Assembly: GCA_021782915.1 (NCBI GenBank)
Contig: JAJXUK010000010.1
Location: forward strand, 1-59,938
Length of the DNA: 59,938 bases
From: Actinomycetes bacterium
GTDB taxonomy: Bacteria > Actinomycetota > Acidimicrobiia > Acidimicrobiales > RAAP-2
Reading direction: 5' to 3'
The notes below the pieces were generated by a model, which was not told where the DNA came from, ran no database searches, and saw nothing but the letters and a program-made list of their open reading frames with translations. Every line of letters starts with the position of its first letter. Position 1 is the stretch's first letter. The position numbers were made by a program, and so were the translations under genes. This document shows, piece after piece, positions 1 to 59,938 of this stretch.

Positions 1-528
1 CCAGGAGACCCAGCCGGTGAGGATCCCGCCGAGCAGGCCGCCCACCGCGCCGCCGGCGCCGGCCACCGCGCTCCAGGCCCCCAGGGCCTTGGGCAGGCGC
101 TTGCCGTGGAAGGTCGTCACGATGATCGTCAGCGTGGCCGGCGAGAGGATCGCCCCGCCCACTCCCTGCAGCGCGCGCACCGCCACCATCTGGGTACTGG
201 TGGCGGCGAAGCCCGCCCCGATCGAGGCGAGGGTGAAGACGCCCAGGCCGACGAGGTAGACCCGGCGGCGCCCGAAGATGTCCGCGGCGCGTCCGCCCAG
301 CAGGAGGAAGCCGGCGAAGGTCAGCACGTAGGCGTTGACCACCCACTGGGCGTTCTCAATGGTGAAGTGCAGGTCGCGCTGCATCGAGGGCAGCGCGACG
401 TTGACGATCGAGACGTCCAGCACGACCATGAACTGCGCCAGGCACGCGATGCTCAGGATGATCCAGTCGGGGGCGTGTCGGTGCTGTGTGGCGCGCGGCG
501 CGTCGGATGCGGTGGACGTCTTGGCCAT
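1..528 (-). CDS. MFS drug/proton antiporter, DHA2 type (C-terminus cut by window edge)
   Basis: The reading frame is open from an ATG at 528 to the window edge (176 codons), so only the N-terminal part is present. About five membrane segments can be read. They include the MFS motif A form GGRAADIFGRRR in the loop between helices 2 and 3, and a glycine-rich motif C stretch (GAGGAVGGLLGG) near the cut. The cytosolic leader is followed by IACLAQFMVVLDVSIVNVAL, typical of helix 1 in 14-helix DHA2 exporters. These are proton-driven exporters of drugs or toxic metabolites in the plasma membrane; the substrate cannot be told from the sequence. It is divergent from ettA with only 55 bases between the starts, so the promoters must be close or overlapping. 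Confidence 0.88.
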   Translation of the reverse strand, partial: MAKTSTASDAPRATQHRHAPDWIILSIACLAQFMVVLDVSIVNVALPSMQRDLHFTIENAQWVVNAYVLTFAGFLLLGGRAADIFGRRRVYLVGLGVFTLASIGAGFAATSTQMVAVRALQGVGGAILSPATLTIIVTTFHGKRLPKALGAWSAVAGAGGAVGGLLGGILTGWVSW

Positions 529-583
529 GGTTCGCGAGCGTAACGGCCCAGCTCGGTCGCGTGACATTTGCCAGACTGGACCG

Positions 584-2263
584 GTGGCTGCCCAGTTCAT
601 CTTCACCATGCGCGACCTGCGTCGCTTCTATCCGCCAGACCGCGAGGTCCTGCGGGGCATCAACCTGTCCTTCTACCCCGGGGCCAAGATCGGCGTCATC
701 GGCCCCAACGGCTCGGGCAAGTCCTCGCTGCTGGCCATCATGGCCGGTCTGGACGACGGGTACTCGGGCGTTGCCCGCCTGACGCCGGGTTTCAGCGTGG
801 GCTTCCTGGCCCAGGAGCCCCAGCTCGACGAGAGCAAGACGGTGGTCGAGAACGTGGCCGACGGCCTGGGCGAGCAGCGCGACCTGCTGGCGCGCTACAA
901 CGAGGTCTGCGCGCGATTCGCGAACCCGGACGCCGACGTCGACGCGCTGCTGACAGAGCAGGCCGACCTGCAGACGCGCATCGACGCGCTCGGCGCCTGG
1001 GACCTGGAGCGCACCCTGGAGATCGCCATGGACGCGCTCAATCTGCCCCCGGCCGATTCAGCGGTGACGATCCTCTCGGGCGGTGAACGCCGGCGCGTGG
1101 CCCTGTGCCGGCTGCTGCTGTCCAAGCCCGATCTGCTGTTGCTGGACGAGCCGACGAACCACCTGGACGCCGAGTCGGTGGCCTGGCTGGAGCGCACCCT
1201 GCAGGGATACCCCGGCACGGTGGTGGCCATCACGCACGACCGCTACTTCCTCGACAACGCGGCCAGCTGGATCCTCGAGCTGGACCGCGGCTACGGCATC
1301 CCGTGGGAGGGCAACTACTCGTCCTGGCTCGAGCAGAAGCAGGCTCGCCTGGCGGCCGAGGAGAAGGTCGACTCGGCCCGTCAGGCGGCCCTGGCCCGCG
1401 AGCTCGAGTGGATCCGCATGTCCCCGCGCGCGCGCCAGTCCAAGGGCAAGGCCCGGGTGAACGCGTTCAACGAGCTGGTGGCCCAGTCCGAGGCCGCCGA
1501 GCGGCGCCCCGAGAAGGTCGAGATCGCCATCCCGCCGGGTCCGCGCCTGGGTGAACTCGTCGTGAACGCCGAGCACCTCTCGAAGGGATTCGAGGACCGG
1601 CTCTTGATCGAGGACCTGTCCTTTCTCCTGCCCCCGGGGGGCATCGTGGGCGTGATCGGCCCCAACGGGGCGGGCAAGACCACCCTCTTTCGCATGCTCA
1701 TCGGCGCCGAGACGCCCGACGCCGGCACGATCCAGGTCGGGCCGAGCGTCGTCTTCGCCTACGTCGACCAGTCGCGCGATGATCTGGACGCCACCGCGAG
1801 CGTCTTCGACGAGATCTCCGGCGGCGACGAGCGCATCGTGGTGGGCACCCGCGAGCTGCACGCGCGCGCCTACGTGGCCAGCTTCGGCTTCAAGGGCTCG
1901 GACCAGCAGAAGAGGGTCGGGGAGATCTCCGGGGGCGAGCGCAATCGAGTCCAGCTGGCCAAGGTGCTGCGTCGCGGGGGCAACGTGCTCCTGCTGGACG
2001 AGCCGACCAACGACCTCGACGTGGACACCCTGCGCGCCCTCGAGGACGCCCTGCTGGACTTCCCGGGCTGCGCCGTGGTGATCAGCCACGACCGGTGGTT
2101 CCTCGACCGCATCGCGACCCACGTGCTGGCCTTCGAGGGTGACTCGCAGGTGCGCTGGTTCGAGGGCAACTTCTCGGACTACGAGGCCGATCGGCACAAG
2201 CGTCTGGGCACTGACGCCGACCAGCCTCACCGGATGCGCTACAAGCCCCTGACGCGCTCCTAG
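584..2263 (+). CDS. ettA: Energy-dependent translational throttle protein, ABC-F ATPase EttA
   Basis: The product is 559 residues, close to the 555 of E. coli EttA. The GTG at 584 was chosen because the protein then begins VAAQFIFTMRDL, matching the family N-terminus; upstream Met codons lie in unrelated sequence. It has two ABC cassettes and no membrane domain. The first has Walker A GPNGSGKSS at about residue 40, signature LSGGERRRVAL near 163 and LLLDEPTNHLD after it; the second has GPNGAGKTT near 359 and ISGGERNRV near 447. EttA binds the ribosomal E site and gates entry into the elongation cycle according to the ATP/ADP ratio. The basic linker region around 270-310 is the family's P-site tRNA-interaction motif. 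The gene stands alone. Confidence 0.95.
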   Translation: MAAQFIFTMRDLRRFYPPDREVLRGINLSFYPGAKIGVIGPNGSGKSSLLAIMAGLDDGYSGVARLTPGFSVGFLAQEPQLDESKTVVENVADGLGEQRDLLARYNEVCARFANPDADVDALLTEQADLQTRIDALGAWDLERTLEIAMDALNLPPADSAVTILSGGERRRVALCRLLLSKPDLLLLDEPTNHLDAESVAWLERTLQGYPGTVVAITHDRYFLDNAASWILELDRGYGIPWEGNYSSWLEQKQARLAAEEKVDSARQAALARELEWIRMSPRARQSKGKARVNAFNELVAQSEAAERRPEKVEIAIPPGPRLGELVVNAEHLSKGFEDRLLIEDLSFLLPPGGIVGVIGPNGAGKTTLFRMLIGAETPDAGTIQVGPSVVFAYVDQSRDDLDATASVFDEISGGDERIVVGTRELHARAYVASFGFKGSDQQKRVGEISGGERNRVQLAKVLRRGGNVLLLDEPTNDLDVDTLRALEDALLDFPGCAVVISHDRWFLDRIATHVLAFEGDSQVRWFEGNFSDYEADRHKRLGTDADQPHRMRYKPLTRS

Positions 2264-2292
2264 TCCCGGCGCGGAGTGGCCGGCTCAGCACG

Positions 2293-2310
2293 TGCTCACT
2301 AGGGTGAGCA
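2293..2310. promoter_or_regulatory. Inverted repeat in front of the SDR gene, candidate operator
   Basis: Perfect 7-base arms TGCTCAC and GTGAGCA flank TAGG. The centre overlaps TAGGGT, which fits an actinobacterial -10 box (TANNNT), and the ATG at 2329 lies 18 bases downstream. This suggests a TetR-type operator over a promoter. The repeat could instead act as a weak terminator for ettA, but there is no T tract. Confidence 0.4.
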
Positions 2311-2328
2311 TCGTCGAGAGGAGTCGTC

Positions 2329-3087
2329 ATGGGCAGCTTTGACGGCAAGGTCGCCATCGTCACCGGCGGCGGTTCGGGGATCGGTCGCGCGGTCTGCCTG
2401 CAGCTCGCCGCCGAGGGCGCTCACGTGGTGGTCGCGGACCTCAAGGCCGAGCGCGCCCAGGGCGTGGCCGATGAGATCCAGGGGGCCGGTGGGGCGGCCA
2501 CGGCCCAGGTGGGGGACCTGTCGGACCCGGCGGTGGTCACCCGGGTCGTCGAGGAGACGATCGGCACCCGCGGCCAGATCGACGTGCTGGTGGCCAACGC
2601 CGGGATCATGGACGACATGAGCGGGCCCGACGAGGTCAGCGATGAGATCTGGGAGCGTTTGCTGCGCGTCAACTTGACCGCGCCCTTCCTGTTGACGCGA
2701 GCCGTCTCGCGCCACATGCTGGCCCGCGGGCGCGGCGCGATCGTCTACACCGACTCCGAGGCCGGACTACGCGGCTCGGCCGCGGGCACCGCCTACAGCG
2801 TCTCCAAGCACGGCCTTGTCGGGCTCATGCGCTCGGGCGCCGTGCTGTTTCGCAACCGTGGGGTCCGCGTGAACGCCGTGGCCCCGGGCGGGGTGATGAC
2901 GAACCTCGAGGTCCACATGAACATGGAGTCCGAGGGGCTGAAGGCCCTCGGCGCCTACCAGTCCGGCATCGGGCGCGTCGCCCAGCCCGAGGAGGTCGCC
3001 GCGGTCATCGTCTTCCTCGCCTCGGATGCGGCCAGCAACGTCAGTGGCGCGCTGGTGCCGGTGGACAACGGGTGGTCGGCGAGCTGA
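2329..3087 (+). CDS. Short-chain dehydrogenase/reductase (SDR, FabG-like)
   Basis: A 252-residue classical SDR. It has the NAD(P)-binding TGGGSGIGRA motif at residues 12-21, NAG (about 90), and the catalytic YxxxK as YSVSK around 158-162. An acidic residue after beta-2 (VVVADLK) favours NAD(H). A good Shine-Dalgarno (GAGAGGAG) precedes the ATG. It oxidises or reduces a hydroxyl/keto group in the cytosol; the substrate is not predictable from sequence. The C-terminal VDNGWSAS is the usual SDR end, so it is complete. Kynureninase follows after 64 bases on the same strand. Confidence 0.88.
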   Translation: MGSFDGKVAIVTGGGSGIGRAVCLQLAAEGAHVVVADLKAERAQGVADEIQGAGGAATAQVGDLSDPAVVTRVVEETIGTRGQIDVLVANAGIMDDMSGPDEVSDEIWERLLRVNLTAPFLLTRAVSRHMLARGRGAIVYTDSEAGLRGSAAGTAYSVSKHGLVGLMRSGAVLFRNRGVRVNAVAPGGVMTNLEVHMNMESEGLKALGAYQSGIGRVAQPEEVAAVIVFLASDAASNVSGALVPVDNGWSAS

Positions 3088-3151
3088 GGAGCACGCGGGG
3101 CGCCGTCGCGGGCGTTCTAGTGTCGGGGGCGCTGGAGCTGAAGGAGACGAC

Positions 3152-4384
3152 GTGACCACTCGTGAGGACTGCGTGGGCCTGGACAGCGTGGACTCGCTCG
3201 GCGCGCTGCGCGATGAGTTCGTCCTGCGCGACTCGCAGGTCTACCTCGACGGCAACTCGCTCGGGCCCCTGACGCGCTCGGCGGCCGCGCGCGTGCGACG
3301 GGTCGTCGAGCATGAGTGGGCCGAAGGACTCGTCATCAGCTGGGGCGGGGCCGGTTGGATGGGCGCCCCGACGCGCCTGGGCGAGCGCCTCGCCCCCCTG
3401 CTGGGCGCGCGCGCCGGCGAGGTGGTGGTGGCCGACACGCTGACCATCAGCCTGGCCAAGCTCATCGGGGGCGCGCTCGCGCTGCGACCCGAGCGGCACG
3501 TGCTCCTCACCGACGCGGCCAACTTCCACTCCGACGTCTACATCTCTCGGGCCATGGCCCGTCGGGCCGGGCGCGAGGTGCGCGTGGCGACCATTGACCG
3601 CAACCGTCTCGAGGAGTACCTCGACGACGAGGTCGCCCTCGTGGTCCTCACGCACGTGGACTTTCGCACGGGTGAGATGCTCGACCTGGCTGGGGTGACC
3701 GAGAAGGTGCACGCGGCCGGAGCCCTAATGCTGTGGGACTTCGCGCACTCCATCGGGGCCGTGCCCCTCGACGTGACCGGAGCCCACGTGGACTTCGCGG
3801 CCGGGTGCACGTACAAGTACCTCAACGCGGGTCCCGGTGCCCCGGGCTTTCTCTACGTGCGCTCGTCCTGGCAGGGCGTGATCGAGAACCCGCTGCCCGG
3901 CTGGCTGGGCCACGCCCGACCCTTCGACTTCGACCTCGAGTACGTGCCGGCACCGGGGATGCAGGCCTTCGTGACCTCGTCTCCGCCCATCGTGGCCCTG
4001 GCCGCCCTGGACGGGGCCCTGGAGGTCTGGGACCGCGTGACCATCGACCAGGTGCGCGCCAAGAGCCTGGTGCTGACCGACCTGTTCATCGACCTGCTGG
4101 GCGAGCGCCTGCCGGGCGTGTTCGAGGTGGTGACCCCCACCGAGCACGCCCGGCGCGGCTCGCAGGTCTCGCTGCGCTTCCATCACGCCTACGGCCTCGT
4201 CCAGGCGCTCATCGAACGCGGGGTGATCGGTGACTTCCGCGACCCGGACATCGCGCGCTTCGGCTTCGCGCCGCTGTACCTGCGCTACGTCGACGTCTTT
4301 GACGCGGTGGAGCACTTCGTCCAGGTGGTCACGGGCGAGGAGTACCTCGCGCCGCGCTTCGCGGTGCGCCACGCGGTCACTTGA
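3152..4384 (+). CDS. kynU: Kynureninase
   Basis: PLP enzyme (410 residues) that cleaves kynurenine to anthranilate and alanine, or 3-hydroxykynurenine to 3-hydroxyanthranilate. The N-terminal YLDGNSLGPL signature, the DFAHSIGAVPLD motif and the PLP lysine in CTYKYLN (about K222) identify the family. GTG at 3152 is preferred because AAGGAGACGAC lies just upstream and the protein then starts at the usual distance from YLDGNSLG; an upstream ATG at 3026 would overlap the SDR gene. No tryptophan 2,3-dioxygenase or kynurenine formamidase is present in the window. It therefore works with genes elsewhere, in tryptophan breakdown or de novo NAD synthesis. It ends 7 bases from the convergent purU. Confidence 0.93.
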   Translation: MTTREDCVGLDSVDSLGALRDEFVLRDSQVYLDGNSLGPLTRSAAARVRRVVEHEWAEGLVISWGGAGWMGAPTRLGERLAPLLGARAGEVVVADTLTISLAKLIGGALALRPERHVLLTDAANFHSDVYISRAMARRAGREVRVATIDRNRLEEYLDDEVALVVLTHVDFRTGEMLDLAGVTEKVHAAGALMLWDFAHSIGAVPLDVTGAHVDFAAGCTYKYLNAGPGAPGFLYVRSSWQGVIENPLPGWLGHARPFDFDLEYVPAPGMQAFVTSSPPIVALAALDGALEVWDRVTIDQVRAKSLVLTDLFIDLLGERLPGVFEVVTPTEHARRGSQVSLRFHHAYGLVQALIERGVIGDFRDPDIARFGFAPLYLRYVDVFDAVEHFVQVVTGEEYLAPRFAVRHAVT

Positions 4385-4391
4385 TCACCGG

Positions 4392-5237
4392 TCACGGGGA
4401 GAAGACCACCGTGCGCGCCCCGACCAGGGCCACGCGGTCCTCGCTCATCAGACGTACCGCGCGCGCGAGCACCGTGCGCTCCACGTCGCGGCCCAGGCTG
4501 ATCATGTCCTCGGGCCGGTGCGCGTGGCTGACGCGCACGACGTCCTGCTCGATGATCGGGCCCTCGTCCAGATCCGAGGTGACGAAGTGGGCGGTCGCCC
4601 CGATGAGTTTCACCCCGCGCTCGTGGGCCTGGTGGTAGGGGCGCGCGCCGCGAAAGCCCGGCAGGAACGAGTGATGGATGTTGATGAGGCGCCCGCGCAG
4701 GGCCTCGCAGAGCGGGGCTGAGAGGATCTGCATGTAGCGCGCCAGGACCACGAAGTCGGCCCGGTAGTCCTCGACGAGCTCGAGCAGGCGCGCCTCGGCG
4801 GCGGCTCTGGTGGTCCCCGAGACGGGAACCTCGTGGAAGGCGACGTCGTAGCGCGCCGCCAGGCCCGCGCAGTCCGGGTGATTGGACACGACGGCCACGA
4901 TGTCCAGGGCCAGGTCTTCCTGTTCGGTCCGGTAGAGCAGGTCGGCCAGACAGTGATCGGCGCGCGAGACCATGACGATGGCTCGTCGGCGCTCGTGCTC
5001 GTGGCGCAGCCCGAGCGCGGGCTCGAGGTGCGCGAGGTCCGCCTCGAGGCGCGCGAGGACCTCGGGCTGGCTGGCCGGGCTCTCGAAGCGGGTGCGCATG
5101 CAAAAGACCCCGCTCTCGGGGTCGGTGAACTGGTCGTTCTCCAGGATGTTGCCGCGCACGGCGACGATCGCCCCGCTCGCCGCGTGCACGATGCCGGCCC
5201 GGTCGACGCAGCGCAGCGTCATGACGTAGGCGTTCAT
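4392..5237 (-). CDS. purU: Formyltetrahydrofolate deformylase
   Basis: Hydrolyses 10-formyl-THF to THF plus formate, balancing the one-carbon pool and supplying formate. The 281 residues comprise an N-terminal ACT domain (about 1-80, VMTLRCVDRAGIVHAASGAI) and a C-terminal formyltransferase-fold domain. In the latter the INIHHSFLPGF motif and the later Asp in VTSDLDEGPII match the catalytic Asn-His-Asp set. Full length for the family. It lies 3 bases downstream of the 3-hydroxyacyl-CoA dehydrogenase on the same strand, so the two are probably cotranscribed. The functional link between them is not obvious. Confidence 0.94.
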   Translation of the reverse strand: MNAYVMTLRCVDRAGIVHAASGAIVAVRGNILENDQFTDPESGVFCMRTRFESPASQPEVLARLEADLAHLEPALGLRHEHERRRAIVMVSRADHCLADLLYRTEQEDLALDIVAVVSNHPDCAGLAARYDVAFHEVPVSGTTRAAAEARLLELVEDYRADFVVLARYMQILSAPLCEALRGRLINIHHSFLPGFRGARPYHQAHERGVKLIGATAHFVTSDLDEGPIIEQDVVRVSHAHRPEDMISLGRDVERTVLARAVRLMSEDRVALVGARTVVFSP

Positions 5238-5240
5238 CGG

Positions 5241-6092
5241 CTACTTGTAGGCGTAGAACCCCTGGCCCGACTTGCGCCCGAGCAGTCCGGCCTGCACCAT
5301 GCGACTCAGCAGTGGCGGCGGGGCCAGGTGGCTCTCCTTGAACTCGGCGTAGAGCGAGTCGGCCACGGCCAGGGTCGTGTCCAGGCCAATGAGGTCGGTC
5401 AGAGCGAGTGGGCCCATGGGGTGAGCACAGCCCACGACCATGCCGGTGTCGATGTCGTCGGCGGTGGCGAATCCCGACTCGAGCATGCGAATGGCCGACA
5501 GCAGGTACGGGATCAGCAGCGCGTTGACGACGAAGCCGGCTCGATCCTTGGAGGCGATGACGCGCTTGTTCAGCACGCCGGTCGCGTAGTCGCCCACGCG
5601 CTGGGTCGTCTCGGCCGAGGTCAGCAGCGAGGAGATCACCTCGACCAGGCGCAGCACGGGCACGGGGTTGAAGAAGTGCATGCCGATGACCTGCTCGGGA
5701 CGGCGCGTGGCCATGGCGAGCTTGATGATCGGGATCGAGGACGTGTTGGTGGCCAGGATCGCCTTGGGGTCGCTGACGACGGCGTCGAGGCGCTTGAAGA
5801 CCTGGATCTTGATGGCCTCGTCCTCGGCGACGGCCTCGACGACGAGCTGGCGGTCGGCCAGACGGGTGAAGTCCTCGGTGAAGCTGAGGTTGCCGCGTGC
5901 GCGGTTGGCCTCCTCCTCGGGGACCTTGCCCGAGGCCACGGCCCGGCTCAGGGACTTCTCGATGCGGGCCACGCCGGCGGCCAGGGCCTCCGCGTTGCGC
6001 TCGACGACGATGACGTCCGCCCCGGCGCGCGCGGCCACCTCGGCGATGCCCGATCCCATCAGGCCGCAGCCCACTACACCAATCCGCTCCAC
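5241..6092 (-). CDS. 3-hydroxybutyryl-CoA / 3-hydroxyacyl-CoA dehydrogenase
   Basis: NAD(P)-dependent oxidation of L-3-hydroxyacyl-CoA to 3-ketoacyl-CoA, in beta-oxidation or butyrate/PHB-type metabolism. The Rossmann motif GVVGCGLMGSG is at the N-terminus, the catalytic region reads GMHFFNPVPVLRLVEV, and the C-terminal HCDH domain contains GCAHPMGPLALTDLIGLD. I chose the GTG at 6092 (283 residues, VERIGVVG) because GGGAGG lies 5 bases upstream; an ATG at 6116 would add eight residues and has no ribosome site. The stand-alone single-domain form resembles Hbd/PaaH/FadB2 rather than the FadB fusion. It precedes purU. Confidence 0.92.
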   Translation of the reverse strand: MERIGVVGCGLMGSGIAEVAARAGADVIVVERNAEALAAGVARIEKSLSRAVASGKVPEEEANRARGNLSFTEDFTRLADRQLVVEAVAEDEAIKIQVFKRLDAVVSDPKAILATNTSSIPIIKLAMATRRPEQVIGMHFFNPVPVLRLVEVISSLLTSAETTQRVGDYATGVLNKRVIASKDRAGFVVNALLIPYLLSAIRMLESGFATADDIDTGMVVGCAHPMGPLALTDLIGLDTTLAVADSLYAEFKESHLAPPPLLSRMVQAGLLGRKSGQGFYAYK

Positions 6093-6227
6093 GGGGACCT
6101 CCCAGTCCGATGGCACTGCTCACGCGAGCCGTCCCGAGTGTAGGTCGGCTCGGACCCGGGGCCATCGGGGCCACGCCTTCAGTACCATGGGCCCGGAGGC
6201 GCGCCGGCGCCGGAGAGGTGTGCGCAG

Positions 6228-6710
6228 ATGGAAACCGTCAACGTGATCATCGAGATCCCGCGGGGCAGTCAGAACAAGTACGAGTACGACCACGAGACGA
6301 ACACGATGTACCTGGACCGGCACCTGGTGGTCTCGATGGGATATCCGGCCGAGTACGGCTTCATCCCCGACACGCTGAGCGGCGACGGCGACCCCCTCGA
6401 CGTGCTGGTGCTCACGCAGTTCCCGACGTTCCCGGGCTGTCTGATCAAGGCCCGGATCCTGGGCATGGTCAACATGAGCGACGAGAAGGGCGAGGACTTC
6501 AAGCTGCTGGCCGTGCCGGCCTACGACAAGGCCTGGCGCGACGCGCTCGACATCGATGACGTGCCCAAGGCCGACAAGGACCGCATCGCGCACTTCTTCA
6601 CCGTCTACAAGGACCTGGACGAGGGCAAGTGGTCCAAGGTCGAGAACTGGGTGGGCCGCGAGGCCGCCCTGGCCGAGCTCGCCAAGTCCGTGGAACGCTT
6701 CACCCGCTAG
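6228..6710 (+). CDS. ppa: Inorganic pyrophosphatase, family I
   Basis: Soluble Mg-dependent enzyme splitting PPi to phosphate, pulling biosynthetic reactions forward. The 160 residues are typical of bacterial hexameric family I enzymes. The signature GDGDPLDVLVL holds the metal-binding aspartates; IPRGSQNKYEYD, YPAEYGFIPDT and a late FFTVYKDLDEGKWSK segment complete the active site. ATG at 6228 has GGAGAGG upstream. It is divergent from the 3-hydroxyacyl-CoA dehydrogenase (about 135 bases between starts) and is followed after 8 bases by an uncharacterised membrane protein. Confidence 0.97.
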   Translation: METVNVIIEIPRGSQNKYEYDHETNTMYLDRHLVVSMGYPAEYGFIPDTLSGDGDPLDVLVLTQFPTFPGCLIKARILGMVNMSDEKGEDFKLLAVPAYDKAWRDALDIDDVPKADKDRIAHFFTVYKDLDEGKWSKVENWVGREAALAELAKSVERFTR

Positions 6711-6718
6711 GTTCGGGT

Positions 6719-7336
6719 GTGGTGGAGAGCACCACGACGGACCCGCTCGGTGCCACGCGGCGCCGCCTGGTGGCGAGCCAGGCGGCGTTCTTTGCGTTGC
6801 TCGCACTGTGCATCGTGATCGATCACTCGGCCCAGGCCCAGCGCAACGGCATCTCCTTCTACGGGGTGGACCACGAGACGATTGGCGTCATCGCGGCCGC
6901 CTACGTGGTGATCTCCTGGGGCATGTGGGGCATGGCCGGCGCCGTGGGCGCCGCGGGTGCTCCGGCGGGCCTCGCCCAGGCGGTGAAGGCCGTCGCGCTC
7001 TTTCCCTACGTGATCCTGGTGACGCCCTACACGGCGGGCACCCTCATGAACTGGACCCACATGACCGCGGGCGTGATCATGGCCCTCATCCAGATGGCCA
7101 TCGCACTGGGTCTGCTGAGTCGGGACCGTGGGGCAGCACCCGGGCTCGCCTTCGCCGTGCAGCTGGCCGGGGGCATCCTGGCCGCCCTGTCGCTGCCGAA
7201 CTGGCACTTCGGCTACCTGCTCCAGGGCGAGGTGACCTTTCAGATCGGCTTCGCCGCGGTGGCCCTGCAGTGGCTGCGCGCCCTGGCCCCGCTCGCCGAG
7301 GCGCGCGCTCAGTCGCCCGAGCGCACCATCGAGTAG
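6719..7336 (+). CDS. Uncharacterised integral membrane protein
   Basis: I do not recognise the family. The 205 residues contain about six hydrophobic segments (residues near 20-35, 55-85, 95-115, 120-140, 150-168 and 175-195) and no signal peptide, nucleotide-binding or metal motif. Start is GTG 6719 or the adjacent GTG 6722, only 8-11 bases after ppa, which implies cotranscription with it. The longer in-frame start at 6629 lies inside ppa and is unlikely. The last 28 bases overlap the 3' end of the convergent TetR-family gene. Confidence 0.6.
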   Translation: MVESTTTDPLGATRRRLVASQAAFFALLALCIVIDHSAQAQRNGISFYGVDHETIGVIAAAYVVISWGMWGMAGAVGAAGAPAGLAQAVKAVALFPYVILVTPYTAGTLMNWTHMTAGVIMALIQMAIALGLLSRDRGAAPGLAFAVQLAGGILAALSLPNWHFGYLLQGEVTFQIGFAAVALQWLRALAPLAEARAQSPERTIE

Positions 7337-7902
7337 GCGATGGTGCGCAGCGCGCGCAGCCAGTCCTCCTCGGAGATGGCCAGGTTCTGCTCGCCCTGCA
7401 GGGAGATCTGACCGAAGAACAGCGCGTACCACACCCGCGCGAAGGCGATCGCGGTGATGCCCTCGGCGAGCAGGCCCTTCTCCTCCAGCGGGCTGACCCA
7501 GTGCACGATCAGCTCACCGGCCTCCTCCTTGGCCGCCATGATGCCGGCCGAGGCGGCCTCGTTGTGTCGGGCGAAGGACATGGACTCGATGCGCACGAGG
7601 CGGTTCTCGGTGCGCTCGGGAGCCTGAGCGTCATCGATCATCTCCTCGAGCGCCCGGCGCAGGTCCGGGGCGCTGTGCACCTCGCGCAGGGGGCTCGTGA
7701 AGGCCTCGGCCTGGCCCAGCAGGACCTGGCGGTAGCGGTGCACCAGGGTCGCCGCGATGAGGCCCTCGCGGTCCTCGAAGTAGCTGTAGAGCAGGGCCAC
7801 GGAGATGCCCGCCTCCATCGCCACCCGCTTGACCCGGAACTGGGTCAGGCCGTTGCGCTCGATCTCGTGGGCGGCGGCCTCGAGGATCTTGTCCCGGGTC
7901 AC
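7309..7902 (-). CDS. TetR-family transcriptional regulator
   Basis: 197 residues. The N-terminal TetR helix-turn-helix spans about residues 5-50, with VKRVAMEAGISVALLYSYFEDREGLIAA as the recognition region (given here as span about 24-51, key residues GISVALLYSYF). The C-terminal ligand domain is unassigned. Start is a GTG at 7902 without a strong ribosome site. It lies upstream of the E2 gene in reverse order (its 5' end faces 7961), so it is transcribed away from E2's 3' end on the same strand. The palindrome at 2293-2310 is too far away to assign to it. Typical role: local repressor responding to a small lipophilic ligand. Confidence 0.85.
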   Translation of the reverse strand: MTRDKILEAAAHEIERNGLTQFRVKRVAMEAGISVALLYSYFEDREGLIAATLVHRYRQVLLGQAEAFTSPLREVHSAPDLRRALEEMIDDAQAPERTENRLVRIESMSFARHNEAASAGIMAAKEEAGELIVHWVSPLEEKGLLAEGITAIAFARVWYALFFGQISLQGEQNLAISEEDWLRALRTIAYSMVRSGD

Positions 7903-7961
7903 GCAGGAAGGATACCCCGGCCCCGCGCCGGTCTCCGGGGCCTCGTCGGGGGCGGGCCCGC

Positions 7962-9329
7962 TCAGAACTCGCTCGCCCAGTCGCGCGTCGCGATGATCTC
8001 GGCAAAGCGCGCCAGGAACCGGGCCGCGTAGGCCCCATCGATGACGCGGTGATCGAAGGTCAGCGCCACCAGGCCCACCGAGTGGATGGCGATGGCCTCC
8101 TCACCGGCGTGGCTGACCACGACGGGCTTGCGGCTCACGCCGTCCGTGGACAGGATTGCCACCTGGGGCTGGTTGATGATCGCCCCGGTCATGAGGGTGC
8201 CGTAGGGCCCCGGATTGGTGATGGTGAAGGTGCCGCGCTCGGTGTCCTGGACGGTGAGCTTCTTGCTGCGCGCCCGGGTGGCCAGGTCGCGCACGGCGCG
8301 CGCCATATGCGTCAGTCCCAGGCGTCGCGCGTCCTGGACCACCGGCACGACGAGTCCGACGCCGTCCACGTCCACCGCGATGCCCAGGTTCACCTCGTGG
8401 TGCACGATCAGTTCGTCCTGGCCCACTGAGGCGTTCAGGTGCGGGAACTCGCCCAGGGCCTGCAGGGTGGCCAGGGCGTTGAAGGCCAGGTAGGTGAGCG
8501 AGAAGCCCTCGGCCTGCTTGAAGGCCGGACCCACTCGGCGCCGCAACGCGTCGACGCTCTCGTAGTCGACCTCCTTGGCCATGAGGGTGTGCGCGCTCGT
8601 GGCCTTGGAGCGCACCATGTGCTCGGCGGTCAGGCGGCGGACCCTGCTGAAGGGGACGATCTCGTCGCCGCGGGGCGCGACCCCGCGCGCGCCACGCGCG
8701 GCGATCGCCGACTCGACGTCCTTGCGCGTGAGCCGGCCCTGGGGTCCCGTGCCGGTCACGTCGCTCGCGGCGAGGCCGGCCTCGCTGAGCAGGCGGCGCA
8801 CCACCGGGCTCAGCGAGGCCCCGGCCAGGGGCTCGGCGTCCGGGGACGTGCCCGAGGTGGCGAGTGCGCGAACGTGGGCGAGGACGTCCTCGCGCGTGAT
8901 GCGACCCTGGGGCCCGGTGCCCGCGACGTCGGCGGCCTCGAGGCCGTGCTCGGCGAGCAGACGTCGAACGACGGGCGAGAGCGGCGCGGCGGAGCCCGAG
9001 GCTCGGGCCACGCGCACGCTCGTGGCGCTCGCGGCACCAGACGTGGCCCTCGGCGCACTCGCCGTGTTCGGGGCCGTGGCGGCGTCGAGTGACTCATCGT
9101 CGCCGATCACGGCCAATACGGTGCCCACGTCGACGGTCTCGCCCTCGCGCACCAGGATCTCGCGCAGCACCCCGTCGAACTGGGCGGGGATCTCCGTGTC
9201 GACCTTGTCCGTCGAGACCTCGAACAGGGTGTCACCCTTGGCGACGAGGTCGCCCACGGACTTGAACCACCTCGTCACGGTGCCGTCGGCGACGGTCTCG
9301 CCGAGCTGGGGCATGGTCACCTTGGCCAC
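7962..9329 (-). CDS. 2-oxoacid dehydrogenase E2 (dihydrolipoyl acyltransferase) with tandem E3-binding domains
   Basis: 455 residues from GTG 9329, which has AAGGAGT upstream and begins the lipoyl domain exactly (VAKVTMPQLGE). Order: one lipoyl domain (1-78, lipoyl lysine in STDKVDTEI, K42); an Ala/Ser-rich linker; two near-identical peripheral subunit-binding domains (about 117-154 and 173-210, each LSPVVRRLL...GTGPQGR.TR.DV); then the CoA-acyltransferase domain ending with the catalytic DHRVIDGAYAARFL. It transfers the acyl group from E1-bound lipoamide to CoA. The cognate E1 alpha/beta genes probably lie at 17549-19506; no E3 gene is in the window. Its start overlaps the end of the alpha/beta hydrolase gene by 13 bases. 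Confidence 0.93.
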   Translation of the reverse strand: MAKVTMPQLGETVADGTVTRWFKSVGDLVAKGDTLFEVSTDKVDTEIPAQFDGVLREILVREGETVDVGTVLAVIGDDESLDAATAPNTASAPRATSGAASATSVRVARASGSAAPLSPVVRRLLAEHGLEAADVAGTGPQGRITREDVLAHVRALATSGTSPDAEPLAGASLSPVVRRLLSEAGLAASDVTGTGPQGRLTRKDVESAIAARGARGVAPRGDEIVPFSRVRRLTAEHMVRSKATSAHTLMAKEVDYESVDALRRRVGPAFKQAEGFSLTYLAFNALATLQALGEFPHLNASVGQDELIVHHEVNLGIAVDVDGVGLVVPVVQDARRLGLTHMARAVRDLATRARSKKLTVQDTERGTFTITNPGPYGTLMTGAIINQPQVAILSTDGVSRKPVVVSHAGEEAIAIHSVGLVALTFDHRVIDGAYAARFLARFAEIIATRDWASEF

Positions 9330-10429
9330 TGGTACTCCTTGGTTGCGTGATTCGGGTGGGCCTCTCGCTCGAGGCCCAGGTGCGCGCCCATCCAGTCCGC
9401 GGCCTGTGGGCGGTGGCGGTAGACGCGGTTGGTGCAGCCGTGGCTGCCGTCGGGGATCAGGATGAACTCGCTGCCCGGGGCCTCCTCGGCCAGGCGCGCG
9501 CCCTCGCGCCACGAGATGAGTCGGTCCTGCTGGCCGGCCACGACCAGCAGCGGGATGTCGATCGCCTCGGCGCGCCCGAAAAGGCTCAGCTCGCCCGCGG
9601 CCCGGCGGGCCTCGGACTCGTTGGCGCTGAGGCTGCGAGCCACGAAGGCGCCGCGGGTCAGCGGATTGAGCTCGTCAAAGGACGTGGAGAAGTCGTAGGG
9701 CCCGCTCAGGCTCACGCAGGCCCTCAGCCCCAGCGCTCGTCCGGTGCTCGCCGCGCGCGCGGCGTAGTAGCCCCCGAGGCTCACGCCCCACAGGCCGATC
9801 CGCTCGGGGTCCACGCCGGCCTGTTCGCGCAGCTGGTTCAGCACCCCGGCCATCACCACCTCCCAGTTGGCGCGGATCCCCAGGTGCTCGGCCTCGCCCT
9901 GGCCGGGCCCATCCAGGGCGAATGTGCCCATGTCGCGCTCGAGGAAGGACCGCTCGACCTCGCGGAACTCCTCCTTGGTCGAGTCGAGCCCGGGGACGAG
10001 CACGACGACGGGATGCGGCCCCGCGCCCGCGGGCAGGCGCAGCAGCCCGACCAGCTCGGCCGCCTCGAAGGGAATCGACACGCGCGTGCCCGGCGGATCG
10101 AGGAGCCCGGAGGCTTCGATCAGGCAGGCGACCGCCTGGTCGTGGGCGTCGCGGCGCTCGGCGGGCGAGGCGTCAAAGAGGAACTGGGCGAAGTGGAAGT
10201 AGGTGCCCGCGCGCGCCAGCGCCTCGCCAGCCGTGCGCGAATGGCCCGCCTCGCGCGCCTCGCGACCGAGCGTGCGGTGCCCGTCGGCCTCCTCTGACCA
10301 GGCGCGGCACCACTCGGACCACTGAGAGATCGAGCGCGTCACGCGCGCGTAGTCGCTCGCGTCCACGCCGTTGGCCGTGAAGCGAGCGGCCCAGTTGGCC
10401 ACGGCCACCTCGAGAAGTGTGTCGGACAT
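9317..10429 (-). CDS. Alpha/beta-hydrolase, FrsA / pseudooxynicotine-hydrolase-like
   Basis: 370 residues from ATG 10429 (AAGGTGGGG upstream). A helical N-terminal region of about 120 residues precedes an alpha/beta-hydrolase core with the nucleophile elbow GVSLGGYYAA, an acid residue in GQQDRLISW, and the histidine in DGSHGCTNR. The oxyanion region reads LVPGLDSTKEEF. This architecture resembles the DUF1100/FrsA group, which includes C-C-bond hydrolases such as 2,6-dihydroxypseudooxynicotine hydrolase. The family resemblance is from memory and the substrate is unknown. It is immediately upstream of, and overlaps, the E2 gene, so the two are translationally coupled. It is divergent from the liv-type operon. 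Confidence 0.82.
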   Translation of the reverse strand: MSDTLLEVAVANWAARFTANGVDASDYARVTRSISQWSEWCRAWSEEADGHRTLGREAREAGHSRTAGEALARAGTYFHFAQFLFDASPAERRDAHDQAVACLIEASGLLDPPGTRVSIPFEAAELVGLLRLPAGAGPHPVVVLVPGLDSTKEEFREVERSFLERDMGTFALDGPGQGEAEHLGIRANWEVVMAGVLNQLREQAGVDPERIGLWGVSLGGYYAARAASTGRALGLRACVSLSGPYDFSTSFDELNPLTRGAFVARSLSANESEARRAAGELSLFGRAEAIDIPLLVVAGQQDRLISWREGARLAEEAPGSEFILIPDGSHGCTNRVYRHRPQAADWMGAHLGLEREAHPNHATKEYQWPR

Positions 10430-10548
10430 TGCCCCACCTTCAGTCCGTCGCTGTAGGAGTTGAATGGTAACGGAGGCGCCGATCGCGTCGATAGGGCCCG
10501 CATGTCTAATTCTTTTCACGCGAGCGAAGAAAATTCACCCCGGCTGCC

Positions 10549-10578
10549 TTGCGGGTCGTTCTGGAGCGTCGTTAGGGT
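10549..10578 (+). promoter_or_regulatory. Putative promoter of the liv-type operon
   Basis: TTGCGG at 10549-10554 and TAGGGT at 10573-10578 are separated by 18 bases and would give a leader of about 75 bases before the livK ATG at 10660. It lies in the 230-base divergent gap between the hydrolase and livK. An AT-rich patch (about 10505-10537) just upstream may hold an operator. Confidence 0.4.
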
Positions 10579-10659
10579 TGCGCCAATCACTCACCGAGTG
10601 TGCGGCTGCGAGCGGGCCAGCGTGCGCGCGCGGGGCCGAATCAATCCAGGGGGGAATTA

Positions 10660-11910
10660 ATGAATCACAAGGCGAAACTTCTTCGCGTACTGGGGGTGTC
10701 ATCGGTCGCGGCGGCGTCCTTCGTGTCGCTGGGCTCGGCGTCGGGCGCGGCCTCGAGCGGATCCATCCCGAAGGGCCAGCCCGTCAAGATCGGCATCTCG
10801 CTGTCGCTCTCGGGCGACTTCTCCGCGGACGGCCAGGCCTTCCAGCAGGGCTACAAGCTCTGGGCGGCGGACGTCAACAAGACGGGCGGACTGCTCGGAC
10901 ACAAGGTCGTCCTGGACATCGTGTCCGACGCCTCGAGCCCGACCCAGGTCGTCACGAACTACCAGAAGCTGATCTCGGTCGACCACGTCAACCTGACCTT
11001 CGGACCGTTCTCGTCGCTGCTGTCGTTGCCCGCGGCCAAGGCCGTGTCGCGCTACGGCTACGCGCTGGTCGAGGGCGCCGGCGGTGCGCCGTCGGTGTTC
11101 CAGGCGGGTCTGCACAACATCTTCGACGTCTCTCTGCCCGTGGCCAACGACCTGATGCCCTTCGCCAAGTGGGTCACGTCGCTGCCGGCTGGCCAGCGCC
11201 CGAAGACCGTGGCCTTCGTCACCTCTAACGACCCCTTCACGGAGCCCCAGGTGACCACCATCATCCCGATCCTCACGAAGGCCGGCATCAAGACCGTCTA
11301 CAACAAGGTCTTCCCGGCCGAGGTGACGGACTTCACGCCGATCGCCGACGCGGTCGCGGCGGCCAAGCCTCAGGCGGTCGTGCTCGGCTCGGTGGACGTG
11401 CCCACGGTGTCGGCGTTCATGCAGGCCTTCGAGCAGTCCGGCTTCAGCCCCAAGGCGTTCATCGCCACGGGCGGCCCGGACCAGGGCTCGACGTTCATCA
11501 AGGCCGTGGGTGCGAAGAACGCCAACGGCATGATGGTGCCCAACGCGTGGTACGGCGGCTCGGCTAACCCGCTGAGCAAGAAGATGGTCGCCGAGTACAT
11601 CAAGCAGTACGGCGGCACGGCGGCGTCGGTCTCGAGCGACGTGGCCGAGGCGTACTCGGTCGGCGAGGTGATCGCCCAGGCGGTCAAGGCCACGGGTGGC
11701 TTCGACAACTCGAAGATCATCAGCTACCTGCACTCGGGCGTGACGCTGCAGTCGGTGCAGGGTCCGGTCAAGTTCAACGGCCTCGGCATGAACGTGAACC
11801 CGACGGCCTACACCTTCCAGTGGCAGGGCGCGAACTTCGTCCAGGTCAACCCGCTCGGGGACCCCAACACGGTCAAGATCCTCTACCCGAAGCCGGCCTG
11901 GGGCAAGTAA
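10660..11910 (+). CDS. livK: ABC transporter substrate-binding protein, branched-chain amino acid type
   Basis: 416 residues. A signal peptide covers about residues 1-30 (basic start, VAAASFVSLGSASGA); no lipobox cysteine is obvious. The periplasmic-binding fold (Peripla_BP_6, HAAT family) begins VKIGISLSLSGDFSADG. ATG 10660 was chosen because a strong GGGGGGAA ribosome site precedes it; earlier in-frame Met codons would bury the signal peptide. It captures the substrate outside the membrane for LivHMGF encoded directly downstream. HAAT binding proteins also recognise amides, aromatic acids and short acids. The co-encoded enzymes (hydroxyisobutyrate-dehydrogenase-like, M24, E1) suggest a catabolic substrate rather than plain leucine uptake. 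Confidence 0.92.
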   Translation: MNHKAKLLRVLGVSSVAAASFVSLGSASGAASSGSIPKGQPVKIGISLSLSGDFSADGQAFQQGYKLWAADVNKTGGLLGHKVVLDIVSDASSPTQVVTNYQKLISVDHVNLTFGPFSSLLSLPAAKAVSRYGYALVEGAGGAPSVFQAGLHNIFDVSLPVANDLMPFAKWVTSLPAGQRPKTVAFVTSNDPFTEPQVTTIIPILTKAGIKTVYNKVFPAEVTDFTPIADAVAAAKPQAVVLGSVDVPTVSAFMQAFEQSGFSPKAFIATGGPDQGSTFIKAVGAKNANGMMVPNAWYGGSANPLSKKMVAEYIKQYGGTAASVSSDVAEAYSVGEVIAQAVKATGGFDNSKIISYLHSGVTLQSVQGPVKFNGLGMNVNPTAYTFQWQGANFVQVNPLGDPNTVKILYPKPAWGK

Positions 11911-11913
11911 GCC

Positions 11914-12798
11914 GTGAACACAGTTGCCCTGCTCAGCGCCGCGAAGGATGGCATCCTGACCGGCTCGGTCTACGCCCTCATGGCGACGGGGCTCACCTTG
12001 ATCTTCGGCGTGATGGACATCATCAACATCGCCCAAGGCATCCTGGTGATCCTCGGCGCCTACCTGAGTTACGCGCTGCAGGTGCACTGGCACATTGATC
12101 TGTTCGTGGGCCTCCTGATCACGATCCCGGCGATGTTCGTCGTCGGGATCGTGATCGAGAGGCTGTTCATCGGGCGCCTCAAGGGTCCCGAGCGCACCGC
12201 CATGTCGATCCTGGTCACCTACGCGGTGTCCCTGCTGATCGAGGGCGGCCTGAACATGGTCTTCTCGGTCAACGATGTCCAGCTCCAGGGCTGGTACGTC
12301 ACCAGGTCCTTCGCGATCGGCCAGGTCCACTTCGGCTACATCTACGTGGCCGGCTTCATCCTGGCCGGCGTCCTGCTGGGGGCCCTCTACTTCATGCTCT
12401 ACCGGACCCGCTTCGGCATGAGCGTGCGCGCCTCGCTGGCCGATCAGACCTCGGCGGCGCTGGTGGGCATCGACGTCAAGCGCGTCTCGACGATCACCTT
12501 CGGCGTGGGCATCGCGGTCACCGCGGCCGGGGGCATGATCTACGGCGCCACCAACGCCTTCAACGCGTCCTCGAGCTACGACCTCATCTCGCGCCTGCTG
12601 ACCATCATCGTGCTGGGCGGCATGGGCAGCCTGGGCGGGGCGATGTTCGCGGGGATCCTCATGGTCTTCGTGGGCGACATGGTGGGCGTCATCTGGTCGC
12701 CCGTGTGGTCCTCGCTGTCCTACTTCGTGGTCCTCGTGCTGGTGCTGCTGTGGCGGCCCCAGGGGCTCTTCGGCAAGCAGTCGGCGAGGATCGCCTGA
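11914..12798 (+). CDS. livH: Branched-chain-amino-acid-type ABC permease LivH
   Basis: 294 residues, about eight membrane helices, BPD_transp_2 family. The typical N-terminal GSVYALMATGLTLIFGVMDIINIAQG is visible (quoted in part: GLTLIFGVMDIINIAQG), as is the conserved cytoplasmic coupling region AALVGIDVKRVSTITFGVG. Starts with GTG three bases after the livK stop, so it is translationally coupled. It forms one half of the transmembrane channel with LivM. Confidence 0.95.
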   Translation: MNTVALLSAAKDGILTGSVYALMATGLTLIFGVMDIINIAQGILVILGAYLSYALQVHWHIDLFVGLLITIPAMFVVGIVIERLFIGRLKGPERTAMSILVTYAVSLLIEGGLNMVFSVNDVQLQGWYVTRSFAIGQVHFGYIYVAGFILAGVLLGALYFMLYRTRFGMSVRASLADQTSAALVGIDVKRVSTITFGVGIAVTAAGGMIYGATNAFNASSSYDLISRLLTIIVLGGMGSLGGAMFAGILMVFVGDMVGVIWSPVWSSLSYFVVLVLVLLWRPQGLFGKQSARIA

Positions 12799-13832
12799 TG
12801 CTGCAGAAGAAGAATCTGTGGTGGCTGGTCGCCTTCGGGGCGCTGGGCCTCTTCCCGGTGCTCGTGACGAACCCGACGTACACGACGATCGGGGTGTTCA
12901 CGATCATCTTCATGGCGTGTGCCACGTCGTGGAACATGTTCTCGGGCTACTCGGGCTACATCGCCCTGGGATCGGCCGTCTTCTACGGCTCCGGCGCCTA
13001 CACGATGGCCCTGCTGTCGATCCACCTGCACATGGCGGCCGGTTCGGAGCTCTTCGCCCTGGTACCGGTCGGCGGGCTGGTGGCCATGGTGATGGCCGTG
13101 CCCATCGGCTGGATCGCGCTGCGCGTTAGACGCCACACCTTCGTGGTCATCACCATCGCGGTCTTCTTCATCTTCCAGCTCTCGGCGATCAACTTCGGCT
13201 TCACCGGGGGCACCTCGGGCCTGAACCTGCCCTTCATCACCTGGGGGTTCCAGAACTACAACACGCCCTTCTACTACGTGGGCCTGGGCCTGACGATCTT
13301 CGTCACGCTCGTCTCGGCGCTGGTGCGCCGCTCGCGCTTCGGCCTGCAGCTGCTGGCCATCCGTGACGACGAGGACCGCGCGATGGGCCTGGGCGTCAAG
13401 GTCACCGCGGTCAAGATCACCGGCTTCACCATGTCGGCCTTCACCGTCGGGGCCGCGGGGGCCCTGTACGCGATGTTCGTCGGCCAGATCTACCCCCAGT
13501 TCGTCTTCGACCCGATGTTCGACGTGAGCATCGCGCTGATGGCCTTCCTCGGCGGCCTCGGCACGCTGAGCGGCCCGCTGCTGGGCGCGCTCATCCTCGA
13601 GGCCAGCCAGCAGTACCTGACGGTGACCTACTCGAACGGCTCGCTGTACCTCATTCTCTTCGGGGCGCTCTTCCTGGTGGTCATCATCTTCATGCCCCAG
13701 GGCATCGTCACCTTCATCCGCGACCGTGTGAGCCGGCGCGCCGAGCGCGAGCGCGCGGCCGTGGCCGCCAACGACGCGCCCCCGAGCCCGACGACTCCCG
13801 TCGAGGGCGTCGCGGTGGGCGGGACCCACTGA
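12798..13832 (+). CDS. livM: Branched-chain-amino-acid-type ABC permease LivM
   Basis: 344 residues, BPD_transp_2 family, with about nine helices and a charged C-terminal tail. The ATG at 12798 overlaps the livH stop (TGATG). Conserved features include the N-terminal ATSWNMFSGYSGYIALGSA and the coupling loop AMGLGVKVTAVKITGFTMSA. It pairs with LivH in the membrane. The last 30 residues are Ala/Pro/Thr-rich and probably disordered. Confidence 0.95.
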   Translation: MLQKKNLWWLVAFGALGLFPVLVTNPTYTTIGVFTIIFMACATSWNMFSGYSGYIALGSAVFYGSGAYTMALLSIHLHMAAGSELFALVPVGGLVAMVMAVPIGWIALRVRRHTFVVITIAVFFIFQLSAINFGFTGGTSGLNLPFITWGFQNYNTPFYYVGLGLTIFVTLVSALVRRSRFGLQLLAIRDDEDRAMGLGVKVTAVKITGFTMSAFTVGAAGALYAMFVGQIYPQFVFDPMFDVSIALMAFLGGLGTLSGPLLGALILEASQQYLTVTYSNGSLYLILFGALFLVVIIFMPQGIVTFIRDRVSRRAERERAAVAANDAPPSPTTPVEGVAVGGTH

Positions 13833-14617
13833 TGGCCACGCTGCTCGCGGCGACGGGGATCTCGAAGGCCTTCGGGGGCCTGCAGGCCCTGAATCAGTGC
13901 TCCCTCGAGGTCGAGAAGGGCTCGATCACCGGGCTGATCGGCCCGAACGGCTCGGGCAAGACCACCCTCTTCAACGTCATCACCGGCTACGTGCGCCCCG
14001 ACAGCGGCACGGTGAGCTTCGAGGGCCGCGACATCACCGGCGCGCGTCCCGACGCCGTCTTCGCGATGGGCATCGGGCGCACCTTCCAGCTCACGCGGAT
14101 CTTCTCGCGCATCACGGTGCTGGAGAACATGCTCATCGCGACCCAGCACGACGAGAGCTGGATCCGGGGCCTGCTGCGCTCCAAGTCCTCCAAGACCGAG
14201 GTCGACAACGCGATGGCCCTGCTGGACTTCGTGGGCATTTCGCGCCTGGCGGACCTGCAGGCCGGGGCCCTCTCCTACGGCCAGCGCAAGCTGCTGGAGC
14301 TGGCCTACGTGCTGGTGGCCGACCCGGACGTGATCCTGCTCGACGAGCCGGCCGGGGGCGTGAACCTCACGCTGATCAACCAGATCAGCGAGAAGATCCG
14401 CCAGCTGAACGCCCAGGGCAAGACCTTCCTCATCGTCGAGCACAACATGGAGTTCGTCATGAGCCTGTGCCAGAACGTGACCGTGATGCACCAGGGCTGT
14501 CACCTGGTCACGGGCGCGCCGAGCGAGGTGCGCGCCGATCCGCGGGTGCTGGACGCCTACCTGGGCGGGGGCGACGACGATGACGACGAGCTGCGCGAGG
14601 CGGTGAACAATGCCTGA
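13832..14617 (+). CDS. livG: ABC transporter ATPase LivG
   Basis: 261 residues. Walker A GPNGSGKTT, the family-specific Q-loop region RTFQLTRIF, the signature LSYGQRKLLELA (family variant of LSGGQ), Walker B VILLDEPAGGVN and the H-loop VEHNMEFVM. The GRTFQ motif and the C-terminal BCA_ABC_TP extension mark the LivG type. ATG overlaps the livM stop. It powers transport together with LivF. Confidence 0.95.
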   Translation: MATLLAATGISKAFGGLQALNQCSLEVEKGSITGLIGPNGSGKTTLFNVITGYVRPDSGTVSFEGRDITGARPDAVFAMGIGRTFQLTRIFSRITVLENMLIATQHDESWIRGLLRSKSSKTEVDNAMALLDFVGISRLADLQAGALSYGQRKLLELAYVLVADPDVILLDEPAGGVNLTLINQISEKIRQLNAQGKTFLIVEHNMEFVMSLCQNVTVMHQGCHLVTGAPSEVRADPRVLDAYLGGGDDDDDELREAVNNA

Positions 14618-15353
14618 GACCCTGGTGAGCTTCTCCGGCGTGTTCGCCGGCTACGGCGGCGGCGACGTGCTCAAGGGAGTGGACTTCGAGGTCCACCAGG
14701 GCGGGGTGACCTGCATCGTCGGGCCCAACGGCTCGGGAAAGTCGACCCTGCTCAAGACGGTCAGCGGCCTGGTGCGACCCCGCCTGGGCGAGATCCACTT
14801 CAAGGGCCACAACCTCGTGGGCATGTCCCCGCGTGACATCCTCAAGCTCGGCGTGGTGCAGGTGCCTCAGAACCACAGCCTGTTTCGCGAGATGACCGTG
14901 GAGCAGAACGTCGAGCTGGGCGCCTTCCTCGTCAGGGACAAGAGGGTCATCGCCGAGCGTCTGGCGACGGTGCGCGAGATGTTCCCGATCGTCGCCGAGC
15001 GCGCCCAGGACAAGGCCGGCAGCCTCTCGGGCGGCCAGCAGCGCCTGGTGGAGTTCGCGCGCTGCCTGATGCTCGAGCCCGAGCTCGTGGTGCTCGACGA
15101 GCCCTCGATGGGCCTCGACCCCAAGACCCTCAAGGTCATGTTCGCGACGATCCGGATGATGAACGAGGCCGGGCGAACGGTCCTGCTCGTGGAGCAGAAC
15201 GCGCGCCAGGCGCTCAAGATGAGCCATCACGGCATCGTCCTGGAGAACGGTCGCGTGCGCCTGACGGGCACGGGCGTCGAGGTCCTGCACAACCCGGAGA
15301 TCGGCGCGCTCTACCTCGGCGGCTCGCTCGAAGAGGCGAAGCACGCCCCATGA
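14610..15353 (+). CDS. livF: ABC transporter ATPase LivF
   Basis: 247 residues. Walker A GPNGSGKST, a Q-loop with VPQNHSLFREMTVEQNVELG, signature LSGGQQRLVEFA, Walker B LVVLDEPSMGLDP and H-loop VEQNARQALK are typical of LivF. It overlaps livG by 8 bases and its stop overlaps a possible start of the next gene, so the import and enzyme genes form one transcription unit. Confidence 0.95.
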   Translation: MPETLVSFSGVFAGYGGGDVLKGVDFEVHQGGVTCIVGPNGSGKSTLLKTVSGLVRPRLGEIHFKGHNLVGMSPRDILKLGVVQVPQNHSLFREMTVEQNVELGAFLVRDKRVIAERLATVREMFPIVAERAQDKAGSLSGGQQRLVEFARCLMLEPELVVLDEPSMGLDPKTLKVMFATIRMMNEAGRTVLLVEQNARQALKMSHHGIVLENGRVRLTGTGVEVLHNPEIGALYLGGSLEEAKHAP

Positions 15354-15364
15354 GGGAGGCTCAG

Positions 15365-16288
15365 GTGAACAGCATGCGACTCGGGTGGATCGGCTGCGGG
15401 CGGATGGGCACGGCGATGGCCACTCGCCTCATTCGCGCGGGCTTCGACGTCTCGGTGACGAACCGAACGCGGGCCAAGGCCGAGGTCCTGGGCGAGTTCG
15501 GCGCGAGCGTCGTGGAGCGTCCGGCCGACCTCGCGGACCGTGACGTGGTCTTCGTCATGGTCTCGGCCAACGCGGACCTGGTCGAGGTCCTGCTCGGGGC
15601 CCAGGGCCTGTTCAGCGGGCCGGGCGCGCCCTCGATCGTGATCGACTGCTCGACCGTGTCCACGGAGACCTCGGCCGAGGTGCGCGCGGCCTGCGCCGCG
15701 CGCGGCGTTGAGTTCCTCGCCGCGCCCGTGAGCGGCAACCCCAAGGTGGTGGCCACGGGACACCTGACGATGGCGGTCTCGGGCGACCGGGCCGCCTACG
15801 AGACCTGCGTTCCCTACTTCGAGCACCTGGGCACCGGGGCGACCTGGGTTGGTGAGGGTGAGGCGGCGCGCCTGGTCAAGATCTGCCACAACATGATGCT
15901 GGGCATCGTCACCCAGGCGATGGCCGAGCTGACGGTGCTGGCCGAGAAGGGCGGCGTGTCGCGCCACGCCTTCCTCAACTTCATCAACGACTCGGTGATG
16001 GGCTCGATGTTCACGCGCTACAAGAGCCCGGCCTTCGTGAATCTGGACTTCACGCCCACCTTCACGCCGGTGCTGCTGCGCAAGGACTTCGACCTGGGCA
16101 TGCACGCGGCCTACGAGCTGAGCGCCTCGCTGCCCCTCGCCGCGCTGACCACCGAGATCGTCAAGTCCGCCATCGGCGCGGGCTACACCGGCGAGGACTT
16201 CGCGGTGCTGCTCCTGGAGGCCGCGCGCGCCTCGGGCATTAGCCTGAGCCCCGAAAACGTCGTCGTGGACGACGGGTTGGGTGGTTGA
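15365..16288 (+). CDS. 3-hydroxyisobutyrate-dehydrogenase-family NAD(P) enzyme
   Basis: 307 residues from GTG 15365, chosen because GGGAGG lies just upstream; ATG 15350, which overlaps livF, and ATG 15374 are alternatives. N-terminal Rossmann motif GWIGCGRMGTAMA with NRTRAKA after beta-2, where the Arg suggests NADP. Conserved FLAAPVSGNPKVV and the catalytic lysine segment VKICHNMMLG place it in the beta-hydroxyacid dehydrogenase family. That family contains 3-hydroxyisobutyrate, tartronate-semialdehyde and 2-(hydroxymethyl)glutarate dehydrogenases and imine reductases. It acts on a semialdehyde or beta-hydroxy acid taken in by, or derived from, the LivKHMGF substrate. The exact substrate is unknown. 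Confidence 0.88.
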   Translation: MNSMRLGWIGCGRMGTAMATRLIRAGFDVSVTNRTRAKAEVLGEFGASVVERPADLADRDVVFVMVSANADLVEVLLGAQGLFSGPGAPSIVIDCSTVSTETSAEVRAACAARGVEFLAAPVSGNPKVVATGHLTMAVSGDRAAYETCVPYFEHLGTGATWVGEGEAARLVKICHNMMLGIVTQAMAELTVLAEKGGVSRHAFLNFINDSVMGSMFTRYKSPAFVNLDFTPTFTPVLLRKDFDLGMHAAYELSASLPLAALTTEIVKSAIGAGYTGEDFAVLLLEAARASGISLSPENVVVDDGLGG

Positions 16289-17540
16289 GATGCGTGAGGG
16301 CTTTGGACCGGTAATGAACACGCCCGGGCACATGGGCGTGGACTTCGAGACGCGAGTGAACTTCGAGCGCCTGCGCGAGTACCGCCTGGGCCGCGCGCGC
16401 GCGGCGCTTGAGGCGAGCGAGTTCGGCGCCCTGCTGCTGTTTGACTTCTACAACATCCGCTACGTGTCGGGCACCTGGGTCGGTGGCGCGCTCGGGGACA
16501 AGATGACCCGCTACTGCCTGCTCACGCGCGGCGGCGAGCCCATGGTGTGGGACTTCGGCTCGGCCGCGCGGCACCACAAGCTCTTCGCGCCGTGGCTGGA
16601 GCCGGACAACTGTCGGGCCGGCATGCTGGGCCTGCGCGGGGCGATTGCGCCGCGCGCCGGGCTCTTCGAGTCCGCGGTCGCCGAGATCGTGGGCCTGCTC
16701 AAGGACGCCGGTGTCTGGGGCCAGCCCATCGGCATCGACATCGTCGAGCTGCCGTTCCTCTTCCAGATGCAGGCCGCCGGCGTGGACGTGCGCGACGCCC
16801 AGCAGACGATGCTCGACGCGCGCGTGATCAAGAACCAGGACGAGCTGATGCTGCTCAGCCAGGCCGCGGCCATGGTCGACGGGGTCTACCAGGACATCTT
16901 CGAGGCCCTCAAGCCGGGCGTGCGCGAGAACGAGATCGTGGCCCTGGCCAACAAGCGCCTCTACGAGATGGGCTCGGACCAGGTCGAGGCGATCAACTCG
17001 GTCTCCGGGGAGCGCTGCAACCCGCACCCGCACAACTTCACCGACCGCATCATCCGCCCGGGCGATCAGGCCTTCTTCGACATCATCCACTCCTACAACG
17101 GCTACCGGACCTGCTACTACCGCACCCTGTCGGTGGGCAGTGCCACGCCCGTGCAGCACGCCGCCTACACCCAGGCGCGTGAGTGGATGGACACGGCCAT
17201 CGACCTGGTGGCCCCGGGCGTGGGCACCGACGAGATCGCCCGGGCCTGGCCGGCGGCGACCGAGTTCGGCTTCGCCGACGAGATGGCGGCCTTCGGCCTG
17301 CAGTTCGGCCACGGCCTGGGCCTGGGCCTGCACGAGCGCCCGGTGATCAGCCGGCTCAACTCACTGAAGGACCCCATCGAGCTCAAGGTGGGCATGGTCT
17401 TCGCCCTGGAGACCTACTGCCCGGCCAGCGACGGCATCTCGGCCGCGCGCATCGAGGAGGAGATCGTGGTCACCGAGAGCGGCCCGGCCATTCTCACGAA
17501 GTTCCCCGCCCAAGAGCTCATGATCGCCAACAAGTACTAG
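16281..17540 (+). CDS. M24-family 'pita-bread' protein (Xaa-Pro peptidase-like) with altered metal site
   Basis: 419 residues. An N-terminal creatinase/prolidase-like domain spans about 1-180 (LLLFDFYNIRYVSGTWVGG), followed by a C-terminal M24 fold. Expected dinuclear metal ligands are Asp, Asp, His, Glu, Glu. I see D267 (FFDIIHS), H344 (FGHGLGLGLHE) and two glutamates (FALETY, EEEIVV). The position of the second aspartate, eleven residues after D267, is C278 (GYRTCYYRTL). The enzyme may use one metal, use Cys as ligand, or not be a peptidase. M24 relatives include creatinase, ectoine hydrolase and the DMSP lyase DddP. GTG 16281 overlaps the preceding gene by 8 bases; ATG 16290 is an alternative start. 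Confidence 0.8.
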   Translation: MVEMREGFGPVMNTPGHMGVDFETRVNFERLREYRLGRARAALEASEFGALLLFDFYNIRYVSGTWVGGALGDKMTRYCLLTRGGEPMVWDFGSAARHHKLFAPWLEPDNCRAGMLGLRGAIAPRAGLFESAVAEIVGLLKDAGVWGQPIGIDIVELPFLFQMQAAGVDVRDAQQTMLDARVIKNQDELMLLSQAAAMVDGVYQDIFEALKPGVRENEIVALANKRLYEMGSDQVEAINSVSGERCNPHPHNFTDRIIRPGDQAFFDIIHSYNGYRTCYYRTLSVGSATPVQHAAYTQAREWMDTAIDLVAPGVGTDEIARAWPAATEFGFADEMAAFGLQFGHGLGLGLHERPVISRLNSLKDPIELKVGMVFALETYCPASDGISAARIEEEIVVTESGPAILTKFPAQELMIANKY

Positions 17541-17548
17541 GAGGAGCC

Positions 17549-18541
17549 ATGACGAGCACCGCCACCGATGTCAGCACCAAGATCGCCCTCTACAGGACGC
17601 AGTACGAGCTGCGCCTGTTCGAGCAGCGCGCCTACGACCTGTTCTTGGAGAACCTGGTGAAGGGCACCAGCCACCTGGGCCTGGGCCAGGAGGCCATCGC
17701 CGCGGGCGTGGCCGCGGCCATGAAGCAGGGCGACTGGACCTTTGCGACCTACCGTGGGCACAACCACACCCTGGCCCGCGGTGCGGGCATGACCCCGGTG
17801 CTGGCCGAGCTGCTGGGTCGGGCCAATGGGCTCATGGCCGGCAAGGGCGGCTCGATGCACCTGACCAGCGTGGAGCACGGGATGATGGGCTCCTACGCGA
17901 TCATCGGCGCGCACCTGCCGATCGCCTGCGGGGCGGCCTGGAGCGCCAAGTACCGCGGGACCGACCAGGTCTCGGTGGCCTTCTTCGGCGACGGCACCAC
18001 CAACATCGGCGCCTTCCACGAGGCGCTCAACTTCGCGGTCGTCTGGCAGCTGCCGGTCATCTTCGTGTGCGAGAACAACCTCTGGATGGAGTACACGCGC
18101 ACCACCGAGGTCACCGCCGTTCCCAATCCGGCCGCGGACCGCGCGCTCGCCTACGGGCTCGAGAGCATCATCGTGGACGGCAACGACGCCGACGCCGTCT
18201 TCGAGGTGGCCAGCGCGGCGATCGCGCGCGCGCGCGCCGGGCAGGGCCCGTCCATGATCGAGGCCAAGACCTATCGTCATGGCGGCCACAGTCGGGCCGA
18301 CCCGGGCAAGTACCGCCCGGACGAGGAGGTCAAGGAGTGGCTGGCCAAGGACCCGATCGTGCGCTACCGCGCGCGGCTCATCGAGCTGGGCGTGCCCCTC
18401 GAGCAGATCGAGGCGATCGAGGCCGAGGCGCTGGCCAAGGTCGACACGGCCACCGAGGAGGCCAAGGCCGGGGCGACCCCCGGTGAGGACCTGTTGATGA
18501 AGGACGTCTGGGCGGATGGAGGATCGGCATGGCGCAACTGA
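17549..18541 (+). CDS. 2-oxoacid / acetoin dehydrogenase E1 component, alpha subunit
   Basis: 330 residues from ATG 17549 with an excellent ribosome site (TAGGAGGAGCC). The thiamine-pyrophosphate motif GDGTTNIGAFHEALNFA is followed about 25 residues later by the closing CENN. The phosphorylation-loop-like segment YRHGGHSRADPGKYR near the C-terminus and the length match AcoA/PdhA-type alpha chains. With the beta subunit it decarboxylates a 2-oxo acid (or cleaves acetoin) and passes the acyl group to lipoyl-E2. The only E2 in the window is at 7962-9329. Substrate assignment (pyruvate, acetoin, branched-chain) is not possible here. Confidence 0.92.
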   Translation: MTSTATDVSTKIALYRTQYELRLFEQRAYDLFLENLVKGTSHLGLGQEAIAAGVAAAMKQGDWTFATYRGHNHTLARGAGMTPVLAELLGRANGLMAGKGGSMHLTSVEHGMMGSYAIIGAHLPIACGAAWSAKYRGTDQVSVAFFGDGTTNIGAFHEALNFAVVWQLPVIFVCENNLWMEYTRTTEVTAVPNPAADRALAYGLESIIVDGNDADAVFEVASAAIARARAGQGPSMIEAKTYRHGGHSRADPGKYRPDEEVKEWLAKDPIVRYRARLIELGVPLEQIEAIEAEALAKVDTATEEAKAGATPGEDLLMKDVWADGGSAWRN

Positions 18542-19506
18542 CCTATCGTGAGGCGATCGCGCGCGGCATCGCCCAGGAGATGCGACGTGACGAGTCCGTC
18601 GTCTTCCTGGGCGAGGACGTCGCCGCCGCCGGCGGCGTGTTCAAGGGCACGGTGGGACTGCTCGAGGAGTTCGGGCCCCAGCGCGTGCGCGACACGCCGA
18701 TCTCCGAGCAGGCGATCCTGGGCGCGGCCATGGGCGCGGCGATGACGGGCCTGCGCCCGATCGCCGAGATCATGTTCGCCGACTTCTTCGCGGTGTGCTG
18801 GGACATCGTGGCCAACGAGATCGCCAAGAGCCGCTACATGACCAACGGGCAGATGAGCTTCCCGCTGGTGATCCGCTCGGGCAACGGTGGCGGCCTGCGC
18901 TTCGGCGCCCAGCACTCCCAGGACGTCTCGAACTGGGCGATGATGATCCCCGGGCTCAAGGTCGTGGCACCGTCCAACGCCCTGGACGTCATCGGGCTCA
19001 TGGCGGCCTCGATCCGCGACGACGACCCGGTGATCTTCCTCGAGTCCAAGGGCCTCTACGCGAGCAAGACCGAGGTGCCCGACACCGACGTCGTCGACAC
19101 GCTGGGCTCGGCCAAGGTGCTGCGACACGGTGGCGACGCCACGATCGTGTCCCTGGGCATGATGGTGCCGCGCGCCCTGGCCGCGGCCGAGGAGTTGGCC
19201 GGACACGGCATCGACTGCACGGTGCTGGACGTGCGCAGCCTGGTGCCCCTGGACACCCAGACGATCCTGCGCGAGGTGTCCGCCACCGGTCGGCTCTTCA
19301 CGGTCGAGGAGAACCCGCGCCTTTGCGGCTGGGGCGCCGAGCTGAGCTCGATCGTCACCGAGGAGGTCTTCTACGACCTCGACGGGCCGAGCGTGCGCAT
19401 CACGACCCCGCACATCCCCCTGCCGGCGGCGGACGCCCTCGAGGACATGGCGCTGCCGTCGGTGGAGCGCATCGTCACCACCATCGAGAAGTCGATGAAC
19501 TCCTAG
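18529..19506 (+). CDS. 2-oxoacid / acetoin dehydrogenase E1 component, beta subunit
   Basis: 325 residues; ATG 18529 overlaps the alpha gene by 13 bases. Transketolase pyrimidine-binding domain (GEDVAAAGGVFKGT, RDTPISEQAILGAAMGAAM with the catalytic Glu) and C-terminal transketolase domain (LDVRSLVPLDTQTI, VEENPRLCGWGAEL). It forms the alpha2beta2 E1 with the upstream gene. This is the last gene of the plus-strand liv-type operon; convergent genes follow after about 120 bases. Confidence 0.94.
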   Translation: MAQLTYREAIARGIAQEMRRDESVVFLGEDVAAAGGVFKGTVGLLEEFGPQRVRDTPISEQAILGAAMGAAMTGLRPIAEIMFADFFAVCWDIVANEIAKSRYMTNGQMSFPLVIRSGNGGGLRFGAQHSQDVSNWAMMIPGLKVVAPSNALDVIGLMAASIRDDDPVIFLESKGLYASKTEVPDTDVVDTLGSAKVLRHGGDATIVSLGMMVPRALAAAEELAGHGIDCTVLDVRSLVPLDTQTILREVSATGRLFTVEENPRLCGWGAELSSIVTEEVFYDLDGPSVRITTPHIPLPAADALEDMALPSVERIVTTIEKSMNS

Positions 19507-19625
19507 CATCCTCGCGTCGCCGATGGCGCCGGGTGTTGCGAGGCCCGTCGACGCCGCGGCGCTGGATGCGGCGAGTCAATGACGACGTTCGTGCGCTCTG
19601 ACTGGCGTGTAGCGACCGTGAGGGG

Positions 19626-20021
19626 CTAGTCGTGACGGTGCTCGCCCAGCACGCCGTCGGCGATGCGGAACGACTCGAGCGCGGCCGGAACGCCGACGTA
19701 GATCGCGGTCTGGAGCAGGACCTCCTGGATCTCTTCCGGCGTCGCTCCGTTGGTGAGCGCTCCGCGTACGTGAGTGGCCAGCTCCGTCGGGCGGTTCAGC
19801 GCGGTCAGCATCGCCAGGTTGAGGAAGCTGCGCGTCTTGTCGTCGAGTCCGGGGCGCGTCCAGATGCCGCCCCAGCAGTACTCGGTCACCAGTTCTTGCA
19901 TGGGCTTCGTGAACTCGTTCATGTTGGCGAGGGCCCGGTCGACGTAGTCGCTGCCCACGACCTGGCGTCGCTTCGCCAATCCCGCGCTGTAGGTCTCGTG
20001 ATGCGAGGTCTGGTCATCCAT
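19626..20021 (-). CDS. Carboxymuconolactone decarboxylase-family protein
   Basis: 131 residues, a single CMD domain close in length to PcaC (4-carboxymuconolactone decarboxylase). Visible are the helical core LNLAMLTALNRPTELATHVRGAL and ATPEEIQEVLLQTAIYVGVPAALE (spans about 67-89 and 93-116). No CxxC as in the AhpD peroxidase branch is present in the conserved position, so peroxidase activity is unlikely. It is the last gene of the minus-strand operon, 26 bases after korB. PcaC proper acts in protocatechuate breakdown, yet no other pca gene is near. A decarboxylase/isomerase role in the N-heterocycle route is possible but unproven. Confidence 0.82.
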   Translation of the reverse strand: MDDQTSHHETYSAGLAKRRQVVGSDYVDRALANMNEFTKPMQELVTEYCWGGIWTRPGLDDKTRSFLNLAMLTALNRPTELATHVRGALTNGATPEEIQEVLLQTAIYVGVPAALESFRIADGVLGEHRHD

Positions 20022-20047
20022 GGGCTCTCCTTGGGAACTGCGCTCGT

Positions 20048-21070
20048 CTAGTCAACGTGCCACGAGCCGCGCGAGCGCAGGAGCTTGCTGAGGTCAGCCT
20101 CGCCCCGGGCCTCTCGTGACGCCGCGGCTTGCAGGGATATCTGGTCACCGTACTCGGGCTCGTCCACATCGCGAAAGACGCCCATCGGCGTCGGTTCGTG
20201 GTCAGAGACCATCAGGCGTGCGAGGGCGAAGGCCCGGGCGGGGTTGGCGAGGTGCTCGTCGTGAACGACGACGCGCGACTCGTTCTCGGGCCCGAGAGTC
20301 GTGATCGCGAGAGCTCCGGTGTCATCGCCCACCACGCCGAACTCGTCGTTGGCACCGAAGCGGATGGGCTCGCCGTGGCGCAGGTTGATCAGGTTGGCGG
20401 CGCGGCTCTCCTTTGAGTTGATGTCACTGAACGCACCGTCATTGAAGACGTTGCAGTTCTGGTAGATCTCCACGAGTGAGGTGCCGTGGTGCTCGTGGGC
20501 CCGACGGAACACTGCCTGCATGTGCGAGCGATCCATGTCGTGGGTGCGAGCCACGAAGGTGGCCCCGGCGCCCAGGGCCAGCGAGATGGGGTCCAGCGGT
20601 CGTTCGAGGGATCCCTGGGGCGTGGACTTCGTGGTCTTGCCCCGCTCGGACGTCGGCGAGTACTGGCCCTTGGTGAGCCCGTAGATGCGGTTGTTGAAGA
20701 GGAGGATCGTGAGGTTCGCGTTGCGCCGCAGCGCGTGGATCAGGTGATTGCCCCCGATCGAGAGTGCGTCGCCGTCGCCACTGACGACGAACACGTTCAG
20801 GTCGGGGCGCGTCACGGCCAGCCCGGTCGCGATCGCCGGTGCACGACCGTGGATCGTGTGCATGCCGTAGGTGTTCATGTAGTAGGGGAAGCGCGCGGCG
20901 CAGCCGATTCCCGACACGAACACCGTCTCTTCGCGCCGGATGTTGAGCTCGGGCAGGAGAAGCTGCAGTGCGGCCAGGATCGAGTAGTCCCCGCATCCAG
21001 GGCACCAACGCACCTCCTGGTCGCTGCTCCAGTCCTTGCGAGTGGTCACGCTGACGAATTGAGTGGTCAT
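20048..21070 (-). CDS. korB: 2-oxoglutarate:ferredoxin oxidoreductase, beta subunit
   Basis: 340 residues. CPGCGDY near the N-terminus and a further cysteine after GIGCAARFPYYMNTYG provide the [4Fe-4S] ligands. The thiamine-pyrophosphate motif is VSGDGDALSIGGNHLIH with NNRIYGLTKGQYSPTS. KorB binds TPP and the cluster; with KorA it converts 2-oxoglutarate + CoA to succinyl-CoA, CO2 and reduced ferredoxin. Its start overlaps the korA stop (ATGA). Actinobacterial KorAB works in oxygen-tolerant TCA cycles. Here its place between nicotinamidase and a CMD gene suggests a dedicated reductant supply for 6-hydroxynicotinate reductase. Confidence 0.94.
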   Translation of the reverse strand: MTTQFVSVTTRKDWSSDQEVRWCPGCGDYSILAALQLLLPELNIRREETVFVSGIGCAARFPYYMNTYGMHTIHGRAPAIATGLAVTRPDLNVFVVSGDGDALSIGGNHLIHALRRNANLTILLFNNRIYGLTKGQYSPTSERGKTTKSTPQGSLERPLDPISLALGAGATFVARTHDMDRSHMQAVFRRAHEHHGTSLVEIYQNCNVFNDGAFSDINSKESRAANLINLRHGEPIRFGANDEFGVVGDDTGALAITTLGPENESRVVVHDEHLANPARAFALARLMVSDHEPTPMGVFRDVDEPEYGDQISLQAAASREARGEADLSKLLRSRGSWHVD

Positions 21071-22935
21071 GGCTTCTCCCGAATCGCCGCGTCAATGGCA
21101 TCGGCGATCTCCGTGCTGGTGAACGGGGCGCCGCGCATCTTGTGCAGGCTCGCGACGTCGATCAGGTACTCGGCGCGCAGGAGCCTAGCGAGCTGGCCCA
21201 GATTCAGCTCGGGAACCAGTACTCGCTCGTACGTGGCGAGTATCGCGCCCAGGTCGCGCGGCAGGGGGTTCAGATACCTGAGCTGCAGATGGGCCACGTG
21301 GGCCCCACGCTGGCGAGCCAGGGCCACGCCCGCGGCGAGCGAACCGTACGTGCCGCCCCATCCCACCACCAGGACCGTGGCGTCGCCCTGCGGGTCATCG
21401 ACGACCAGGGCTGGATACGAGGAGGCGACACCCGCCACCTTGGCGGCACGAAGCTCAGTCATCCGCTCGTGATTGGCACCGTCATAGGACACGTGACCGA
21501 GTTCGTCGGCCTTCTCGAGGCCGCCGACGCGATGCTCCAGTCCCGCCACGCCCGGCGGCGCCCAGGGGCGCGCCAGCGTGCTCGCGTCGCGAACGAAGGG
21601 GTGGAAGGCGGGCGCGCCATCGTCGGTGCGCGCGTTGGGACCGTTGGCGAAGTGGGCGTCGATCACCGGCAGTTCGTCCAGCTCGGGGATCCGCCACGGC
21701 TCGGTCGCGTTGGCCAGTGCGGCGTCCGAGAGAAGCACCACGGGAGTGCGGTAGGTGACCGCGATGCGCACTGCCTCGATGGCCGCGCTGAAGCAGTCGG
21801 AGGGTGTCAGGGCCGCCAGGACGGGAAGCGGCGCCTCGCCGTGGCGTCCGTAGAGGGCGTGGGAGAGATCGGCCTGCTCCACCTTGGTCGGCATGCCCGT
21901 CGAGGGTCCCGCGCGCTGGACGTCGACGATGATGAGGGGGAGCTCGAGGGAAACTGCGAGGCCAATCGCCTCGCTCTTGAGATCAAGTCCGGGGCTGCTG
22001 GTGGTCGTGAGACCGATGGAGCCCCCGTAGGCGGCACCGATGGCGGCGCCCACGGCGGCGATCTCATCCTCGGCTTGGAAGGTGATGACGCCGAACTCCT
22101 TGCGACCCGAGAGCTCATGGAGGATGTCGGAGGCGGGCGTGATGGGGTAGGAGCCCAGGAAGAGCGGGAGTCCGGACCGGTGCGCGGCGGCGATGAATCC
22201 CCAGGACAGGGCGGCCGAACCCGTGATGTTGGTGTAGTCCCCGGACGGATACGGAGCCGGAGCGACGTCGAAGCGGGGGGCGTACATCTCGCTGGTCTCG
22301 CCGAAGTGGTAGCCAGCGTGGAGAGCGCGCCGGTTGGCCTCCGCGACGGTCGGTCGGTTCGCGAAGTGACGCTCGATCCACTCCAGGGTGGCCTCGAGCG
22401 AACGCGAGAACGTCCAGAGGATGAGCCCGAGCGCAAAGAAGTTCTTGGAGCGTTCGGCGTCACGGGGCTTGACGCCGGCGTCGCGACAGGCCTCGGTGGT
22501 CAGCGTCGTCATCGGCACGGACGTCACGTTGAAGGAGTCGAGTGAGCCGTCCTCCAACGGGTTCGTTCGATAGCCGGCCTTGGCAATCGAGCGTTCATCG
22601 AAGCTGTCCCCGTTCACGATGATCATCGCGCCGGGAAGCAGAAGGTGCACGTTGGCTCGCAGTCCTGCCGGATTCATCGCGACGAGCACGTGGGGTGAGT
22701 CGCCCGCCGTCGTGATGTCGTACGAGGCGATCTGGATCTGGAACGAGGAGACGCCCCCCAGGGTGCCGGCGGGAGCGCGGATCTCGGCGGGGAAGTCGGG
22801 CAGTGTGGCCAGGTCGTTGCCGAACAGCGCCGAGGTGGACGTGAAGCGCTCTCCCGTCAGCTGCATGCCGTCACCGGAGTCGCCGGCGAAGCGCAAGACG
22901 ACGTTCTCAAGGGCTGACTGCTCGTGTACGACCAT
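21067..22935 (-). CDS. korA: 2-oxoglutarate:ferredoxin oxidoreductase, fused gamma-alpha subunit
   Basis: 622 residues. The gamma-type domain comes first (about 1-190, LRFAGDSGDGMQLTGERFT), then the alpha/pyrimidine-binding domain (from about 215, FLGSYPITPASDILHEL, with FQAEDEIAAVGAAIGAAYGG) and a C-terminal transketolase-like domain (VLVVGWGGTYGSLAAGVALA). This gamma-alpha fusion is the actinobacterial KorA layout. ATG 22935 has GGGGAG upstream. A 22-base inverted repeat lies immediately before the ribosome site, so this gene pair may have its own regulated promoter within the minus-strand operon. Confidence 0.94.
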   Translation of the reverse strand: MVVHEQSALENVVLRFAGDSGDGMQLTGERFTSTSALFGNDLATLPDFPAEIRAPAGTLGGVSSFQIQIASYDITTAGDSPHVLVAMNPAGLRANVHLLLPGAMIIVNGDSFDERSIAKAGYRTNPLEDGSLDSFNVTSVPMTTLTTEACRDAGVKPRDAERSKNFFALGLILWTFSRSLEATLEWIERHFANRPTVAEANRRALHAGYHFGETSEMYAPRFDVAPAPYPSGDYTNITGSAALSWGFIAAAHRSGLPLFLGSYPITPASDILHELSGRKEFGVITFQAEDEIAAVGAAIGAAYGGSIGLTTTSSPGLDLKSEAIGLAVSLELPLIIVDVQRAGPSTGMPTKVEQADLSHALYGRHGEAPLPVLAALTPSDCFSAAIEAVRIAVTYRTPVVLLSDAALANATEPWRIPELDELPVIDAHFANGPNARTDDGAPAFHPFVRDASTLARPWAPPGVAGLEHRVGGLEKADELGHVSYDGANHERMTELRAAKVAGVASSYPALVVDDPQGDATVLVVGWGGTYGSLAAGVALARQRGAHVAHLQLRYLNPLPRDLGAILATYERVLVPELNLGQLARLLRAEYLIDVASLHKMRGAPFTSTEIADAIDAAIREKP

Positions 22936-22949
22936 CGGCTCCCCTTGTC

Positions 22950-22971
22950 TGCTATGGAAATCACCATAGCA
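22950..22971. promoter_or_regulatory. Perfect inverted repeat upstream of korA
   Basis: Arms TGCTATGG and CCATAGCA (8 bases each) flank a six-base centre, 14 bases before the korA start and 18 bases after the nicotinamidase stop. Its position fits an operator over a korA promoter. A hairpin this weak is unlikely to be an intrinsic terminator. The arms are unrelated to the palindrome at 35738, so a different regulator would bind here. Confidence 0.45.
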
Positions 22972-22989
22972 TTGGAGTGCGGGACGTGG

Positions 22990-23547
22990 TCAGGTCGCGT
23001 CGAGGATCGTGACGCCGGCGGACCGCATCTCGTCAATCGACGTCGCGGTCGTGTCCGGCGCAACCCCCGCGCAGAAGGCGAGATTCAACGACGTTCGGAA
23101 TCCCGCTCCAATCGCGTCTAGCGCGGTGGCACGAACGCAGTAGTCGGTGGCGATGCCCACCACCTCTACGTCGGTGACTCCGCGCGCGCGCAGGAAGTCG
23201 GCCAGGGAGTCGCGGTCCTGATTGCTGGCCTCGAATCCGGAGTAGGCTGCGGCCTCGTGGCCCTTGTCGAACACGCCGTCCAGGCCGCGCAGGTCACCGA
23301 GCGCGGGGTGCAGCTGCGCTCCCCAGGACTCAGCACGGCAGTGCACTGGCCATTCGTCGAAGTGGTCGCCCGGATCGATGTGCCAGTCACGAGTGGCGAC
23401 GATCACGTCCGAGGCGAACGGACCCTCTCCCGCGCGGTTGAAGTCGGCCAGGCGCGCGGCGACGACCTCGCCACCGGCGACGTACAGGGACCCCTGAGGG
23501 TCAGCGAAGTCATTCTGGACATCGACGATGATGAGCGCCTTCGTCAC
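22990..23547 (-). CDS. pncA: Nicotinamidase (isochorismatase-superfamily)
   Basis: 185 residues. Catalytic triad: Asp9 (LIIVDVQNDF), the lysine in VFDKGHEAAAYSGFE and the cysteine in GIATDYCVRATA. Metal ligands are in TRDWH and the following histidines. The pattern DxxNDF...DWH...DKG...TDYCV is diagnostic for PncA-type enzymes, which hydrolyse nicotinamide to nicotinate and ammonia. It could serve NAD salvage. Its place in an operon with molybdenum-cofactor chaperones, opposite enamidase and 6-hydroxynicotinate reductase, argues that it feeds nicotinate into degradation. Pyrazinamidase activity would be expected as a side reaction. Confidence 0.9.
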   Translation of the reverse strand: MTKALIIVDVQNDFADPQGSLYVAGGEVVAARLADFNRAGEGPFASDVIVATRDWHIDPGDHFDEWPVHCRAESWGAQLHPALGDLRGLDGVFDKGHEAAAYSGFEASNQDRDSLADFLRARGVTDVEVVGIATDYCVRATALDAIGAGFRTSLNLAFCAGVAPDTTATSIDEMRSAGVTILDAT

Positions 23548-23592
23548 GATGCCTCCTCAGTGCGTGTTGTGAGTCTCAGTGTAGGCACGGCT

Positions 23593-24471
23593 CTAGCGTG
23601 CGTTTGAGGAGTCGTCATCCTCGACTCGGCACTGGGTGAGGTCACCGTCCTCGTGCCCGGCGACACGATGGATGGGCCCCGATGAGTCGCGCAGCGAGGG
23701 CACGGGCGTCGCCGAGCGCGTGGCGATGATCTCGGCACAGATGGCGATCGCGGTCTCTTCGGGGCTGCGCGCGCCGATGTCGATTCCGATGGGCGCCATG
23801 AGGCGATCGATCTGGTCGGCGCCCACTCCCTCAGCCTCAAGTCGCGCCCGCCGCTTCTCATTCGTGCGTCGTGAGCCCATCGCCCCGATGTACCCAGCGT
23901 CGGTCCGGAGTACCTCGACCAGGGCCGGGATGTCGAACTTCTCATCGTGAGTCAGGACGCAGACCGCATCTGAGGGTCCCAGCCGCGGCGTCAGTCCCCG
24001 GAGGAAACGGTGTGGCCAGTCGACGATGACGTCATCGGCCTCTGGGAATCGCTCGGCCGTCGCGAAGGCGCCCCGCGCGTCGCAGACGCTCACGTGGTAG
24101 CCGAGAGTCTTGGCCACCCGCACGAGGGCTCGCGTGAAATCAACGGCGCCGAAGATGATCATGCGGGGCCGCCTCGTGAAGGCGTCGATGTAGATCGTCA
24201 GATCGTCCCGTTGGGCCTCGCCGTCAACTCCACAGTGCCAAAGGCCCCCGCGTGACTCGTTCAGGGCGTGAAGGAGTCGCGTCGCGGCCGCGGCGTTCAG
24301 CTCGGGCGAGCCGAGGTCGCCGATGGCGGAGCCATCGGCCTTGACCAGGATCTTTGATCCAACGGGGACGGCGTGGGCGGCTGCGTTGTCTCGCATGGCG
24401 ATGATCGTCGCGAAAGCGAACGCCTCGTCGCGTCGTAGGCAGTCGTAGGCGGCGGCCAGTACGCCCTGCAT
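23593..24471 (-). CDS. XdhC/CoxI-family molybdenum-hydroxylase maturation protein
   Basis: 292 residues. An N-terminal, degenerate CoxI-like part (about 1-75; ILVKADGSAIGDLGSPELN in place of the usual GSxPRxxGA...GGGCxE) precedes the XdhC_C Rossmann domain (RMIIFGAVDFTRALVRVAKTLGYHVSVCDAR, span about 101-131; YIGAMGSRRTNEKRR; PIGIDIGARSPEETAIAICAEI). XdhC proteins bind molybdopterin cofactor, help to sulfurate it and insert it into xanthine-dehydrogenase-family apoenzymes. The likely client is the Mo subunit at 29832-32555. Its start overlaps the stop of the small CoxI-domain gene before it. Confidence 0.9.
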   Translation of the reverse strand: MQGVLAAAYDCLRRDEAFAFATIIAMRDNAAAHAVPVGSKILVKADGSAIGDLGSPELNAAAATRLLHALNESRGGLWHCGVDGEAQRDDLTIYIDAFTRRPRMIIFGAVDFTRALVRVAKTLGYHVSVCDARGAFATAERFPEADDVIVDWPHRFLRGLTPRLGPSDAVCVLTHDEKFDIPALVEVLRTDAGYIGAMGSRRTNEKRRARLEAEGVGADQIDRLMAPIGIDIGARSPEETAIAICAEIIATRSATPVPSLRDSSGPIHRVAGHEDGDLTQCRVEDDDSSNAR

Positions 24472-24782
24472 CAGGAGACGAGTTCGAGGAAGATCTTGAT
24501 CGTCCCCCCGCAGGTCAGCCCGACGGCGAACGCCTCGTCATCCGAGTACCCGAACGTGCAGAGCCTGGCGGCACCGGTCTCGAGGACCTTCAGCGCCTCG
24601 CTCACCAGGGCCCCCTCGACGCAACCACCCGCAACGGATCCGCGCACTTCACCGGTCTCGCAGACGGCCATCGCTGCGCCGGGATCCCGGGGGCTCGATC
24701 CCTGGACATCGATGACGCGTGCGAGAGCGACGCGGTGGCCCTCGGTGAGCCACCGTTCGATCTCGTCCAGCAAATCGAGCAT
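24471..24782 (-). CDS. Small XdhC/CoxI N-terminal-domain protein
   Basis: 103 residues consisting only of the XdhC_CoxI domain. ALARVIDVQGSSPRDPGAAM and GSVAGGCVEGALVSEA are the conserved motifs, and the C-terminus has GLTCGGTIKIFLE. ATG 24782 is taken as start; the in-frame ATG 24791 is an alternative. It supplies the canonical CoxI motifs that are degenerate in the next gene, so the two products probably work as a heteromeric XdhC. The usual full-length XdhC carries both parts on one chain. Confidence 0.85.
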   Translation of the reverse strand: MLDLLDEIERWLTEGHRVALARVIDVQGSSPRDPGAAMAVCETGEVRGSVAGGCVEGALVSEALKVLETGAARLCTFGYSDDEAFAVGLTCGGTIKIFLELVS

Positions 24783-24894
24783 CGGCGGCATCCTACCAAC
24801 GGCTCCGGATTCCTCCACGCCGGGCAGTGGCACTGACGATGAGAGTGACACTCGTCGACACCCACTGCCGATACCCAGGCGCATCTCGGTGCGT

Positions 24895-25518
24895 CTAGGT
24901 CCTCGTGCCGCGGCCCGCGTCGTTGATCGCAGGATCGTGGTGCTCCCAGTGGGCGAAGTCGGACGGTGTATCGAGGTCAACGGATGAACCCGCACACGCG
25001 ACTTCAGTGACGAGATGGGGACTCGCGGCCATGAGCGCGCGCGCGCCAACGTCTCCCGTGGCGGGCAGCAGCGGCCACACGCTGCGCTCGATCCGGACTG
25101 GGGGCGTGCGCTGGGAACCCATCACCGCCACCGCGATCGGGGCCCGCGTCGCGGCGACGCTCGTCCACGCGCTGGCGGGCACGAAGGGCTGGTCGGCTAG
25201 ACCGATGACGACCACGTCGTGCCCGCGGCGATCCGCCTCGGCGATCCCGCATTGCAGCGATGTCGCCATGCCAGCCATCCAATCGGAGTTTTCCACGACC
25301 ACCTCAGGACCAAGGAGCCGATGGATGTCGCAACCTCCGGTGACCACAATCACCTCGTCAAGTCCGGCGGCGGCCACGGCCTCGAGTGCCCATGAGGCGA
25401 GTGGCCGACCACGAAATGGGGCGAGCAGCTTCGGCATCGCAGCATCGAATCGGCGCGAGGCGCCCGCCGCGAGGATCACGGCCGCCGTCACGAGGGGAGT
25501 CGGCGGGCCCGTCGACAC
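24895..25518 (-). CDS. Molybdenum cofactor nucleotidyltransferase (MocA/MobA-like)
   Basis: About 207 residues. The nucleotidyltransferase signature AAVILAAGASRRF is at the N-terminus with the downstream lysine in MPKLLAPFRGRPL; VVIGLADQPFVP is the metal-binding aspartate region. Such enzymes attach CMP (MocA) or GMP (MobA) to molybdopterin. CMP is expected for a xanthine-dehydrogenase-family client such as the one encoded here. The start is uncertain: GTG 25518 gives a family-length protein, and GTG 25491 starts directly at the domain. An ATG at 25626 would run through the divergent control region and has no ribosome site. Confidence 0.85.
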   Translation of the reverse strand: MSTGPPTPLVTAAVILAAGASRRFDAAMPKLLAPFRGRPLASWALEAVAAAGLDEVIVVTGGCDIHRLLGPEVVVENSDWMAGMATSLQCGIAEADRRGHDVVVIGLADQPFVPASAWTSVAATRAPIAVAVMGSQRTPPVRIERSVWPLLPATGDVGARALMAASPHLVTEVACAGSSVDLDTPSDFAHWEHHDPAINDAGRGTRT

Positions 25519-25627
25519 CGCCGCAGCGATGTTCGCGAACCGCCCCTTCGAATCGATCGTGTCACCGCCTAGAGCGTATCGACCGGGATGTGCATTGAGG
25601 CATGCTTCGTGCCTACTCCGCCCCATC

Positions 25628-25647
25628 TTTGACTACTTGTATACGAG
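25628..25647. promoter_or_regulatory. Degenerate copy of the 35.7-kb palindrome in the divergent control region
   Basis: This 20-base site begins with TTTGACTACT and matches the perfect palindrome at 35738-35757 at 15 of 20 positions, including an unbroken TTGACTAC half-site. It also contains an imperfect palindrome centred on GTATAC (12 of 14 bases). It lies in the roughly 200-base region between mocA and the DUF1185 gene, where promoters for both divergent operons must be. Binding by the nearby MarR protein is an inference. Confidence 0.45.
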
Positions 25648-25717
25648 TTACGTCTGTGTTAGAACGGCATTGCCGGTCAGCGACGTCGTGGCGCTGCGAC
25701 TGATGAAAGGACGGGGG

Positions 25718-26290
25718 ATGATCCGGATTCTGGCGACCCATGTGCAGGTGAGTGAACGTCGAGTGGAAATGGGTCGAGACCTGGCGCCGTACGTTCGTCG
25801 TGTCGTGGCCGCAGCGGTGATCGAGAATCCCTTCGCCGGACGCTACGTCGAGGATCTCAGTGAACTTGTCGACGACAGCGTCCCTCTCGGAGAGGAGCTG
25901 TCGCGACTCGCCGTTGCCACCCTGGGCAATCCCGTGCACTCCTATGGCAAGGGTGTCATCGTGGGCATGGCCGGCGAGCTCGAGCACGCCGCGGCCCTGT
26001 TGCACCCCAAGCTGGGAACGCCGTTGCGCGAGGCGTGCGGTGGGGGCAAGGCCATCATCCCCTCGACGAAGAAGCGCGGAGGTCCTGGTACCACATTGGA
26101 CATCCCGCTGCACTACAAGGATGCGGCGTTCGTTCGCTCTCACTTCGACGCAATCGAGTTGCGCATCGGGGAGTCGCCGGCTGACGACCAGATCGTCTTG
26201 GCGGTGGCGGTGACCGATAGCGGTCGGCCGCTTCCTCGTATCGGTGGTCTCACGGTTGACGATGCGGTGGGAGAGGACGGGCTGCGATGA
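25718..26290 (+). CDS. DUF1185 'amino acid synthesis' family protein
   Basis: 190 residues from ATG 25718, chosen for the AAAGGACGGGGG ribosome site. It resembles the DUF1185/AA_synth family: GNPVHSYGKGVIVG, GELEHAAALLHPKLGTPLRE, GGGKAIIPSTKKRG and TTLDIPLHYKDAAFVRSHFD are its recognisable blocks (quoted in part). The biochemical function of this family is not established to my knowledge. It is the first gene of the plus-strand operon and overlaps enamidase by 4 bases, so its product is likely needed with that enzyme. Examples would be a tautomerase, a second amidohydrolase or a metabolite-binding helper. No signal peptide or membrane segment. Confidence 0.75.
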   Translation: MIRILATHVQVSERRVEMGRDLAPYVRRVVAAAVIENPFAGRYVEDLSELVDDSVPLGEELSRLAVATLGNPVHSYGKGVIVGMAGELEHAAALLHPKLGTPLREACGGGKAIIPSTKKRGGPGTTLDIPLHYKDAAFVRSHFDAIELRIGESPADDQIVLAVAVTDSGRPLPRIGGLTVDDAVGEDGLR

Positions 26291-27474
26291 GTCAGCACTT
26301 GGCGATCATCAATGTGGGGAGCATGCTCTCTGGATCTTTGGATGCTCCGCGCATCGACGCGGACACCATTGTTGCTACCGACGGCGTGATCAGCGCCATC
26401 GGCACCGCGAAGGATGTCGCCGTGCCCGATGACGCGCTGGTCATCGACGCCGCGGGAGCCACCGTCGTGCCGGGCCTGCGCGACAACCACGTGCATCCGG
26501 TGTTCGGCGACTTCACTCCTCGCCAGAGCACCCTCGGATGGATCGAGTCCTGTCTGCACGGTGGCGTGACCGCAATGTACTCGGCTGGCGAGGCGCATCT
26601 GCCGGGACGTCCCTCGGACCCTGACGGGATGGTCGCGCTCGCGACGCTGGCGCACAAGAGCTACGCCAAAGTCCGCCCCGCGGGGGTCAAGCTCGAAGCG
26701 GGAGCCGTTCTCTTGGAGCCGGGTCTCACCGAGGAGCACTTTGACGCCATGGCGCGCGCGGGTTGCCGGCTCGTCGGAGAGATCGGCATCTCGGGCATGA
26801 CCGATCCACTCAAGGCGGCGGAGATGGCGGGTTGGGCCCAGGCGCGTGGGATGAAGGTCATGGTTCACACCGGGGGAGCGTCGATTCCCGGCTCGAGCGT
26901 CATTGGCGCGGACTTCGTCGTGGCCGTGCAGCCTGACGTCGCGGGCCACGTCAATGGAGGACCGACGAGCCTGCCCCTTCGTGACGTGCAGCGAATCCTC
27001 GAGGAGACGAACGCGCGCATCGAACTCGTGCACAACGGCAACATCACGACCCTCGGCGCCATTGTGCGACTGGCGGCGGAACGAGGAGAACTCTCACGCG
27101 TCGTCATCGGCACGGATGCTCCCGCCGGCAGCGGTGCGCAGCCGTTGGGCGTCTTGCGGGTCATGGCGTCGGCCGCGTCGCTCGGCGGCGTGGACGGTGC
27201 GACGGCACTGGCGTTCGCGACCGGGAACACGGCGCGTCTGCACGACGAAGACGGCACGTTGAGCGTGGGCCAAGCGGCGGACCTCGTCGTGGTGGACGCA
27301 CCGCTGGGTTCCCAGGCTGCCGACGCGATGGGCGCGCTCGAGATCGGCGACACGCTGGCCGTGGCCTTCGTCGTCATCGACGGACGCGTCGTCGTGTCCA
27401 AGAGCCGGAACACGCCGCCACCGGTGCGAGGAGTCCACCAAGTCGGAGCAGCTCCGTCGAGCGGTGCGCACTAG
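26287..27474 (+). CDS. ena: Enamidase (6-oxo-1,4,5,6-tetrahydronicotinate amidohydrolase)
   Basis: 395 residues, amidohydrolase superfamily. Metal ligands: HxH in LRDNHVHPVF (about residue 71), His in MVHTGGASIPGSS, a further histidine (LVHNGN or GHVNGGP), and Asp in GTDAPAGSGAQPLG. The blocks PGRPSDPDG, RPAGVKLEAGAVLLEPGLTE, VNGGPTSLPLRDVQRI and VVVSKSRNTPPP agree, as I recall them, with enamidase of Eubacterium barkeri over essentially the whole length. That enzyme hydrolyses tetrahydro-6-oxonicotinate to 2-formylglutarate and ammonia. The neighbouring 6-hydroxynicotinate reductase and molybdenum hydroxylase genes support this. A general dihydroorotase-like amidohydrolase is the fallback. 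Confidence 0.86.
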   Translation: MSQHLAIINVGSMLSGSLDAPRIDADTIVATDGVISAIGTAKDVAVPDDALVIDAAGATVVPGLRDNHVHPVFGDFTPRQSTLGWIESCLHGGVTAMYSAGEAHLPGRPSDPDGMVALATLAHKSYAKVRPAGVKLEAGAVLLEPGLTEEHFDAMARAGCRLVGEIGISGMTDPLKAAEMAGWAQARGMKVMVHTGGASIPGSSVIGADFVVAVQPDVAGHVNGGPTSLPLRDVQRILEETNARIELVHNGNITTLGAIVRLAAERGELSRVVIGTDAPAGSGAQPLGVLRVMASAASLGGVDGATALAFATGNTARLHDEDGTLSVGQAADLVVVDAPLGSQAADAMGALEIGDTLAVAFVVIDGRVVVSKSRNTPPPVRGVHQVGAAPSSGAH

Positions 27475-27490
27475 GAGGATTGACGAGACG

Positions 27491-28981
27491 ATGAGAATCC
27501 TGCAGAACTACCTCGGCGGAGAGTGGCGTGACGTCAGCGGCGCTCAGTCCGTCGACGTGACGAATCCGGCCACGGGTGAGGTCCTGGCGATCCACCCGAT
27601 GTCGAGCGAAGTCGAGACCAGCGAGGTGATCTCGGCGGCTGCCGAGGCTTTCCGCTCCTGGCGACGTGTCCCGGTGCCCAAGCGTGCCGATCTGCTTCTG
27701 CGCTATCGCCAGTTGTTGATCGACGCGTCTGACGAGTTGTCAGCGATCATCACCGCCGAGAATGGCAAGACGCTGTCCGAGGCCCGGGGCGAATTGATGC
27801 GGGCAATTCAGTACGTGGACCACGCGGCCGCGGCCCCCGAGACGATGAAGGGGGCGGTGACCGCGAACATCGGCGACGGGGTGGACATCGAGTACATCCG
27901 CGAGCCCCTTGGAGTCTTCGCCTTCATCGCACCGTTCAACTTCCCGGCGATGATTCCGCTGTACTTCACGTGGGCTGTGGGAACCGGCAACACCGCCGTC
28001 ATCAAGCCGTCAGAGCTCTGCCCGTTGACCAGCATTCGCATGGTCGAGCTCGCCGAGCAGGCGGGGTTCCCGCCCGGGGTTGTGAACGTGGTTCTGGGAG
28101 CCCACGATGTGGTGGACACCCTCTGCACGCACCCCGATGTGGCGGGTGTGTCCTTCGTGGGCTCGTCGAAGGTGGCCGGCATCGTCTACGCGAAGGCGTC
28201 GTCGTCCCTGAAGCGTTGCCAGGCCCAGGGTGGCGCCAACAACCACTTGGTCGTAACCAACACGGTGTCGCTCGAGCGCACCATCGGCAACATGATCTCC
28301 TCCCTCTACGGCAACGCGTCACAGCGCTGCTTCGCGGGTTCGAACCTCCTCGTGTACCGCTCGGTCTATGAGCGGGTCGTGGAGACGATCATCGACAAGG
28401 CGCGAGGTCTCGTGCTCGGCGACGGGCGCGATCCCGGCGTGACGCTCGGGCCCGTGATCTCCGAGGCGTCGCGCGCTCATCTCGTCGACGCCGTGAACCG
28501 GGCCGAGTCTGAGGGCGGTCAGGTCTTGCTCGATGGACGTTCCGCGAGCGTTGCGGCGCGTCCCGAGGGCCACTGGTTTGGCCCGACGCTGGTGAGGGCT
28601 GACACGTCCAGTGATATCTGGAGGAACGAGTTCTTCGGTCCCGTTCGGTGCGTCTCGGTCGTCGAAGACGTCGACGAGGCGTTGAGTGTCATCAACGCGA
28701 GCGAGTTCGGACACACCGCCGTGATCTACACCGAGAATGGCGGCGAGGCCCAGTACTTCCGCAATGCGGCCGACGTGGGACAAGTCGGAATCAACGTGGG
28801 CACTCCTGCGCCCATCGCCTTCTATCCAGTCGGCGGCCGCCGATCGAGCTTTTACGGATCGCTGCGCGGACGCGCCGAGGACGCCGTGGACTTCTATACG
28901 GACAAGAAGGTCGTCGTGTCGACCTGGCACTTCGATGCCACGAGGGCGGCCAGCGTCGATCCAGCCTTCGAGCTCAAGTAG
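27491..28981 (+). CDS. CoA-acylating aldehyde dehydrogenase, methylmalonate-semialdehyde-dehydrogenase type
   Basis: 496 residues from ATG 27491, the usual MmsA length. Catalytic cysteine C280 is in NASQRCFAG. The general-base glutamate of ordinary hydrolytic ALDHs (ELGGK) is replaced: the segment reads QAQGGANNH with Ala near 245. That is the MmsA/IolA pattern (GAKNH), in which the acyl-enzyme is released to CoA after beta-decarboxylation. NAD-binding elements FIAPFNFPAMIP and GVSFVGSSKVAG are present. It lies between enamidase and the hydroxylase. Its expected substrate, 2-formylglutarate, is a malonate-semialdehyde homologue, so the predicted product is glutaryl-CoA. This is a proposal; methylmalonate semialdehyde remains the default assignment. 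Confidence 0.85.
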   Translation: MRILQNYLGGEWRDVSGAQSVDVTNPATGEVLAIHPMSSEVETSEVISAAAEAFRSWRRVPVPKRADLLLRYRQLLIDASDELSAIITAENGKTLSEARGELMRAIQYVDHAAAAPETMKGAVTANIGDGVDIEYIREPLGVFAFIAPFNFPAMIPLYFTWAVGTGNTAVIKPSELCPLTSIRMVELAEQAGFPPGVVNVVLGAHDVVDTLCTHPDVAGVSFVGSSKVAGIVYAKASSSLKRCQAQGGANNHLVVTNTVSLERTIGNMISSLYGNASQRCFAGSNLLVYRSVYERVVETIIDKARGLVLGDGRDPGVTLGPVISEASRAHLVDAVNRAESEGGQVLLDGRSASVAARPEGHWFGPTLVRADTSSDIWRNEFFGPVRCVSVVEDVDEALSVINASEFGHTAVIYTENGGEAQYFRNAADVGQVGINVGTPAPIAFYPVGGRRSSFYGSLRGRAEDAVDFYTDKKVVVSTWHFDATRAASVDPAFELK

Positions 28982-28984
28982 ACG

Positions 28985-29839
28985 ATGGCCGGCGCGTTTG
29001 CCTACGAGCGACCACGGGCTCTGGAGCGAGCGCTGGAGCTGGTGAGCCAGCCCGACGCCGCGATCGTCTGTGGCGGAACCGACTTCTATCCCGAGCGGCT
29101 GTACAAGCCTCGCCACGAGTCCGTCGTGGACGTCTCGGCCGTGGAGGAGCTGCGCGGGATCGAGTGGAGTGCGGGTGCCTTGCGCATCGGTGCGGCGGCG
29201 ACGTGGAGCGAGGTTCGCGACGCGGCGCTACCCCCCGCGTTCGACGGGCTGCGTGGCGCGGCCAAGGAAGTGGGTGCGGCACAGATTCAGAACACCGGCA
29301 CGGTCGCGGGGAACATCTGCACCGCGTCGCCAGCCGGCGACGGGATACCGCCGCTGCTTACCCTGGACGCGCAGGTCGAGCTGCGCTCGGTGCGTGGCGC
29401 GCGGACCGTGAGCCTGCCTCAGTTCCTCGTCGGCTATCGCGCGACGGATCGGCGTGAGGACGAGCTCGTCACGGCCGTCATCATCCCGGGGCCACCGGCG
29501 AACTCGTGTGGCTCGTTCGTGAAGTTCGGACAGCGGTCGAGCCTCGTCATCTCGGTGGTCATGGTCGCGGCGTTGCTGGAGATCCAGGGAGGGCGCATCT
29601 CGACCGTGCGACTCGCGGTGGGTGCGTGCTCGCCCGTGGCGGTCCGACTGCCGGCGGTCGAAGAGGCGCTGGTGGGAATGGAGCTCGACGCGCTGGGTCT
29701 TCTCGACGCGGTGCGCGGCCTGCAGATGCGAGAGCTGGCCCCGATCGATGATGTGAGAGCGACGGGTGCCTATCGCCGCGACGTCGTGCCCGAGTTGATC
29801 GTCGATGCCGTGATGGCGTGTGGAAGTGATCATGAGTGA
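28985..29839 (+). CDS. Molybdenum hydroxylase FAD-binding subunit (nicotinate dehydrogenase medium subunit)
   Basis: 284 residues, CO-dehydrogenase flavoprotein / XDH medium-subunit family. The FAD pyrophosphate-binding loops are [11 protein letters not shown] (about 32-43) and the second motif [24 protein letters not shown] (about 101-124, key residues TVAGNI and SPAGD). A CO_deh_flav_C domain follows ([22 protein letters not shown], span about 207-228). It takes electrons from the [2Fe-2S] clusters of the next gene product and passes them to an acceptor. It starts 3 bases after the ALDH stop and overlaps the Mo-subunit gene by 8 bases. Confidence 0.9.
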
Positions 29840-32555
29840 GCTGATCCACACCCGAGTCAATGGGGTCGCCACTGAGATCCATTCCTCTGGGGCCACTCCT
29901 CTCAGTACGGTGCTGCGCGACGAGTTGGGACTCACGGGCACCAAGGTGGGCTGCGGCTCTGGCGACTGCGGGGCGTGCACCGTGTTGGTCGAGGGCACAC
30001 CGGTCTGCTCGTGTCTGACGCCGGTGGGTCAGGTGGCCGAGCGATCCGTGCTCACGGTGGAGGGGCTGGCTGGTGACGAACTCGGCGCGCGATTGCAGGA
30101 GGCCTTCCTCTCCCACGGTGCCGCTCAGTGTGGCTACTGCACTCCCGGCATGCTGATGGCGGCTCGCGCTCTGGTTGAGAAGACCACGCGGCCCACGCGT
30201 CGCGAAATCGAAGAGGCCCTCGGCGGCGTCCTGTGCCGTTGCACGGGCTACCGTCCCATCATCGAAGCCCTCGTCGACTTCGAGGGCGCTTCACGCACGG
30301 TGGAGGCAGCGGCGGGCAAGTCGGTTGGCGTGTCGATCAGCCGCCTCGACGGACCCGAGAGGGTGTCCGGGCTCGCTGTCTACGGTGCCGACGCGCTGCC
30401 GGCGGACGCGCTCGTGATGAAGATCATCCGGAGCCCGTTCCCTCACGCCGCGTTCACTCTGGGTGACCTTGAGCGGTACCGGGCCGAGCACCCCGAGGTG
30501 CGCCTGGTGCTCACGGCCAAGGACGTGACGGGAGACAACCGCTTCGGCGTGATCCCGGGATTCGTAGACCAACCGATCTACGCCGTGGATGAGACGCGCT
30601 TTCACGGCGAGGCGGTGGCCGCCGTCGTGTTCGACGCCGGCGCCGACGCACTGATCGATGACTTCCCCGTGGAGTGGCGTGAACTCGCGGCCATCGAGTC
30701 GATCGACGCGGCCCTGGATCCGAGTGCCCCCTCCATCCAGGCGGATCGGGTCGGCAACATCCTCGTTGAAGGCTACGTCGAGCGTGGTGACGTCGATCGG
30801 GCCTTGTCGGAGGCGGCGGTCGTGGCCAGCGGAGAGTTCACCACGCCATTCGTCGAGCACGCCTACATCGAGCCCGAGGCGGGGTGGGCTGAAATGGACG
30901 GCGACGTCGTCGTGATCTACGCGTGCACGCAGGCGGCCTACATGGATCGAACCTCGACCGCCGCGGTCCTCGGCGTCCCGGAAGAGCAGGTTCGCATCGT
31001 GCCGACCGAGGTGGGGGGCGGCTTCGGCGGGAAGCTGGACGTGGCCGTGCAGCCGCACCTGGCCCTAGCCGCTCGACGCTTGGACCGTCCGGTGTCCTTG
31101 GTCTATGACCGGCGCGAGTCCATGATGTCCACGACCAAGCGCCACCCCGCGCTCATGAGGGTGCGCGTGGGAGCACAGAGCGACGGGCGCATCACCGCGA
31201 TGGACTTCGACGGAAGCTTCAACACCGGCGCCTACGCCTCGTGGGGGCCCACCGTGGCCAATCGTGTGCCGGTTCACGCGTCGGGTCCCTACTCGACGCC
31301 GCACTACCGGGCTCGAACCCGCGCCGTGCTGACCAACGCGCAGCCATCGGGCGCGTTCCGGGGTTTCGGCGTCCCTCAAGCCGCGATCGCCCAAGAGGTG
31401 CTCTACGACGACCTCGCGTACGCGCTCGACATGGATCGACTGGAGCTGCGGCGCGCGAACGTCCTCGTTGATGGTGCAGCGACCGTGACGGGCCAGCGCC
31501 TCGTGGGCGGCGTGGGCATCGGCGACTGCCTCGACGCGTTGCGCGAGAACTGGCGCGTCGCGATGGGGCGCGTCAGCGAGGAGCACAAGGACACGTCACG
31601 CCGATACCGCTCTGGCGTGGGTCTGGCGTGCATCTGGTACGGCTGCGGCAACACGTCGCTGTCGAATCCCTCGACGTTCAAGGCGGGTGTCCGGCGTGAC
31701 GGCACCGTCGTCCTCCATCAGGGCGCCATCGACATCGGTCAGGGCTCCGCGACGGTCATCTCGCAGATGTTCGCCGACGCCTTGGGCGTTCCCGTCGGGG
31801 ACATCGAGCGCGTCTCCGCGGACACGGCGGTGACGCCTGACGCCGGCAAGACGTCCGCGTCACGCCAGACGTACGTCTCGGGCATGGCCGCGATGAGGAC
31901 CGGGCGCTCCCTGCGAGAGACGCTCACCGCGGCACTCGGAGTGAACGCCGACGCGCCGCTGCGCCTCGACGGCTCAGTGCTGATCGCGTCGGTGCCCGAC
32001 GGCGAGGTGAAGCTCGACCTGTCGACTGTCCCCGAGTACAACGGCTACGTCTTTGCCGCCGTTGAGTCCTTCGACCCGCCCACGACTCCCCTGGACGACA
32101 TGGGGCAAGGTGACCCCTACGCCGTCTACGGATTCGGAGCTCAGATGGTGGAACTGCGCGTCGACGCTCTCACGGGTCGCGTCCACCTCGACAAGATCAC
32201 GGCGGCCTACGACGTCGGGCGGGCGATCAATCCTCGCCTCGTCGTTGGACAGATCGAGGGCGGAATCGCCCAGGGCATCGGCCTGGGACTCTTGGAGGCC
32301 TACGTTCCGCAGCGCACGAACAACCTGCACGACTACCTCATCCCCACGCTGGGCGACGTGCCGGAGATCGAGAGTTTCCTCGTCGAGTCGAATGACCCGG
32401 GCGGCCCCTATGGTGCCAAGGGAGTCGGGGAGCACACCATCATCGGCACGGCGCCGGCCATTCTCAACGCGATTCGACACGCGGTGGGCGCTCGTGTCAC
32501 TGCGGTGCCGGCGACGCCGGAGCGAGTGCTGAGGGCGATGGAGGAGGCAGGATGA
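29832..32555 (+). CDS. Molybdenum hydroxylase, fused [2Fe-2S] and Mo-binding subunits (putative nicotinate dehydrogenase)
   Basis: 907 residues from ATG 29832. Residues 1-160 form the small-subunit part. The plant-ferredoxin-type cluster uses C41, C46, C49 and C61; the second cluster is [11 protein letters not shown] with LCRCTGYRP. Residues about 165-907 form the Mo/MCD-binding part with [33 protein letters not shown] and the catalytic glutamate in [12 protein letters not shown]. Xanthine-dehydrogenase-family enzymes hydroxylate N-heterocycles with water as oxygen source. The neighbours (enamidase, 6-hydroxynicotinate reductase, nicotinamidase) point to nicotinate 6-hydroxylation; purine oxidation is the alternative. 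Fusion of small and large subunits with a separate FAD subunit differs from the E. barkeri enzyme. Confidence 0.88.
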
Positions 32556-34000
32556 GCGACGACGTGGACGTGGTGGATGAGTCGGACGTCGGAGTGAAGG
32601 TTCGCTGTGAAGCATGTCCGATCCGCTGCTTCATCAAGCCGGGTGCTACCGGGAGCTGTGATCGATACGGGAACGTCGATGGCGTTCTGACCCGGATGGA
32701 CCCCGTGACCGTGCTCGAGATCACCAAGGAGAACGGTGGGCGCCTGGTCCCGTTCGCGGTGAGTGACGACTGGGACGGCGAGTTGGTCGACGACGCCGTC
32801 TTCGTCACGGGTGCTGGAGCGGGCACGACGTATCCCGACTACAAGCCGGCGCCCTTCATCGTGTCCTCCAACTACGCGGGCGTGGATACCGTGACGACCG
32901 TTACCGAGGGCATCTTCTCCTACTGCTCGGCACGGGTGAAGATCGACACGGATCGCTACGTCGGCCCCGAGCAGGCCACCGTACGCGCCGGCGGTGAGGC
33001 CGTGGGCATGGTGACCACGGGTGAGTACGGTTCGCAGATGCTCTCGATCGGCGGGGTGAACCACCTCACCGGTGGCACGAAGCACGAGGGTCTGGCGACG
33101 ATGCGCACGATTCTGGCGCTTTGCCGTGCCGAGGAGGTGGAGCTCGAGGTCGAAGGCGGCTCCCAACTTCGTCTCCAGGCCGGGAAGCCTCCGATCATCG
33201 ACGGTCACGTCGAGGAGTTGATGCGCGTGGGTTGCGGGTCGGCCACCGTGGGGATGTTCGCCAAGACCTGGAGCAAACTCGTCGACGAGGTCGTCGTGGT
33301 TGACGATCACATCACGGGGGTGCTGACGGAGCACCAGGCGGGTGCGGTCCTGGGAATGCCCCCGAGCGGCATCAAGGTCATTGGTCGACGTTCCACACCG
33401 GGCCGGTACTTCAACATCGCCGAACCCGGGGCTGGCTGGGGAGGGACCACGTTGACGGATCCGCTGTCGATCCTGGGTCCCTTCAATGCGGCCAAGGGCG
33501 CGCGCCCGGGACTGCGGCTCCTGATGACCAGCACGACGGGTGAGAGCGTCGCGTACTTCATCCTGGATGATGACTTGACGCCCCAGCCCGCGGAGATCCC
33601 CGACGAGGTCGTCGCGTCAGTGGCGCGGATTCGGGCGAACTGCGAGCCGGCGCTCACCACCGTCCTCTTCGTGGCGGGTGCTGGAGGATCGCTGCGCGCG
33701 GGGGTCTCGGCCGAACCGGTGCGTCTCACGCGCTCCGTGCGCTCACGTCTGACGCGCGTGACCTGTGGAGGAGCTGCGGTGTACGTGTGGCCCGGTGGGG
33801 GCATCACCTTCATGGTGGATGTCCTGAGCGTGCCGAAGGACTCCTTCGGCTTCGTGCCGACTCCGGCGATCGTCGCGCCGATCGAGTTCACGATGTCGCG
33901 CGAGGATTACCTCGAGCTCGGCGGCCACGCGGAGGCCATCCGCAGCATCGACGATGCCCTGCGAGATGTTCCCGTGCGACGGCTGAGCGCGCGCGGGTAG
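32552..34000 (+). CDS. 6-hydroxynicotinate reductase (ferredoxin-dependent)
   Basis: 482 residues; ATG overlaps the preceding stop. The N-terminus has a C-x2-C-x3-C-x9-C motif (C19, C22, C26, C36; RCEACPIRC...GSCDRYGN) expected to bind an iron-sulfur cluster. The rest is a conserved body with [54 protein letters not shown] and [19 protein letters not shown] (each a short quote). These blocks are those of proteins annotated as 6-hydroxynicotinate reductase, an FeS-flavin enzyme that reduces 6-hydroxynicotinate to 1,4,5,6-tetrahydro-6-oxonicotinate with reduced ferredoxin. It sits between the hydroxylase that should make its substrate and an ApbE-like gene that may flavinylate it. Confidence 0.85.
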
Positions 34001-34009
34001 CGAGCAGCG

Positions 34010-34933
34010 GTGTCGGGCGGTCCTGTCGCCGCCCTGTCGAGTGACGGCCTGACCCTCCACCTGCAGCACGGACCGACGGACCTGATCATCACGGCGGATG
34101 GATCGTCGACTGCTCGAACCGCCTGCTTTGCGCGGGCACGGGCGGCCCTCGACGGTGTCATCGAAGGCCTGGTCGGCGAGCTCGCGCAGTTGCGCCAGCC
34201 GGCCGCGAGCCGCCCGCGGGTTCGTGGCGCGGTCGCACGGCTCATGGTCGAGGCGACCGCGAACTTCGAGGGCTCCTTCGTCACACCGATGGCGTCGGTG
34301 GCCGGGGCGATCGCGGATCACGTGCTGGCCGCCTCCTGGATCCAGGGCTTGGAGCGTCTGACGGTGAACAATGGAGGTGACATCGCCTTCGAGTTGGGCG
34401 AAGGGGCCACGACCACGATCGGGGTGGTGACGTCCTTGCTGGAGCGGCGGGTGATCGGCTCGATCGTGATCCACGCGGCGTCTCCCGTGCGGGGAGTCGC
34501 CACGAGCGGGTGGCGCGGGCGCAGCTTCTCACTGGGCATCGCCGATGCCGTGACCGTCTTGGCCCGCAACGCCGCGCTCGCTGACGCCGCCGCGAGCGTG
34601 ATCGCGAGCGCGGTCGACCTACCGGGACACCCGGGCATCACCCGAGTCCCGGCACGAGAACTCGACGAGTCCAGCGACCTGGGAGATCGACTCGTGACCC
34701 GTGACGTTGGCCCGCTCGGTTCCCAGGAACGCCGTCAGGCCCTTGAGCCGGGCATCGCGCTGGCAGAGGACCTCTTACATCGTGGAGTGATCGCCGGCGC
34801 TCATCTGGTGATCGGCGACACCCACGTCAGCTTGCGACACGAGTCTGATTCCGATCGGGCCCCACTGATCGAACTCGGCACTGATGCGACGCGCGCCATC
34901 CAGGGTGCTTCGCCTTCTGACGCCGTGGACTGA
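34010..34933 (+). CDS. UPF0280 family protein, ApbE-like (possible flavin transferase)
   Basis: 307 residues from GTG 34010, 9 bases after the reductase gene. The central region (about 85-210) shows the ApbE-like pattern: GSFVTPMASVAGAIADHVL, LTVNNGGDIAFELG, then VRGVATSGWRGRSFSLGIAD and a terminal helix of alanines. NNGGDIA and VATSG match ApbE's metal- and flavin-binding segments. UPF0280 proteins have no proven function that I know of. The C-terminal 70 residues (DVGPLGSQERRQALEPG onwards) form a second small domain. I infer covalent flavin attachment to, or maturation of, the adjacent 6-hydroxynicotinate reductase. Confidence 0.8.
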   Translation: MSGGPVAALSSDGLTLHLQHGPTDLIITADGSSTARTACFARARAALDGVIEGLVGELAQLRQPAASRPRVRGAVARLMVEATANFEGSFVTPMASVAGAIADHVLAASWIQGLERLTVNNGGDIAFELGEGATTTIGVVTSLLERRVIGSIVIHAASPVRGVATSGWRGRSFSLGIADAVTVLARNAALADAAASVIASAVDLPGHPGITRVPARELDESSDLGDRLVTRDVGPLGSQERRQALEPGIALAEDLLHRGVIAGAHLVIGDTHVSLRHESDSDRAPLIELGTDATRAIQGASPSDAVD

Positions 34934-34948
34934 GCCCGTTCGCGGGCT
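34933..34948. terminator. Hairpin between convergent UPF0280 and MarR genes
   Basis: Arms AGCCCG and CGGGCT close on a TTCG tetraloop, starting at the last base of the UPF0280 stop codon. A tight GC stem with a UUCG loop in a 43-base convergent gap is well placed to stop transcription from the plus strand. There is no T tract. Confidence 0.5.
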
Positions 34949-34976
34949 GCGCCATTCACGAATGACCGGCGCGTGT

Positions 34977-35393
34977 CTAGCCCAGCTTCTTCAAGAGACG
35001 CACGAACGTGGCTCGCTCCTCGAGAGTGAGCGGCTCGAGCGTCTCCGAGGTGATCTGCTTGGCGACGGGAACCATCTCCTCGTAGAACCGCCAGCCCTCC
35101 GGGGTGAGGTCGGTGATGCGTCGACGAGAGTCACCCGTGGAGACCTGGGCCAGCAACCCCTTGGCGATGAGGCGGTCGACCACGCCCTTGACGGTCGCGG
35201 TGTCGATGGCGGTCAAGCGCCCCAACTCATTCTGGGACATCGGTCCCACCTCGGCCAGCTTGGCGATGACGGCGAACTGGGACGGACGGATCTTCGACCG
35301 GACCCTCTCGGTGAAGATGGTCGTGTGACGTTGGTGCGCCTTGCGCAACATAAAGCCGACCTGTTTGTCAACTATGTAGCGCCGAGTCATCAT
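34977..35393 (-). CDS. MarR-family transcriptional regulator
   Basis: 138 residues from ATG 35393; ATG 35390 and a longer reading to 35450 are alternatives. The winged helix-turn-helix covers about residues 40-105: LAEVGPMSQNELGRLTAI, DTATVKGVVDRLIAKGLL, then the wing STGDSRRRITDLTPEG. N- and C-terminal helices form the dimer interface. MarR proteins usually repress neighbouring genes and release on binding an aromatic carboxylate, so nicotinate or 6-hydroxynicotinate would be a fitting ligand. It sits between the catabolic operon and the transporter operon. The perfect palindrome at 35738 is its most likely target. Confidence 0.9.
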   Translation of the reverse strand: MMTRRYIVDKQVGFMLRKAHQRHTTIFTERVRSKIRPSQFAVIAKLAEVGPMSQNELGRLTAIDTATVKGVVDRLIAKGLLAQVSTGDSRRRITDLTPEGWRFYEEMVPVAKQITSETLEPLTLEERATFVRLLKKLG

Positions 35394-35778
35394 CACGATT
35401 TCCGTCCTGGTGACGAGTGGCCCGCCCGGTGTACGTCGGAAGTTCGCCACTCCATGGTGCGCGCGATTCTATCTGTGTTTGCTCGCACGGGCTCTGGAAC
35501 GAGGTGACGTCACCGTGGTGCGGGCTGAGTCGTACGGACGGCTCGCGTGTTCCGCGACGGAATTGACGTCATGGCTCGAGCGTCACGAGGGACCGAGTTC
35601 GGCTCTGGCGCCGAGCTCGCGGGGCCGCCACGGTCTCGAGGTGACGCGTGAGCCGACGCGTCTCCTCGAGGTCCACGAGGCCAAGGAGCGGCACGTGTTC
35701 AACGCCTGAGTTGCCTTGACAATCAAAGGATCGTCTGCTTGACTACGAGTAGTCAAGGCATTCAAATAAGGGGGAGTA
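35394..35778. other. 385-base intergenic control region between marR and the BMP transporter
   Basis: I see no convincing gene here. A plus-strand frame at 35410-35709 (99 codons) has no recognisable domain, a weak start context, and overlaps the region where marR must be promoted. The 3' end holds TTGACA (35716-35721), the 20-base palindrome (35738-35757), an AT-rich stretch and a strong ribosome site (GGGGGAG, 35770-35776) for the next gene. Confidence 0.5.
35738..35757. promoter_or_regulatory. Perfect 9+9 palindrome, probable MarR operator
   Basis: CTTGACTAC and GTAGTCAAG flank GA. Length and symmetry suit a dimeric MarR protein. It overlaps the promoter zone 21 bases before the BMP-protein start and contains a TTGACT that may itself serve as a -35 box, so binding would block transcription. 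The adjacent marR gene is the natural candidate. A related, imperfect copy is at 25628-25647. Confidence 0.6.
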
Positions 35779-36915
35779 ATGAAACCTGGTTCGCGCCACC
35801 TGGCCATTCCGGCGGCCGTCTCTGCGATCGTGCTGAGTCTGACGACGTTCTCGGCGAGTACCGGGGCGGTGACGAACAGAAGCGGCCACGCTTCCCACGC
35901 CGTCTCGCATTCGGCAACCAGCAAGATCAAGACTGGCTGGATCTACGACGGCTCGATCGCGGACAAGGGCTACGACGAGGAGTGGTACAACGGGCAGGTC
36001 TACCTGCAGAAGACCCTCGGTATCACGTCGACGATGAGCCAGAACACCCCGTACACGAGCCAGTGGACCTCCACGGCCCTGGGCATGATGGGACAGGGCG
36101 CGAAGATGGTCGTCGACCCCGGTGAAGGCGGAACGCTCTTCTACGCCGCCTGCAAGAAGTACCCCAACGTGGCCTGCGTGGAGGCGAACGGCACGCTGCC
36201 GTTCCCCTCGAACTCGACTGCCGTGTATTCGGAGAACTGGCAGGCCTCCTACCTCGAGGGCATGGCCGCGGGGATGATGACCAAGACCGGGATCATCGGA
36301 TTCCTGGAGGCCTTCGCGAACACGCCCGCTCCGGTGATGGAGACGTTGAACGCGCTCGTCCTGGGCTGTCAGGCGACGCACCCGGGTTGCCGGGCGATTG
36401 CCACCGTGGTGAACTCCTGGTACAACCCGCCGGTCGAGACGGAGGACCTGAACGCCCTCGTCAACGCTCACGCGGACATCCTGGCGACAACGCAGAATGA
36501 CCCGTCGGCGGTGACCGTGGCCGAGAAGCGAGGCGTCAAGGCGATCGCGATGTGGGGCAACCCAGTGAGCTCCGGGCGCACGGCGTTCATCACCGCCACT
36601 GACGTGAACTACGGGCCGACGCTGAAGGAGATCGCCCAGACGGTCATCAAGGGCACCTACAAGGGCGGCAAGATCGACCTGTTCGGATTCGGTCACGGGC
36701 TGTCGCTCGCGCCGTGGGGCCCCACGGTTCCTGCGGCGGTGCGCGCCAAGGTGACGGCCGCGGAGAATCAGATGAAGAAGGGCCACAACTTCTTCTGCGG
36801 CCCGATGTACGACAACACTGGAGCACTGAAGCTGAAGAAGGGCCAGTGCCTGAGCACGCTGCAGGCCTACGACAAGTGGAACTGGTACGTGAAGGGCGTC
36901 TCCGTCAGCAAGTGA
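35779..36915 (+). CDS. BMP-family ABC transporter substrate-binding protein
   Basis: 378 residues. Signal peptide of about 32 residues (AIPAAVSAIVLSLTTFSASTGA) without a lipobox cysteine, then the BMP/PnrA fold: KTGWIYDGSIADKGYDEEWYNG (span about 51-72), VVDPGEGG, NWQASYLEGMAAGMMTKTG and GHGLSLAPWGP. BMP proteins classically bind nucleosides, but members bind other ring compounds. The downstream ATPase and two permeases complete the importer. It is encoded next to the N-heterocycle catabolic genes behind the palindrome. Nicotinate, nicotinamide or a nicotinamide nucleoside is therefore a plausible ligand (inference). Confidence 0.9.
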   Translation: MKPGSRHLAIPAAVSAIVLSLTTFSASTGAVTNRSGHASHAVSHSATSKIKTGWIYDGSIADKGYDEEWYNGQVYLQKTLGITSTMSQNTPYTSQWTSTALGMMGQGAKMVVDPGEGGTLFYAACKKYPNVACVEANGTLPFPSNSTAVYSENWQASYLEGMAAGMMTKTGIIGFLEAFANTPAPVMETLNALVLGCQATHPGCRAIATVVNSWYNPPVETEDLNALVNAHADILATTQNDPSAVTVAEKRGVKAIAMWGNPVSSGRTAFITATDVNYGPTLKEIAQTVIKGTYKGGKIDLFGFGHGLSLAPWGPTVPAAVRAKVTAAENQMKKGHNFFCGPMYDNTGALKLKKGQCLSTLQAYDKWNWYVKGVSVSK

Positions 36916-36937
36916 TCGCGAGCTGGATTTCGGGGCA

Positions 36938-38563
36938 ATGAGCACCGGAGAAATCGGTGAAGTGAACAAGGAGTCCGGGCGGCCCGTTGGGGCCGCCCGG
37001 AACTCCGCAGATCTCAAGTTGCGCGTCCGGGGCGTGGTCAAGTCCTTCGGGTCACTACGCGCACTGCGCGGCGTGGACTTGGACTGCGAGGTCGGACAGA
37101 TCCACGCGGTGCTGGGTGAGAACGGCGCCGGCAAGTCCACCCTGATGAGTGTGGTTACGGGACTCCTGGCACCTGACGAGGGTGAGATGTTCCTCGATGG
37201 CCACGAGTATCGACCACAGAACTCCCAGGTGGCGATGCGTCACGGGGTCGGCATGGTCCACCAGGACTTCCAGCTGATCGAGCGCCTCAGCGTCGGTGAG
37301 AATCTCTTCCTGGGCTGGGACGGCGCCCCGCGCATCGCCACCGTGCAGCGAGTGCACGAGGCCGCAGCCGCGGCGATCGCGCGATTCGGATTCAGCCTCG
37401 ATCCGGCGACCAAGGTCCAGGACCTGTCGGTTGGCGAGCAGCAGCGCGTCGCGGTGGTGCGCGCGTTGGTGCGCGGGGCGAAGGTGTTGATCCTCGATGA
37501 GCCCACGGCCGCGCTCACGCCCCAGGAGGTCGGCGAGCTCTTCGTCGTCATGAGGTCCCTGGCCTCACAGGGCACGACCATCATCTTCATCACCCACAAG
37601 CTGCGCGAGGTGATGGACATCGCCGACCACGTCACCGTCCTGCGACTCGGCGAGCGCGTCGCGAGCTTTCCCATCGGTGAGTGCGACGAGGCGCGTCTGG
37701 CTCGCGAGATGCTGGGACGCGACGTCGTTCCCCTTGAGCGCGACTCGGCGGAGGTACCGGAGGGTTCGCAGGTGGTGATGCGCGTCGAGTCGTTACACGC
37801 CCGCGACGAGCGCGGCCTGCTCGCCGTCAAGGACGTCTCGCTCCAGCTCGTCTCTCACGAGATCGTCGGGGTGGCCGCGATCGCCGGCAACGGTCAGCGC
37901 GAGCTCTCCGAAGCCCTCGCCGGGGTGCGTCAGGTTGAGTCCGGACGCATCGAGATCGACGGGAGCGACATCACGAGCCGTTCCGCGAATGCCTTCACGG
38001 CCTCGGGCATCGGCTACATCCCCGAGGATCGCCTGGGGGCGGGCATGATGCTGCGCGAGTCGATCGCGCGCAACGCCATCATGAAGGCGCTGTCGGTGAG
38101 GAGCGAACGCGCCCGATTGACCCGGGGGTTCTTACTGCGTCCGCGCGAGATCGAGAACTACGCCAACGAGCTCTTGGCCGAGGGTCAGGTCTCCACCAGG
38201 GACGCGGGCGTCCCGGTGGGCCACCTCTCGGGTGGGAACATCCAGAGGCTCCTCATCGCGCGCGAGGTGCGCATCGCGAGTCGCCTGCTCATCGCCGTAC
38301 ACCCGACTCTCGGACTGGACGTCGGAGCGACTGAGAGGACGTGGCAGACGCTCTTGGACGCCCGGGGCCGGGGCATCGCGATCCTGCTGATCTCTGAGGA
38401 TCTCGACGAAGTCCTGACGCTCTCGGATCGGATCTTGGTGATGCATCACGGAGAGATCGTCGGGGAGTTCCAGAATCGCACGACGCCACCGACGCGTGAG
38501 CAGTTGGGACTCCTGATGGGCGGCGCCACGCCGCGGGGCGACTCAGTGGGGGTGAGCGCGTGA
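36938..38563 (+). CDS. BMP-type ABC importer ATPase (tandem cassette)
   Basis: 541 residues with two ABC domains. The first is intact: Walker A GENGAGKST, signature LSVGEQQRVAVV, Walker B KVLILDEPTAAL. The second has a degenerate Walker A (GVAAIAGNGQRELSEAL) and signature LSGGNIQRLLIA, the normal state for RbsA/YufO-type tandem ATPases. It energises uptake with the two permeases that follow. A 22-base gap separates it from the binding-protein gene. Its stop overlaps the next start. Confidence 0.94.
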   Translation: MSTGEIGEVNKESGRPVGAARNSADLKLRVRGVVKSFGSLRALRGVDLDCEVGQIHAVLGENGAGKSTLMSVVTGLLAPDEGEMFLDGHEYRPQNSQVAMRHGVGMVHQDFQLIERLSVGENLFLGWDGAPRIATVQRVHEAAAAAIARFGFSLDPATKVQDLSVGEQQRVAVVRALVRGAKVLILDEPTAALTPQEVGELFVVMRSLASQGTTIIFITHKLREVMDIADHVTVLRLGERVASFPIGECDEARLAREMLGRDVVPLERDSAEVPEGSQVVMRVESLHARDERGLLAVKDVSLQLVSHEIVGVAAIAGNGQRELSEALAGVRQVESGRIEIDGSDITSRSANAFTASGIGYIPEDRLGAGMMLRESIARNAIMKALSVRSERARLTRGFLLRPREIENYANELLAEGQVSTRDAGVPVGHLSGGNIQRLLIAREVRIASRLLIAVHPTLGLDVGATERTWQTLLDARGRGIAILLISEDLDEVLTLSDRILVMHHGEIVGEFQNRTTPPTREQLGLLMGGATPRGDSVGVSA

Positions 38564-39771
38564 GCACCGGCGCAGCCTCCACCGCGGCCCGCCAGTCTCG
38601 CAAGAGTTGGACCGTGGTCCGAGGCGCCCCGTCGCCGAAGCGCTCGTGGGCGTATCGCATCGTGGCGATCTTCGCGGTGATCGCGGGCTCGGCCCTCTAC
38701 CTGGTACTGACCATCCATCAGCCGGACATCCTCGGCGTCGTCCTGCGCGAGTCCTTCGCGACGCCAGCAAGCCTTGACGAATGGGTCGTGCTGGCCACAC
38801 CCTTCTTCCTGACCGCGCTCGCGGTGCTGATCCCGCTGCGCGTGGGCCTGTGGAACATCGGAGGCGAGGGCCAATTCTTCGCGGGGGCGTGGCTCGCCAC
38901 CGGCTTCGCCTTCTGGCTCACCCACCTCACGGGCGGCCTCCTCATTCCGGGGATGCTCGTGGCGGGCGCCCTGGGCGGCGCGCTGTGGGCAGCCATTCCG
39001 ACGTTGGCGCGCGTCTATCTCAACGTGAACGAGATCATCTCGACACTGATGCTCAACGTGGTGATGGTGTTCTGGGTGGCGTACTGGCTCGTGGGCTCGT
39101 GGCAGTACGGGGGCTCCACGGGTGGGACCCTGCAGAGTCGCATCATTCCCACCCAGGCCCAGCTGCCCCTGCTGCACGTGGCCGGTGGGCTGGACTCGGG
39201 CGTGATCATCGCCCTGGTGCTCACGGCGCTGGTGGGCCTGTACCTGCACTATTCGACCTTCGGCTATCAGTCCCTGCTGGTGGGCTCCGGGCGAGCGGTC
39301 GCGCTCTACACCGGGGTGCGCATTCGACGCGTCCAGATGATCTCAATGCTCGCCGCGGGCGCACTGGCGGGCGTCGCCGGCGTCCTTCAGTTGACGGGCA
39401 ACTCGTACCAGCTCACGCCGGGGCTCTCCAACAACACGGGCTACCTGGGCATCGCCGTGGCCATCCTGGCGGGCAACTCCATCTGGGGCTTGGTAGTCAT
39501 GTCGGGGCTGCTGAGCACGATCATGCTCGTGGGCCAGAACGCCCAGATGTACGGCGTGTCCTCGGACGCCCCCTTCATCGTGATCGGTGTCCTCCTGCTT
39601 CTGAACGCCCTCGGCGACGCGCTGAGCCAGTACCGCGTGATGCGCCTCGATCGCCGGGACGTCTCCAGCGAGGCCGAGGGCGACGATCTCGTCGAAGCCG
39701 AGGGCCACTCCACGGCGGGCTCGGGCGCGCCGGGGCTCGAGATGGTGCGTGACGCGCTGGAGGCTGGCTGA
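38560..39771 (+). CDS. BMP-type ABC importer permease 1
   Basis: 403 residues, BPD_transp_2 family. A charged N-terminal tail of about 30 residues is followed by some ten helices, and there is an acidic C-terminal tail after about 360. Conserved pieces are PLRVGLWNIGGEGQFFAGA, LNVNEIISTLMLNVVMVFW and QMISMLAAGALAGVAGV. GTG 38560 overlaps the ATPase stop (GTGA). It pairs with the next permease as a heterodimeric channel, as in nucleoside importers of the NupP/YufP type. Confidence 0.93.
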   Translation: MSTGAASTAARQSRKSWTVVRGAPSPKRSWAYRIVAIFAVIAGSALYLVLTIHQPDILGVVLRESFATPASLDEWVVLATPFFLTALAVLIPLRVGLWNIGGEGQFFAGAWLATGFAFWLTHLTGGLLIPGMLVAGALGGALWAAIPTLARVYLNVNEIISTLMLNVVMVFWVAYWLVGSWQYGGSTGGTLQSRIIPTQAQLPLLHVAGGLDSGVIIALVLTALVGLYLHYSTFGYQSLLVGSGRAVALYTGVRIRRVQMISMLAAGALAGVAGVLQLTGNSYQLTPGLSNNTGYLGIAVAILAGNSIWGLVVMSGLLSTIMLVGQNAQMYGVSSDAPFIVIGVLLLLNALGDALSQYRVMRLDRRDVSSEAEGDDLVEAEGHSTAGSGAPGLEMVRDALEAG

Positions 39772-40703
39772 TGCACACCTTCGAGCTCTCGTTCGCCGCG
39801 GCCCTGCTGGCGGCCACCCCGTTGCTTCTGGCGGCCACCGGGGAGCTCTTCGGCGAGATCCTGGGGATGATGAACGTCGGCATCGAGGGCTTGATGCTCA
39901 TGGGGGCGGTGACCGGTGTCATCGTCACGCTACACACGAACAGCCCGGAACTCGGCCTGCTCTGCGGCGCCCTGGCCGGGGCCGCCTACCTGCTCGTCGT
40001 CTACGGCATCCCCGTGGTCGTCTTCATGACCGAGCAGGTCCTGCCTGGCTTCGCGGTGTGGTTCATCGGTCTGGGTCTGTCGCAGCTGCTCGGCAACAAC
40101 TACGAGAACACCAGCGTCTCGAGCTCGTCGACCGTCGTGGGCCTGCCGGGGATCGACCGCATCCCGGTGATCCGCGAGATGATCGGGCACTTCCCCTGGC
40201 CCGTGTACGTCGCCTTCGTCCTGCCCTTCGGCGTGGCGTGGCTTCTGGGCCACACCCGGCACGGGCGCAACATGCGCGCCATCGGCGAGAATCCCGCCAC
40301 CGCGGCGACCGGTGCCGGCATCGCGGTGATGAGATGGCGACTCTTCTACGTGGGTGTGAACGGCTTCTTCGGCGGCTTCGCGGGTGCCTTCCTGGCGGTG
40401 GTGGCCGTTGGGGCGTGGGGACCGGACGTCACTGCGGGGCGCGGGTTCATCGCGCTCGCCGTGGTGATCTTCTCGGCGTGGCGGGCGCGCTGGCTCATCG
40501 TGGGAGCGGCCTTCTTCGGTGGACTCTTGATCTTGGTGGAGCTGGGAGGAGCGCTGGCCTGGCCGATCCCGCCCGACTTCCTCTCCATGTTCCCGTACCT
40601 GGGAGCCGTCATCGTTCTCGTCATCTGGTCGATTCGGGGGCGCCGAGGAGAGCTGAGCGCCGCACCGACATCCCTCGGCGTGCGGGTGATGTCGCGCCGC
40701 TAG
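39771..40703 (+). CDS. BMP-type ABC importer permease 2
   Basis: 310 residues, about eight to nine helices, YufQ/NupQ-like. LLAATGELFGEILGMMNVGIEG at residues about 17-38 and MRAIGENPATAATGAGIAV are the family landmarks. The ATG overlaps the permease 1 stop. It ends the transporter operon, and the following 106 bases lead into convergent apbE. GC-rich inverted repeats there (for example GCGAGC/GCTCGC, 40797-40819) may limit read-through. Confidence 0.93.
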   Translation: MHTFELSFAAALLAATPLLLAATGELFGEILGMMNVGIEGLMLMGAVTGVIVTLHTNSPELGLLCGALAGAAYLLVVYGIPVVVFMTEQVLPGFAVWFIGLGLSQLLGNNYENTSVSSSSTVVGLPGIDRIPVIREMIGHFPWPVYVAFVLPFGVAWLLGHTRHGRNMRAIGENPATAATGAGIAVMRWRLFYVGVNGFFGGFAGAFLAVVAVGAWGPDVTAGRGFIALAVVIFSAWRARWLIVGAAFFGGLLILVELGGALAWPIPPDFLSMFPYLGAVIVLVIWSIRGRRGELSAAPTSLGVRVMSRR

Positions 40704-40809
40704 AGCGGGGACTCGCGCGACGTGGGGCCCCGCAGCCGGTGCCGCACTGAGGGCGCGGACCTCCCAGCGAGCTGACAGCGGCGCCGTACCGGCGTTGCGA
40801 GCGACGGCC

Positions 40810-41586
40810 CTAGGCTCGCGCGCCGTCGCTGGCCAGCTCGAAGCCGGCACTGGCGACGCTGCGACCATCGTGCCCGATGAGCAGGGCCTCGTAGCCCCGG
40901 GCGCGGCCCAGGTGCTCGAGGACCGCCTCGCCGCCCACGCACAGGGCGGTGGCCCACGCGTCAGCCAGGGCCGGGTCGTCCCCGGTCACGCTGGCCGAGG
41001 CCACGGCGCTCTCGCGCACGCGCGTGTGGGGATTCATCAGGTGCGCGCCGCGCTCGTAGGTGCCCGAGGTCGCCAGGGCGCCGCGCAGGACCACCACCGC
41101 GGCCAGGCGCGTGGGTTCGCGCGGGTCAGCGATACCGGCCTTGAAGGCCTGGTGCTCGCTCACCCCGCCGAAGCCCACGAGGTCCCCGGCCGCGTTCACC
41201 AGCGCTCCGTGTGCGCCCGAGGCGCGCAGGGCCTCGAGGGCGCGTCCCGCGGCCCAGCCCTTGACCAGCCCGGTCGGATCGACCCCGCCGGGCATCGCCC
41301 AGGGGTCGAACCAGCCGCCGGTGGCCTCACGCGCGTCGCGGCACAGGTCCAGCACGTCGGCCACCTCCGGGGGCGCCTGGCCGAGGGAGAGCTCGCCGCG
41401 GCGTAGGCGTGACAGCGGGCTGTCGGCCTTGTAGGTGGAGAAGACCCGATCGACCTCGTGCAGGACGCCGGACGCCTCCTCGAAGGCGCTCTCACAGCGC
41501 ACGCCGTCGAGTCCCGCCTCGTCGAAGAGGCTGAGGGTGACCACGGTGCCCATCACCTCGACCTGGTGGGTGAGGCTGGAGGGCAC
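40810..41586 (-). CDS. apbE: FAD:protein FMN transferase
   Basis: 258 residues, full ApbE domain. MGTVVTLSLF near the start, FSTYKADSPLSRLRRGEL, GVDPTGLVKGWAAGRALE, NAAGDLVGFGG, LATSGTYERGAHLMNP and ADAWATALCVGG are the flavin- and metal-binding blocks. ApbE transfers FMN from FAD to a threonine of FMN-binding domains. Its target is almost certainly the product of the adjacent upstream gene, whose stop overlaps this GTG start. No signal peptide or lipobox is evident on this chain, unlike the many exported ApbE lipoproteins. Confidence 0.92.
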   Translation of the reverse strand: MPSSLTHQVEVMGTVVTLSLFDEAGLDGVRCESAFEEASGVLHEVDRVFSTYKADSPLSRLRRGELSLGQAPPEVADVLDLCRDAREATGGWFDPWAMPGGVDPTGLVKGWAAGRALEALRASGAHGALVNAAGDLVGFGGVSEHQAFKAGIADPREPTRLAAVVVLRGALATSGTYERGAHLMNPHTRVRESAVASASVTGDDPALADAWATALCVGGEAVLEHLGRARGYEALLIGHDGRSVASAGFELASDGARA

Positions 41587-42083
41587 TACTTGATGCCCAG
41601 CTTGCTCAGCGCGCCCTGCAGGGACATCTTGAAGCCCGCGCTGGTGTAGGAGGCGCCCGAGACGCCCTGGATGCCCGCGCCCTGCACCGCGAGGGCCTGG
41701 CTCTCGAGCTGGGGGATCGCCATGCCGTCGATCGAGGCCGACAGCGGGTTGCCGCCGTCCTGGATCGAGCCGATGGTGACCTTGTCGAGCTTCGTGCCGG
41801 TCGCGGTGACGCTGACCGACAGGACGCCGAAGTAGTAGTTGACGAGCGGTCCGGTCGCGCTGCGCGTGCCCGAGCCCGCCGCGCTCGCCGGAGAGGCGAG
41901 CGTCGCGGTGCCACCCGTGCTGGTGCCGCCGGTGCCGGCGGCCGCGTTGCTCGAGGCGCCCGAGCCCGGGCTCGAGGACGCCACGGCGTTCAGGCCGAGT
42001 GAGGCCGGCGTGGAGCGGAAGCTGAACAGGCCGACCAGGCCCGCGATGGTCCCGGCCACGACGAAGGGGGCGCGCTTGAGCAT
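41586..42083 (-). CDS. FMN-binding domain protein, membrane-anchored
   Basis: 165 residues. A single N-terminal hydrophobic helix (about 6-22) anchors it with the rest outside, followed by a Ser/Gly/Ala/Thr-rich linker (about 32-77). The FMN_bind domain ends in GVSGASYTSAGF, which fits the ApbE flavinylation motif SGAxxT (T147 predicted). It should carry covalent FMN and relay electrons across the outer face of the membrane. It is encoded between its flavin transferase and a ferric-reductase-like membrane protein, with start/stop overlaps on both sides. Confidence 0.9.
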   Translation of the reverse strand: MLKRAPFVVAGTIAGLVGLFSFRSTPASLGLNAVASSSPGSGASSNAAAGTGGTSTGGTATLASPASAAGSGTRSATGPLVNYYFGVLSVSVTATGTKLDKVTIGSIQDGGNPLSASIDGMAIPQLESQALAVQGAGIQGVSGASYTSAGFKMSLQGALSKLGIK

Positions 42084-43465
42084 CAGAAGGCGAACTCCTC
42101 GACGTGGATGTGACCGCTCGGCACCCCGGCGCGGCTCAGGGCGGTGCGCAAGGAGGCCGTGAACTCGGCGGGCCCGCAGACGAAGACGTCGCTCGAGGCG
42201 ATCCCGGGCACGAGCTGGCGCAGCTGTCTAGAGTCCAGGCGCACCTTCTGGCGCGGGCCGACAAGCTCGTGCAGGGTGCCCCCGTGTCGGGCGACGAGCT
42301 CGGCGAGCTCGTCACGGTGGATGAGCTCGTTGGACGTGGACGCGCGCACCAGCATGTGGGCCGTCGTGTCCGCGGGCAGGTCCTCGAGCAGGGCGATCAG
42401 CGGCGTGACGCCCACGCCCGCGCCGATCAGGGTGACGTTCGCGCGGCGCACCCGCGAGGCGGTGAAGGCGCCGTAGGGTCCCTCGGCCCAGACCCGGGTG
42501 CCGGCCTTGAGGTGCGCGATCGCCCCGCTGGCGTCGCCGACCGACTTGACCGTGAGGCGCAGGTACGGCGGACGCGGCATGGCCGAGAGCGAGTAGGGGT
42601 GCGCGTGCCACCACAGCCCGCGCGCCAGGAAGCGCCACTGGAAGAACTGGCCACCGGCGACCTGAAGGTCCTGGATGTGCCGGCCCTCGATGGTGACGCT
42701 GTAGACCCCCGGGGCCTCCCGGCTCACCGCGGCCACGCGCAGCTGGTGGCGCAGGTTGAACAGCGCCGCGCGCCCCAGGCGCGAGGCGAGCACCACCACC
42801 GCCACCGCCACGGCCGCGCTGATCCAGGCCGCGCGAGCCCAGGAGTGGGTCAGGAAGACCACGCCGTTGCGGAACTGGTGCGCGAAGGCCAGGCCCAGTC
42901 CGAGGTAGAGGTAGAGGTGCACGACCCACCAGGTCTCGTAGGCGAGGCGCTGGCGGATGATGCGGTGCGAGGTCACCGCGGCCATCACCATGAGCCCGAA
43001 GCCGACGGCCGAGGCCATCACGTCCGGGTAGTGAAAGAGCAGCGTGACGAACTCGTGCAGCACGCCGGTCGAGGTGGTCTCGGCGTAGCCGACGGTGACC
43101 AGGACGATGTGCAGGCCGATCGCCACCAGCGGCCAGGCGCCGATGGTGCGGTGCCAGCGCACGAGGCGGTCCTGGCCGACCAGGCGCTCGAGCACGGGCA
43201 GGCGCGCGGCGAGCAGCACCATGATCACGAGGCCGTAGGTGCCGGTGAAGGCGAACAGGCGCGCGAGGCCGGTGACGAAGCCGCCCGGCGCGCTGAGGGC
43301 CCCGGCCGACTCGGTCAGCGCGAGCAGGTAGAGCACGCCGGCCAGGCCGGCCGCGGCCAGTATCAGAAGGACGCGGGCCGGCACCGGGGAGGCGGCTGCA
43401 CCGGCCCGCGGGCGTCGCGCGAGCGTGCGGGCAGTCGGCGACGTCGAGTGGGTGAAGGAACTCAC
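42083..43465 (-). CDS. Ferric-reductase-like transmembrane flavohaem oxidoreductase
   Basis: 460 residues. Six or so helices fill about residues 28-235, with histidines in WHRTIGAWPLVAIGLHIVL, TSHRII and WWVVHLYLYLGLGLAFAHQF as likely haem ligands. An FNR-type module follows: the FAD site HPYSLSAM (about 290), NAD(P) loop GAGVGVTPLIALL and terminal FVCGPAEF. It takes electrons from cytosolic NAD(P)H to haem across the membrane. With the FMN protein and ApbE it makes a compact trans-membrane electron-transfer unit. Ferric iron reduction, oxygen reduction or delivery to another extracytoplasmic acceptor are all possible. Confidence 0.9.
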   Translation of the reverse strand: MSSFTHSTSPTARTLARRPRAGAAASPVPARVLLILAAAGLAGVLYLLALTESAGALSAPGGFVTGLARLFAFTGTYGLVIMVLLAARLPVLERLVGQDRLVRWHRTIGAWPLVAIGLHIVLVTVGYAETTSTGVLHEFVTLLFHYPDVMASAVGFGLMVMAAVTSHRIIRQRLAYETWWVVHLYLYLGLGLAFAHQFRNGVVFLTHSWARAAWISAAVAVAVVVLASRLGRAALFNLRHQLRVAAVSREAPGVYSVTIEGRHIQDLQVAGGQFFQWRFLARGLWWHAHPYSLSAMPRPPYLRLTVKSVGDASGAIAHLKAGTRVWAEGPYGAFTASRVRRANVTLIGAGVGVTPLIALLEDLPADTTAHMLVRASTSNELIHRDELAELVARHGGTLHELVGPRQKVRLDSRQLRQLVPGIASSDVFVCGPAEFTASLRTALSRAGVPSGHIHVEEFAF

Positions 43466-43543
43466 CCGCCGAACCGTAGTGAGGCAAGGTAAGAACGGCC
43501 AAAGATTCCCGTGAGATCTGCCCGCCCGGGGCCGGGGGTCTGG

Positions 43544-44866
43544 CTAGAACTTCGGCTCGAAGTCGCTGCGCAGGCCCATCTTCGATGAGCCGGCGTCGCC
43601 CTTGACGCTCAGGACCTGGTGGACCTGCAGGTGGTTCGCCTCGAAGCCCACCGCCGATCCAGCCATGTAGAGGCGCCAGACCCGCGCGCGCGCCTCGCCC
43701 ACCTCGGCGAGCGCGTCGGCCCAGTTCGCCTCGAGGTTGCTCACCCAGGCGCGCAGGGTCAGCGCGTAGTGCTCGCGCAGGCTCTCCACGTGGCGCACCT
43801 CGAAGCCGTGGGACTGGAACATCGTGACCATCGTGCCCAGCTCGTGCAGCTCGCCGTCGGGAAAGACGTAGCGCTCGATGAAGGCGCTGGCCGTGCGCGA
43901 GGGCCGGCGCAGGCCCAGGGCGATCTGGACCTGGCGCGATGTTGTGCGCAGGCGCGAGGGAGCCGGATCCTCGGGGTAGTACACGGGTCGGCCGATGGCG
44001 TGATTCAGGAGGCGCCCGCCCGGCACCAGCAGCTCGACGAGGCGGCGCGTGTAGGCGGGCAGCCCACGCCGGCCCACGTGCTCGGACATGCCGATCGAGC
44101 TGATGGCGTCGAAGGGCCCGTCGCGCACGTCGCGGTAGTCCTGTAGGCGAAACTCCACCCGGTCGCTCAGCCCCGCCGCCGCGGCGGCAAGGGTGGCGTA
44201 GCGCTGCTGCTCGCTCGAGAGGGTCACGCCCACGACCCGCGCGCCGTACTCTCGCGCCGCGTGCAGGCCCATCGCGCCCCAGCCGCAGCCCACGTCGAGC
44301 AGACGAGAGCCGGGACCGAGGCCGAGCTTGCGCGCCACCAGGTCGAGCTTGCGGCTCTGGGCCGACTCGAGGCTGTCACTGCTCGAGCGAAAGACGGCGC
44401 AGGAGTAGGTCATCGACGGACCGAGCACCATCTCGTAGAAGCGGTTCGAGACGTCGTAGTGGTGACTCACCGCGCGTCGGTCGCGCGCGCGGCTGTGCAG
44501 GAGCCCGCGCGGAGCGGCCTCGATCGGCGGCGCCGGCAGTGGCCTCAGCCCCTCGGCACCGAGAAGCGCATAGAGCGCGCGCAGGTTCGCCGGGCCCAGC
44601 AGGCGGGTGAGCGGAGGCGTCTTCAGGCTGAAGAGCGCGTCGAGGTCTCCCTCGACATCGATGTCCCCGGCCACGTAGGCCCGCGCGAGTCCCAGCTCGC
44701 CCGGATGCGTGATCACGCGCGTGAGTGCGTCAGGCGAGTTGATCCTAAGGGTCACCCCGTTGGCGCCAGAGGCGATCGTGGGCTCGGCGAAGGACCCGTC
44801 ATAGGCCTCGACGCGAAACGCGAGGCGCCCCCCCAGCATCGTCGTGACGACACCCGCTACGTCCAT
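43544..44866 (-). CDS. cfa: Cyclopropane-fatty-acyl-phospholipid synthase family methyltransferase
   Basis: 440 residues. An N-terminal CFA-specific domain (about 1-135) is followed by an SAM-dependent methyltransferase: LLDVGCGWGAMGLHAAREYG, ISSIGMSEHVGRRGLPAYTR, and YVFPDGELHELGTM with HYALTLRAWVSNLEANW, characteristic of Cfa/mycolic-cyclopropane synthases. It methylenates (or methylates, as in 10-methyl fatty acid synthesis) unsaturated acyl chains in membrane phospholipids. No ufaB-like reductase partner is adjacent, so cyclopropanation is the simpler reading. Single-gene unit with gaps of 65-80 bases on both sides. Confidence 0.92.
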   Translation of the reverse strand: MDVAGVVTTMLGGRLAFRVEAYDGSFAEPTIASGANGVTLRINSPDALTRVITHPGELGLARAYVAGDIDVEGDLDALFSLKTPPLTRLLGPANLRALYALLGAEGLRPLPAPPIEAAPRGLLHSRARDRRAVSHHYDVSNRFYEMVLGPSMTYSCAVFRSSSDSLESAQSRKLDLVARKLGLGPGSRLLDVGCGWGAMGLHAAREYGARVVGVTLSSEQQRYATLAAAAAGLSDRVEFRLQDYRDVRDGPFDAISSIGMSEHVGRRGLPAYTRRLVELLVPGGRLLNHAIGRPVYYPEDPAPSRLRTTSRQVQIALGLRRPSRTASAFIERYVFPDGELHELGTMVTMFQSHGFEVRHVESLREHYALTLRAWVSNLEANWADALAEVGEARARVWRLYMAGSAVGFEANHLQVHQVLSVKGDAGSSKMGLRSDFEPKF

Positions 44867-44931
44867 CGCGCCTCCCGTCCTGGAGGCAAGTTAGGCGCGC
44901 CCGACGCGCCTCAGCAACTCAGTTGATGAGC

Positions 44932-45396
44932 TCAGTACGGCTCAACCCAGAGGGTGCCGTGTCGGGACCCGCGCACGAGCACGCTGGTGCCGTCGGGCAG
45001 GTCGCGCGGGTAGTCGGTCACCGCGTGGTAGAGACGTCCGTCGAGGAGCACGCGCCCGGGGTGGTTCTCGTCCCCGACGATCGTCTCGACGATGCCGACG
45101 CGCTCGTCGCGCCTCGGCGCCGGGGCGTCGTCCAGGTAGGGGTCCGCCCCGGCGCGCCGGCTACGCGAGGGCACTCGATTGCGGCTCAGATCGGCCAGGG
45201 CCATCGGGCGAACGAGGACGAGGCCGGCCGCGGCCAGGCCCAGAACCAGGATCAGTTGGATCAACATGGAGAGGCCCACGAGCGCGCCGAGGAATCCCAC
45301 GAGTGCGGCCAGGCCCACGAAGAGTGCGGCGTAGGCGTTGGTCAGGACCTCCACCAGAACGCTCAGCGCGACCACGACGATCCAGATCTCGGGCAT
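44932..45396 (-). CDS. NfeD-like membrane protein
   Basis: 154 residues. Two to three helices (residues about 3-60) are followed by a charged linker and a C-terminal OB-fold domain with VGIVETIVGDENHPGRVLLDG (key: GIVET, GRVLLDG) and LPDGTSVLVRGSRHGTLWVEP. This matches the short NfeD class that associates with stomatin/SPFH proteins in membrane quality control. No SPFH partner is in the window. ATG 45396. Confidence 0.8.
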   Translation of the reverse strand: MPEIWIVVVALSVLVEVLTNAYAALFVGLAALVGFLGALVGLSMLIQLILVLGLAAAGLVLVRPMALADLSRNRVPSRSRRAGADPYLDDAPAPRRDERVGIVETIVGDENHPGRVLLDGRLYHAVTDYPRDLPDGTSVLVRGSRHGTLWVEPY

Positions 45397-45447
45397 CTTT
45401 GCAGCATACGAGGCCGTTTCGCGCGTGTTCGGGCGGGTGCCGGCGAT

Positions 45448-47064
45448 CTAGGAGTCAGGCCCGAGGTCCGGGGCGGTGCTCTCGGATGAGCCGAGGGCCC
45501 GCGCCCTGAGCGGCGCCGCCAGCATGACGAGGACCAGGGCACCGAGAACTAGTTGAAGAATCCAGTAGGGAATGGGGCGCAGGGCTGGCACCGACTCGCC
45601 CAGCAGGGGCCACGTCGCCACGAGTGCCGCAGCGAGGCACACCCACTCGGCGACGACGACGTTGCGCTCGCGAAGGCGCAGCAGGCTCAGGGCGACGAGC
45701 ACCGCGAGGACCGCCAGGCCCGGGAGACGAAGGTACGACGTGGTCACGGTGATGCCCATGAACTTGCTGGTGAAGACGAGCGGGTCGAAGCCGATCATGA
45801 AGAGGCCGAGTCCGACGGCCATGGCTCTCGCGTTGAGCCGGGCGAACGCGAGGCTGAGGAGGGCGAACACGTAGACGGCGGCGAAGTAGTAGCCGAACAT
45901 GTTCATCTCGAAGAGCAGACGTAGGGCGAAGCTGATGCCGATCACGGGCATGAGGTATTGGGGCTGGATGATGTCGGCGCCGAGGCGACGGGCCGCCCAC
46001 ACCGAGAGCGCGGCGCTCAGAACGACGGGGAGAATCCGTGCGACGACGAAGGCGACGATCGGCGCCGGGTGCAGGCCCGCCAGCCACGTGCCGCCGGAAG
46101 AGTGGATGGCGTGATGCGACGGCGTCAGGCGATCCGAGCCCAGGACCAGTGCTCGCAGCACGGTGCCGTGCGACAGGACCAGCAGGGGCACGGCTATGGC
46201 GACGTAGGTGGCAACGAGGCCCGTGAGGAAGCGCGTGTCGCGCAGGCGCAGGGAAGCGACCAGCAGGGGCAGGGCGACGAAGAGGTCGAATTGCTGGGTG
46301 AGCAGCCCGAGTGCGCACAGCACGCCCGCGGCTACCCACTGGCGCCGCCCGGCGCGGCGGGCCGCCAGCACCGCGAGGGCGATGGCGAGCAAGTCCTGCG
46401 GGTGGTAGTAGGCAGCGAAGGCCTCGTATAGCGGTGGGCCGAGTGCCAGGGCTGCGACGAAGAGCGCGAGGGCCCGGCTTCGTCGGTGCCGAGACTCCTT
46501 CAGTGCCATCCACATCGCCCCGGCGAGGGCGATCCAGGCGAGCGACGCGCTCCAGAGGGTGCTCAGATAGACACCCGCGTCGCTCATCCAGCGCGAGACG
46601 AGTGCGTAGCTCCTTGCGCAGCCGGGACCCGCCGCCCTCGCGGAGGGAAACGCTGGCGCGGGGCGGGGGCTGAGCAGTGCGAGGTAGCCCGACGCGATCA
46701 GTGGGTAGAGGGGCGCGGCCAGCACGGGGATCATGGGCAGGGTCTGTGCGCTGGACGCCGGTGCGAAGCTGTTCGGATAGGCACAGCCGAAGTCGCCGTG
46801 GGCGATCATCCAGGCCGTCGGCAGGACTTCGCCCGCGTCGCCCTCGATGAAGCCTCCGGTGGCCGCGGTCAGCAGGGGCATCGACGCGAGCGCGAGCGCG
46901 AGAACCAGCAGGGCGCCCAGTCGGCCCAGCGGGCGTCTCGCCCAGGTTCGCCAACTCGGCGGCGCCGTCGGAGCAGGGGCGCTCCAGGACACGCGCCAGC
47001 GTCGGGTCCTGATCGCATCGGACGATTCATTCATCTCTTGACTGCGTGTGGAGTCGTCGCTCAT
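45448..47064 (-). CDS. Polytopic membrane protein, possible GT-C glycosyltransferase
   Basis: I do not recognise a named family. From ATG 47064 (538 residues; ATG 47034 is an alternative) the protein has a cytosolic Arg-rich tail, a first helix near 40-60, an acidic first extracytoplasmic loop (GGFIEGDAGEVLPT), and about eleven helices in all. Acidic residues in the first outer loop followed by many helices are the layout of GT-C lipid-linked-sugar transferases. That is only a structural similarity. The longest frame (to 47241) overlaps the divergent phosphoesterase gene and is rejected as the start. Confidence 0.65.
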   Translation of the reverse strand: MSDDSTRSQEMNESSDAIRTRRWRVSWSAPAPTAPPSWRTWARRPLGRLGALLVLALALASMPLLTAATGGFIEGDAGEVLPTAWMIAHGDFGCAYPNSFAPASSAQTLPMIPVLAAPLYPLIASGYLALLSPRPAPAFPSARAAGPGCARSYALVSRWMSDAGVYLSTLWSASLAWIALAGAMWMALKESRHRRSRALALFVAALALGPPLYEAFAAYYHPQDLLAIALAVLAARRAGRRQWVAAGVLCALGLLTQQFDLFVALPLLVASLRLRDTRFLTGLVATYVAIAVPLLVLSHGTVLRALVLGSDRLTPSHHAIHSSGGTWLAGLHPAPIVAFVVARILPVVLSAALSVWAARRLGADIIQPQYLMPVIGISFALRLLFEMNMFGYYFAAVYVFALLSLAFARLNARAMAVGLGLFMIGFDPLVFTSKFMGITVTTSYLRLPGLAVLAVLVALSLLRLRERNVVVAEWVCLAAALVATWPLLGESVPALRPIPYWILQLVLGALVLVMLAAPLRARALGSSESTAPDLGPDS

Positions 47065-47140
47065 GGCGGGAGTGTCGAGCGCGGACGCGCTCGGCACAAC
47101 AGTATGGGGTAGGGCGGGTCTGGATGAGGAGGCTGGCGCG

Positions 47141-48046
47141 ATGAGGTCGATCCGTGCGATGCGTCGTGTCCTGGTGGGATCGTGCGTGCTGGGACTTGGC
47201 TGGCTCGGCGTGGCGGCACCGGTGTCGGCGTCGGCTCCCACTGCGTCGGGGCACGTCTTTGAAGTGGTGATGGAGAACCTGGACTACGCGAGCGCCATGG
47301 CCACGCCGTCGATCGCGGCGCTCGCGAGGCGTTACGCCTACGCGAGCGACTACTACGGTGTCGCCCACCCCAGCCTGCCGAACTACCTGGCCCTGTCGGG
47401 TGGCTCGACGTTCGCCACGACCTCGGACTGCGTGAGCTGCTACGTGAACGCGCCGAATCTCTTCAGCCAGCTCGCCGCGGCTCACGTCAGCTTCGACGCG
47501 TACCTGGAGGGGGTGCCCTCGTCCTGCTACCTCGCCCCGTGGGGCGGCACCGACTACGCGAGCAAGCACAATCCCTGGCGCTACTACCTGAACGTGCGCG
47601 CTCAGCTGTGCAACCATCTGCGTGCCTACAGCGAGCTCGTACGCCTGCTGCGCGGCCCGGCCGCGGCGGTGCCGCGCTACGTGTGGGTGACACCCAACCT
47701 GTGCCACGATGGGCACGACTGCTCGGCGGGCCTGGCCGGGGCCTGGCTGACGGGCTTCGTCGCCGCACTCACCGCGAGCCCAGCGTGGCGTGACGGGGGC
47801 ATCTTGTACGTCACCTGGGACGAGGCCAACGGGGACAACGCCGGGGTCATGGGCACGCACGTGCGCGCCTTCGGTGGTGGAGGGCGGGTCCTCACGCTGC
47901 TGATCACGCCGGGAGTGCACCACGTGGTGCTGCGCGCGCCGGCCAATCACTACTCGTTGCTGGCAACGATCGAGGACCACTTCCACCTCGCGCGACTGGG
48001 CTTTGCCAGGGGCGCAGCGCCCCTCAGGATCCCCGGCAAATCGTGA
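47141..48046 (+). CDS. Secreted acid phosphatase / phosphoesterase-family protein
   Basis: 301 residues from ATG 47141, chosen because GAGGAGG precedes it and a clear signal peptide follows ([20 protein letters not shown] to about residue 30, ASA). The mature part shows the phosphoesterase (acid phosphatase AcpA / phospholipase C) pattern: [42 protein letters not shown] and [12 protein letters not shown]. These carry the expected metal-binding Glu/Asn, Ser, His/Asp and Asp residues. Several cysteine pairs suit an exported enzyme. It releases phosphate from phosphoesters outside the cell; the substrate is unknown. Confidence 0.85.
48008..48024. terminator. GC hairpin at the 3' end of the phosphoesterase gene
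   Basis: Arms AGGGGCGC and GCGCCCCT are separated by one base (effective stem AGGGGC/GCCCCT with a five-base loop). The hairpin lies within the last 40 coding bases, just ahead of the cysK promoter region. There is no T tract, so it is an uncertain terminator or processing signal. Confidence 0.3.
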
Positions 48047-48098
48047 CTTGTTTAGTCGGATTACCAGTACACTTCGCTGCGACGCGGAGGGAGTGAGA

Positions 48099-49030
<932 letters not shown>

Positions 49031-49031
<1 letters not shown>

Positions 49032-49699
49032 TGCTCGAGGTCATGCGCCGCGACCTGGACGCGGCGCTGAGCCGCGACCCCGCCGCCCGTTCGCGCCTCG
49101 AGGTCGCCCTGGCCTACCCCGGGGTGCACGCGATCTGGGCTCACCGCCTGGCCAGCCGGCTCTGGCACGCCGAGCACACGCTGTGCGCGCGCGTGGTCTC
49201 CTCGCTCGCGCGCACGCTCACCGGGGTGGACATCCACCCGGCGGCCACCATGGGCCAGGGTGTCTTCATCGACCACGCCACCGGCGTGGTCATCGGCGAG
49301 ACCGCCGAGGTCGGTGACGACGTCATGATCTACCAGGGCGTGACTCTGGGCGGCACGACCTTGAGCCGCGGCAAGCGCCACCCGACCATCGGCGCCGGCA
49401 CCGTCATCGGGGCCGGGGCGAAGGTCCTCGGGCCCATCACGATCGGGGAGAACTGCCGCATCGGAGCCAACGCGGTCGTGCTCAAGTCGGTGCCCGAGAA
49501 CTCGGTGGTCGTGGGGGTGCCCGGGCGCATCACCACGCGCAATCACGTGCGTCACAGCCCCGGTGGCGTCTCCTACAACGACCAGGAGTACCTGGGTCGG
49601 CACCTGGCCTCCCTGGGCCAGCGCGTGGCGCACCTGGAGGGCCACGTGGGACACGACGTTCACCACCTCGAGTCAGCCAACGAGGACTTCTCGATCTAG
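49031..49699 (+). CDS. cysE: Serine O-acetyltransferase
   Basis: 222 residues. A short N-terminal helical domain precedes the left-handed beta-helix of hexapeptide repeats: [41 protein letters not shown] and [20 protein letters not shown] (each shown in part). The catalytic His is in IDHATG. It acetylates serine with acetyl-CoA for the CysK reaction. The short N-terminus compared with E. coli CysE is common in Gram-positives. The C-terminal 40 residues include [15 protein letters not shown], a His-rich tail not typical of the core family. Confidence 0.95.
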
Positions 49700-49742
49700 C
49701 TACAGTGGCCCCGGCGTCACGAGGGCGCCGACGGGCGGTAAT

Positions 49743-49758
49743 ATACCCCCTAGGGTAT
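49743..49758. promoter_or_regulatory. CsoR/CstR-type operator upstream of thioredoxin
   Basis: ATACCCCCTAGGGTAT has 6-base arms ATACCC and GGGTAT around four bases. That is the known pattern of CsoR-family (copper or persulfide sensing) operators. It overlaps TAATAT (49739-49744), a good -10 box, and lies 17 bases before the thioredoxin ATG. No CsoR gene is in the window. Confidence 0.6.
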
Positions 49759-49775
49759 TTGAGACAAGGAGCCTC

Positions 49776-50153
49776 ATGGCCACGGTCACCGCAACCAAGG
49801 ACAACTTCGACGAACTCGTCAGCTCCCAGGACATCGTTCTCGTGGACTTCTGGGCCGCCTGGTGCGCGCCGTGTCGCATGTTCGCGCCCACCTTCGAGAA
49901 GGCGTCCGAGAAGTACCCCGACATGACCTTCGCCAAGGTGGACACCGAGGCCGAGCAGGAGCTCGCGGCGGCCTTTTCCATCATGTCGATCCCGACCCTC
50001 ATGGTCCTGCGCGAGAACGTGATCGTCTACATGGAGGCCGGTGCGCTGCCCGAGCGTTCCCTGGAGGATCTGATCACCAAGGTTCGCGAACTGGACATGG
50101 AGGACATCCACCGGCGCATCGCCGAGCGCGAGGCGGCCAAGACCAAGAGCTGA
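49776..50153 (+). CDS. Thioredoxin
   Basis: 125 residues; ATG 49776 with AAGGAGCC upstream. Active site WCAPC (C30, C33), cis-proline in SIPTLMVL, and the normal thioredoxin fold over residues 1-105, followed by a charged C-terminal helix of about 20 residues (MEDIHRRIAEREAAKTK). It reduces protein disulfides or, given the operator in front of it and the cysK-cysE neighbours, persulfides. It has its own promoter but may also be reached from cysKE. Confidence 0.95.
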   Translation: MATVTATKDNFDELVSSQDIVLVDFWAAWCAPCRMFAPTFEKASEKYPDMTFAKVDTEAEQELAAAFSIMSIPTLMVLRENVIVYMEAGALPERSLEDLITKVRELDMEDIHRRIAEREAAKTKS

Positions 50154-50166
50154 GTCGTGACTTTGG

Positions 50167-50189
50167 GCCCCGCGCCGCGTGCGCGGGGC
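50167..50189 (+). terminator. Strong GC hairpin after the thioredoxin gene
   Basis: Nine-base perfect arms GCCCCGCGC and GCGCGGGGC enclose a five-base loop, 13 bases after the stop codon and 55 bases before the next gene. This is the most terminator-like structure in the window, though it lacks a T tract, as is common in high-GC actinobacteria. Confidence 0.65.
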
Positions 50190-50244
50190 TCAATAGGCTA
50201 CGCATCGTAGGCGCGGCGTTAGCCGTCTCGACGAGGGCGGACCC

Positions 50245-50826
50245 ATGTTCCAGATTCGCATCCACGGGCGCGGTGGGCAGGGTGTGGTGACCGCGGCCGA
50301 GCTGCTCGCGGTGGCCGCCTTCGACGAGGGCCTCTTCGCTCAGGCCTTTCCGAGCTTCGGCTCCGAGCGCACCGGGGCACCGGTCGTGTCCTACTGCCGC
50401 CTCGACGAGCGGCCGATCCGCACGCGCGAGCCCGTCATGGTCCCCGACGCGATCATCGTTCAGGACGTCACGCTGGTGCACCAGGTGGACCTCTTCGCGG
50501 GCCTGGCGCCGACTGGGTACGTGATCATCAACACCTCGCGCGCGGTGAGCGACCTGGGCCTGGAGGCAGAGCTGGTTGGCTTCACCGGGCGCGTCGAGAC
50601 CTGTCCGGCCACCGAGATCGCCCTCGAGCACCTCGGTCGACCCCTGCCCAACGCCGCTCTCCTGGGCGGCTTCGCCGCCCTGACGGGACAGGTCCGCCTC
50701 GACTCGATCACGAGCGCGATCCGCGAGCGTTTCGCCGGGGCCGTGGGGGACAAGAACGCCGCCGCCGCTCTGGCCGCCTTCGACGAGGTCGCCTCACGAG
50801 GAGGTGCGCGTGCTCACGCAGATTGA
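50245..50826 (+). CDS. 2-oxoacid:ferredoxin oxidoreductase, gamma subunit
   Basis: 193 residues, PorG/VorG family: FQIRIHGRGGQGVVTAAELL at the start, FPSFGSERTGAPVVSYCR, and PNAALLGGFAALTG near the C-terminus. It forms the CoA-interacting gamma chain of pyruvate- or ketoisovalerate-type oxidoreductases. Here gamma, alpha, beta and a GltD-like chain are separate consecutive genes, unlike the fused KorA at 21067-22935. The GGACCC region before ATG 50245 gives only a weak ribosome site. Confidence 0.92.
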   Translation: MFQIRIHGRGGQGVVTAAELLAVAAFDEGLFAQAFPSFGSERTGAPVVSYCRLDERPIRTREPVMVPDAIIVQDVTLVHQVDLFAGLAPTGYVIINTSRAVSDLGLEAELVGFTGRVETCPATEIALEHLGRPLPNAALLGGFAALTGQVRLDSITSAIRERFAGAVGDKNAAAALAAFDEVASRGGARAHAD

Positions 50827-52006
50827 GGGCTCCAAGGCGATCGCCGAGGCGGTCGCGCGCTGTCGGCCCGAGGTCGTGTGCGCCTATCCCATCTCACCGC
50901 AGACCCACATCATCGAGGCCATCGGGGCCATGGTCAAGCGTGGAGACCTCGCGCGCTGCGAGTTCATCAACGTCGAGAGCGAGTACGCGGCGATGTCGGT
51001 GCTCATCGGCTCCTCGGCCGCCGGTGCGCGCAGCTACACGGCCACGGCGAGCCAGGGGCTGCTCTTCATGCTCGAGGCCGTCTACAGCGCGGCCGGTCTC
51101 GGCCTGCCCATTGTCATGACCCTGGCCAATCGCGCCATCGGGGCGCCCATCAACATCTGGAACGACCACTCCGACGCGATGGCCGCGCGCGACACCGGCT
51201 GGATCCAGCTCTTCGCCGAGTCCAACCAGGAGGCGGTCGACCTGCACATCCAGGCCTTCAAACTGGCCGAGGCGCTCTCGGTGCCGGTGATGGTCTGCAT
51301 GGACGGCTTCATCCTGACCCACGCCGTCGAGGGCGTGGACCTGCTCGATGCGGATCTCGTCGACCGGTTCCTGCCGCCCTTTGAGCCGCGCCAACTGCTC
51401 GATCCGGCGAATCCGGTCTCCATTGGCGCGATGGTCGGGCCCGAGGCCTTCGAGGAGGTCAAGGTGCTCGCCCACTTGCGCCTGCTCGACGCGCTGGAGG
51501 AGATTCCCCGGGTCGCGGCCGAGTTCGAGGCCCTGAGCGGTCGGGCGTCGGGGGGCCTCGTGAGCGGCTACCGCCTCGAGAACGCGGAAGTGGCCGTCGT
51601 CGCGATGGGCTCGGTGCTGGGAACTCTCAAGGACGCGGTCGACGCGCGCCGCGAGCTGGGCGAGCGCGTGGGTGTCCTGGGCGTCTCGACCTTCCGTCCC
51701 TTCCCGGAGGCGGCGGTCACGGACGCCCTGGGCCACGTCGAGCGAGTGGTCGTGCTGGAGAAGGCGTTCAATCCCGGCGGACGCGGGGTCCTGGCCAGCG
51801 ACGTCGCACTGGCCCTGGCGGGCAGGTCCGTGACGAGTGTCATCGCCGGCCTGGGCGGCCGGCCGATCACTCGGGCCAGCCTCGAGCGCACGGTGGGACG
51901 GGCCGTGGCCGGGACGCTGCCCGCGATGAGCTTCCTGGACCTCAATGACGCCGAGGTCGCGGCCGAACGGGCCCGCGTGGGCGCGTCCGAAGGGGTGGCT
52001 CGATGA
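50804..52006 (+). CDS. 2-oxoacid:ferredoxin oxidoreductase, alpha subunit
   Basis: 400 residues; GTG 50804 overlaps the gamma gene by 23 bases (GTG 50810 is an alternative). The pyrimidine-binding domain shows CAYPISPQTHIIEAIG and EFINVESEYAAMSVLIGSSA with the conserved Glu, and SYTATASQGLLFMLEAVY. A C-terminal transketolase-like domain has GVLGVSTFRPFPEAAV. PorA-type alpha chain of a pyruvate or branched-chain 2-oxoacid oxidoreductase. Confidence 0.92.
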   Translation: MRVLTQIEGSKAIAEAVARCRPEVVCAYPISPQTHIIEAIGAMVKRGDLARCEFINVESEYAAMSVLIGSSAAGARSYTATASQGLLFMLEAVYSAAGLGLPIVMTLANRAIGAPINIWNDHSDAMAARDTGWIQLFAESNQEAVDLHIQAFKLAEALSVPVMVCMDGFILTHAVEGVDLLDADLVDRFLPPFEPRQLLDPANPVSIGAMVGPEAFEEVKVLAHLRLLDALEEIPRVAAEFEALSGRASGGLVSGYRLENAEVAVVAMGSVLGTLKDAVDARRELGERVGVLGVSTFRPFPEAAVTDALGHVERVVVLEKAFNPGGRGVLASDVALALAGRSVTSVIAGLGGRPITRASLERTVGRAVAGTLPAMSFLDLNDAEVAAERARVGASEGVAR

Positions 52007-53019
52007 CGCGGGTGCCGATTCGCTTCTACCAGGTCGGCAGCTTCGCGGTGGGCAACCGGCTGCTCGAGGATGAGGACCGCACCGTGCAGAGCGACCCGCA
52101 GCGCACGAACTCGATCGACTCGGGTCACCGAGCCTGCCAGGGCTGCGGTGAGGCGTTGGGGGCGCGCTACGCGCTGGACGCCGCCATGCGCGCGACCAAC
52201 GGCCAGCTCGCGGTGGTCAACGCGACCGGCTGCCTTGAGGTCTTCTCCACCCCGTATCCCGAGACCAGCTGGCGCATCGCCTGGCTGCACTCGCTCTTCG
52301 GCAACGCGCCGGCCGTGGCCACCGGCGTGGCCGCGGCTCTGCGCGTCAAGGGACGTGACGTGCGCGTCATCGGTCAGGCCGGCGACGGGGGCACCGTGGA
52401 CATCGGCTTCGGCGCCCTGTCGGGCATGTTCGAGCGCAACGACGACGTGCTCTTCATCTGCTACGACAACGAGGGCTACATGAACACGGGCGTGCAGCGC
52501 TCGGCCGCCACCCCGCCGGCCGCGCGCACGGCGACCACCGACGCCGTGGGCCCGGAGCCGGGCAACGTCTTCGGCCAGGGAAAGGACCTGCCGCGCATCG
52601 CGATGGCCCACGACGTGGGCTACGTGGCGACGGCCACCGTGGCCGACCTGCACGACCTGGAGGCCAAGGTCGAGCGGGCGATGAGCCTGCGCGGGGCGCG
52701 CTATCTGCACATCCTGGTGCCCTGCCCGCTGGGCTGGGGCTCGGCCAGCTCGGACACCATCAACCTGGCGCGCCTGGCCGCCGAGTCGGGCATCTTCCCG
52801 GTCTTTGAGGCCGAGCACGGCGTCGTGACCTCCGTCACGCCGATTCGTCGGCGGGTGCGCGTGGAGGAGTACTTGAAGCGCCAGAAGCGCTACGCGCACC
52901 TCTTTGGCACCCAGCCTCGTCTCGAGGTGATCGCGCGTCTGCAGGCCCTGGCTGACGCCAACATCGCGCGCTACGGACTGGTCAACGACGAGACCACCAA
53001 CGCCACGCTGGAGGACTGA
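52003..53019 (+). CDS. 2-oxoacid:ferredoxin oxidoreductase, beta subunit
   Basis: 338 residues. HRACQGCGEALGARYALD supplies cluster cysteines with NATGCLEVFSTPYP. The thiamine-pyrophosphate region is GQAGDGGTVDIGFGALSG with YDNEGYMNTGVQRS, the PorB pattern. It binds TPP and the [4Fe-4S] cluster. ATG overlaps the alpha stop. The TGVQRSAATP and aromatic residues around it resemble pyruvate synthase, but substrate choice between pyruvate and other 2-oxoacids cannot be fixed. Confidence 0.92.
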   Translation: MTRVPIRFYQVGSFAVGNRLLEDEDRTVQSDPQRTNSIDSGHRACQGCGEALGARYALDAAMRATNGQLAVVNATGCLEVFSTPYPETSWRIAWLHSLFGNAPAVATGVAAALRVKGRDVRVIGQAGDGGTVDIGFGALSGMFERNDDVLFICYDNEGYMNTGVQRSAATPPAARTATTDAVGPEPGNVFGQGKDLPRIAMAHDVGYVATATVADLHDLEAKVERAMSLRGARYLHILVPCPLGWGSASSDTINLARLAAESGIFPVFEAEHGVVTSVTPIRRRVRVEEYLKRQKRYAHLFGTQPRLEVIARLQALADANIARYGLVNDETTNATLED

Positions 53020-54641
53020 TGGAGACCCCCTTTGCCATCACCCTGCCCGTCGGCACCAGTCGGGCCAATCACACCGGCTCCTGGCGCGTGGAGCGCCCGG
53101 TCTACCTGCACCGGCTGCCCCCGTGCAACAACGCCTGCCCGGCGGGTGAGAACATTCAGGGCTGGCTCTATCACGCCGAGGCCGGAGAGTACGAGAGCGC
53201 GTGGCGCACGCTCGTCGAGGACAACCCGCTGCCCGCGATCATGGGCCGGGTGTGCTTTCACCCCTGCGAGAGCGCCTGCAACCGCGTCCAGGTGGACGAG
53301 GCCGTGGGCATCAACGCGGTCGAGCGCTTCTTGGGTGACGTGGCCCTGGAGAAGGGCTGGGCCCTGCCGGGGCCGGGGCCCGAGACGGGCCGGCGGGTCC
53401 TCGTCGTGGGCTCGGGCCCGGCGGGCCTGTCGGCGACGTATCACCTGCGACGTGCCGGACACGCCGTGACGCTCGTCGACGGCGCCGCCCAGCTCGGGGG
53501 CATGATGCGCTACGGCATCCCGGCCTACCGCCTGCCGCGCGTCGTGCTGGACGGCGAGATCGAGCGGATCCTCGCGCTGGGCGTGCAGGTGAGGCTCGAT
53601 CACCGCGTCGAGGACGTCGCCGCCGAGCGCGAGGCCGGTGCCTACGACGCCGTCTTCATGGCCGTGGGCGCCCAGATCGGCCGGCGCGTGAGCGTGCCGG
53701 CCGGGGACTCGGCGCGCATCGTGGACGCGGTCAACTTCCTGCACGCGGTGGCCGACGAGGACCCGCCACTGCTGGGTCGTCGTGTGGTCGTCTACGGCGG
53801 GGGCGACACCGCCTTTGACGCCGCGCGCACGGCCAAGCGCCTCGGGGCGAGCGACGCGGTGATCGTCTACCGGCGCAACCGCGAGAAGATGCCGGCCCAC
53901 GGCGAGGAGTTCGAGCAGGCGCTCGGCGAAGGCGTGACGATGCGCTGGCTCTCGACGATCTCGTCCTTCGAGGGCGAGCGCCTGGTGGTCGAGAAGATGG
54001 CGCTGAACGAGGGGGGCTTCCCCGAGCCGACGGGCGAGTTCGAGGAGCTCGACGCCGACGCCTTGGTGCTGGCCCTGGGCCAGGACACCGACCTGTCCCT
54101 CGTGGCCGAGCACCCCGAGATCTCGGTCGAGGGTGGCGTCGTGTCGGTGGCCGACAACCTCATGACCGGCCTCGCGGGAGTCTTCGCCGGCGGCGACGCG
54201 ACGCCCGCCGATCGCACCGCGACCGTCGCGGTGGGTCACGGCAAGCGCGCGGCGCGCGGCATCGACGACTATCTCGCGGGTCGCGAGTCCGTGACGGCGC
54301 CCAAGCACGAGCTGGCCGACTTCTCCAAGCTCAACACCTGGTACTACGCCGACGCGCCGCGCCAGCGTCGCCCCGAGCTCGAGCGCGTGCGCCGCCAGGG
54401 GACCTTCGACGAGGTGATCCTGGGGCTGACCGAGCAGAACGCCCTCTTCGAGGCGCGCCGGTGCATGTCGTGTGGGAACTGCTTTGGCTGTGACAACTGC
54501 TTCGGCGTCTGCCCCGACAACGCGGTCATGAAGATCGCCGACGGGGAGTACGAGTTCAACTACGACTTCTGCAAGGGCTGCGGCATCTGCGTGGCCGAGT
54601 GCCCGTGCGGGGCGATCGAGATGGTGCCCGAGCGCATCTAG
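53019..54641 (+). CDS. GltD-like NAD(P) oxidoreductase fused to a ferredoxin domain
   Basis: 540 residues. The N-terminal cysteine-rich domain (PPCNNACPAGENIQGW; CFHPCESACNRV) is the [4Fe-4S] module of glutamate synthase small subunits. Then come an FAD site VVGSGPAGLSATYHL, the NAD(P) site VVVYGGGDTAFDAARTAKRL and the closing FAD motif GVFAGGDAT. The last 75 residues carry a ferredoxin-type double cluster (CMSCGNCFGCDNCFGVCP and CKGCGICVAECPCGAI). It directly follows the beta subunit with overlapping stop/start, so it probably connects the oxidoreductase to NAD(P)H. That would resemble KorC-type subunits plus a built-in PorD delta chain. Confidence 0.9.
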   Translation: METPFAITLPVGTSRANHTGSWRVERPVYLHRLPPCNNACPAGENIQGWLYHAEAGEYESAWRTLVEDNPLPAIMGRVCFHPCESACNRVQVDEAVGINAVERFLGDVALEKGWALPGPGPETGRRVLVVGSGPAGLSATYHLRRAGHAVTLVDGAAQLGGMMRYGIPAYRLPRVVLDGEIERILALGVQVRLDHRVEDVAAEREAGAYDAVFMAVGAQIGRRVSVPAGDSARIVDAVNFLHAVADEDPPLLGRRVVVYGGGDTAFDAARTAKRLGASDAVIVYRRNREKMPAHGEEFEQALGEGVTMRWLSTISSFEGERLVVEKMALNEGGFPEPTGEFEELDADALVLALGQDTDLSLVAEHPEISVEGGVVSVADNLMTGLAGVFAGGDATPADRTATVAVGHGKRAARGIDDYLAGRESVTAPKHELADFSKLNTWYYADAPRQRRPELERVRRQGTFDEVILGLTEQNALFEARRCMSCGNCFGCDNCFGVCPDNAVMKIADGEYEFNYDFCKGCGICVAECPCGAIEMVPERI

Positions 54642-54711
54642 GTATCCCCGAGGGTGCACACCGGGCCCTCTAGAGTCGGCCCAGGCGGGGAGTCGACAAC
54701 GGGAGGCTGTG

Positions 54712-54924
54712 GTGTCGGTCACGATTGTTCCCCAGCACGAGTCAGACTGTTTTGAGGCGATCCTTCGGGCGGTGACGCACGCCCCCGACGTGGTCATCGA
54801 GGCCTCCGGCCAGCACTTCACGCTGCCGGCCGAGATGGTCGACGTGGTGTCGCGCGCTGCCGATTTCTTCGCGGGCGGGCGGGCGCTGGACGTCGTGCCC
54901 CAGGCCCGGGCGCGCTTCCTCTAG
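54712..54924 (+). CDS. Small uncharacterised protein, resembling the N-terminus of an HTH antitoxin
   Basis: 70 residues from GTG 54712, with GGGAGG 5 bases upstream (GTG 54709 is also in frame). The sequence FTLPAEMVDVVSRAADFF and GGRALDVVPQ recalls the leader of excisionase/AlpA-like antitoxins, in which this segment precedes an HTH (LTTQEAADLLGVS type). Here the frame ends with ARARFL and no HTH follows in any frame that I can see. It may be a remnant or a free-standing small protein. No toxin gene follows. Confidence 0.45.
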   Translation: MSVTIVPQHESDCFEAILRAVTHAPDVVIEASGQHFTLPAEMVDVVSRAADFFAGGRALDVVPQARARFL

Positions 54925-55071
54925 CGCCGACGCGGCTCAAATCCTTAGAAATCTCTGTGATTTGACGCCTAAAGCGATTCTATAGTTGGCCTCAACGTTG
55001 TGTATTTGTTGATGGGAACTGCAACACCTGCCCAATTACAGTGAAAGAACCCTACGGCGTCGGACGGTGAG

Positions 55072-57132
55072 GTGACCTTGGCGTTCAAGAAGAAGGACAA
55101 GGACAAGGGCAAGGACAAGCCCAAGAAGTCCGAGGACGAGCGCGTCCTCATTCCAGAAGTGCGCTCGGAGACCGTCGCGGCCACGCCCGGCGGGCCGAGC
55201 ACGATGGCCCCGATGGCCTCGGCCGCCGCGGTGCAGGCGACGAGCCTCTCGCACGGGCCCGGGGCCGCGACCGCGCTCGCGGAGCCCGACTCCGCGTCGC
55301 CAGAGACGAGCCCTGTGACGGACGCGGCGCCCGTCGCCACGTCCCCCGACGCGGGACCTTCGCCCCTGGCGCCGGCGCCGCCGGCGCCGCCGGCGCGTCC
55401 CGTGCTGCCCCCGGTGCCCGACTCGCTGCGCGGAGCCATGGTCACCTCCGGGCCGTACAAGGGTCGCCTGGGCGAGCTGCTGGTGGAGACCAAGCGCATC
55501 ACGCCGATTCAGCTGGAGGAGGCCCTGGTGATCCAGGCCGCCTCGGGCGAGCGCCTCGGCGAGTCGCTCGTCTCGATGGGAGCGCTGGCCGAGCGCGACC
55601 TGGTCGAGGCCCTGGCGGTCTTCTTCGCCATGCCGATCGCGAACCTGCACGTCGAGGACATCGAGCCAGAGGCCGCGGCGCTCATCCCCGAGGCCCTCGC
55701 TCGCCGATTCAACGTGATGCCGGTGCGCATGAACGATGACGTCCTCATGGTCGCCGCGGTCGAGCCCACCGACGAGCTGCGCACCGAGCTCGCCCGGGCC
55801 ACCGGGCGCAAGGTCGGCTTGATGATCGCCGGCCAGTCGGACATCCGCTGGGCGATCGACTCGAACTACCGTGCCCTCACCGGCGTGAACCAGCTCGTCG
55901 CGGCCTTCCGCGTCGCCGACGAGGCCCGTCGGCGCACCAACGAGGCGGCCTCGCCCGAGGTCGTCGCCGACGACGCGCCGGTGGTCCAGGTGGTGGACCG
56001 GATCCTGACCCAGGCGATGCGTGATCGGGCCTCGGACGTGCACATCGAGCCGACCGATGAGTCGGTAAGGGTGCGCTTTCGCATCGACGGAGCCCTCAAC
56101 GAGGTCTTGGAGCTGCCGGCCTCGATGGGTCCGGGTCTGGTGAGTCGCATCAAGGTCATGGCCGACATGAACATCGTCGAGCGTCGACGTCCCCAGGACG
56201 GTCAGCTCACCACGATCATCGACGGCAAGGAAGTCGACGTGCGCGTCTCGACGGTGGCGACCATCATGGGCGAGACGTGCGTGCTGCGCATCCTGGACAA
56301 GACCCGCTCCGTGCTCAGGCTCAATGACCTGGGCATGCCCGAGGACACGCACCACGCGTACTCGAAGCTGGTGCGCGCGCCCTTCGGCATGGTGATCTGC
56401 GCGGGCCCGACCGGATCGGGCAAGACGACGACCCTGTACGCCACGGTCAGCGAGGTCGCCAGCCCCCAGGTCAACGTCATGACGATCGAGGACCCGGTGG
56501 AGTACGTGTTCCCCTCGATCAACCAGATCCAGACGAACGAGCAGGCCGGGCTCACCTTCGCCACGGGACTGAAGTCCATCCTGCGCCAGGACCCGGACGT
56601 CATCCTGGTGGGCGAGGTGCGTGACGTGGAGACCACGCGCGTGGCCGTGCAGTCGGCCCTGACGGGGCACTTCGTCATCTCCTCGATGCACGCGACCGAC
56701 TCGGTCTCCGCGCTGCACCGACTGCTCGACATGGGCATCGAGTCCTTCCTGGTGGCCTCGTCGGTGCTCGCGGTGGTCGGCCAGCGACTGCTGCGGCGCA
56801 TCTGCGTCTCGTGTAAGACCGAGTATCAGCCGACCGACGAGGAGCTCGCCTTCTTCGAGGAGTCGGGGGGCCTTCCCAAGGAGAGCTTCTTCTACGGGGC
56901 CGGCTGCAACTACTGCTCGCACACGGGCTATCAGGACCGCATCGGCATCTACGAGCTGCTCGTGATGACGCCGGAGATCCGTCGCCTCGTGGTGGGCTGG
57001 GCAACCCAGGAGGAGTTGCGCGCCATCGCGGTCAAGCAGGGGATGCGCACCCTGCGCCAGGAGGCCATCGGCCTGGTCCAGCAGGACATCACCACGATCG
57101 CCGAGGTCGTGCGGAGTGTGTACACCCTATGA
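55072..57132 (+). CDS. pilB: Type IV pilus assembly ATPase
   Basis: 686 residues; GTG 55072. A Lys/Asp-rich start (FKKKDKDKGKDKPKKSEDE) and a long Ala/Pro-rich linker (to about 120) precede the MshEN domain (about 130-265: GRLGELLVETKRITPIQLEE, IPEALARRFNVMPV). Then comes the GspE/PilB ATPase: Walker A GPTGSGKTTT near 444, Asp box and Walker B VILVGEVRDVETTR, and zinc tetracysteine CVSCKTEY...CNYCSHTGY. It drives pilus polymerisation. MshEN suggests regulation by cyclic di-GMP. The 147 bases upstream are AT-rich and contain TTGACG and TATAGT at poor spacing, so the promoter is not resolved. Confidence 0.94.
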   Translation: MTLAFKKKDKDKGKDKPKKSEDERVLIPEVRSETVAATPGGPSTMAPMASAAAVQATSLSHGPGAATALAEPDSASPETSPVTDAAPVATSPDAGPSPLAPAPPAPPARPVLPPVPDSLRGAMVTSGPYKGRLGELLVETKRITPIQLEEALVIQAASGERLGESLVSMGALAERDLVEALAVFFAMPIANLHVEDIEPEAAALIPEALARRFNVMPVRMNDDVLMVAAVEPTDELRTELARATGRKVGLMIAGQSDIRWAIDSNYRALTGVNQLVAAFRVADEARRRTNEAASPEVVADDAPVVQVVDRILTQAMRDRASDVHIEPTDESVRVRFRIDGALNEVLELPASMGPGLVSRIKVMADMNIVERRRPQDGQLTTIIDGKEVDVRVSTVATIMGETCVLRILDKTRSVLRLNDLGMPEDTHHAYSKLVRAPFGMVICAGPTGSGKTTTLYATVSEVASPQVNVMTIEDPVEYVFPSINQIQTNEQAGLTFATGLKSILRQDPDVILVGEVRDVETTRVAVQSALTGHFVISSMHATDSVSALHRLLDMGIESFLVASSVLAVVGQRLLRRICVSCKTEYQPTDEELAFFEESGGLPKESFFYGAGCNYCSHTGYQDRIGIYELLVMTPEIRRLVVGWATQEELRAIAVKQGMRTLRQEAIGLVQQDITTIAEVVRSVYTL

Positions 57133-58496
57133 GTCCGAAGAAGACACAGTCCGAAGACGAGCGCGTCGCCGCCGAGCAGGAGCGCATCAAGAAGGACCGC
57201 GCCGAGCGGGTCAAGCTCCAGGAGAAGCGCGACCAGAAGCGGGCTAAGGAGCAGGCCAAGCTCGCCAAGAAGGCCAAGAAGACGCCGATTCTCCACTTCA
57301 CCTGGGAAGCCCTGGACGACCAGGGCCTCAAGGTGTCGGTCTCGGAGAAGGCGGCCTCGGCGGGTTCGGTGCACATCCAGCTCCTGCAACGTGGGCTGCA
57401 GCCACTCGAGGTGAAGGTCAAGAAGAGCGTCCTGAACTTCGAGATCACCAAGCGCACGGTGCCGCGCGAGGAGATCATGAACTTCTCGCGCCAGTTGGCC
57501 GTCTTCATGCACGCCGGCATCCCGATCATGGAGTCGCTCGAGGTCATCATCGAGGAGACCCAGAGCAAGATGCTCAAGTCGGTGCTGATCGACATGGTGG
57601 ACAAGCTGCGCAACGGCGAGACGTTCGCCTCGGCCGCCAAGGCGCACCCCGAGGCCTTCCCCAACTTCTACGTGGGCATCCTCGAGTCGGCCGAGCTGAC
57701 GGGGAGCCTGGACGTGGTGCTAAACCAGCTCGCCGAGTACATCGATCGCGACGTCAAGGCCCGCTCCAAGGTGACCTCGGCGCTCATCTATCCCTCGGTG
57801 GTGGCGGCTATGTCGGTGGTCACGGTGGTGATCCTCACGGTCTTCGTGCTGCCGCGCTTCGAGGTCTTCTTCGCCTCCCTCAACGCGAAGCTGCCACTGG
57901 TGACGCGAATGCTGCTGGGGTTCTCGGGCTTTGTCGGGCACTGGTGGTGGGCGATCCTGGGCGTGATCCTCTTCCTCGTCGTTGGCTTCATCACGATGCG
58001 GCGAACGGAGAAGGGCAAGGCCCAGCTCGACACCTGGCAGTTGCGCCTACCGGTGATCGGGGACATCACCCAGACCTCCATCCTCGAGCGCTCGTGCCGG
58101 ATACTCTCCTCGATGCTGCGCGCCGGAGTGGACCTGCCCCGCAGCATGGAGGTGACCGCCGAGTCGGCCAACAACGTCGTCTATCGCAAGGCCATCGAGG
58201 GCATCCGTGACGACATGATGCAGGGCCAGGGCCTCGCCGAGCCGCTGGCACGCACGGGACTCTTCCCTGGGGCGGCGCGCCAGATGTTCCGTGTCGGTGA
58301 GGAGACGGGAACCCTCGACGAGCAGCTCGAGGTCGCCGCCGCCTACTACGGGCGAGAGCTGGAGACCAAGGTGGACCGAGCGACGACGCTGTTCGAGCCG
58401 GCGATCATCATCCTCATGGGTGGGGTCGTCGGCTTTGTCGCCGTGGCGTTGATCTCGGCGATGTACGGGATTTACAACCAGGTGCAGGTGCACTAG
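57129..58496 (+). CDS. pilC: Type IV pilus inner-membrane platform protein
   Basis: 455 residues; ATGA overlap with pilB. A charged coiled-coil-like N-terminal tail (about 1-50, repeated KxxxAEQERIKKD-type) comes first, then two GspF domains, each with a large cytosolic helical part and membrane helices: FSRQLAVFMHAGIPIMESLE in the first, SRMLRAGVDLPRSMEV-like SSMLRAGVDLPRSMEV in the second, and VDRATTLFEPAIIILMGGVVGFVA near the end. PilC couples the PilB motor to pilin insertion. Full length for the family apart from the extra N-terminal tail. Confidence 0.94.
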   Translation: MSPKKTQSEDERVAAEQERIKKDRAERVKLQEKRDQKRAKEQAKLAKKAKKTPILHFTWEALDDQGLKVSVSEKAASAGSVHIQLLQRGLQPLEVKVKKSVLNFEITKRTVPREEIMNFSRQLAVFMHAGIPIMESLEVIIEETQSKMLKSVLIDMVDKLRNGETFASAAKAHPEAFPNFYVGILESAELTGSLDVVLNQLAEYIDRDVKARSKVTSALIYPSVVAAMSVVTVVILTVFVLPRFEVFFASLNAKLPLVTRMLLGFSGFVGHWWWAILGVILFLVVGFITMRRTEKGKAQLDTWQLRLPVIGDITQTSILERSCRILSSMLRAGVDLPRSMEVTAESANNVVYRKAIEGIRDDMMQGQGLAEPLARTGLFPGAARQMFRVGEETGTLDEQLEVAAAYYGRELETKVDRATTLFEPAIIILMGGVVGFVAVALISAMYGIYNQVQVH

Positions 58497-58522
58497 GTTG
58501 CCCGGTGTTGGAGGGTGATGTC

Positions 58523-59938
58523 ATGAGGGTGCGAACGTCAATTCAGTCTCAAAGAGTGATAACGGAAGAGCAGGGATTCACCCTAATTGAACTCATCGTC
58601 GTCCTAGTGATCATGCCGATCATTATTGGGGCGATTGCCTTCGGCCTAGTCTCGGTGTTCCAATTGCAGAACTCGACCTCTCAGCGACTTTCCGGATCGA
58701 TTGACCTTCAGAAGGTGAGTTCGCAGTTCGTGCGTGACGTGCAGGATTCCGAGGAGATCTATTTGGGCACCACGCCACAGCAGTGCGGCAGCACCGGATC
58801 CCAGCTTCTAGGTCTGGGCTGGAACTCGGGCAAGACCATGGTTTCCTACGTCAGCGTCCCGATGACCAATAATTCCACGAACTACATGCTCGAGCGTCTG
58901 CTCTGCACACTGGGTAACTTCAACACTCCGGTGACGACCACTGTGCTCTCCGCGGACTTCTACGTGAATAGTGCCTTGCTCACGCAGAACCCGCCGACGG
59001 TGTGTCTGGGCAGCGTCACGCCGTCGACGAACTGCGTGTCAACGTCGAACTCCTACAACGCGCATAACGTCGCGGCTGTGTCGTTCACGATGTACGTGCC
59101 GATGTCGAGTGCGCCGTACACCATGGTCGTCTCGCCACGCGGCGGCACCAGCGCTGACACTGGCTCGCCGTATGGTCCCTCGGCAGGAATCACTTTGCTT
59201 GGGAGTTGCACGACCAGCGGACAGACTGTGCTTACTCTGGGCAATGGCACGCTCAACATCGAGACGGCGGGGAATGGGCAGGGTTCCGGCAGCCTGGGAC
59301 TTGTGAACTGCCCGGCGGGCGCCGTCTCACTGGCGAACAATGGCAATCTCTACGTTTCGGGCATCTTGACCGGTATATCGAGTTCCACCGGCATCTCGAC
59401 GCCCGGAGGGAATCCTGGAACACCGCCACCCCCCGTCACCACGGATACTGGGCTGTGCAATTGGTTACAGACCTCTCCGAATGGTTGCCTGGGGATGACG
59501 ACCAATGTGCTCAATGCGCCAACCACGTGGAAGACCTCCACGACGTGTGGCGGTGAAGGTGAGCCCTTCTGTGGCACGTGTCCGTTTATCGTCGGAGCCA
59601 ATAACCAGTACACTTACACATGCTACGCCGGATTCTATTCAACGGCACCGACCTTCAAGAACGGCTCGATCATCAACCTGATTGGGGTGGACAAGAACAG
59701 TCAATCGACGCCCGATGTCACTGAGTTCGCGACGGATTTTGTCGTGCCTAATGGGGCAACGGTCAACTTCAATACCGGCTCGTCCTTCGTGTTTGCAGCT
59801 CCGGACGCTGGTGCATTCACAACAGGAACGAGCAATCAGAAGAACGCGGGCATCGACCTCAATGGTACGAATGTGCTTCTTTACGCTCCCACTGGCGGCA
59901 TAACGTTCTCCAACAACACGGTTGTTCAGCTGTCTTGT
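58523..59938 (+). CDS. Prepilin-like protein with class III signal peptide (C-terminus cut by window edge)
   Basis: Open from ATG 58523 (GGAGGG upstream) to the window edge, at least 472 residues. The N-terminus reads VITEEQG then FTLIELIVVLVIMPIIIGAI, so prepilin peptidase would cut after G18, leaving Phe1 and Glu5. A PilW/PilX-like stretch follows, then a long extracellular part rich in Thr, Ser, Asn and Gly with many cysteines. A Pro-rich hinge (GGNPGTPPPPVTT) lies near residue 300. Base composition is clearly lower in GC than its neighbours, with more A/T third positions. It is probably a large minor pilin or tip adhesin assembled by PilB/PilC. Confidence 0.8.
   Translation, partial: MRVRTSIQSQRVITEEQGFTLIELIVVLVIMPIIIGAIAFGLVSVFQLQNSTSQRLSGSIDLQKVSSQFVRDVQDSEEIYLGTTPQQCGSTGSQLLGLGWNSGKTMVSYVSVPMTNNSTNYMLERLLCTLGNFNTPVTTTVLSADFYVNSALLTQNPPTVCLGSVTPSTNCVSTSNSYNAHNVAAVSFTMYVPMSSAPYTMVVSPRGGTSADTGSPYGPSAGITLLGSCTTSGQTVLTLGNGTLNIETAGNGQGSGSLGLVNCPAGAVSLANNGNLYVSGILTGISSSTGISTPGGNPGTPPPPVTTDTGLCNWLQTSPNGCLGMTTNVLNAPTTWKTSTTCGGEGEPFCGTCPFIVGANNQYTYTCYAGFYSTAPTFKNGSIINLIGVDKNSQSTPDVTEFATDFVVPNGATVNFNTGSSFVFAAPDAGAFTTGTSNQKNAGIDLNGTNVLLYAPTGGITFSNNTVVQLSC

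Follow-up and report, generated by a model that had tools for sequence, protein, structure and literature searches.

In E. barkeri, the nicotinate pathway proceeds through enamidase and then through a reduction, a dehydration, a B12 mutase and an isomerase, and outside this branch we know of no genes for the step following enamidase. In Azorhizobium, work by Kitts in 1992 reportedly found that the carboxyl carbon is lost and that glutaryl-CoA is reached by CoA transfer. We know of no biochemistry on an enzyme converting 2-formylglutarate into glutaryl-CoA in a single step, and none is described among the titles and abstract openings listed in our literature search. One report (PMC3511419) has Azorhizobium degrade tetrahydro-oxonicotinate via glutarate, and describes a cluster with a 6-hydroxynicotinate reductase of the kind discussed here in a strain degrading 6-hydroxynicotinate.

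Here we analysed a window of 59,938 nucleotides (the whole stretch of DNA under study) from the genome of an Actinomycetes bacterium of the Acidimicrobiales, with a nicotinate gene cluster near its middle (Table 1). As in E. barkeri, a molybdenum (Mo) hydroxylase, a 6-hydroxynicotinate reductase and an enamidase would lead from nicotinate to 2-formylglutarate; however, the cluster lacks the mutase module of E. barkeri and contains an aldehyde dehydrogenase (ALDH) resembling the methylmalonate/malonate semialdehyde dehydrogenases (MMSDH) of the MmsA/IolA/ALDH6A1 group. The Azorhizobium caulinodans pathway has the same first three steps according to PMC3511419, but there leads to free glutarate.

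The nicotinate gene cluster and its aldehyde dehydrogenase

Table 1. Features of the nicotinate gene cluster (window positions)
Feature	Position	Strand	Evidence or remark
PncA-type, nicotinamidase-like hydrolase; possible source of nicotinate	22990..23547	-	NF008623 104.5 bits, cut-off 174
XdhC-like and MocA-like genes, presumed Mo-cofactor maturation of the hydroxylase	23593..25626	-	NF045664, TIGR03310
AA_synth family protein (PF06684)	25706..26290	+	Pfam 221 bits; frequent enamidase partner
Enamidase	26287..27474	+	Matches 2VUN (E. barkeri enamidase) at E 8e-114, residues 6-382
MmsA-like ALDH, putatively CoA-acylating	27491..28981	+	TIGR01722 above cut-off, enamidase-linked clade, pocket changes
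FAD subunit, Mo hydroxylase (presumed nicotinate dehydrogenase)	28985..29839	+	PF00941, PF03450
Fused FeS and molybdopterin subunit, same hydroxylase	29820..32555	+	PF00111, PF01799, PF01315, PF02738, PF20256
6-Hydroxynicotinate reductase	32552..34000	+	61-66% to alphaproteobacterial homologues; 59% to a gene so annotated (L112)
UPF0280 family protein, conserved partner	34010..34933	+	NF003322 322.9 bits, cut-off 290
ABC importer of the BMP/PnrA type with binding protein, ATPase and two permeases; candidate for uptake	35779..40703	+	PF02608 for binding protein

The cluster has the composition of a reductive (tetrahydro-oxonicotinate) cluster, with an enamidase and, by similarity, a 6-hydroxynicotinate reductase and a Mo hydroxylase. 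The E. barkeri enamidase was the sole PDB match of the window enamidase below 1e-10, and the window protein is expected to yield 2-formylglutarate from tetrahydro-6-oxonicotinate. Neither the Pfam and NCBIfam models nor a PADLOC scan matched the reductase; its alphaproteobacterial homologues (Table 1) come from loci of Afipia, Bradyrhizobium and further members of the group. Several flanking genes fell below model cut-offs: NF008623 was the sole NCBIfam match of the nicotinamidase-like gene at 1e-10, NF045664 and TIGR03310 were the top matches of 23593-24468 and 24895-25623, and the importer ATPase had a B6 transporter model (NF047930) as its top match, the permeases being recognised by eye in translation. 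The AA_synth start is approximate, as the open frame starts at 24905. With a nicotinamidase-like gene in the same module as the genes for enamidase, the reductase and the Mo hydroxylase, the substrate would most likely be nicotinamide or nicotinate. Nicotinamidase-like genes, likewise below cut-off, also occur in the L027, L058 and L143 clusters, the latter two with nicotinate phosphoribosyltransferase genes.

In most clusters seen, AA_synth stands beside enamidase, and those of alphaproteobacteria often have two copies of it in tandem; the UPF0280 protein is a similarly frequent partner of the reductase. Beside the L143 cluster, whose ALDH belongs to the same clade as that of the window (clade N, below), a methylenetetrahydrofolate-reductase-like gene and a gene with no assigned function (1661-3660) might, as a guess, hint at the use of N-methylated pyridines such as trigonelline.

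The ALDH gene runs from an ATG at 27491 to a stop codon whose last base is 28981 and encodes 496 aa. It is preceded by a good ribosome-binding site, AGGAGGA, 11 bases 5' of the ATG, and a longer form starting at GTG 27464 is mechanically possible. Only 16 bases separate it from the enamidase stop and 3 bases from the gene for the hydroxylase FAD subunit, in agreement with the sequence-only reading, which had placed it directly after an enamidase gene.

Its active site is also of the MmsA/IolA kind, as had been claimed. The protein contains a catalytic Cys (C280, in QRC 278-280), the conserved Asn of the family (N150) and GGANNH at 247-252, matching the family's GGAxNH; an ELGGK-like motif was sought in its sequence and not found. 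The column of the general-base Glu holds Ala245 in the window enzyme and Glu in none of 55 aligned rows. The first N of its ANNH is unusual, with Lys there in 8/10 clade N rows. R104 and R279 align with the two Arg that bind the carboxylate in B. subtilis MMSDH. The enzyme shares 42% identity with B. subtilis IolA (PDB 1T90), and passes the NCBIfam MMSDH model TIGR01722 narrowly (458.8 bits, cut-off 448.5). The genome also encodes a canonical MmsA elsewhere (C33:52477; 631.9 bits with TIGR01722), which is 39% identical to the window ALDH; the latter therefore need not serve valine or inositol.

Contamination of the assembly was considered as a source of the cluster and rejected: in 16/20 other genomes of the genus there is DNA 64-84% identical to its right flank (41-60 kb), so that the contig probably belongs to the genus. 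Enamidase was found in 0/13 other same-genus genomes, and the module may therefore be an acquired island. GC content is 0.657-0.678 in 4-kb steps between 20 and 40 kb and mostly 0.69-0.72 in the flanks, with low values (about 0.67) also at 10-16 kb and 54-58 kb.

Three enamidase-linked clades

Phylogenetic placement against MmsA, which the sequence-only reading had proposed as a check, put the window ALDH outside the 33 MmsA/IolA enzymes (a separate group, support 100/99) of a 55-row maximum-likelihood tree, and into a clade of its own with ten rows (clade N, 100/100), every one of them from an enamidase locus. Seven of these rows are of the same kind as the window enzyme (the window itself, G034, G125, G241 and the actinobacterial MAGs L027-L029), and the others are an Actinomycetes MAG (L034), a Thermodesulfobacteriota MAG (L055) and a MAG labelled only as a proteobacterium (L069); the clade thus joins Actinomycetota and Thermodesulfobacteriota. 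Clade A comprises ten ALDHs of other enamidase loci (100/99), and clade X comprises two ALDHs, from G247 and G038 (100/100). The branching order of the four groups was weakly supported (88/66). One stretch of Archaeon HR01 (L070) carries an ALDH that branches deeply within clade A, along with enamidase and AA_synth.

We then considered how strictly these ALDHs accompany enamidase. Among 296 genomes of the window's class, enamidase was found in 18 (E 1e-40), and the four class genomes with a clade N ALDH (at least 60% identity) were all among them (hypergeometric 1e-5, relatedness ignored). The six best by E-value of the 180 genomes matched at 1e-90, four with clade N and two with clade X, all had enamidase (6/6; hypergeometric about 2e-8, relatedness ignored and two of the six sharing one genus). 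Clades N and X were absent from 12/18 enamidase genomes of the class, ten of these 12 forming one family (f45); clade A would fall below the 1e-90 threshold of this search. The enamidase surroundings of five of the 12 (L145, L147 and, from three of the ten f45 genomes, L148, L149 and L151) contained no clade N, A or X ALDH. The same was true of the enamidase contig of G247 (L152), whose X gene, itself adjoined by AA_synth, lies on a different contig. Enamidases 63-69% identical to that of the window also occur with no clade N ALDH nearby (G172, G180, L145, L147, L030, L031).

In the class of L055 (23 genomes), a clade N or A ALDH was present in 11/13 genomes with enamidase vs 2/10 without (Fisher p 0.003, relatedness ignored), and in the two ALDH-only and two enamidase-only genomes a contig ends inside or beside the cluster. 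Overall, every clade N gene came from an enamidase-bearing genome or stretch, except two of the L055 class at contig ends. A search of 396 genomes of the phylum at E 1e-118 retrieved no further clade N enzyme; the 11 other ALDHs that it retrieved (10 genomes, 42-45% identity) had no enamidase or AA_synth in their 1.5-kb flanks.

Two ALDH lineages were found to occupy one and the same operon slot. A set of syntenic clusters is made up of an XRE regulator, a TRAP transporter, the ALDH, FeS, FAD and Mo subunits, enamidase, reductase, UPF0280 and AA_synth. Between dctM and the FeS gene, L055 and L069 have a clade N enzyme and L054, L075, L078, L240 and L037 a clade A enzyme, and in L084 the slot is empty. 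The ALDHs of L055 (N) and L054 (A) are only 37% identical, while the genes around the slot in L055 and L069 are 64-90% identical to their L078 counterparts. In L035, a clade A ALDH directly follows AA_synth, in the place taken by an Hgd-like gene in L036, L042 and L043.

Substrate pocket and proposed reaction

The enamidase-linked clades differ from MmsA/IolA at the same presumed pocket positions. The Trp that follows the catalytic-Asn loop in 33/33 MmsA/IolA rows is lost through a one-residue deletion in clade N and is Ser in A and Glu in X; the residue preceding the C-terminal GG, Phe in 33/33 MmsA/IolA rows, is Val, Leu and Leu in N, A and X, respectively; and position 461 (window numbering) is Arg in all N, A and X rows and in 0/33 MmsA/IolA rows. 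Clade N also has Gln at 431, where MmsA has Met or Asn. By alignment, the pocket Trp and Phe are presumably Trp177 and Phe465 of ALDH2; in ALDH2, both residues line the substrate tunnel. The AlphaFold model of the window enzyme (mean pLDDT 71.8) is poor at the active site, with values below 50 at the catalytic Cys and residues 437-496, so that the pocket argument rests on the alignment and the ALDH2 numbering.

In an enlarged comparison, Trp, Phe and no Arg were found in 58/58 MmsA-like enzymes from outside enamidase loci (the 33 tree rows plus 25 further enzymes, 9 + 11 + 5; 12 of the 58 come from plasmid records, none of them among the 25 plasmid records with enamidase). Conversely, the Trp and Phe were changed and the Arg gained in 23/23 distinct enamidase-linked enzymes (22 aligned plus L222, with L223 left out as a duplicate of L075), several of which are close kin, so that the number of independent cases is much smaller and, counted by clade, no higher than three. 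A motif print found the same pattern in seven additional clade N genes. The two family Arg (the R104 and R279 columns) were retained in all 22 aligned linked enzymes. The pocket changes in three clades fit a bigger substrate with a second carboxylate, for example 2-formylglutarate, and the same residues would fit glutarate semialdehyde, too.

We consider the window ALDH to be probably a CoA-acylating, decarboxylating 2-formylglutarate dehydrogenase, whose substrate, decarboxylation, CoA use and product we infer from these comparisons. The proposed step, 2-formylglutarate + CoA + NAD+ -> glutaryl-CoA + CO2 + NADH, is well supported, though unproven. By analogy with MMSDH, Cys280 would attack the aldehyde of 2-formylglutarate while R104 and R279 hold the carboxylate beta to it, hydride transfer to NAD+ would give a thioacyl enzyme, and the beta-carboxylate would depart as CO2. 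Because there is no Glu for water activation, CoA rather than water would resolve the glutaryl-enzyme. The propionate side chain would fit into the space left by the missing pocket Trp and Phe, and its distal carboxylate may be bound by Arg461.

The core of the one-step proposal made by the sequence-only reading is thus favoured, on comparative grounds, by the separate clade, the shared slot, the pocket and the lack of a mutase (below); its downstream route in this genome and any novelty beyond the one-enzyme route were not borne out. Counted against the one-step reading are the lack of a glutaryl-CoA dehydrogenase outlet (below), the 12/18 enamidase genomes with neither N nor X, the similar enamidases (63-69%) that have no such ALDH nearby, the empty slot of L084 and 27/48 reductase stretches with neither ALDH nor mutase module.

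Competing routes and the fate of glutaryl-CoA

The nearest rival to the one-step reading, which we consider unlikely, is that 2-formylglutarate is decarboxylated first, spontaneously or by another enzyme, perhaps AA_synth, and that the ALDH takes glutarate semialdehyde to glutaryl-CoA or glutarate. Beta-oxo acids such as 2-formylglutarate readily lose CO2, and the AA_synth and UPF0280 genes are frequent partners with no assigned role. However, both Arg that bind the beta-carboxylate in MMSDH are kept in all 22 aligned linked enzymes, and the missing water-activating Glu argues against free glutarate. The route of Azorhizobium through glutarate, reported in PMC3511419, would also favour prior decarboxylation, but the Azorhizobium-type alphaproteobacterial stretches that we examined contained no clade N, A or X ALDH. 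With a route through glutarate already reported, only the one-enzyme route and its use in several lineages would be new. In a Sulfitobacter nicotinate plasmid (L108, 13557-18690), AMP-binding, 3-hydroxyacyl-CoA dehydrogenase, enoyl-CoA hydratase and acyl-CoA dehydrogenase genes directly follow enamidase, a gene set that suggests a CoA-ligase route in this group.

It is very unlikely that the enzyme is an ordinary methylmalonate/malonate semialdehyde dehydrogenase standing beside enamidase by chance: it does pass TIGR01722, but narrowly, and the linkage with enamidase is kept in two phyla, the pocket residues are unlike those of all 58 enzymes from outside enamidase loci, and a valine or inositol MmsA is disfavoured by the canonical copy elsewhere in the genome as well as by the position of the window ALDH outside the MmsA/IolA group. 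Even less probable is that 2-formylglutarate is reduced as in E. barkeri and the ALDH serves another pathway. The window does contain a 3-hydroxyisobutyrate-dehydrogenase-like gene (15350-16288), but it lies 11 kb from the ALDH, and its product is distant from the 2-hydroxymethylglutarate dehydrogenase 3CKY, which was only tenth of its 22 PDB matches at 1e-20. This branch is further disfavoured by the search for 2-methyleneglutarate mutase, which in the window genome (97% complete) matched B12-domain fragments only (best E 9.6e-14).

When 27 genomes (those of L032 and L070 not among them) were searched for the L042 mutase, precisely the five with an E. barkeri-type module proved to have a full-length relative (63-100% identity). 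The other 22, the window's included, carry a clade N, A or X ALDH; a full-length 2-methyleneglutarate-mutase-like protein was found in 0/22, with short matches in the B12-binding part alone (best E 6e-17). Gene content was also compared across 97 stretches, several of them truncated: among 48 with the 6-hydroxynicotinate reductase, 16 had a clade N or A ALDH (6 N and 10 A, two being contig-end fragments), five the mutase module, none both, and 27, alphaproteobacterial ones included, neither; the mutual exclusion (0 observed, about 1.7 expected) is not significant by itself.

If glutaryl-CoA is the product, its further use in the window organism is not obvious. The claim that it feeds standard glutaryl-CoA degradation is unsupported in this genome (G000), where a glutaryl-CoA dehydrogenase probe verified against solved structures gave no match at 1e-80; when compared with PDB entries, the best protein (34% identity) came closest to general acyl-CoA dehydrogenases. 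With the G241 enzyme as query, glutaryl-CoA dehydrogenase was found in 105/296 class genomes and in 0/19 of the window's family, which leaves the proposed product with no obvious outlet here. The claim is plausible for some relatives. The enzyme occurs at 51-52% in G241, G125, G034 and G038, and thus in all three other clade N genomes of the class sample (G241, G125 and G034); the L041 genome has it at 49%. The G241 copy shares a contig with the ALDH, from which it is about 35 kb distant. In the genomes of L027, L028, L029 and L034, no glutaryl-CoA dehydrogenase was found at the 49-52% level (best 35% or no match). Across the class it was present in 16/18 enamidase genomes vs 89/278 others, a contrast that relatedness may inflate; in anaerobes, the probe does not separate a glutaryl-CoA dehydrogenase of the 3MPI type from other acyl-CoA dehydrogenases. 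In the window organism, glutaryl-CoA may be taken up by a CoA transferase or a thioesterase, or the module may serve mainly for nitrogen.

The one-step reading, if true, would tie the step following enamidase to a gene and to a mechanism, and would explain how vitamin B3 is broken down by some anaerobes and actinobacteria with no B12-dependent rearrangement. We regard it as an evenly balanced question whether this amounts to a third, widespread reductive nicotinate branch, in which changes at shared pocket positions created the one-step function, or refitted it, in three separate MmsA-like lineages (N, A and X). Such a branch would span Actinomycetota, Thermodesulfobacteriota, Bacillota and an archaeon. 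The three-position signature could tell these enzymes, several of which fall under TIGR01722, from the MmsA of valine and inositol degradation. If the reading holds, the range of the MMSDH family would grow to include a larger, two-carboxylate aldehyde, and a one-enzyme path would lead to glutaryl-CoA, a useful C5 building block.
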